Assembly: GCA_024762975.1 (NCBI GenBank)
Contig: JANTGJ010000024.1
Location: 1 to 32,838 of the forward strand
Length of the DNA: 32,838 nucleotides
Source of the DNA: Candidatus Krumholzibacteriia bacterium
GTDB taxonomy: Bacteria; Krumholzibacteriota; Krumholzibacteriia; LZORAL124-64-63
Direction: 5' to 3'
Positions 1 to 32,838 of this stretch are shown here, one piece after another. The first letter of the stretch is position 1, and each line of letters starts with the position of its first letter. The translations under genes and the position numbers were made by a program. The notes under the pieces are model-generated. The model saw only the letters and a list, made by a program, of their open reading frames with translations, did not search any database and was not told the origin of the DNA.

Positions 1-450
1 GATCTGTACGATCGGCCCTTCTCCTCCCACGGAGCCGCCGACCGCGATCGTGATCGGACTGGCCGTGATCTTCACGGCCGCGACCACCGGCCGGATCACA
101 CCCTTCTTGAAGACGAGCGCCCCGAGCACTTCGGGAACACCGTGCCCCCGCGCTTCGCGCGCTCCCCAGTGAATGAGCGGTCCGACGACCAGACCACCGG
201 CGACCGGGAACATCAACTTTTTCCACCAGGGAACGCCAATCAACAGCGCCACCGTATCCTCGCCGTGGCCGATCACCCAACCCTGGAAAAAATCGACCAG
301 GTGCCGGAAAAGAATGGCGCCCAGGCCGCCGATGAGCCCGACCACCGCGGCGACGACCACCATGATCGCCGTCTCGTCGGCCGAAAAATGCTCGATCAGG
401 CGGAACAGGGTTCTGCGGATACGGCTATGGCGGTATTCGGTCTTCTGCAT
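1..450 (-). CDS. CLC-family chloride channel / Cl-:H+ antiporter, N-terminal part (truncated by window edge)
   Basis: Manual minus-strand translation from ATG at 450 gives an open frame to base 1: MQKTEYRHSRIRRTLFRLIEHFSADETAIMVVVAAVVGLIGGLGAILFRHLVDFF...HGVPEVLGALVFKKGVIRPVVAAVKITASPITIAVGGSVGGEGPIVQI. HGVPEV and G(x)EGPIVQI are CLC signatures. Absent from the ORF track because it has no stop in the window. Confidence 0.9.
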   Translation of the reverse strand, partial: MQKTEYRHSRIRRTLFRLIEHFSADETAIMVVVAAVVGLIGGLGAILFRHLVDFFQGWVIGHGEDTVALLIGVPWWKKLMFPVAGGLVVGPLIHWGAREARGHGVPEVLGALVFKKGVIRPVVAAVKITASPITIAVGGSVGGEGPIVQI

Positions 451-569
451 GACGTACTGGATCCCGGATGCGCGGTACGGTCGGCACGAAACAATTTCGC
501 ACCGGAGGCTACCAAACTCGTTGCTGTTGCCTTCAGATGCAACCTTTCGCCTCGAGAGACTGCCGCAAA

Positions 570-598
570 TTGACGGCGCAATTTCACCATGTTATCAT
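570..598 (+). promoter_or_regulatory. Candidate sigma70-type promoter for the 659 CDS
   Basis: TTGACG (570-575), 17-nt spacer, TATCAT (593-598); GAGGAG Shine-Dalgarno at about 646-651 before ATG 659. Confidence 0.6.
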
Positions 599-658
599 CG
601 CAAGCGAATCGGAACTGATTCGATCGAGAGCTAGTGTCCCACGTCGAGGAGACTGCGA

Positions 659-1330
659 ATGAGAAAGACAACAAGACTCGATGCTCGATTTGCCATCCTG
701 GTGTTGACGATTTCCATCTGCGTCCCCGCCCTGGCCTCGGAGACGCTGCTCTTCGAGGACTTCGATGACGGTGTGGCCGATTTTTTCGCACCCACGGATC
801 CCACCTGGCAGGTCGAGAACGGAATGTACCGATGTGACCTGACCGGAGTGGACCGGTTCTCACTGGCCCGGGCAGGCGACTACCAATGGACCGACTATGT
901 CGTGGAATGCGATGTCCGGGTCGAAGGCAGCCTGAACAACGTGCTGGCTTTTCGAATCCGGGATGACTGGGACTTCTATGATATCAACATCATCGCCGCA
1001 CCCTTCAACGCCGTCGTTCTTAGCAAGCGTATCGATAACTCCGACGTCTGGCACGTCGCGGTGCCGTACGACAACGTGGTCGGCGACTGGCATCACATCC
1101 GCGTGGCAGTCGTGGACGATGTGATCGATGTGTCGATCGACGGCAGGAGCGTGATCAACCATCGCGACTCCCTGAACCCCTACCGGACCGGCGGCATCGC
1201 GCCGGTCGGCTATTGTGGAAACGCGATCAATTTCCAGACCGCCTGGTTCGACAACGTAGTCGTCTACACCATCGAGCCGATTGCTACGGATCAGGACAGC
1301 TGGGACGGTGTGAAGGCCCTTTTTCGCTGA
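659..1330 (+). CDS. Secreted protein with LamG / DUF1080-like (concanavalin-like) beta-sandwich; C-terminus SWDGVKALFR
   Basis: Signal peptide MRKTTRLDARFAILVLTISICVPALAS; body (WTDYVVECDVRVEG...NVLAFRIRDDWDFYDI...WHHIRVAVVDDVIDVSIDG) resembles 3-keto-disaccharide hydrolase/LamG-type domains. Confidence 0.8.
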   Translation: MRKTTRLDARFAILVLTISICVPALASETLLFEDFDDGVADFFAPTDPTWQVENGMYRCDLTGVDRFSLARAGDYQWTDYVVECDVRVEGSLNNVLAFRIRDDWDFYDINIIAAPFNAVVLSKRIDNSDVWHVAVPYDNVVGDWHHIRVAVVDDVIDVSIDGRSVINHRDSLNPYRTGGIAPVGYCGNAINFQTAWFDNVVVYTIEPIATDQDSWDGVKALFR

Positions 1331-1353
1331 TCCGGCGAAGGGATGACCACGGG

Positions 1354-1375
1354 GGACCCGGCTCCGGCCGGGTCC
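1354..1375. other. Strong stem-loop downstream of the 659-1330 CDS
   Basis: GGACCCGGC-TCCG-GCCGGGTCC, perfect 9-bp stem with 4-nt loop; no T-tract. Confidence 0.5.
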
Positions 1376-1511
1376 GTTCCGTATCCACACCAAACCACAG
1401 GCCGCCAACGCGGCCCTCTTGCCGATTCTCCGCAAATCTGTGGACACCCGCCGAGTCGTGCCGATACTGTACGCGGACCGGATCCGACACCACCCCACCC
1501 GGAGCGCTACA

Positions 1512-4214
1512 ATGTCCAACCCGATGGAGTTTCCCCTCGAGCTGACCCCCAGTTCCCTGGCCCCCGGCCTGTACACCGCTCGTCTGGCCAATGGCCTGCG
1601 CGTGATCATTCGCCAGGACCCCCGTTCGCCCGTCGCAATCTGCAATTTGTGGGTCCGTGTCGGCAGCAATCGCGAGCCGGAGAAATTGCGGGGCTGGTCG
1701 CACGGCATCGAACACATGCTGTTCAAGGGCACCGAGCGTCGCGCCGAGGGTGACTTTGCCCGGGAAGTGGCCGAAGCCGGAGGCACCACCAATGCCGGAA
1801 CCGGCTACGAAACCACCAACTACCACATCACCGTACCGGCAGCGAAGTTGGACACCGCCATCGACATCCTGTCCGACGTGCTTTTCCACTCGCGCTTCGA
1901 GTCCGGAGCACTCGATGCCGAGCGCAAGGTCCTCGTTCACGAGAACCACATGTACGACGATGTACCCTTTGGATTCGGAGTCACCTGGCGCTGGGGCATG
2001 GAACTGGCCTGCGACACCAGCCCCTACCGCCATCCGATCGGTGGCAAGGATGAGAATCTGCTGGAACGCGATCGCGAAGACATTCTGGCCTTCTGGCGAT
2101 CAGCCTATCGCCCGGACAATATGACTGCGGTGATCGTCGGAGACGTGGATCCGGCTTCGGCCTTCGCCGGGATTTCGGCGCGCTTTGGCCAGGCCACGAA
2201 CCCCACCGAGCCGATCGCCGAGCAGGTGTCCATCGTGCCGTCCCCGCCGGTCGAAGGTTCCCATGACGGCTGCCGCCTGCGAGTCGAGTACGGTGACATC
2301 CAGAAAGCCTACGCGAAGCTGATTTTCCGGGGACCCGGTGAAGCAGATCCGGATCGCGCCGCCCTCGGCGTGGTGCGGCGCGTGCTCTCGGATGGGCGCA
2401 GCAGCCGGCTGTATCGCCACGTGATGGAAGATCTCCAGCTCGTTGACGAATATGCCGTATTCACTGAATCCGGCCCGCGGGAAGGAATCGTGATCCTCGA
2501 CCTGGAAACCGAGCCCGGGAAGATCGCGCCCGCGATCGAAGCCATTACCCGGGTTCTGGGCGAAATGAGTGTGGAGGGGTGCACCGAAGCCGAGCTCGAA
2601 CGTGCCCGCGTTCGGGCTTTGCGTACCCATGCCTTCGGCGGCGAGACCGTTCAAGGCCAGGCTGGTACCCTGGGATACCACGACTCGTTGGGGGACCTGG
2701 GCCGGGCCTTCGATCTGCCCGAGCGCATCGCGGCCGTAACGGCCGCTGATGTGGCCTCCTGCTGTCGCCGCGTATTTCGGGCCGACGACCTCAGCTGCGT
2801 GATCTATCTGCCCGAGAACACCGATGCGAAGCAGCAGAATGTCCCCGCGCAGCCTGAAGAACTGGCAACCCTGATCCGGCCCGCATTGGATTCCCCCCCG
2901 GGCGATCTTCCACCACGGGTTGCCTCGAACGCCGCCGCCAGGACCCCATCGAGATCCAGCTCGCAGCCGGTGGCGGCCCGATTCGAGGAGTACCACCTCG
3001 CCCAGGGGATTCCCGCCTGGATCCGGGTGGATCGAACCGTCCCCGTATTGGCCCTGGGACTGACTTCTCGAGGCGGCGCCATGGGCGAGCCGGCCTCCCG
3101 GTCCGGCCTGGCCTCGCTGATGCAGATGGTTCAGGTCAAGGCCGCCGGCGGGATGGATTCCGAAACCCTGCATGGAAAGCTGGAAAGCGAAGGCGCGTCG
3201 CTGGGCCCCCGGACCGATCGCGACAGCAACGGGCTCTTCCTCAGCTGCCTGGCCAATCGCTGGCAGCGGGCGTTGGAATGGACCGGAGAGGTGATCTGCC
3301 GTCCGGAGTTCGCCCCCGAGGATCTGGACCGTGAACGCCGTCTGGCTCTGCAGGAACTGGCCTCCCACCAGGACAACCCGTTCCAGGCCGCCACACTGAG
3401 GCTGCGTTCGATGATCTATGGCGATCACCCCTGCGGTCGTCCGGTCATCGGCACGGTCGAGAGCCTGCCCTCCTTCGCCCGTGACGATCTCATCGATCGT
3501 CACGATCAGGCCTGGCGCCCGGGAAACCTGCAGATCGTCGCCTCCGGAGATTGCGACCCCGACCAGCTGTTGCGTCAGCTGGAGTCGACGCTCGAAGGTT
3601 TGCCCGAGGGGCCTGCCGACCCCGCCGCCGAACCCTTCCTGATTCCCCGACCCGACGGCATCCTGGCGGAGCGAATGACGCGGCAACAGAACCAGAGCAT
3701 CGTCCTGGCCGCCTGGCCCGGCCCGGAAACCCCCGATCAGGATCGGGTGCCCTACCTGATGCTCAAGGAGCTCCTGAACGGTCAGAGCGGGCGGCTTTTC
3801 GAAGAGCTGCGCAACCGGCGCTCACTCTGCTACAACACCGGCGTGCTACACACCGCCGGTTTCGCGCAGGGAATGTTCCTGGGGTATGTGATGACCTCAC
3901 CGGACACGGAGCAGGCCGCTCTGGAGGAATTGGTGCGCACGCTGCGCGGAATGGCCGAATCGCCGGCGGGCACCGAGGAGTTCGAACGGGCCCGAGCCAA
4001 ATTGCTGGGCAATCTGGTCATCTCGAACCAGTCGAACTCCGCCCGGGCCGCCCGCAGTGACCGGGGGCTGCTGCTGGGCCGTGGCGCCAACGATCTGGAG
4101 ATGCTGCTGGATGCGGTCGCGGAATGTACCGCAGACCAGGTGACGGCACTCGCGGACCGGATCTTCGACGCGGAACATCGTTTCCAGGTCGTTCTGGGTC
4201 CATCCGAAGGCTAG
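1512..4214 (+). CDS. M16-family zinc metalloprotease (two M16 units)
   Basis: Inverted zinc motif HGIEH with downstream glutamates (ERKVLVHENHMYDD); second M16-like half (NGQSGRLFEELRNRRSLCYNTG). ORF track starts at 1419; ATG at 1512 fits the family N-terminus better. Confidence 0.92.
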   Translation: MSNPMEFPLELTPSSLAPGLYTARLANGLRVIIRQDPRSPVAICNLWVRVGSNREPEKLRGWSHGIEHMLFKGTERRAEGDFAREVAEAGGTTNAGTGYETTNYHITVPAAKLDTAIDILSDVLFHSRFESGALDAERKVLVHENHMYDDVPFGFGVTWRWGMELACDTSPYRHPIGGKDENLLERDREDILAFWRSAYRPDNMTAVIVGDVDPASAFAGISARFGQATNPTEPIAEQVSIVPSPPVEGSHDGCRLRVEYGDIQKAYAKLIFRGPGEADPDRAALGVVRRVLSDGRSSRLYRHVMEDLQLVDEYAVFTESGPREGIVILDLETEPGKIAPAIEAITRVLGEMSVEGCTEAELERARVRALRTHAFGGETVQGQAGTLGYHDSLGDLGRAFDLPERIAAVTAADVASCCRRVFRADDLSCVIYLPENTDAKQQNVPAQPEELATLIRPALDSPPGDLPPRVASNAAARTPSRSSSQPVAARFEEYHLAQGIPAWIRVDRTVPVLALGLTSRGGAMGEPASRSGLASLMQMVQVKAAGGMDSETLHGKLESEGASLGPRTDRDSNGLFLSCLANRWQRALEWTGEVICRPEFAPEDLDRERRLALQELASHQDNPFQAATLRLRSMIYGDHPCGRPVIGTVESLPSFARDDLIDRHDQAWRPGNLQIVASGDCDPDQLLRQLESTLEGLPEGPADPAAEPFLIPRPDGILAERMTRQQNQSIVLAAWPGPETPDQDRVPYLMLKELLNGQSGRLFEELRNRRSLCYNTGVLHTAGFAQGMFLGYVMTSPDTEQAALEELVRTLRGMAESPAGTEEFERARAKLLGNLVISNQSNSARAARSDRGLLLGRGANDLEMLLDAVAECTADQVTALADRIFDAEHRFQVVLGPSEG

Positions 4215-4243
4215 AAAAAAGGGAGGGCAACCCATGCCCTCCC
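4215..4243 (-). terminator. Intrinsic terminator for the cupin gene (minus strand)
   Basis: Minus strand: GGGAGGGC-ATGGGTT-GCCCTCCC followed by TTTTTT. Confidence 0.8.
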
Positions 4244-4274
4244 TCGCTTCAAACGCCGGTCCGGCCGTCGCGGC

Positions 4275-4634
4275 TCAGACTCCCAGCGTGTAACGATCCG
4301 GTGCGTCGGACATGTCCACCAGGACCGTCCTCGTACTGAAGTTGGCGCGATGCACCACTCCCTCGGGGATCTCGTAGGAATCTCCGGCCTGATACAGGTT
4401 GGTTTCCCCATCGAATTCCATGGTCATCTCACCCGAAACGACGATTCCGCGCTGGTCACAGTGCGCGTGATCCGGAAAACTAACGCCCTCCTCGAAGACG
4501 AAGAACACGATTTGTTTCTCGTCATCGTGCATACAAAAGCCCTGGACACCATCGACAGGCACCTCGACTTTGGGCAGATTCAGAATTTCGGGAGGAAAAA
4601 GTTCGGTTGGGGATTTGGGACTGGTAGCTTCCAT
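4275..4634 (-). CDS. Cupin-domain protein
   Basis: 119 aa; FPDHAHCDQRGIVVSGEMTMEFDGE...AGDSYEIPEGVVHRANF matches cupin motifs 1 and 2; AGGAGGG Shine-Dalgarno upstream. Confidence 0.85.
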   Translation of the reverse strand: MEATSPKSPTELFPPEILNLPKVEVPVDGVQGFCMHDDEKQIVFFVFEEGVSFPDHAHCDQRGIVVSGEMTMEFDGETNLYQAGDSYEIPEGVVHRANFSTRTVLVDMSDAPDRYTLGV

Positions 4635-4668
4635 ACGTCGGGCCCTCCTTCTTCATTTGAGCTCGCGC

Positions 4669-4701
4669 GGTCGAATGATCGACCAGTCGTTTCAGACGAC
4701 T
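4669..4701 (-). promoter_or_regulatory. Two abutting perfect inverted repeats in the predicted cupin 5' leader
   Basis: Minus strand: AGTCGT-CTGAA-ACGACT directly followed by GGTCGA-TCAT-TCGACC; no spacer between the two dyads. Confidence 0.6.
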
Positions 4702-4719
4702 TCGGCATCCGACTCTCAC

Positions 4720-4747
4720 AGTGTAGCAGAATGTGGATCTTTGGCAA
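4720..4747 (-). promoter_or_regulatory. Candidate sigma70-type promoter of the cupin gene
   Basis: Minus strand TTGCCA (4747-4742), 16-nt spacer, TACACT (4725-4720). Confidence 0.5.
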
Positions 4748-4878
4748 CAACCACCGGACGATCGTGTTCCACCCGGACATTGCCCTCCGCCGCTCGGGAT
4801 TTTTTCGGGCAAATTGCCCTCTTTCCCAGGTGGCGGCAACGCACCCTGCACTTCCTCGATGTTTCTCGTCGAGGCCGG

Positions 4879-5793
4879 TCAGCCGGCCAGATCGAACTCT
4901 GCCAGCACCGGGAAATGATCCGAAGGCAGTGCGCTCGGCCGGTGCTCCATGTCATTGAAATCCACGCGCTCGATGGTCTTGACCGTCAAGTGCGGGCGAA
5001 AGAACACATAGTCGATTCGCCGCGGTCCCAGCAGCATCCTACCGACGCGGTCCCGCAGTCCGAGTCCGCGGAAGGTGCTCCCCGCCGGATCGCCCGTATC
5101 GCGCAACTGCTCCCAGGCATCGTACATCGGCTCGAGGCTGTCCCGGCTCTCGGCCATGGCCCGAATTTCCGGCGAATCGGCCACGGCATTGAAATCTCCC
5201 GTCAGGAAGATCGGAATGTCCTCGCCCAGATCGCGCACACGCCGCGATACGTGTTCCCGGAGAATCAGCGCACTCTTGCGCCGATGGTAGGCATTGACCG
5301 CTTCGAGGTGGGTGGTTCCGAATACGAACGGTTTGCCCGTGGCCAACAACTCGAAGCGATTCCAGGTCACCAGGCGCGGTCGCGTACCGAGGTGGAATTG
5401 CGAAGCGGGGACCTCCGGCGTATCGGAAAGCCACAGGCTTTCGGTCGCATCGTCATCATCCAGCAGGCGCACCCGGTCGCGCCGATAGAACGTCGCGCAG
5501 TACCAGTTGCTCTCGTCGTGGGACATGGCATTGCCCAGATTGCCCTCACCAACGAAGTCGTATTCCGGTAGAAGCTCGGCCAACTCCAGCAACTGGGTGT
5601 AGTTGGCCTCCTGGGTGCCCACAACGTCCGGTCGCAGCGTATCAAAGATCCGCGCGACGTTCCGCTTGCGCAGGCGCCAGGGGTGAGAACGTCGTTTCTT
5701 GGTGGAGGTCAGCAGATTGAATTGCATCACCCTCAGGCTGCTGTTGCTGGAATTGCTGTTCACGATGTTGCTCTCTCCAGTTGTTCTCTTCAC
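4879..5793 (-). CDS. Endonuclease/exonuclease/phosphatase (EEP) family protein
   Basis: LRVMQFNLL...DVVGTQEANYTQ...FGTTHLEA...IFLTGDFNAVADSPE...IDYVFF...PSDHFPVLAEF: ordered EEP motifs including catalytic QE, GDFN and SDH. Confidence 0.9.
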   Translation of the reverse strand: MKRTTGESNIVNSNSSNSSLRVMQFNLLTSTKKRRSHPWRLRKRNVARIFDTLRPDVVGTQEANYTQLLELAELLPEYDFVGEGNLGNAMSHDESNWYCATFYRRDRVRLLDDDDATESLWLSDTPEVPASQFHLGTRPRLVTWNRFELLATGKPFVFGTTHLEAVNAYHRRKSALILREHVSRRVRDLGEDIPIFLTGDFNAVADSPEIRAMAESRDSLEPMYDAWEQLRDTGDPAGSTFRGLGLRDRVGRMLLGPRRIDYVFFRPHLTVKTIERVDFNDMEHRPSALPSDHFPVLAEFDLAG

Positions 5794-5956
5794 CCGCGCC
5801 CCGAGGCGCTGCGGGCGGATATTCCACGGCTTGCCGGACCGTTCGTCGGAACTTCAGTTCCGCACCGATCCTGGCAGGCAAATCCCGTACCGGGTTTTTA
5901 GTTCCCTGGACTTCGATGACCGGGGTAGGGCCGATCGTTTGGGCGAAGGTGGGGTA

Positions 5957-6511
5957 TCAGGAAAATAGATCGAGTTGCGGCGGTTCGCCAGGCAGCTGCA
6001 TCGATTCCAATACCCGAGCTACCCAGCCTACGCGCGTATCGCAGGGAAGTTTCAGGTACTCGAGGCCGAATTCGGCAAGCAACTCGTCCAGCAGGTCGTT
6101 GATCACGGACTGGAATTCGACCGAGGTATCGCGCGTACCGTCGAAGGTCGGTGCGTTGATTACGGGAACCTTGACCAGCAGGTCGTACGTGGACATCCAA
6201 TAGCGGATGAAGGGCTCCAGCTCCGGACGCCGGCCGGCCGCATGGACCATGTAGGCATAGTTGTCCACAACAGCTCGATCACAGACAATGGCGTCGAAAG
6301 CGTCGATCAACTCGATTTCACGGGCCACCTGGGTGTGCAGAATCCAATTCTGCGCCGCGTCGGTCGTGTCGCGATTGATGGGCAGCGGGCAGCCGCGCGC
6401 CACTTCCTTGACCAGATCCACGCTCAGATCCAGCCGTTTGAGGGCCGCCGCCAATTCAAAACAGAGCGTCGTCTTGCCGACGCCGTGGGTGCCGATGAAT
6501 GCAATCTTCAT
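5957..6511 (-). CDS. P-loop AAA-type ATPase / nucleoside-kinase-like protein
   Basis: MKIAFIGTHGVGKTTLCFELAAAL (Walker A GTHGVGKT), CDRAVVDNYAYM; resembles AAA_28/NadR-like ATPases. ATG chosen at 6511. Confidence 0.8.
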   Translation of the reverse strand: MKIAFIGTHGVGKTTLCFELAAALKRLDLSVDLVKEVARGCPLPINRDTTDAAQNWILHTQVAREIELIDAFDAIVCDRAVVDNYAYMVHAAGRRPELEPFIRYWMSTYDLLVKVPVINAPTFDGTRDTSVEFQSVINDLLDELLAEFGLEYLKLPCDTRVGWVARVLESMQLPGEPPQLDLFS

Positions 6512-6657
6512 GGGCGTGAATCTACCCGTTGGCACCAGTGTTGTCCAGCGCCGCACCGACATCCCTGTTGCCGAAGAGATTGGCCCGTCATATGCTTGGC
6601 AGGGGAACCCGCAAATCCGTATTTTTCTGGCTGGAGGGAAACGTCATCGATTGCGCG

Positions 6658-7338
6658 ATGGATCTACGCCGCCTGTTCGTAACCGAGTCACCATTCTACC
6701 GGGGAGCCTTTTTTCTCACTCTGGGAGCCCTGACCATGGTGCTGGGCGCCCTGCTCAGCGCAGCACATCGACTCGAGTGGTGGGAAACCGGTCTGCTCCA
6801 TGGCTACCTGCCCTATTCGCTCTGGACCGGCTCGCTGGTGCTCCTGGCTATCGGTTTCCTGTGGATCGGCAATGCACCTGATTTTTCCCGAGTTGCCCTG
6901 TTGGTATCGCTGCTGCACCTGGCCCAGGCCCTGAACATTTTGATCATCGTCGCAACCAACGGCCACTCCCCGGTCCCACAGGATTCCCTGACGATGGGCC
7001 GCCTGGCATCGTTGCTCATTTTCATTCTCGCGGACCGGGCCTGGGTTGCGCGGGGAACCCGAGTGATCCTGGCGTCGGTCGCGCTGTTGCAGATCGCCAA
7101 GGTCAATCTGCGAGCATTGGAAGTCCTGCCCTCAGAGGAAACTACCGGAATGCTGGCATTGGATACCGCGTTGATCGTGTGGATGGCCGGTGGCTTTTTC
7201 CTGCTTGCCCAATCACTCCTCGCCGGCGAACACCGCTGGGAATTGGCAAAGAATCCCGAGGAAGCGATCGGTTTGGCGGATTTCAACAATCCCGAGCATC
7301 CGTGGAACAAAGCGGAGCAAAAAAAAGAACCGGTTTAG
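6658..7338 (+). CDS. Predicted multi-pass (about six TM) membrane protein of unknown function
   Basis: MDLRRLFVTESPFYRGAFFLTLGALTMVLGALLSAAHRLEWWETG... with six hydrophobic segments; start at 6658 rather than the track start 6529. Confidence 0.75.
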   Translation: MDLRRLFVTESPFYRGAFFLTLGALTMVLGALLSAAHRLEWWETGLLHGYLPYSLWTGSLVLLAIGFLWIGNAPDFSRVALLVSLLHLAQALNILIIVATNGHSPVPQDSLTMGRLASLLIFILADRAWVARGTRVILASVALLQIAKVNLRALEVLPSEETTGMLALDTALIVWMAGGFFLLAQSLLAGEHRWELAKNPEEAIGLADFNNPEHPWNKAEQKKEPV

Positions 7339-7347
7339 CCTGCTTAC

Positions 7348-7377
7348 TTGCTTTTTTCTATACTTTTTTGCTATAAT
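7348..7377 (+). promoter_or_regulatory. Candidate sigma70-type promoter in an AT-rich island
   Basis: TTGCTT (7348-7353), 18-nt spacer, TATAAT (7372-7377), with two T6 tracts (7352-7357, 7364-7369). Confidence 0.65.
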
Positions 7378-7401
7378 AATATCTTCAACGCTTTGGCTAC
7401 G

Positions 7402-7420
7402 GAGGGGCGGAATGCCCCTC
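7402..7420 (+). other. 5' leader hairpin upstream of the 7457 CDS
   Basis: GAGGGGC-GGAAT-GCCCCTC, 7-bp perfect stem between the predicted TSS and ATG 7457. Confidence 0.45.
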
Positions 7421-7456
7421 GCTTCCCGATCGATCGTCCTGCAGGAGTACCATACG

Positions 7457-8065
7457 ATGAACCGCCGCATCTTGATCACCATGCTCGGTCTTGCCCTGAT
7501 TTCCTTCCCGCTGGCGCTCCCGGCCACCGCCGAAGTCCACACTGGCGTCAACGTCCTGGGATTGGCCACAACACCCGATGCCGATGGCAGTTTCGAATGG
7601 GTCGACCAGCCATTGGGCGATTTCGAGGTACACCTTCTGGTCTACGGGTACGACGCCGTTGCCGGCATTGCCGGGTGGGAATGCCGCGTGCTACTCCCGG
7701 CGGGGGTTCTGGTACGAGAGGTGACTCTCGTCGGCAAACCCGATCCGATCAGCGCCAGCGCGACCGATCTCAGCCTGCGTGCGTTTCCGCTCATCCCCCT
7801 GCTGCCCTCCGGGGGCGTAGTTCATCTGGCCACGCTGCATCTGACGCTCACCGACGGGGACAGCGAGAAGGAATTTCGGCTGGCACCGCATTCGACACCC
7901 GAAGTACCGGGCCGTATGAGTTTCGCTCGGGAGACGTCGGGGGCCAACTTGATCGAGTTCAAATGGCCGGGGGGGTGTGAGGACTGCCCGGTGTTTCGGA
8001 TTGTTCCTTCGGCGCAGCCCGTGATTGCCGCCTCCTGGGATGGTGTCAAGAGCCTCTATCGATAG
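7457..8065 (+). CDS. Small secreted protein of unknown function; C-terminus SWDGVKSLYR
   Basis: Signal peptide MNRRILITMLGLALISFPLALPATAE; body VHTGVNVLGLATTPD...IAGWECRVLLPAGV; same tail as the 659 CDS. Track ORF starts upstream at 7190, but ATG 7457 follows the promoter. Confidence 0.8.
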   Translation: MNRRILITMLGLALISFPLALPATAEVHTGVNVLGLATTPDADGSFEWVDQPLGDFEVHLLVYGYDAVAGIAGWECRVLLPAGVLVREVTLVGKPDPISASATDLSLRAFPLIPLLPSGGVVHLATLHLTLTDGDSEKEFRLAPHSTPEVPGRMSFARETSGANLIEFKWPGGCEDCPVFRIVPSAQPVIAASWDGVKSLYR

Positions 8066-8091
8066 TATGGAGTGTCCCGAGTTCCGGCCGG

Positions 8092-8904
8092 CTACCAGTA
8101 CTTCTCCACGTGGATCTGGCCTTCCTGCTTCTTGGTGTGCTCGACGAAGCCCTGGCTCTCGAGCAGCTCGGTCATTCCCGTGATCATGCCCGGGTTGCCG
8201 CAGAGCATGATGTGGGTACGATCGGGCGATGGCGCGCGGCCCCAGGCCTCTTCCAGGACTCCGTCCTGCCACAGGCTCTGCACGAATCCGACCGGACCGT
8301 TCCAGGGTACGATTTCCCGGTCAGGCTCGTCGATGATCGGGTAATAATTGAAGGTCGGGCAGAAGCGCTGCATCGCGGTCAGCTCGCTGCGGTACCCCAG
8401 ATCCCAGCTGTTGCGGGCACCCAGCATGACGGCGACCTGCCGATCGGTACTCATCTCGACCTCACCGCGGAGCATGCTCATGTACGGTGCCAGGCCCGTG
8501 CCGGTCGCCACAAATACCAGGTCACTTCCTTCGGGAATCTCGTTCAGCGTAAACATGCCGCTGATCTTTTTGCCCAGGAACACCGGGTCTCCGGGCTCGA
8601 GCGCGAACAGGCGCGGGGTCAGTTCCCCCGAGCGGACCATGGTGATATAGAATTCGAGATAGTCACGCTGCTTCGAGGCCGAGGCGATCGAATAGGCGCG
8701 GCGAATCAGCTTGTCGGGATTCTTCGGCGGTTCTTCCGGATCCGAACGCGGTGTACGTTTCGCCGAGTAGGGCAGTCCCAGGATACCAAACTGGCCGGCC
8801 TCGAATTCGGGCAACTCCCATCCATCGGGCGATACGCGCAGAATCACCAATCCCGAAGCCACTTCGATCCTTTGCAAGAGTACGGCGTTCAACTCCTGAG
8901 CCAT
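8092..8904 (-). CDS. fpr: Ferredoxin--NADP reductase-like flavoprotein
   Basis: IRRAYSIASAS (FAD-binding RxYS), LVFVATGTGLAPYMSMLR, MLCGNPGMI, C-terminal VEKYW typical of Fpr-type reductases. Confidence 0.9.
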   Translation of the reverse strand: MAQELNAVLLQRIEVASGLVILRVSPDGWELPEFEAGQFGILGLPYSAKRTPRSDPEEPPKNPDKLIRRAYSIASASKQRDYLEFYITMVRSGELTPRLFALEPGDPVFLGKKISGMFTLNEIPEGSDLVFVATGTGLAPYMSMLRGEVEMSTDRQVAVMLGARNSWDLGYRSELTAMQRFCPTFNYYPIIDEPDREIVPWNGPVGFVQSLWQDGVLEEAWGRAPSPDRTHIMLCGNPGMITGMTELLESQGFVEHTKKQEGQIHVEKYW

Positions 8905-9163
8905 TTCCGACCTTTCCCGGGTTATGGAAGTGCGCCGCAAGTGCAAAATCGAAAGGATTGCACAAGCTGCGACGTGCGACATTCCAGACCAATAAGTCGA
9001 TAAATCCGTTGCCGCGCAAGGCGGATCGCAACTTCCGCCAATCGCTCCATCATAGAGGATTCCCGCATCGCTGTCGCCGAGGAAAAACCACCTCGCGAGG
9101 CCGCTCTTGCATTTGATCCGCTCCGGGGTGAAATTGACGGGACAATCCGGCCCCAGGTATCAG

Positions 9164-11113
9164 ATGTTCGAGAGAGGAACTCCCCGCTTGCATTCGTATA
9201 TGCGCATGATCCGGATGATCCGGCCCTACCTGACGCAGTTGATCCTTTCGATCTTCTTCATGATCCTGTTTTCGATTACGTCGATTTTCAGTATCACGAT
9301 GGTCTCTCCGTTCTTGCGTGCCCTGTTCCAGACCGAAGGGCCATCCCTGGTCAGCGAATTGGCGCCGGCTGGCGTTTCCACGGAGACCTCCGGGGTAGCG
9401 GACGACCCGGCAACCCCGCAGAACCCGTTTTCCCGGTTCGAGGCCTTCGTCAAGGGGCGCCTCCTCGGCGGCGTCAACGAGTACCTGCTCCAGGGCGATG
9501 ACCACGAGCGCCTGATCCGCATCTGCACTGTCATCTTCCTGCTGATCCTGGCCAAGAATCTGACCGGATACCTTCAGGCCATCCTGATGGCCTACGTTGG
9601 GCAGGCGATCATCCGTGACCTGCGCGACGCACTGTTCCTCAAGTTCACGTCGTTGCCCCTGTCGTTCTTCCATCAGCACAAGGCCGGCGAGTTGATGAGC
9701 CGGGCCACCAACGACGTTCAGATCGCGCACAACTGCGTGAACATCAGTTTCACCAATCTCGTCCGGGATCCCATCTTCATCGTGATGTACTTCGCGATGG
9801 CCTTCATCCTGAGCTGGAAACTGACGCTGATGGCCGTGATCCTGATGCCCGTCTCGCTGATCGGCATCGTCCAGATCGGCAAGAAGATGCGCAAGTACAG
9901 CCACCGCCAGCAGGAGAAGCTCGCCAGTTTGACCGCCGTACTGCATGAGACGATCTATGGGATCCGCGTGATCAAAGCGTTTGCCATGGAGCATTTCGAA
10001 AACCGAAAGTTCCTGGACCATTCCCAGCGCCTGTTCAGCGAGGTGTTTCGCATTCACCGGGTGGGCCGAGCAACATCACCCATGACCGAGCAGTTGTCGG
10101 TCATGGTGGGGCTGGCTCTGCTGTGGTACGGCGGCCGCCTCGTACTGGAAGGCAATTCGCTGGAGGCGGATCATTTCCTGCTGTTCCTGTTCCTGATTTT
10201 CTCCCTGGTTCACCCGATCAAGGAACTGGGCACGGTGCACACGAAGATCCAGGAAGGGATGGCGGCGGCGGACCGGATTTTCGAAGTACTGGATACCGAG
10301 CCCGAAGTGGAGGATCCCAGTGAGGGCGAGGTGCTGGAGAACCCGACCGGCCGCATCGAATTCGAAAACGTCGAGTTTTCCTATCTGCCCGGTGAACCGG
10401 TGCTTCGGGGGATCGACTTCTGCGTTCAGCCCGGAGAAATGATTGCACTGGTCGGTAGCAGCGGCGGCGGGAAATCCACGTTGATCGATCTGATCCCCCG
10501 CTTCTACGATCCGACTTCCGGCTGTGTGCGCATCGATGGCAAGGATCTGCGGGAGCTGAACCTGGCCTCGTTGCGCCGGGAAATGGGCATCGTCACGCAG
10601 GAAGTGATTCTTTTCAACGACACGGTCGGCAACAACATCGCGTACGGTGCGGCCGACGTCCCGCCGGAGAAAATCGAGGCGGCGGCGCGGGCGGCCAACG
10701 CACACGATTTCATCTCGCGCATGCCCGAGGGCTACGAAACCGTCATCGGTGACCGGGGTGTGAAGCTTTCCGGGGGCCAGCGGCAGCGCCTGTCGATCGC
10801 GCGAGCGATCCTGAAGGACCCGAAGATCCTGTTGCTGGATGAAGCCACCAGCGCACTGGACACCGAGTCCGAACTGCTGGTGCAGGAAGCCATCGATCGT
10901 CTGGTGCAAAGCCGCACGACGATCGTCATCGCGCACCGTCTGTCGACCATCAAGAACGTGGACCGGATCTACGTACTGGATGGAGGTCGTTTCGTACAGC
11001 AGGGAACCCACGACGAATTGTTGGGGCGGCCGGGGTTGTATCGGGAGCTGTACAATCTGCAGTTCCGCGACGGCGCGGGGCCGGATCAGGCCCCCGACAG
11101 TTCCAGGAAATAA
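9164..11113 (+). CDS. ABC exporter, fused TMD-NBD (MsbA/lipid exporter-like)
   Basis: Membrane domain followed by Walker A GSSGGGKSTLIDL, signature LSGGQRQRLSIARAIL, Walker B ILLLDEATSALD. Start 9164 or 9200. Confidence 0.93.
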   Translation: MFERGTPRLHSYMRMIRMIRPYLTQLILSIFFMILFSITSIFSITMVSPFLRALFQTEGPSLVSELAPAGVSTETSGVADDPATPQNPFSRFEAFVKGRLLGGVNEYLLQGDDHERLIRICTVIFLLILAKNLTGYLQAILMAYVGQAIIRDLRDALFLKFTSLPLSFFHQHKAGELMSRATNDVQIAHNCVNISFTNLVRDPIFIVMYFAMAFILSWKLTLMAVILMPVSLIGIVQIGKKMRKYSHRQQEKLASLTAVLHETIYGIRVIKAFAMEHFENRKFLDHSQRLFSEVFRIHRVGRATSPMTEQLSVMVGLALLWYGGRLVLEGNSLEADHFLLFLFLIFSLVHPIKELGTVHTKIQEGMAAADRIFEVLDTEPEVEDPSEGEVLENPTGRIEFENVEFSYLPGEPVLRGIDFCVQPGEMIALVGSSGGGKSTLIDLIPRFYDPTSGCVRIDGKDLRELNLASLRREMGIVTQEVILFNDTVGNNIAYGAADVPPEKIEAAARAANAHDFISRMPEGYETVIGDRGVKLSGGQRQRLSIARAILKDPKILLLDEATSALDTESELLVQEAIDRLVQSRTTIVIAHRLSTIKNVDRIYVLDGGRFVQQGTHDELLGRPGLYRELYNLQFRDGAGPDQAPDSSRK

Positions 11114-12186
11114 CCTTCCAGTTCTTCCAACATGCGCTCGAATCCGAACCGCTCCCGGGCCTGTTCGGATCCGCGGGCACCCAGCCGCGCACGGAGTTCC
11201 GGATCAGCCAGCACTTGCAGCAGGCGCTCCGTCCAGGCGCGCGGATCGTCCGGATCGATCAGGTATCCCGTCCCCCCCTCGTCCACGATTTCCGGCAGGT
11301 TGCTGGTATTGGCCGCAACCACCGGCAGACTCGCGGCCATCGCTTCGACCAATACGTAGCCGAAGCCTTCCATCAGGGCCGGATGTGCCAACAGGTCCAT
11401 TCCACAGATCAGGTCCGGTACGTCGTCCCGGAAACCGGTCAGAACCAGGTGATCGGAGACACCGAGCCGCGAGGCCTCGTTTTCGAGGACGTCCCGCTGA
11501 TCGCCCTCACCGATGACCCACAGTCTCAGTTCCGGGTATCGTTCGACGAGCGTCGGCAGACTGCGCAGGACCAGGATGTGATTCTTGCGGGTTGTCAATT
11601 CGCCCACCATCCCGATCACCGGAACCCCCAGCGGGGTCCCCAACTTGTGCCGGGCCTCGGCGCGCCGCTCGGCAGTGTTGCCGTAGCGATCCAAATGCAG
11701 ACCATTGTAGATCGTGCGCACCCGGCCCGGCGGCAACCAGGGAGCACTCCGGTACAACGTCTCGGACGTGGCCCGGCTGTTGGCGATGATGCCCGAGGCG
11801 ACATGCCGCCATGCCCAACGGTGCGAGATCTTGCCGCCCAGCGGCGACTGCGATCCGACGCGGGGCACCACGGCCCGAACTCCGGCCAGGCGCGCAGCCG
11901 GTCCGGCGATGCGCAGCACCCGCTGCATATTGGTGCACAGGACATCGATACGCTCCCGGCGGCAGTACTGATGGAACCGCCAAAAAGTCCGGGGATCAAA
12001 GTCCCCGCGAAAATCCATTTCAATGTTGTCGATTCCGCGTTCGGAGGCACGACCGATCAACTCGCTGCCGGGGCGACCGGCCAATCCCACGCGATGCCCG
12101 CGGCTCCGCATACCCTCCACGGCGGAGAGCATCCAGTTCTCGCCTCCGCCCCAGGTCGCGATGCTGCTGGCAAATAGGAGATTCAT
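11086..12186 (-). CDS. Glycosyltransferase family 4 (GT-B) protein
   Basis: MNLLFASSIATWGGGENWMLSAVEGMRSRGH...GMVGELTTRKNH...LLAHPALMEGFGYVLVEAMAASLPVVAANTSNLPEIV: GT4 fold with EGFGYVLVEAMA motif. Confidence 0.92.
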   Translation of the reverse strand: MNLLFASSIATWGGGENWMLSAVEGMRSRGHRVGLAGRPGSELIGRASERGIDNIEMDFRGDFDPRTFWRFHQYCRRERIDVLCTNMQRVLRIAGPAARLAGVRAVVPRVGSQSPLGGKISHRWAWRHVASGIIANSRATSETLYRSAPWLPPGRVRTIYNGLHLDRYGNTAERRAEARHKLGTPLGVPVIGMVGELTTRKNHILVLRSLPTLVERYPELRLWVIGEGDQRDVLENEASRLGVSDHLVLTGFRDDVPDLICGMDLLAHPALMEGFGYVLVEAMAASLPVVAANTSNLPEIVDEGGTGYLIDPDDPRAWTERLLQVLADPELRARLGARGSEQARERFGFERMLEELEGYFLELSGA

Positions 12187-12394
12187 CCCGCTTCCTTCCC
12201 GGTGTTCGTGCCGACGGGGAAAACTAACACGCCGCTGACGCACGAGAAAGTCCGTCGTGCACGGGGCGAATTGCAACCCGATTCCCGCAGGCGCGTACTG
12301 GTTGCTCGATCCAGAACACAGGTGTAGGCTCGCAACATCCCGAAGTGCCGCTCACCGGACCGCCCGGCAATCGACTGAAAGGAACCCCGACCTC

Positions 12395-13312
12395 ATGCGC
12401 AAACGACCCGGATGCTTCAAGACCGGCTGCTTCGGCTGCCTGGGCGTGCTGGCCATCATTGTCCTGATCGTGGGGATCAACCTGCTGATCGCCTGGAGCC
12501 GCATCGGGGATTCACGGATCCAGGATCGCGAATTGAGCCCGTCCGCGCAGATCCAATCCGTTCCGGCAGCGGACGGACAGGCCCCGATCGATCCGAAGGC
12601 CGCGGGTCGCGTGATGCTGAATCTATCCCAGGGAGAGTTTCACCTGTACCCCGCCGATCCCGGTGAAGGGCTGAAGGTGCAGGCGCGGTACGACCAGGAT
12701 GTTTTCCAACTGGATGAGAATTTCACGACGCCCCCGGATTCGGCCTGGACCTATTCGATCGAATTCTACCGCACGATGCCCTGGATGCAGGCGCTGTTCC
12801 GGAAACTCCTGGACCATGCCGAGGATCCGGTGGTGAAGATCTATCTGCCTCGTGATGTACCGATCGAGTTGGGCCTGATCATCCAGGAAGGCGGCATGGA
12901 AGCCGATCTGGGCGGGCTTTGGCTGATCGACGCGGAGATCCTGTTCAACAAGGGCGGTTTTGCGCTGGACATCAGCGAACCGATGCGCGAGCCCCTCAAG
13001 CGACTGAAGATCCACGGCTCGATGGGCGGAGTCGAGGCCACCCGCCTGGGCAACGCCAGTCCCTCGTTCCTGGACATGGACTACCAGATGGGCGGCGCGG
13101 ACATCGATCTGGGCGGCGCCTGGCAGAACGATTGCGCCATCGATCTGAGTGTGCGGATGGGCGGCATTTCGGTCGTTGCGCCAGCCGACGTACGCGTCGC
13201 CGGTGTGCCCACGATCAGCAGTCCTGCCCTCCAGGAGGACCGTGAGGTTCCCCTGCCTCTCCTGACCTTCAACATGAAGCAGAGTATGGGCGAGATTCAG
13301 GTCGATCAGTAG
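12395..13312 (+). CDS. N-terminally membrane-anchored protein of unknown function
   Basis: One TM after MRKRPGCFKTGCFGCLGVLAIIVLIVGINLLIAW; glycine-rich beta-repetitive C-terminal part (HGSMGGVEATRLGNA...DYQMGGADIDLGGAW...VRMGGISVVAP), loosely like LiaF/'toast-rack'-type domains. Confidence 0.75.
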   Translation: MRKRPGCFKTGCFGCLGVLAIIVLIVGINLLIAWSRIGDSRIQDRELSPSAQIQSVPAADGQAPIDPKAAGRVMLNLSQGEFHLYPADPGEGLKVQARYDQDVFQLDENFTTPPDSAWTYSIEFYRTMPWMQALFRKLLDHAEDPVVKIYLPRDVPIELGLIIQEGGMEADLGGLWLIDAEILFNKGGFALDISEPMREPLKRLKIHGSMGGVEATRLGNASPSFLDMDYQMGGADIDLGGAWQNDCAIDLSVRMGGISVVAPADVRVAGVPTISSPALQEDREVPLPLLTFNMKQSMGEIQVDQ

Positions 13313-13357
13313 CGGCTGGCTGCGCCTCAAACCCTGGGAACCCTTCGCGATCGAACA

Positions 13358-13387
13358 CAAAAAAGCCCGCCCCGGTAAGGGGCGGGC
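13358..13387 (-). terminator. Intrinsic terminator of the por operon (minus strand)
   Basis: Minus strand: GCCCGCCCC-TTACC-GGGGCGGGC followed by TTTTTTG. Confidence 0.85.
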
Positions 13388-13411
13388 TTCATCGTTGCAG
13401 GCGGATTGCCG

Positions 13412-14356
13412 CTACTTCGCGGTCATCTCCTCCAGCTTCAACAGCTTCTCCCACTGCTCATCGACGTACGTCTGGATATTTTCCAGGATCGCCTCGTTAC
13501 CCGGGCGGAAGAGGTGCTTGAAGCGGCCCTGCTGCTTCATCCAGTTCTCCATCGGAGAACGTTCCTTGGGTTTCTGGTTGATCTTGTAGACACCGTTTTC
13601 GACCTCGAAGAGCGGCCAGAAATTGGATTCCACGGCCTCCTTCGCCAACTGCATACCGATCGCGGTATCAAAGTGCCAGCCCACCGGGCAGGGCATCAGG
13701 ATGTTCAGGAATGCGGGACCATCCACGGCCAGTGCCTTTTCCACCTTGGTGGCCAGATCCTTCCAGTGGAAGGGCGTGGTCTGGGCCACGTAGGGGATAT
13801 TGTGCGCCACCATGATCTTGGTCAGATCCTTGCGATTCTGCTCCTTGCCCTGCTTGACCTTGCCGGCCGGCGCAGTCGAGGTGAACGCACCCAGGGGTGT
13901 CGCACTCGAACGCTGGATGCCGGTGTTCATGTAGGCCTCGTTGTCGTAGCAGACGTAGACCATGTTGTGGCCACGCTCCATCGCGCCGGACAGGGACTGC
14001 AGACCGATGTCGTAGGTCCCGCCGTCACCGCCGAAAGCGATGAAGTTCTTGCGCCCGGTTTCCTCGCGGGGCAGATCGCCACGCTTCTTCAGAGCCCGGT
14101 ACGCGGTTTCAGCACCGCTGACCGTAGCTGCGCAGTTCTCGAACGCGCTGTGGATGAATGAGGTACGCCATGCCGTATACGGAAAGATGGTCGTGACCAC
14201 TTCCATGCAACCGGTGGCGCCACCGACGACCGTATTCTGACCTGCGGTCAGCATGATCTGACGCAGGATATTCGAGCCGGTGCAACCGGCGCAGGCGCGA
14301 TGTCCTCCGGTCAGGAGTTCTTCGTGCTGCGTCAACTGCTTGAGATTGACAGCCAT
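13412..14356 (-). CDS. porB: 2-oxoacid (pyruvate):ferredoxin oxidoreductase beta subunit
   Basis: GGHRACAGCTGSNILRQ, TPP motif FGGDGGTYDIGLQSLSGAMERGHNMVYVCYDNEAYMNTG. Confidence 0.93.
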   Translation of the reverse strand: MAVNLKQLTQHEELLTGGHRACAGCTGSNILRQIMLTAGQNTVVGGATGCMEVVTTIFPYTAWRTSFIHSAFENCAATVSGAETAYRALKKRGDLPREETGRKNFIAFGGDGGTYDIGLQSLSGAMERGHNMVYVCYDNEAYMNTGIQRSSATPLGAFTSTAPAGKVKQGKEQNRKDLTKIMVAHNIPYVAQTTPFHWKDLATKVEKALAVDGPAFLNILMPCPVGWHFDTAIGMQLAKEAVESNFWPLFEVENGVYKINQKPKERSPMENWMKQQGRFKHLFRPGNEAILENIQTYVDEQWEKLLKLEEMTAK

Positions 14357-14372
14357 TTCGATTCCTCCTTCC

Positions 14373-15548
14373 CTAGGACCTGATACCCAGGAGATTGATC
14401 AACTGAAGTTCCTCGCCTGCGGCGACCTTCTGAAGGTCGTCAATCACTTCCTCGACCTGATGCAGATCGAAATCGCGACCACCGAGACCGTAGATATAGT
14501 TGTTCACCGGAACCTGCTGTCCGTACATCGCCGAACGGGTTTCCATGAACACGGGACCACCCTGGCCGCCGAAACTTGCGCTCCGGTCTAAAACGGCAAC
14601 CGCTTTGCGGCCCGCCAATTTTTCGGCAATCATCTGCACCGGGAAAGGACGGAACATGCGAATCTTCAGCAGACCCACCTTGACCCCCTTCTCGCGGTAC
14701 TCGTCGATGACGTCCTTGCAGGTACCAGCACTGGAGCCCAATACGACGATCACCAATTCGGCGTCGTCCATGGCGTATTCTTCACAGAACTGGTAGGTGC
14801 GGCCGGTCAAGGCGCCGAATTCCTCGCTGACGCTCTGTACGATGCCCGGGACACGTTCATAGGTCGCCAGTTGGCTGGCCTTGTGCTCGAAGTAGTAATC
14901 CGTCAAATCGAGCGGGCCGACGGTGACCGGATTTTCCGGATCGAGCAGCGTGTAGGCGTGCTTGTATTTGCCAATGAAGTCATACGCCGCATCGTCGGGC
15001 AGCATGTGCAGGGCATCAGCAGTGTGGCTGATGATGAAGCCATCGTAGTTGACCATCACCGGCAACCGGACGTCCATGTGCTCGCCGATGCGCCAGGCCA
15101 TGACCGCATTGTCATACGATTCCTGGGCATTCTCACTGAACAGATGGATCCAACCCGCGTCCCGTCCGCCCATCGAGTCGGAGTGATCGCAGTGGATGTT
15201 GATGTTGCCGCTCAAGGCCCGATTCACGAGCGCCATGCAGATCGGAAGCCGCAGACTGGCCGCAACGTAGACGATCTCCCACATCAGCGCGAAACCGGCG
15301 CTGCTGGTGGCCGTGAAGGTACGTGCGCCGGCGGCGGCCGAGCCGACCGCGGCACTCATGGCCGAGTGTTCACTCTCGACCAGGATCATTTCCGTTTCCG
15401 TTTCGCCATTGGCGACGAACTCGGCGAATTTGTGCATCATCTCGGTCTGGGGCGTGATCGGGAAAGCCGAAGCGACGTGTGGCCGGGCCTGTTTGAAAGC
15501 ATAGGCCACCGCTTCGTTTCCGGACAGCGCCACGAGTTTCTGTTCCAT
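14373..15548 (-). CDS. porA: 2-oxoacid (pyruvate):ferredoxin oxidoreductase alpha subunit
   Basis: SGNEAVAYAFKQARPHVASAFPITPQTEMMHKFAEFVANG...ATSSAGFALMWE; adjacent to porB. Confidence 0.93.
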   Translation of the reverse strand: MEQKLVALSGNEAVAYAFKQARPHVASAFPITPQTEMMHKFAEFVANGETETEMILVESEHSAMSAAVGSAAAGARTFTATSSAGFALMWEIVYVAASLRLPICMALVNRALSGNINIHCDHSDSMGGRDAGWIHLFSENAQESYDNAVMAWRIGEHMDVRLPVMVNYDGFIISHTADALHMLPDDAAYDFIGKYKHAYTLLDPENPVTVGPLDLTDYYFEHKASQLATYERVPGIVQSVSEEFGALTGRTYQFCEEYAMDDAELVIVVLGSSAGTCKDVIDEYREKGVKVGLLKIRMFRPFPVQMIAEKLAGRKAVAVLDRSASFGGQGGPVFMETRSAMYGQQVPVNNYIYGLGGRDFDLHQVEEVIDDLQKVAAGEELQLINLLGIRS

Positions 15549-15571
15549 GACTCTTCCTTTCCGGCGTTAGC

Positions 15572-15880
15572 CTATTTTTCCTCGCGGACCATGACCAGAG
15601 CGGCCTTACCCTTTTTCGCGGGCGGGCACTCGGTCGCACAGATTCCGCAACCCTTGCAGTGATCCAGGATGATCCCCTTCATTTTGGGCTTGTCACCGGA
15701 TGTATCGATATCGATGGCCGAATCCGGGCAGTAGATCCAGCAGAACATGCAATGGATGCAGTTCTCCTCGACAAACTGGGGAACAAAGGTACGCCAATCA
15801 CCGGTTTGATAGTCGTGGGCGTTCCCTGCTTCCCGGATGATCCCGCCCTCGTGCAGTTCGGAATTTTTCAGGAAACTCAT
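15572..15880 (-). CDS. porD: 2-oxoacid (pyruvate):ferredoxin oxidoreductase delta subunit, 2x[4Fe-4S]
   Basis: Two intact CxxCxxCxxxCP motifs: CIHCMFCWIYCP and CKGCGICATECP; ATGA overlap with porG. Confidence 0.93.
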   Translation of the reverse strand: MSFLKNSELHEGGIIREAGNAHDYQTGDWRTFVPQFVEENCIHCMFCWIYCPDSAIDIDTSGDKPKMKGIILDHCKGCGICATECPPAKKGKAALVMVREEK

Positions 15881-16458
15881 GCTGACACCAACTCCTTGTT
15901 GGCCCGCTCGACCGCGGCCAGGTTTCCGTCGATCACCTTTTGGGAAAACTTCGCCCCCAGTTGTTCGACGAGCGCGGTCTGCAGATCCTTGACCGACATC
16001 ATATCGTCCACAGCCAGCAGGGCACCGATCATCGGCATATTCGGGATGGGCCGACCGATCGTATCCAGGGCAATGCCCGTAGCGTCGACGGTGTGTACGG
16101 CCGCGCCGGGCACATTCAGCTTCTTGCTGATGGCAGCCGGCGTCTCGGTCGTGTTGACGATGAAAACCGTGTTTTCGCCGACACCGGCGGTCACACCCGC
16201 AGCAGGAGAGTCCAGCAGGGACGGATCCAGGATGATGACGATGCCGGGATTCTCGATCATGCAGTGGCGGCGAATCGGGTTTTCGGAGATTCGGGTGTAG
16301 CCCCTCATCGGAGCTCCTCTCCGCTCGGGACCATACTCGGGGAACCCCTGCCCGTATTTGCCCTGCGTTAGGACCGATTCGGCCAGGAACATGGCTGCTG
16401 TCTTAGCACCCTGTCCACCCCGCGCATGCCAGCGGATTTCAACCATCTGACCTGCCAT
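15877..16458 (-). CDS. porG: 2-oxoacid (pyruvate):ferredoxin oxidoreductase gamma subunit
   Basis: MVEIRWHARGGQGAKTAAMFLAESVLTQGKYGQGFPEYGPERRGAPMRGYTRIS; AAAGGAG Shine-Dalgarno upstream. Confidence 0.93.
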   Translation of the reverse strand: MAGQMVEIRWHARGGQGAKTAAMFLAESVLTQGKYGQGFPEYGPERRGAPMRGYTRISENPIRRHCMIENPGIVIILDPSLLDSPAAGVTAGVGENTVFIVNTTETPAAISKKLNVPGAAVHTVDATGIALDTIGRPIPNMPMIGALLAVDDMMSVKDLQTALVEQLGAKFSQKVIDGNLAAVERANKELVSA

Positions 16459-16510
16459 TGTCTCTACTCCTTTGATGGAAATCCCGAGTCCGGGGGTGTA
16501 CTATGGAACG

Positions 16511-16542
16511 GCCCCGGCGGGGCAAAAGTAGCCCTCCGGGGC
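16511..16542. other. Long imperfect hairpin in the porG/aroB divergent intergenic region
   Basis: GCCCCGG-CG-GGGC-AAAAGTA-GCCC-T-CCGGGGC: 7-bp outer stem, small internal loop, 4-bp inner stem, 7-nt loop. TACTAT -10-like hexamer at 16499-16504 on +. Confidence 0.45.
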
Positions 16543-16577
16543 AGTGGAAACAAGGGAAACCCTACGGGGGAATTCGT

Positions 16578-17720
16578 TTGAAAAGGCACTCCGATTCTCA
16601 ATTGATCGACATGGAGCTGGACGGCAGGAAGAGCCGACTCGTACTCGGCCCGCTGGCCTGTCTGGAACTCCATAAATACGTTCGCCACAGTGCTCCGGTC
16701 TACCTCGTGGACAAGACCGTAGCCGAATTGCACGCGCCCTGGCTGGACAATATCCAGGCCGAGTGTCCGCGCGGCGGAGGATCCGTCTATCACCTCCCGG
16801 CGGGGGAGAAGTGCAAGTCGATGGCCGTGTTGGACGAGGTTTTCCACTGGCTGGCCGAGCGAGCCCTCCCCCGGGACGGCACGATCGTGGGCATGGGCGG
16901 CGGAGCGGCGTTGGACCTGGCAGGCATGGCTGCCGCGACCTGGCGCCGAGGTGTCGACTATGTCGCACTGCCGACGACCCTGCTGGCCATGGTCGACGCC
17001 TCGCTGGGCGGCAAGACGGGACTGAATACGGCTGGCCTGAAGAATCCGGTCGGTTGCTTCCATCCCGCACTGGCGATTCTGGCCGATTGCGGTTTCCTGG
17101 CCACCCTGCCGCGCCGCCGTTGGCGCGAAGGCATGGCCGAGATGATCAAGACGGCCGCTCTGGGCGATGTCCATCTATTTGACGAACTGCACTCCACTCG
17201 TGACCGACTGGGGCAATACCTGCGCAATGGCCCGGCCGACGAACCGGTACCCGGGATCCTTGGCGCCCTTCCCTGGCAGGACTGGATTGCGCGGACCGCC
17301 GCGGTGAAGGCCTCCCTGGTGACCCGGGATTTTCGGGAAAAGGGCCCACGCAAGGCGCTGAACCTGGGCCACACGCTGGGACATGTCCTGGAGGCTCGAG
17401 CGATGGAGCAGGGAGAGGACCTCGGGCACGGGCAGGCCGTTGCGATCGGGATGGCGGTTGTTTTCCGCATTGCGGCCGAACGCGGTACCTGCCCGCTGGC
17501 CTCGGCAGTCCAGGTACTGGAAATCCTCGACGCCTGCGGTCTGCCCACGACCTACCCGGTCTTTGCACCCGAGGAGATCGAACGGTTGCTGGCCGGAGAC
17601 AAGAAAGGATCCACACGGGCAGGCCTTCGATGGATCCTGCCCGTACGGATCGGGAAGATGGATCTGAACGGCCGGGTTTCGACCGAGGAGATCCTGCGCT
17701 GGCTCGACGAGCCGCGCTGA
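16578..17720 (+). CDS. aroB: 3-dehydroquinate synthase
   Basis: GMGGGAALDLAGMAAATWRRGVDYVALPTTLLAMVDASLGGKTGLNTAGLKNPVGCFHP; AEMIKTAAL; LNLGHTLGH; GHGQAVAIGM. Start uncertain (ATG 16503, TTG 16578 or ATG 16611). Confidence 0.88.
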   Translation: MKRHSDSQLIDMELDGRKSRLVLGPLACLELHKYVRHSAPVYLVDKTVAELHAPWLDNIQAECPRGGGSVYHLPAGEKCKSMAVLDEVFHWLAERALPRDGTIVGMGGGAALDLAGMAAATWRRGVDYVALPTTLLAMVDASLGGKTGLNTAGLKNPVGCFHPALAILADCGFLATLPRRRWREGMAEMIKTAALGDVHLFDELHSTRDRLGQYLRNGPADEPVPGILGALPWQDWIARTAAVKASLVTRDFREKGPRKALNLGHTLGHVLEARAMEQGEDLGHGQAVAIGMAVVFRIAAERGTCPLASAVQVLEILDACGLPTTYPVFAPEEIERLLAGDKKGSTRAGLRWILPVRIGKMDLNGRVSTEEILRWLDEPR

Positions 17721-17741
17721 ATCACTCTTGCGCGGACTGGA

Positions 17742-20700
17742 TCACTTGGCCAGGACCATCTTGGCCGTCTGAGCCGAACGTCCATCGCTCATGCGCGCGA
17801 AGTAGATTCCCGCCGCGGCGGAGCGGCCCTGATCGTCCCGTCCCTTCCAGATCGCGGTATGGGTTCCCGCCTCCACCGTTTCGTCCACCAGAGTCCGGAC
17901 CCGACGGCCGCGGAGATCGAAGATTTCGAGCCGGATATTCCCGGTCCTGGGTACGTCATAGGAGATCCGCGCCAACGGGTTGAACGGATTGGGGGTCACA
18001 TCCCGGATCGCCAGCGTCCGCGGCAACGAGTCCTCCACCGGCGAGGAGCCGCCGCCCTGGGTCCAGACCGGCGCGGTGAACCCGCTGCTGTGGCCGTCCA
18101 CATCGACGGCTACGACGACGTAGTAGCTGTCCTGGGGGGGCGTATCGTCCCAGGTCGTCGTCGGCGGCACGACGCTGCCGACCATCTTGTTCGCCGTCGG
18201 CACAAAGACATCGGCGGTATCGCGATAGACCACGTAGTGATCCAGGTCCGGCGCCGCACTGGCCGTCCACGAGAAGCGATACTGCCCCGCACCCAGGGAT
18301 ACCACCGAGGCGTCCTGCAGCACCGGCGGCGCCACGAAATCCGCATCCGGACCACCGTGGAACCCGATATCCGCCCGGGAGCCATCCGGGTCCAGGCAGC
18401 CGGGATCGTCGATTCCGCGATCCAGACAAGGGGAGTGGACGGCCAGCCCCAGATCACCTCCGGTCAGATCAACCAGCAGCGGATCGACGCTGATGTCCCC
18501 CGGTCCCATGGTCGTGGAGACAAAGTCGCCACCCGCGTTGCTCCAGGCGTCATTGCAGTCGCTCACGGCTCCGGTCCCGGCGCACATCAGGCCCCCACCG
18601 ACATTCGAGACGATGATATTGTTGCGCGCGGTCAGCGCACCGCCGGAGATCATGGCCAAACCGCCGGCCATCGAGCCGCTGTTGGAATCGACCAGACAAT
18701 TCTCGACCGTACCGTTGATATTCATCCCATACAGTCCGCCGCCGAGGTTGGTCGCCGAGTTGCCCACCAGGCGGGTGTTGCGCACCTGTACCGACGCCAG
18801 CGAAGCGAAGACCGCTCCGCCATTGCCCCCCCGGGCGGTGTTGTTCTCCAGTGTGCAATGCACCAGTTCGAGCGTGCCGCCGTCGATACTCAGCGCTCCA
18901 CCTGCGTTCTGGGACCGGTTGCCGCGGATCTCCACGCCGTCCATGCTGACCGTCGCATTCGACGCCCACAACGCTCCGCCGACTCCCGAGCCTCCATTGT
19001 CGACCAGGGATCCACCGACCAGATGGATACTGGCATCTTGCACCATCAATCCGGCGCCGGTAAAACTCGGGAGACTGTCCGAACAGGCATTGCCGGTGAA
19101 CGCACAATTCTCCAGAGTCGCCGCCGCGCCCTCGAGAACGGCCACGGCTCCACCGTTGCTGGCGATATTTCCGGTAAACTCGCAGTCGATGACCCGGGGC
19201 TCGCCACCGAGGAGGCAGAGAGCACCGCCGTATCCGGTAGCAACAGCCGGGTCGGCGCGATTGTTCAGGAACCGGCAGTTGCTGATCGTCGGCGAGCAGT
19301 CACTCGTGTAGATCGCCCCGCCATGATAGCCGGGAACCGGGTTGGAATAATTCGCTCCCACACAGTCCTCGAAAACAAAACCGTCGACGCCACCGATGTC
19401 ACCGCAGCCGGCCAGAAAGCGCAGGCCTCCGTTGCCCGAGCTCAGGCGCGTCGGATACAGATCGGTATCGCGTACGGAGAAGTCGTCGTTCCAACCGCCG
19501 AACAGGCGTACCGGATCGGTCACCGCGATCGCGCCGGCGTAATCTCCCCCGGCGACGTAGACCGAGTCGGTACCGGTACAGGCAACCAGGGCGTCGGCGA
19601 TCGAGTGCGCAGCAGTGGCCGGAGTCTCGTAGGGAGCCGTGTTGCTGCCCAGGGTCGATACGTAGCGAATCTTGTGCCCGACGATCTGGATCCGGTGCTT
19701 CGCGAAATCGTAACCATCCACCGTGCCGGTGCTCGGGAAGACCACCAGGCTGGCGTAGTCGGTGCCTTCGTTGGGAACGAAGAAATCGTAGCTGCCCGAA
19801 TTGGGCACGTTCTCGGCGATCACGAGATCGTGGCAGGCGCCGTCGATTCCCATCCAGATATCCACCGTGGGTGCTGCGGCCCCGGCACTCGTCCAGTTCA
19901 AGGTAACCGTTTCATCGCCGAGCAGGGGGTCCAGACCGAAAGCCGAGTCGATATCGATTTCGACGGGCGGCGGTGTGTAATACATCTGCGTAACGCTGAT
20001 ACCGACATTGCCGGCGCCATACTGAACCATCGCATAGCCGCTCTCACCGAAGCCCGAGCCCCAGCTGTTCTTGATGATCCACGCACCGTTGCCACTGCAG
20101 GCGCGATCATCATAGCCGACGATCAACACCAGATGGTTGGTCCCGTACCCCGGAAGGTTGTAGCAACCCCCGCCGTAATTCTCGAACTCGGGGCTGGCAT
20201 CGATGGCCGTGCAGATCGGCCCCACCTGCAGCGCCTGTTTCATCTGTTCGACATTGTTGGAAATCGACCGGTAGCCCGTGATATGGGCGTAGTCGAAATA
20301 GTTGTCCTCTTCACAGGGAGCGATCGGCGGGTCCGCGCTCAGGTAGGGATGGCAATTTTCCAGCACCCCACCATAGTTCTGCCAGATGTAGTAGGAGGCC
20401 ACGGCCCAGCCGCCGTCGCAACCGGCACCGTAGGGATTGCACGAGATCGACTGCTGCTCCGACAGGTTCACCTCGACTCCGTAGTAGATCTTGATGAAGG
20501 CTTCCATCTCGGCGGTGGCGGCAAAGGCCCAGCATGAACCACAGCTACCCTGGTTCTTGACCGGGGTGATGCCATCGACGTCGCGCCAGTCCAGACTCGT
20601 CGGCAGCGCCTTCTCGACCGGAAGAATCTCCAGGTGGGCCTCCCATTCGCTTTCCCACCCCGCCGGCGGCTTGTACCCCCGCAAATTGTCGCGTTCCTCC

Positions 20701-20900
20701 TGCGTGCGCGTCAGGATGAAGGTGTCGTCCACGTCGAAAGTCCAACCTTCGGTTTTCGCGCGCTCGCGCAATTCGTCCAGCGTCGGACCGTCATAGGCCC
20801 AGGCCGAGCCGGCTACCAGAGTCAGCGCCAGGAGCGCAAGCAGGAACAATCGCGGGGTCCGGAACACCGAACCGCCACCATGGCGTGGATGACTTTGCAT
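17742..20900 (-). CDS. Secreted papain-like (C1) cysteine protease with right-handed beta-helix repeats, FnIII-like and FlgD Ig-like/T9SS-type C-terminal domain
   Basis: Signal peptide ...LFLLALLALTLVAGSAWA; QGSCGSCWAF, NHLVLIVGYD and NSWG retain the Gln/Cys/His/Asn papain residues; about nine GGA[L/V/I]-type rungs; C-terminal TPNPFNPLARISYDVP...IRLEIFDLRGRRVRTLVD...AAGIYFARM...KMVLAK. ATG 20900 preceded by GGGAAAGG. Confidence 0.9.
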   Translation of the reverse strand: MQSHPRHGGGSVFRTPRLFLLALLALTLVAGSAWAYDGPTLDELRERAKTEGWTFDVDDTFILTRTQEERDNLRGYKPPAGWESEWEAHLEILPVEKALPTSLDWRDVDGITPVKNQGSCGSCWAFAATAEMEAFIKIYYGVEVNLSEQQSISCNPYGAGCDGGWAVASYYIWQNYGGVLENCHPYLSADPPIAPCEEDNYFDYAHITGYRSISNNVEQMKQALQVGPICTAIDASPEFENYGGGCYNLPGYGTNHLVLIVGYDDRACSGNGAWIIKNSWGSGFGESGYAMVQYGAGNVGISVTQMYYTPPPVEIDIDSAFGLDPLLGDETVTLNWTSAGAAAPTVDIWMGIDGACHDLVIAENVPNSGSYDFFVPNEGTDYASLVVFPSTGTVDGYDFAKHRIQIVGHKIRYVSTLGSNTAPYETPATAAHSIADALVACTGTDSVYVAGGDYAGAIAVTDPVRLFGGWNDDFSVRDTDLYPTRLSSGNGGLRFLAGCGDIGGVDGFVFEDCVGANYSNPVPGYHGGAIYTSDCSPTISNCRFLNNRADPAVATGYGGALCLLGGEPRVIDCEFTGNIASNGGAVAVLEGAAATLENCAFTGNACSDSLPSFTGAGLMVQDASIHLVGGSLVDNGGSGVGGALWASNATVSMDGVEIRGNRSQNAGGALSIDGGTLELVHCTLENNTARGGNGGAVFASLASVQVRNTRLVGNSATNLGGGLYGMNINGTVENCLVDSNSGSMAGGLAMISGGALTARNNIIVSNVGGGLMCAGTGAVSDCNDAWSNAGGDFVSTTMGPGDISVDPLLVDLTGGDLGLAVHSPCLDRGIDDPGCLDPDGSRADIGFHGGPDADFVAPPVLQDASVVSLGAGQYRFSWTASAAPDLDHYVVYRDTADVFVPTANKMVGSVVPPTTTWDDTPPQDSYYVVVAVDVDGHSSGFTAPVWTQGGGSSPVEDSLPRTLAIRDVTPNPFNPLARISYDVPRTGNIRLEIFDLRGRRVRTLVDETVEAGTHTAIWKGRDDQGRSAAAGIYFARMSDGRSAQTAKMVLAK

Positions 20901-21004
20901 GAATTGCCTTTCCCGAAAATATGGGTGTCTCGGAGGGTGATCGTGCCGACGACAGCGGTTCTCGAATTCAGGCCCGCGCGGGCTTTCCCGATGCGCCAGC
21001 ACTA

Positions 21005-21033
21005 ATGATACCAGAACCAGCCCGGAAACACAA
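21005..21033 (-). promoter_or_regulatory. Candidate sigma70-type promoter of the papain-like protease
   Basis: Minus strand TTGTGT (21033-21028), 17-nt spacer, TATCAT (21010-21005); lies inside the upstream extension of the track ORF, supporting start at 20900. Confidence 0.55.
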
Positions 21034-21075
21034 CGAAACATCGTTTTCATCAAAACCGACAATGCAAATTGGGTC

Positions 21076-21105
21076 TTGATAATTTGAAGCCCCGAGGGAT
21101 ATTTT
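21076..21105 (+). promoter_or_regulatory. Candidate sigma70-type promoter of the SUMF1 lipoprotein
   Basis: TTGATA (21076-21081), 18-nt spacer, TATTTT (21100-21105); GGAGG Shine-Dalgarno before ATG 21154. Confidence 0.5.
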
Positions 21106-21153
21106 TAGTGGCGACCAGCAAATACTCCAAAACCGGTCTGGAGGCCAAAGATA

Positions 21154-23673
21154 ATGCCAAGGAACCAACGGGTACTCGCCAGTACCTCGCTCCTGCTACT
21201 GTTTGCCGGAGCGTTTCTTTTCGTCGGTTGTTCCGATGACAATCCGGTCGAAGTCGGTCCGGGGACGAACTTCTCCAACACGGTGGTTATCCATACGGAT
21301 CCCGACGACCTCAATGTGGCTTGGTCGCTGGCCGCTCCCGGTGGGGCCACGATTGCCTCGCAGGGCGATGCGACCCTCGAGAACATGGCCGCGGGCGAGT
21401 ATACGATCAGCTGGCTTCCGAGGGACGGGTGGATCACACCGCGCCCCAATCCGGTGACATTGTCGCTGGGATCGGTCAAGCAGATCGACTTCTCCGGTTT
21501 CTACTTCCCCGAACCGGGCTCGGTATTCATCAACGTGATTCCCGGCAACCTGCAAGCCGAGTGGACTCTGCTCGGTGGCGAAGTCAACTCGTCCACCGGC
21601 GAATTCGAACCGACCGAGGGAATGGAGTGGAACGGCGCCGGTGACACCACCCTCCAGGCGCTTGAACCGGGGATCTACGAGATCATCTGGCAACCGGTCG
21701 ACGGTTGGTACAATCCGGATCAGGAAGGCGATCAGCAGGGCGAGCCGTTGACCGTGCGTTTCACGATGACGATCTTCGGCTTTTCGGCGGCGCGCGAATA
21801 CCGGCAGTCACCCGGTTCGGTTTACATCGATCCGAGGCCTGGAAGCCTGGATGCCTCATGGACGCTGACCGGCAACGGCCGTCTGACCGCGACGGGGCCG
21901 ATCGAGCAGATTATCGAATACACCGGTACGGGACCGACCCTGATTGCCGACGCCTGGCCCGATACGGTGGGCGATGGCGTCTCCTCCTTCGACTACACGA
22001 TCGTCTGGGACGAGGTCAGTGGCTACACCACCCCCGCCTCGGCGGACTACGAAATGAGCCGGGGAATCACGCTGAACGTTGCCGGTGAATACGCGCAGGT
22101 GCCCGGCTCGGCGACCATCGACGCCGAACCCAACAGTCTGGACGCCCCCTGGACCCTGGTCGGTCCGGACGGGATCCAGCGCTCCGGCCTGGGTGATCTC
22201 TCGCTGAGCGACCTGGCACCGGGTGACTATACGCTGATGTGGGGTGAAGTCGTCGCCTGGAAAGCGCCGCAGAACGAGACATTGACCGTAGATCACGGCG
22301 GCAACGTGGTATTTGCCGGCACCTACGCCCCCAGCCTGGTACTGGATCCGCAGCCGGCCGGTTTCTCGGCTCCGTGGCAGATCGCCGGCCCGGGTGGATT
22401 CAGTTTGAGTGGTACCGGATCCTCGGTATTCAACGATCTGGACGCCGGTTCGTATACGGTGACCTGGAACGAAGTCAGCGGCTGGACGGCCCCGGCAGCG
22501 GAGACCGTCACACTCGGTGCGACAGGTATCGTCGTCACTGGCGACTACCAACAAAACGCGATGACACTCTTCGTTCGACCCGAACCGGCCGGACTGGGTG
22601 CGCCCTGGACCATCACCGGGCCGAACGGGTTCAGCGAATCCGGCACGGGGCAGGGTACCGTCGAGGTAACGGACCCCGGTGTCTACACACTGGCCTGGGA
22701 GACTCTGGTCGGCTGGACCCCGCCGGGTCCGACCCTGGCACCTCTGGCTGCCGGGGAAACGATCACTTTCCAGGCCCGCTATCTGGAGACTTTCGACATG
22801 GTCCCCGTATCCGCCGGTGCGTTCGTGATGGGAACGCGCAACGAGTCCTGCTCCAGCCCGGATGAGACGGAGCATGACGTCGAATTGACCAATGACATTC
22901 TGGTACAGGCCACCGAGGTCAGCAACGGCACCTTTGCCCAGGTGTTGACCTGGGCAGTGGACCATGGCTACGCCCGCTACGAGAATGGAAAGATCTACGA
23001 TACACTGGACAACTCCACGATCATGCTGATGAACATGCAGGACCCGGGCCTGAAGATCCGGTACGAGAATGGCGCGTTCGTCTCGGACCGCGAAAACGAT
23101 CCGGTGGTCGAGATTTCCTGGTATGCGGCAGCGGCCTACTGTGACTGGCTCAGTCTCCACGGGGGAATGACCCGTGCCTACGACCATCTGAACTGGCTGT
23201 GCAATGGCTATGATCCGTACAACGCCGTTGGCTATCGCCTGCCGACGGAGGCCGAGTGGGAGTACGCCTGCCGTGCCGGCAGTGAGACCGCCTACGCGAA
23301 CACCGATATCGATGATTTCCGGGAGGACTGCTTTGTCGAAGATCCCGAATTGCTGGACAGCATCTGCTGGTTCTCGGAAAATTCCCAGTCGCAGGCACAT
23401 GAGGTAGCCTCCAAGGGCCCCAACGCCTGGGGATTGTTCGACATGCACGGCAATGTACTCGAGTGGTGCAATGATCGTTACCGCAGCAACTACTGCGGTA
23501 CGAATTGTCCGGAGGAGAATCCGGTCGGACCGTCGCAGGGCGATACGCGAGTCCAGCGCGGCGGGTATTTCTATTCCGACTTTACGAAGGTTCGCTCGGG
23601 AGCCCGCAGTGAATCGAATCCGACCAATGCGTCCGCGGTCTGCGGCTTCCGCGTGGTCATTACCGACCGGTAG
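21154..23673 (+). CDS. Lipoprotein with about six tandem PEGA-like repeats and C-terminal SUMF1/FGE-sulfatase-type domain
   Basis: Lipobox-like LFVGC; repeats of the form PxxLxAxWTLxGPxGxxxSGxGxxxxxDLxPGxYTxxWxEVxGWTxP; C-terminal MVPVSAGAFVMGTRNE...VVEISWYAAAAYCDWLS...YRLPTEAEWEYACRAG...NAWGLFDMHGNVLEWCND...RVQRGGYF...CGFRVV. Confidence 0.9.
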   Translation: MPRNQRVLASTSLLLLFAGAFLFVGCSDDNPVEVGPGTNFSNTVVIHTDPDDLNVAWSLAAPGGATIASQGDATLENMAAGEYTISWLPRDGWITPRPNPVTLSLGSVKQIDFSGFYFPEPGSVFINVIPGNLQAEWTLLGGEVNSSTGEFEPTEGMEWNGAGDTTLQALEPGIYEIIWQPVDGWYNPDQEGDQQGEPLTVRFTMTIFGFSAAREYRQSPGSVYIDPRPGSLDASWTLTGNGRLTATGPIEQIIEYTGTGPTLIADAWPDTVGDGVSSFDYTIVWDEVSGYTTPASADYEMSRGITLNVAGEYAQVPGSATIDAEPNSLDAPWTLVGPDGIQRSGLGDLSLSDLAPGDYTLMWGEVVAWKAPQNETLTVDHGGNVVFAGTYAPSLVLDPQPAGFSAPWQIAGPGGFSLSGTGSSVFNDLDAGSYTVTWNEVSGWTAPAAETVTLGATGIVVTGDYQQNAMTLFVRPEPAGLGAPWTITGPNGFSESGTGQGTVEVTDPGVYTLAWETLVGWTPPGPTLAPLAAGETITFQARYLETFDMVPVSAGAFVMGTRNESCSSPDETEHDVELTNDILVQATEVSNGTFAQVLTWAVDHGYARYENGKIYDTLDNSTIMLMNMQDPGLKIRYENGAFVSDRENDPVVEISWYAAAAYCDWLSLHGGMTRAYDHLNWLCNGYDPYNAVGYRLPTEAEWEYACRAGSETAYANTDIDDFREDCFVEDPELLDSICWFSENSQSQAHEVASKGPNAWGLFDMHGNVLEWCNDRYRSNYCGTNCPEENPVGPSQGDTRVQRGGYFYSDFTKVRSGARSESNPTNASAVCGFRVVITDR

Positions 23674-23701
23674 TCACCGACAAACGTCGATCGACAACAA
23701 G

Positions 23702-23732
23702 AAGGGCCGAGGGTGTTCCCTCGGCCCTTTTT
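23702..23732 (+). terminator. Intrinsic terminator downstream of the lipoprotein gene
   Basis: AAGGGCCGAGGG-TGTT-CCCTCGGCCCTTTTT, 12-bp stem followed by T-tract. Confidence 0.88.
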
Positions 23733-23752
23733 CAATGCGGTTCCAACTCACG

Positions 23753-25771
23753 TCAGTACATCGACTCGGGATCCACGTCGTGCATCAGGTCCAGGCGCCG
23801 ATACTCATTTCGGAATTCCTCCAGGCACTGGCCCAGCCACTTTTTTTCCGATTTCCGCAACCGCCCTTTGATCAGGATCTGAAATCGGTACCGATCGTTG
23901 AGCCGGGCAAAAACGCCGGGCGCCGGTCCCAGAACCGTGATCCCCGAACGATCCAGATTCGCGCGCAGGGCCTCACAGAGCAACGAGGCTCCCTGCTCGG
24001 TTTCGCCCTGCCTCCTCCCACTGATTCCCAACCGGATCAGCCGTCCGTAAGGCGGATACCCGAGTGAGCGGCGCAACGGGAGTTCCTCGTCCGCGAAGGA
24101 CTCGTAGTCATGGCCGGCGGCAGCGCCGATCACCGGATCATCCGGCCGATAGGTTTGAAACAGTACCCGCCCATCGGCAGTACGGCCAGCCCGCCCCGCC
24201 ACCTGCGTCAGCAACTGGAACGAGCGCTCGGCGGCGCGGAAATCGGGCAGGCCCAATCCATCGTCGGCGGCCAGGACGCCCACCAGACCGACGCCCGGAA
24301 AATGATGTCCCTTGGCCACCATCTGGGTTCCGACCAGAATATCCGCCCGCTGTGCGGCAAAATCAGCCAGGATCCGGCCATAGGCTCCGCGCCGTCGCGT
24401 CGTATCGTGGTCCAGGCGCAGGATCTTCGCCTCGGGAAACTGAATCTGCAGATTGATCTCCACCTTCTCGGTGCCTCCCCCTCCGGGCAACGATGCGGTG
24501 GCGCCACACTGGTTGCAGGCACGGTCCGGAGGTTGCTGATAGTCACAATAGTGGCACAGCAATCGGCGCGGTCGCAGGTGGTAGGTCAGTGCAATATCAC
24601 ACCGGGGGCACTGCACGACTTCGCCGCACTCGGTGCACTGGATCGCGCGTGCAAAGCCACGCCGGTTGTAGAACAGGATTGCCTGACGCCCCTGTTCCAG
24701 CGTTTCGGCCAGGGCCTCGAGCAATCGCGGGGAGAACCCGTCCGCAGAGGGGGTGCCCCGCAGGTCGACACACTCGACCCTGGGCAGGGGGGCTCCGAGA
24801 CGGTCCGGAAGTTCCACGAGCCGATACTTGCCGGCCCTGGCATTGGCCATCGATTCCAGTGAGGGTGTGGCCGACCCCAGTACCACCACCGCGCCGCATT
24901 CGCGGGCCCGGACCAGGGCGGCGTTGCGCGCGTTGTAGCGGGGCTTCTCATCCTGCTTGTAGGACGAGTCGTGCTCCTCGTCCACGATGATCACGCCCGG
25001 GTCCGGCATCGGAGCAAAGAGCGCCGAGCGCGGCCCGACGACGACCCGGATTTCACCTCGAGCCGTAGCCTCGTGAATGCGACAACGCTCGCCGGCCGAC
25101 AGCCCCGAGTGGATCGCGGCAGCCTGTCCTCCGAAACGGGCATGGATTCGGCTGAGGGTTTGCGGTGTGAGTGCGATCTCGGGCAGCAGGTAGATCGCGC
25201 CGCGACCCGCCTGCAACGCCCCGGCAATGATCTCGAGGTAGACTTCGGTCTTCCCACTGCCCGTGACGCCGTGCAGCAGCAACGGCCGTGGATCCTCTCC
25301 TCGGACCGCTTCGTCAGCCGCCTGCACGGCCGCCCGCTGTGCCGCAGTCAATACGATGTCCGCAACGTCGACCACCGGATAATCCGCCGGTTCGGCTCCC
25401 CGTCGGCCGCGGGCCTTGGTTCCCGGCGCCGGAGGATGCATCAGGGGAATGACCTCTCCCAACGGCAGCAGGTAGTACTCGGCCAGCCAGCGTGCCAGCG
25501 CCAACCGGTGCCGATCGATACGGTACTCGGATGGAAAGATGCGACCGATATCCTTAAGGGGAACACCTTCCACGGTGCGCACGTCATCGGCCAACGGTTC
25601 GGTCGCCACGACCAGCCCGATGACCTTGCGGCGCCGACCGAAGGCGACCTCGACCAGGTCGCCGCTGTGGACGGGAACCTGCGTCGCCGAGTCGACGACC
25701 GGCTGGCGGTAACTGAAAGTGCGCGGCAGGGGCACCGGCAAAGCGACTTCGACTCGTAACGCCATGAACAT
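23753..25771 (-). CDS. priA: Primosomal protein N' (replication restart helicase PriA)
   Basis: LLHGVTGSGKTEVYLEII, YLLPEIALTPQ, IIVDEEHDSSYKQDE (DEEH box), zinc-binding CTECGEVVQCPRCD...LCHYCDYQQPPDRACNQCG, GTQMVAKGHHFPGVGLVGVLAADDGL. Start may be 25765. Confidence 0.95.
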   Translation of the reverse strand: MFMALRVEVALPVPLPRTFSYRQPVVDSATQVPVHSGDLVEVAFGRRRKVIGLVVATEPLADDVRTVEGVPLKDIGRIFPSEYRIDRHRLALARWLAEYYLLPLGEVIPLMHPPAPGTKARGRRGAEPADYPVVDVADIVLTAAQRAAVQAADEAVRGEDPRPLLLHGVTGSGKTEVYLEIIAGALQAGRGAIYLLPEIALTPQTLSRIHARFGGQAAAIHSGLSAGERCRIHEATARGEIRVVVGPRSALFAPMPDPGVIIVDEEHDSSYKQDEKPRYNARNAALVRARECGAVVVLGSATPSLESMANARAGKYRLVELPDRLGAPLPRVECVDLRGTPSADGFSPRLLEALAETLEQGRQAILFYNRRGFARAIQCTECGEVVQCPRCDIALTYHLRPRRLLCHYCDYQQPPDRACNQCGATASLPGGGGTEKVEINLQIQFPEAKILRLDHDTTRRRGAYGRILADFAAQRADILVGTQMVAKGHHFPGVGLVGVLAADDGLGLPDFRAAERSFQLLTQVAGRAGRTADGRVLFQTYRPDDPVIGAAAGHDYESFADEELPLRRSLGYPPYGRLIRLGISGRRQGETEQGASLLCEALRANLDRSGITVLGPAPGVFARLNDRYRFQILIKGRLRKSEKKWLGQCLEEFRNEYRRLDLMHDVDPESMY

Positions 25772-25812
25772 CCGCGGCAGTGGTTCGGGCCGGACGATCC
25801 GACCAGGAAGAA

Positions 25813-25847
25813 GGAGCCAGGGAAGCGCATTCTACTTCCCCGGCTCC
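25813..25847 (-). terminator. Probable terminator hairpin after the signalling cluster
   Basis: GGAGCC-A-GGGAAG ... CTTCCC-C-GGCTCC, 6+6 bp with one mismatch; minus strand continues TTCTTCC (interrupted T-tract), 40 nt past the REC stop. Confidence 0.55.
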
Positions 25848-25886
25848 GGTGCGTCTACCGTCGTCGCGGCAAAATGCCGCCACGAA

Positions 25887-26261
25887 TCAGCGACTGGTGC
25901 TCCCCAGGATGGTCTGGACCGTCGATACCAGTTTCTGCGGGCTGAACGGCTTGGTGATGTAGTCATCAGCACCCGCAGCGATGCCCTCTTCGCGGTCTTC
26001 GCGAGAAGAGCGGGCCGTCAGTAACACGACCGGAATATCCGCCGTGCGGCGATCCTCCTTCAACATCCTGCAGGTCTCGATTCCGCCCTGACCGGGCATC
26101 ATCACATCCAGGATCACCAGGTCGGGCGCTTCGTCAACAGCCATGGTAAAGGCATCCTCGCCGTTGTGTGCGGCGATCACGTCGAAGCCCTCGGCGTGCA
26201 GGCTGAAGTCGAGGATGTGGCGGATGTTGTGTTCGTCGTCGGCGATCAGGACCTTCAGCAC
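25887..26261 (-). CDS. Stand-alone response regulator receiver (CheY-like)
   Basis: MLKVLIADDEHNIRHILDFSL...DLVILDVMMPG...VLLTAR...GADDYITKPF: intact DD, phospho-Asp, T and K. Confidence 0.93.
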   Translation of the reverse strand: MLKVLIADDEHNIRHILDFSLHAEGFDVIAAHNGEDAFTMAVDEAPDLVILDVMMPGQGGIETCRMLKEDRRTADIPVVLLTARSSREDREEGIAAGADDYITKPFSPQKLVSTVQTILGSTSR

Positions 26262-26304
26262 GATGCTTCCTCCAGCGGCGATACGTTACTTTGGCACAGG
26301 TTCT

Positions 26305-29004
26305 CTAGACCGGAGCCTGTACCTGTTTCGGTTTGTAGGCGAGCGGGCGAACCCGCTCGATGCTCTGGTTCTCGCGAGCCTGCAGTTCCTCGATTCGCGT
26401 GGCCCGCGCACGGGTTTCTTCCAGGAAATGCGGTGTCAGGCGTGGACAGAATTCACGGCCCACTCCCTGTTCGATCTGCTGCAACGCCCTACTCAGACTG
26501 TGGGCCTGTCGCCAGGGTCGCCGAGCGAGCAGGGCGGCCAACGTATCGGCCAGACGGATCAGACGCGAACCCAGCGGAATCGCCTCGCCGCCCAACCCCT
26601 CGGGATAGCCGGAGCCGTCGCAGTTCTCATGGTGGTGCAGAATCAACTGACGAACCTTCGACGAGGGACGCAGCGGCGCCAGCAGATCCAAGCCTACGCT
26701 CACGTGGCGCTGCATGTCCCGGCGCTCGGAATCACTCAGTTTCCCGGCCTTGTTCAGATACTGGCGCGGTACAGCGCTGAGCCCGACGTCATAGAACTGC
26801 AAGGCGAAGGCCAGGTCCACCATCTCGTGCTCGGGAAGCCCGGCACAACGACCGGCGGCGAGGCAGATCTCCTGGCACAACGCCGCCAGGCTTTCGTGCC
26901 TCAGCTGGCCCACGGCCGTGGTGGTCCGCAAGGACGAGCGCACCTCTTTCAGGTCCTCGGTCATCTCCCGCCAGCGGTGGTGCCGATCCAGCAGTTCGGC
27001 AATGACCGGCGACAACGACTCGAGGAAGAGCCGGTCGTCATCATCCAACGAAGTGCCATCGACCTTGTTGTTCACCGAGACGACCCCGATCACCCGATTC
27101 TCATGCAACACAGGTGCGCACAGCAGGGAAGGAGTCGAGTAGCGCGGTTCGTTCACCTCGACGGAAACCGGCGCATCACGGGTGACATCGGCCAACAGCA
27201 GGGTCTTGCGCGTGGCCCAGACCTGACCGGCGAAACCGGCGCCCCGAGCCACGACGGCACCCTGGACCACGGCCTCGGGCAAACCGATCGCGGCGCGGAT
27301 GGTCAGAACGTCCCGCTCGTGGTCAGGTACCATCAGGGTCGCTGTTTGCACGCCGAGACTCTCGCTGACCCAGTACATCAGGCGTTGGACAAATTCGCCC
27401 TCAGCCAGCGCGGAGCCGGTCGGTTCACTTTCGGTCGGCTGCAACACGGCCGGCCTGCGCGGCAAGAGCACCGTGAAACGAGCACCCGTGGGCTCGAGAT
27501 TCTCGGCCCAGATCCGGCCATCATGGTGGTTGACGATGTCCTGGCAGATGGCCAGACCGACGCCCTGTCCGTTGTGCTCCCGGGTAGCTGAGCCATCGAC
27601 CTGATAGAACTCGTTGAAAATCTCGGAAAGCTGATCTTCGGGAATGCCGATGCCGGTGTCTTCGACCATCAGGCTGACTGCCGTTCCGGTCTCCTGCAGG
27701 CTGAGCGTAACCTGACCACCGGTGGGCGTGAACTTGAAGGCATTCCCCAGCAGGTGACCGATCAACTGTTTCAGCAACAGGGAATCGACGGGCAGCAGGA
27801 TCTTTTCGGCGGAGGTCAACAGGCGAAAGCGTACATCGGATCCGATGGCGCGACTGCGCCAGGATTCTTCGAGATGGCGAACGATCTGCACCAGGTCAGT
27901 CTCGACCTGCACCATCGCCGGCGGCCCGTTGCCGATGCGGTTCAGGTCCAGGATGTCGTTGATCACTGCCGTCAGTTTGTTGCTCTCGGTGTTGATCACT
28001 TTCAGGAACTCGCCGCGCGCCTCGTCGGTCATCGTTCCCATATTCTGTTGCAGCAGTTCAGTGTAGGCTGATATCGAGGTCAGGGGAGTACGCAGTTCAT
28101 GCGAGACATTGGCCACGAAATTGGCCTTCATGTCGCTCAGGCTGGCCAGCTTTTTCGAGGCATCGGAAAGCTCGGCGTTGTTGCGCGCCAGTCGTCCATA
28201 GACCAGCGAGGATTCGACCGCGGTATTGACCTGCTGGACCAGAAATTCGAGTTGCCGAATCGCCACCAGATCCGGAACGTGGCCGTCCAGGGGATCGTCG
28301 AGGCTGAAATAGCCGTTCAGGTCGCCGGTGCGCGAGACCAGGGGGGAGATCATCAACACGTCGACGTCCCAGGGCGACCCGGGATCCAGCTGTACGGCGA
28401 CATCCTCGGCGGTATCCGCAGCTCGGACCAGGAACGAGGACGAGTAGCGCTCGCGCGAGGTATTCATCTGCTCGTATTCGTCCCGCGAGACCTGGATGCC
28501 GATCAGGTCCGCCTTGCTTTCCTCGGGAATTCCGGCGAACGCACGCGCCTCGAACGCCTGCGTACTTTCGGACCAGAGATAGAGGATCACTTTCCGGAAA
28601 CCACCGATGCTCTCGACGGCGGCCGTGACCTGCTCCAGCAGTTCCGCCTGATTGTGGGTCGAGTTCATGCGCGCCGAAACCGCCAGGATGCGTTCCAGCG
28701 TACGACTTCGCCGACGGAGATCCTCGGCATGGCTCCGCTCATCTTCGAGGCTCTCACGCTGCTGTCGAGAGTGCTCAAGCAGTCGCTGCAGTTCCTGCTC
28801 CAGGCCATGCTGGCGAGTCTGCGCTTCATCCAATCTGCGGCGATCGTTCGACCGGTGCACAGCCAGTCGCAAACCGAACAGGCCCACCCCCACGCCGCCC
28901 AGCAGCGCCAGCGCCAGTGTCAGCCCCAACGGGGCGGACAGCGGTCCGGCGGCATCGAGCAATGCCAGCGGCAGGATCCGTCCGATTTCGATCGCTCCGA
29001 TCAA
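26305..29004 (-). CDS. Membrane-anchored sensor histidine kinase fused to GAF and C-terminal variant HD-GYP domain
   Basis: N-terminal TM/coiled coil; H box FVANVSHELRTPLTSISAY; N box LLGNAFKFTP; G1 DTGIGIPED; G2 GQGVGLAIC; GAF-like region; C-terminal LQFYDVGLSAVP...RHVSVG...LHHHENCDGSGYPEGLGGEAIPLGSRLIRLADT. Confidence 0.9.
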   Translation of the reverse strand: MIGAIEIGRILPLALLDAAGPLSAPLGLTLALALLGGVGVGLFGLRLAVHRSNDRRRLDEAQTRQHGLEQELQRLLEHSRQQRESLEDERSHAEDLRRRSRTLERILAVSARMNSTHNQAELLEQVTAAVESIGGFRKVILYLWSESTQAFEARAFAGIPEESKADLIGIQVSRDEYEQMNTSRERYSSSFLVRAADTAEDVAVQLDPGSPWDVDVLMISPLVSRTGDLNGYFSLDDPLDGHVPDLVAIRQLEFLVQQVNTAVESSLVYGRLARNNAELSDASKKLASLSDMKANFVANVSHELRTPLTSISAYTELLQQNMGTMTDEARGEFLKVINTESNKLTAVINDILDLNRIGNGPPAMVQVETDLVQIVRHLEESWRSRAIGSDVRFRLLTSAEKILLPVDSLLLKQLIGHLLGNAFKFTPTGGQVTLSLQETGTAVSLMVEDTGIGIPEDQLSEIFNEFYQVDGSATREHNGQGVGLAICQDIVNHHDGRIWAENLEPTGARFTVLLPRRPAVLQPTESEPTGSALAEGEFVQRLMYWVSESLGVQTATLMVPDHERDVLTIRAAIGLPEAVVQGAVVARGAGFAGQVWATRKTLLLADVTRDAPVSVEVNEPRYSTPSLLCAPVLHENRVIGVVSVNNKVDGTSLDDDDRLFLESLSPVIAELLDRHHRWREMTEDLKEVRSSLRTTTAVGQLRHESLAALCQEICLAAGRCAGLPEHEMVDLAFALQFYDVGLSAVPRQYLNKAGKLSDSERRDMQRHVSVGLDLLAPLRPSSKVRQLILHHHENCDGSGYPEGLGGEAIPLGSRLIRLADTLAALLARRPWRQAHSLSRALQQIEQGVGREFCPRLTPHFLEETRARATRIEELQARENQSIERVRPLAYKPKQVQAPV

Positions 29005-29013
29005 TCCCTACTC

Positions 29014-29403
29014 CTACGAGGCGTTCGTCCGCGTCTCGAGCATCTTGCCCACGCGTTCGACGAGTTTGGCGATATTGAACGGCTTGCGCATGAAGAGATT
29101 CGCTCCGGCTTGCTTCATCCGGGCCCGGGTTTCTTCGTCCGCCTTGGCCGAAAGGGCTACAATCAGCGTACCGGTGTAGGCCTGGTTGCGGCGGATCAGC
29201 CGAGTCGTGTCCACCCCGTCCAGCTTGGGCATCATGATATCCATGATCACCACATTCGGCCGGAAGTTGGCCATCCGATTCATGCAGTCGATCCCGTTGT
29301 CGGCCAGCGAGACCTGGAAGCCCTCCTGCTCGAACGTCTGCGCCAGCAGCGTCGTGATGGGCTTTTCATCGTCCACGATGAGAATGCGCGGCATCCGGTT
29401 CAT
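29014..29403 (-). CDS. Stand-alone response regulator receiver (CheY-like)
   Basis: MPRILIVDDEKPITTLLAQTF...NVVIMDIMMPKLDG...IVALSAKAD...GANLFMRKPF. Confidence 0.93.
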   Translation of the reverse strand: MNRMPRILIVDDEKPITTLLAQTFEQEGFQVSLADNGIDCMNRMANFRPNVVIMDIMMPKLDGVDTTRLIRRNQAYTGTLIVALSAKADEETRARMKQAGANLFMRKPFNIAKLVERVGKMLETRTNAS

Positions 29404-31716
29404 CTATTCTCCACTCTTCGGTCCGGCCGCAGGGGCCGGGCGCGATACGGTGCGCTGGCCCGGATCCGAATCCGGGTCATCCGCGGACAAGATTCCATCT
29501 TCTTCGAGTACACAGCGAAACTCGTGCAGAATCGTTGCGTCGAATTGCGAACCGGAATGGGCCTGGATCTCCTCGATCGCCCGGATCGCCGGCAGACCTG
29601 CCCGGTAGGGGCGTCCCCGGGTCAGCGAGAACCAGGCATCGATGACCGCCAGGAGGCGAGACTCGAGCGGTATGTCCGTTGCGGCCAGTCCATCAGGATA
29701 TCCCGTACCATCGAATCTTTCATGATGGTGCCGAATGATCTCGAGGATCTGCGCATCCGCCAGGAGGGGTTCCATGGCTTCGACACCCTGCTCGACGTGT
29801 AGATCGATCTCGTCGCGTTCGTCGTAGCTGAGATCGGTTTCACCGAGCAGGATCTCGTCCTCGATGTGGGCCATGCCCGCGTCGTGCAAGGCGGCCGCAT
29901 GCTGCAGATGGCGAATCCGTGTCGCACTCAGACCGCATACCTCACCCAGGCGCCGGACCAGATACAGGGCCTGTGGCGTAGCCGTCGGAACTCCCGTACG
30001 GCGGATCCGCAGGAGGATACGCAACGCAGCTGTCGTGCGTTCGATCTCCCGGGCCGATTCTTCGGGCTGTGGCCCCGCACCCCAACGGTGCAGGTTGTCC
30101 AGTGCCAGGCGGCACAGTTCGGCCAGTACGGCGACCTGATCCAGATCCGCCGTATCGTAGGTCGCGTCACCATTTCGGCGGCCCAGGATCAGGGCGCCGA
30201 TCGCACGCTCCGCCTCGCCCAGTGCGGCATATACCAATTCGCCCTGTGAACCGGGTCCCAACGGATTCCAGGGAAGCCGGATGCCGTCGCCGTCGCGGCT
30301 GGTTCCTCCACGCTCCAGCAATGAGCTCCACGCCTCATCCTCCGGTACGGGTGCAGGGTAGCCGTCGCCGGCCCGCAGACTGTTGGCCGCTACAGGAATC
30401 AACTCGCCGAACCCGTTTCGCAACAGCACCGTGACGACTCGCGAGTCGGTGATCTCGGCCACGGTCTGTACCAGGGTTTGCACCAGGCGCAGAGCCGGAC
30501 CGGGAATCAGGCGAGCGCCATACTCTTCAGGCAGCGGAACCGGGAAGATCAATTGCTTGGGAACCTCGAAATTGAATTCGGTGCCGCCGCCCGGCAGGCG
30601 CTCGGCATGAATCGTGCCGTCATGCAGGTGAACGATCCGCTGGGCGATGCTCAGCCCCAATCCGCTACCTTCCTGCTCGGCGGTTTCGCCGCGGGCACGG
30701 TAGAATTCACGGAAAATACGCCGGATATCTTCCGGTGGGATGCCCGGACCGCTGTCCAGGACCCGCACGCGCAAGGATGCGGCCGCCTCTTCGATCCGAA
30801 TGCGGATCCGGCCGCCCTCGGGGGTGAACTTCACGGCATTGCCGATCAGGTTGACCAAGACCTGGCGCACCAGATCGGAATCGATCATCGCACGGGCCAG
30901 GTCCGGCTCGACCTCGACCTCACAGGTCTGACTCTTGCCCAGAATGACGGGACGCAGCGAGCGCACGACATCCGCCACCAACAGATCCAAGGCCTCGGGC
31001 GTCCGCTTGAGCAGTTGATCCTGGCTCTCGATCCGCGAGAAATCCAGGATGCGATTGACCATTCGCAGCAGGCGAGCGGACTCGGACTGGATGACCGACA
31101 GGAATTCGGCGGCCTGGGGCACCTGCTCGGCCGGCACCAGACTTCGCAGGACATCGGCATAGGCGGTGATCGAAGTCAGCGGCGTTTTCAGCTCATGGCT
31201 GGTCATGGCCGTGAAGCGGGCCTGAAGCCTGTTCAGGCGATCGAGCGCCTCATTCTCGGCCGCGACACGGCGGCTCTCCGAACGGGCGGCAACCGCTTCG
31301 GCCCAGAACGAGGCCGCACCCTCGATCACGATAGCGTACTGGTCCAGGGAATCCTGTAGCCCGGGGACCTCCGCCGGATCCACATCCAGGCCCAACCGGA
31401 CGGTCACAAAGGGACGATTGCGAACCTGCAGGGTCCGGCTCAGGTGATGCAACGTTTCCTCGCCGCCACGGGTCCACTCGCCCACGCTGGCCTGGGTACA
31501 ACGGGCCCGACCGGGATCCAGCAGACCAGCACCCTCGGCTTCGGTGATCACCGAGACGGCTTGCACATGCGGCAGATCGCGAAATCCGGCAATCGTACCG
31601 GCATCCAGATCCGCCAGGGTTGGCAGGTCGCCCGAGGCGGTCAGATGGTGCAGTGCGACGGCCACCGCGCTCTGCGGTCCAACAAACGGTTCCTGGGAAA
31701 TGCTGTGGCCGGACAT
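29404..31716 (-). CDS. Soluble sensor histidine kinase fused to GAF-like and C-terminal HD-GYP domain
   Basis: H box FTAMTSHELKTPLTSITAY; N box LIGNAVKFTPEGG; G1 DSGPGIPPED; G2 GSGLGLSIAQ; C-terminal AALHDAGMAHIEDE...LHVEQG...IIRHHHERFDGTGYPDGL...AVIDAW. ATG 31716 preceded by GGAAGG; track ORF extends to 31818. Confidence 0.9.
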   Translation of the reverse strand: MSGHSISQEPFVGPQSAVAVALHHLTASGDLPTLADLDAGTIAGFRDLPHVQAVSVITEAEGAGLLDPGRARCTQASVGEWTRGGEETLHHLSRTLQVRNRPFVTVRLGLDVDPAEVPGLQDSLDQYAIVIEGAASFWAEAVAARSESRRVAAENEALDRLNRLQARFTAMTSHELKTPLTSITAYADVLRSLVPAEQVPQAAEFLSVIQSESARLLRMVNRILDFSRIESQDQLLKRTPEALDLLVADVVRSLRPVILGKSQTCEVEVEPDLARAMIDSDLVRQVLVNLIGNAVKFTPEGGRIRIRIEEAAASLRVRVLDSGPGIPPEDIRRIFREFYRARGETAEQEGSGLGLSIAQRIVHLHDGTIHAERLPGGGTEFNFEVPKQLIFPVPLPEEYGARLIPGPALRLVQTLVQTVAEITDSRVVTVLLRNGFGELIPVAANSLRAGDGYPAPVPEDEAWSSLLERGGTSRDGDGIRLPWNPLGPGSQGELVYAALGEAERAIGALILGRRNGDATYDTADLDQVAVLAELCRLALDNLHRWGAGPQPEESAREIERTTAALRILLRIRRTGVPTATPQALYLVRRLGEVCGLSATRIRHLQHAAALHDAGMAHIEDEILLGETDLSYDERDEIDLHVEQGVEAMEPLLADAQILEIIRHHHERFDGTGYPDGLAATDIPLESRLLAVIDAWFSLTRGRPYRAGLPAIRAIEEIQAHSGSQFDATILHEFRCVLEEDGILSADDPDSDPGQRTVSRPAPAAGPKSGE

Positions 31717-31729
31717 CGGGACCTTCCGC

Positions 31730-32722
31730 TCAGGAGGTTTCCGTCGTATCGGCGTCGTGGCCAGCCATGACGAGTTCGGACTCGCCGTTCTGGCTGCGAC
31801 GCTCCTTGACGACGACACTGCTGCTATTCGTCTTGCCGTAGCGTTTCAGCTCGGCCATCGTGTCGCTCAGCTGGGCGGGGTGCTCGAATTGACCACTGGT
31901 CTCGCTCACCATGGCGATGGTCAGGGTGATGAGGGGAAACTGCTTCAGGGTGCCGCTGCGACTCTTGACGGCCAGAAAACCCTTCTCGAAGTCCTCGGCG
32001 TCGTGCAGGTCGCCGATTCCGGCATCGAATTCCTCGATCACCTTCATCGCCAGTTTCTCCGCCAGCTCCGACGAGGTTGCCATCACGAAATCGTCTCCGC
32101 CGACGTGGCCGATGAAATCGTTCTCCGATCCGAATTTGCGCGAGCATCCGACCAGAACGCCGGCCAGGTAGGAAATCGCGCGGTCGCCGCGCGAATATCC
32201 GTAGTAGTCGTTGAAGCTCTTGAAGCGATCAATGTCGATGTACATGAAACCGAAATCGCGTCCGCTCTGGATCCGGGCCTGGATCTCGCGTTCGATTGCC
32301 CGGTTTCCGGGCAGACCTGTCAAGGGATTGGCCTCACGCTCGCGACGCGTGGCTTCCAACAGATTGGTCACCCTCAAAAGCAGTTCATCGTGATTGAACG
32401 GTTTGATCACGTAGTCGTTGGCGCCACCCTTCAGTCCGCGGACCTTGTCCTGGTCCTCTCCCTTGGCGGTCAACAGGATGACAGGCAGATTTCGGGTCTC
32501 GAACCCTTCGCGGATCACGCTCAGAACGGCATATCCGTCCATACCCGGCATCATTACGTCCAGCAGCACCAGATCCGGCTGGGCTACCGCGACCTGCTTC
32601 CAGGCCTCATCACCGTTCTCGGCCATGATGACCTCGAAACCCTCCTGTTCCAGCAGGAACTGCAGGATGCGCCGGATATGGGGCTCATCATCCGCGACCA
32701 GGATGCGTGCTTTTCCCGTCAT
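31730..32722 (-). CDS. Response regulator with receiver and GGDEF-family (GGDDF) domain
   Basis: ARILVADDEPHIRRILQFLL...DLVLLDVMMPGMDG...ANDYVIKPF; NPLTGLPGNRAIEREI...YIDIDRFKSFNDYYGYSRGDRAI...NDFIGHVGGDDFV. Start 32722; track ORF starts at 32782. Confidence 0.9.
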   Translation of the reverse strand: MTGKARILVADDEPHIRRILQFLLEQEGFEVIMAENGDEAWKQVAVAQPDLVLLDVMMPGMDGYAVLSVIREGFETRNLPVILLTAKGEDQDKVRGLKGGANDYVIKPFNHDELLLRVTNLLEATRREREANPLTGLPGNRAIEREIQARIQSGRDFGFMYIDIDRFKSFNDYYGYSRGDRAISYLAGVLVGCSRKFGSENDFIGHVGGDDFVMATSSELAEKLAMKVIEEFDAGIGDLHDAEDFEKGFLAVKSRSGTLKQFPLITLTIAMVSETSGQFEHPAQLSDTMAELKRYGKTNSSSVVVKERRSQNGESELVMAGHDADTTETS

Positions 32723-32838
32723 TACTTCCCTTTTCGACAATACATGGCTGCGAGTCCGCCCCGGGACAGGACGGCTGTTCATCTTATGATCGCAAGCTAT
32801 GTGCCATGGTTGAGCCCAAAATGGGGAAAAGACGGTGG

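Follow-up and report, generated by a model that had tools for sequence, protein, structure and literature searches.

C-terminal sorting tags have more than once pointed the way to new processing enzymes and secretion routes, as with exosortase, rhombosortase, myxosortase and the T9SS, the last of which is best known in Bacteroidota. The described signals closest to the element considered here are the T9SS CTDs of type A (TIGR04183/PF18962), type B (TIGR04131) and type C, which are likewise C-terminal signals on Sec-exported extracellular proteins, and which a 2023 review described as restricted to Bacteroidota. In P. gingivalis, the last 22 residues of HBP35 are enough for secretion of GFP via the T9SS, and T9SS CTDs depend on a conserved lysine and on their final residues and accept C-terminal extensions (PMC10202324, PMC11285876). 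Specialised shuttles exist for particular CTD types (PMC12618676). The PEP-CTERM/exosortase, GlyGly-CTERM/rhombosortase, MYXO-CTERM/myxosortase and LPXTG/sortase systems also use short, strongly conserved C-terminal tags, which in each genome mark dozens of unrelated exported proteins; these tags have a restricted taxonomic range and were discovered by similar reasoning (PMC1569441, PMC3237569, PMC11980579).

The window analysed here, a stretch of 32,838 nucleotides from a Candidatus Krumholzibacteriia bacterium, encodes two secreted proteins with nearly the same ending. The open reading frame of protein 1 (659..1330, + strand; 223 aa) specifies a signal peptide, a LamG/3-keto-disaccharide-hydrolase-like beta body with a weak Pfam match (PF06439, 1.4e-06) and a C-terminal tail with the signature IATDQDSWDGVKALFR (1280..1327, +), whose core SWDGVKALFR occupies 1298-1327 and is followed by the stop codon TGA at 1328-1330. 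Protein 2 (7457..8065, +; 202 aa) has a signal peptide, a beta-rich body that matches no Pfam or NCBIfam family and a tail with the signature QPVIAASWDGVKSLYR (8015..8062, +), the core of which, SWDGVKSLYR, lies at 8033-8062 before the stop codon TAG at 8063-8065. Both signatures fit the logo of 201 tails described below. The original prediction was of a near-identical C-terminal decapeptide on two signal-peptide proteins with unrelated bodies. The frames and coordinates were verified, and an N-terminal signal peptide was found on each protein. BLASTP alignment of the two is confined to the tail and at most a few dozen residues before the end, and the bodies belong to different homology clusters, so that full-length homology is not the case. 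Homologues of protein 1 keep the tail or a Y-variant of it in genomes G003 and G012, and have a drifted form in G030.

Could the resemblance be a coincidence, or reflect common descent through a recent duplication of the two genes? Taken by itself, the small sample first seen would allow this. We therefore turn to counts of the DNA pattern W..[hydrophobic]K.L[YF]R-stop, with the reversed pattern as control. The 3.8-Mb genome to which the window belongs (G000) has 15 matches and no reversed ones, the sum over 38 genomes of the class is 443 against 2, and the pattern is present in 70 of 80 genomes of the phylum; the further C-terminal matches that had been looked for in the genome and its relatives are thus abundant. 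These numbers, the 88 unrelated body clusters on which the tail is found (see below) and the diverged synonymous codons of the two window tails make coincidence or duplication exceedingly improbable, and duplication of one gene is ruled out by the unrelated bodies. The codon divergence and the many unrelated bodies also uphold the earlier suggestion of selection on the peptide.

The motif is also a feature of protein ends. When the stop is not required, there are 532 core matches in the 38 genomes, and 443 of these run straight into a stop-like codon; at 20 other places, from families whose motif does not abut a stop, reading in full placed the motif 1-11 residues from the C-terminus in every case (e.g., LYRD, LYRGP and LYRTSPR). 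The motif is therefore not equally frequent internally. In the window's own genome, a looser pattern gives 25 matches against 5 in the control, about 23 of them near-terminal, including variants such as LYSN, LYNN, LFH, LYQ and SIYR. The original prediction accordingly understated the extent of the family, which has about 23 tail proteins in this genome alone once variants are counted. Because the motif itself served as the search seed, all counts of drifted forms are lower bounds; most of the genomes scanned are MAGs, and gene calls were simple.

In all, 201 distinct tail proteins were collected, with bodies in 88 unrelated clusters (E < 1e-3), 61 of them singletons. Their common signature, of about 16 residues, is V-[PA]-[TV]-E-x-x-[ST]-W-G-x-V-K-[AS]-L-Y-R. 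In the logo aligned on W, the columns before it read, in percent, V51/T20, P39/A25, T29/V29, E46/D17, x, x and S45/T32, followed by W, G75/S14/D7, x, V73/I15/L10, K, A44/S35, L85, Y84/F14 and R92, where the W, K, L, Y/F and R columns are largely fixed by the searches and the remaining ones are free. The free columns are strong as well, with V at -7, P/A at -6, E/D at -4, S/T at -1, G at +1, V at +3 and A/S at +5. The motif had been described as exactly C-terminal, which is the case in 172 of the 201 tails and does not extend to the others, since anywhere from 0 to 11 extra residues occur. Similarly, the core motif proposed at first is conserved, yet its last residue, the W and the L differ between some genera.

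A simple and crude hydrophobicity criterion assigns a signal peptide to 117 of 128 full-length tail proteins. The enrichment proposed as a check is evident within the same loci, where 57 of 68 tail ORFs have one, compared with 73 of 352 other ORFs of at least 150 aa. The Pfam domains of the bodies are a scattered set of extracellular types (beta-helix, PPC, NIDO, CBM20, DUF642 and GEVED). Tail proteins are often tandem paralogues, encoded by two or three adjacent genes (loci L046, L059, L068, L071, L079, L113 and L121). In L113 and L226, the N-termini of the tail proteins resemble lipoprotein signals (LAGCS and LCCGEDD), a poor fit to simple release into the medium. It had also been suggested that a putative processing enzyme might co-occur with the tail. 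The neighbourhoods of the tail genes do not bear this out, as neither a processing enzyme nor any other gene family recurs beside them in 78 sequences.

An unbiased view is given by a relative in the same family, G013, of which a 2.15-Mb contig (72,000 bases of it read N) was scanned with a tail HMM trained on other loci, G013 being left out. The scan gave 18 hits above 8 bits, all of them 0-4 residues from the C-terminus; the next-best hit scored 3.9 bits, and internal chance hits lie below this gap. Signal peptides are found on 14 of the 18 tail proteins and on 173 of 1238 genes (Fisher p ~1e-9), and the four tail proteins that fail the test have apparently over-extended starts. On this contig, the T9SS type A CTD occurs on 47 genes (median 853 aa), the tail on 18 (median 337 aa) and both on none. 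The last tail residue in the genus of G013 is R, D, N or E. This variability, together with the 1-11 extra residues seen elsewhere, rules out a requirement for an exact C-terminal carboxylate.

The taxonomic range of the tail is narrow. A scan of 85,462 GTDB species for the strict form found 77 stretches. Their titles name Candidatus Krumholzibacteria/Krumholzibacteriota, Eisenbacteria, Latescibacterota and unnamed bacteria, along with a small number of MAGs labelled as Gemmatimonad, Fibrobacter or Verrucomicrobia, so the strict tail is nearly confined to Krumholzibacteriota, Eisenbacteria and allied MAGs, mostly uncultured. Three of the stretches, titled Fibrobacter sp. IMS_BF (L088), Gemmatimonas sp. 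SW.020 (L060) and Latescibacterota bin260 (L086), have the same contig coordinates as genomes G006, G014 and G027, which are of the window's own phylum (the Fibrobacter- and Gemmatimonas-labelled MAGs even of its own family), and therefore these titles look mislabelled or outdated. In Bacteroidota, the scan of these species gave no real match: the one hit, in Porphyromonas gingivicanis, is a chance 10-codon frame.

How does the tail compare with the C-terminal tags already known? CTERM- and LPXTG-type tags consist of a motif, a transmembrane helix and a basic cluster; the tail, in contrast, is free of any hydrophobic helix and sits at the C-terminus or close to it. PEP-, GlyGly- or MYXO-CTERM assignment calls for a transmembrane helix and basic cluster after the motif, and only 0-11 residues follow the tail motif. 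The logo of the 201 tails contains no LPxTG-like motif and no hydrophobic stretch, and the tail has neither a transmembrane helix nor an Ig-like fold. T7SS or T1SS cargo would be without an N-terminal Sec signal peptide, and the tail proteins have one. Among the 25 NCBIfam families most matched by 90 tail proteins, there are no known C-terminal signals, TIGR04183 included, and TIGR04183 matches neither of the two window proteins. Two matches to the PEP-CTERM family PepA were found among the tail proteins. The choice-of-anchor families C, F, J and X, which match 4 of the 90 proteins scanned, represent extracellular bodies with lineage-dependent C-terminal anchors; on the tail proteins, the C-terminal signal has no model.

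A known CTERM, LPXTG or T9SS signal is thus ruled out as the identity of the tail, since no model fits. This agrees with the original prediction, which could match the peptide to no named signal. Literature searches on the T9SS in these phyla, on choice-of-anchor proteins and on the tail itself yielded no description of it. The tail, matching no named CTERM, Pfam or NCBIfam signal, looks like an undescribed element.

The T9SS CTDs nevertheless deserve a closer comparison. The differences are considerable: the tail has 16 residues against 70-100 for the CTDs, it lacks their Ig-like fold, the CTD models do not match it, and it is centred on a tryptophan in a predicted helix rather than a beta-strand; the strict scan, moreover, finds no tail in Bacteroidota. 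The HBP35 minimal signal is a fragment of a type A CTD with motifs D and E, whereas the tail is a complete natural signal of unrelated sequence. On the other hand, both the tail and the CTDs have a conserved lysine near the end and tolerate C-terminal additions (PMC10202324, PMC11285876), and the type A CTD is borne by homologues of the tail-protein bodies in genomes that also have the tail, nearly all of which match SprA.

The last point is best seen with protein 2. Its body, with the tail removed, was used as a query against the 38 genomes of the class and has homologues in 19 of them. The short homologues, of 199-390 aa, carry at the end the tail or drifted forms of it, namely SWDLVKSLYQ, TLGGIKTLFR, DWDQVKALYR, SFDNVKALYR, SMGKLKASYR, SFGGVKARF and SWGSVKAMFN. 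The long ones with a complete end, nearly all above 490 aa, finish in ...GRDDxGRxVASGxYxxRL...KIMLLK, and all ten of the long ends scanned match TIGR04183, nine of them over the cut-off. Therefore, a single domain family takes either signal, and no protein bearing both was found. It is this alternation of tail and type A CTD on the same body, read from the protein sequences, that gives a sorting role its strongest support.

Both kinds of C-terminal signal occur within the window itself. A secreted protein of the C1A papain family (17742..21062, - strand; Peptidase_C1 1.2e-49), which serves as a comparator, has a T9SS type A/FlgD-Ig end at about residues 1020-1106 (FlgD_ig 1.7e-07; TIGR04183 28.5 bits, cut-off 23). 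The gene at 21154-23673 (+) specifies another secreted protein, which contains repeated beta domains and, at its C-terminus, an FGE-sulfatase domain; its end, read from the sequence, is neither a tail nor a type A CTD. Further on, at 25887-32782 (-), response-regulator and sensor-kinase genes alternate, the last with a GGDEF-like end, as judged from the translations.

The machinery to read type A CTDs appears to be in place. A match to SprA (TIGR04189) is present in every one of the 38 genomes of the class and exceeds the cut-off in 36; 14 control genomes are silent. The window's own genome has 108 type A CTDs; it and its 37 relatives have SprA and dozens to more than 100 type A CTDs per genome. 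Outside the class, SprA is found in 17 of the 18 genomes reached from motif loci (13 over the cut-off), a set that includes Porphyromonas gingivicanis, whose own motif hit is due to chance. The only real tail carrier outside the class with no SprA match is G082 (L061), a Verrucomicrobia-labelled MAG with 8 tail-pattern matches, which is mislabelled, incomplete or a real exception. In G011 and G096, the SprA match is only weak. Apart from G082 and from G011/G096, most tail proteins thus combine a Sec signal peptide, a C-terminal signal and a genome with SprA, as T9SS substrates do. It could be argued, against the T9SS, that some genomes have SprA and no tail. This argument mostly falls away because the genomes concerned carry drifted tails: seemingly tail-less genomes have SWGAIKSMYR or SWGSIKSIYR on signal-peptide proteins. 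Only G037 is left, where SprA and type A tails are present and the tail was not found.

Structure prediction gives some indication of how the tail may be presented. In an AF2 model of a ten-member Eisenbacteria family, A2, the body is beta-rich, in blocks mostly of pLDDT 65-89, and the invariant tail (the last 12 residues) has a pLDDT below 50, with a helix at 244-251 outside any sandwich. A single-sequence model of window protein 1 is poor (mean pLDDT 40) and also has a helix at the tail. In the A2 model, then, the tail is predicted not to be packed against its own body, and because its sequence is invariant and yet unpacked, it would most simply be read in trans.

With its short helix at the end of a flexible linker and its many unrelated bodies, the tail might also act in docking, collecting small extracellular proteins on a surface scaffold or in an assembly, as encapsulin cargo peptides and dockerins do, with secretion achieved otherwise. 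A fold search with the A2 body indeed gave cohesin- and CBM-like beta-sandwich matches, but these are weak, with TM-scores of about 0.3; the bodies vary widely, the analysis identified no scaffold protein, and targeting accounts better than assembly for the exchange with a secretion CTD. We consider docking improbable. The exactly C-terminal position in 172 of 201 tails and the hydrophobic residues exposed near the end might instead suggest an ssrA-like tag outside the cytoplasm, by which a protease that binds C-termini would recognise periplasmic proteins for quality control or turnover. Such proteases, however, prefer small or hydrophobic ends, and arginine is the usual last residue of the tail, which tolerates up to 11 more; it is also gene-encoded on dozens of normal-looking proteins and replaces a secretion CTD in homologues. 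A role in turnover is very improbable.

The sequence comparisons make us fairly confident that the tail acts in targeting, as a short C-terminal signal. The testable parts of the original, more general proposal of a sorting, anchoring or processing tag hold, namely the unrelated bodies, the signal peptides and the C-terminal position. We propose that Sec would first export the tail proteins to the periplasm, where the flexible linker V-[PA]-[TV]-E/D-x-x would expose the 9 residues W-G-x-V-K-[AS]-L-Y-R as a helical, probably amphipathic element. Once the body has folded, an envelope machine would read this element. The tail would serve mainly small proteins (~200-400 aa), and the ~80-residue type A CTD would do the same job for large ones in the same cells. 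The reader would most likely be the T9SS, with the help of a shuttle or adaptor specific to the clade, and the protein would then end up outside the outer membrane. What we infer from these data is recognition in trans, a destination at the surface, reading by the T9SS, the involvement of a shuttle and what becomes of the tail.

Taken as a whole, this reading of a targeting signal for periplasmic proteins, probably read by the T9SS through such a shuttle and leading to the surface, has in our judgement an even chance of being right. The T9SS link is the likeliest one on the grounds of SprA co-occurrence, exchange with the type A CTD and HBP35-type precedents. T9SS reading would need a clade-specific reader, since Bacteroidota gave no real match in the strict scan, and a clade-specific shuttle is plausible given that specialised shuttles are known for CTD types. 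A physical tie between tail and T9SS was not seen in the gene neighbourhoods: there is no tail gene in the SprA neighbourhood of G013, nor does a companion family recur beside the tail genes.

The main rival, less likely in our view but a serious one, is that a receptor in the outer membrane or an export machine, distinct from the T9SS and as yet undiscovered, reads the tail, the alternation with type A CTDs then representing two parallel routes. The tail is unlike every T9SS signal model, it is clade-specific when the T9SS is not, one tail-positive MAG has no SprA match, some tail proteins are lipoprotein-like, and the missing transmembrane helix sets it apart from anchors of the PEP-CTERM, GlyGly-CTERM or LPXTG type. 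Yet the absence of any candidate or recurring family beside the tail genes, the presence of SprA in nearly all tail-bearing genomes and the service of one domain family by both signals speak against a separate receptor. In its most specific form, the idea is that tail proteins are cargo for a system, so far undescribed, that exports across the outer membrane or anchors at the surface; limited to Krumholzibacteriota, Eisenbacteria and relatives, it would work beside the T9SS in the same cells and read a 9-residue helix and not a folded domain. We regard this as a tentative proposal, less likely than not.

Since NCBI-style annotation has no model for the tail, the ends of these proteins are currently unnamed. 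The tail lets the exported tail proteins of hardly cultured phyla be listed from sequence alone. With the same domains bearing either this 16-residue signal or the 80-residue type A CTD, the tail either makes the minimal feature that the T9SS reads testable or indicates a new machine.
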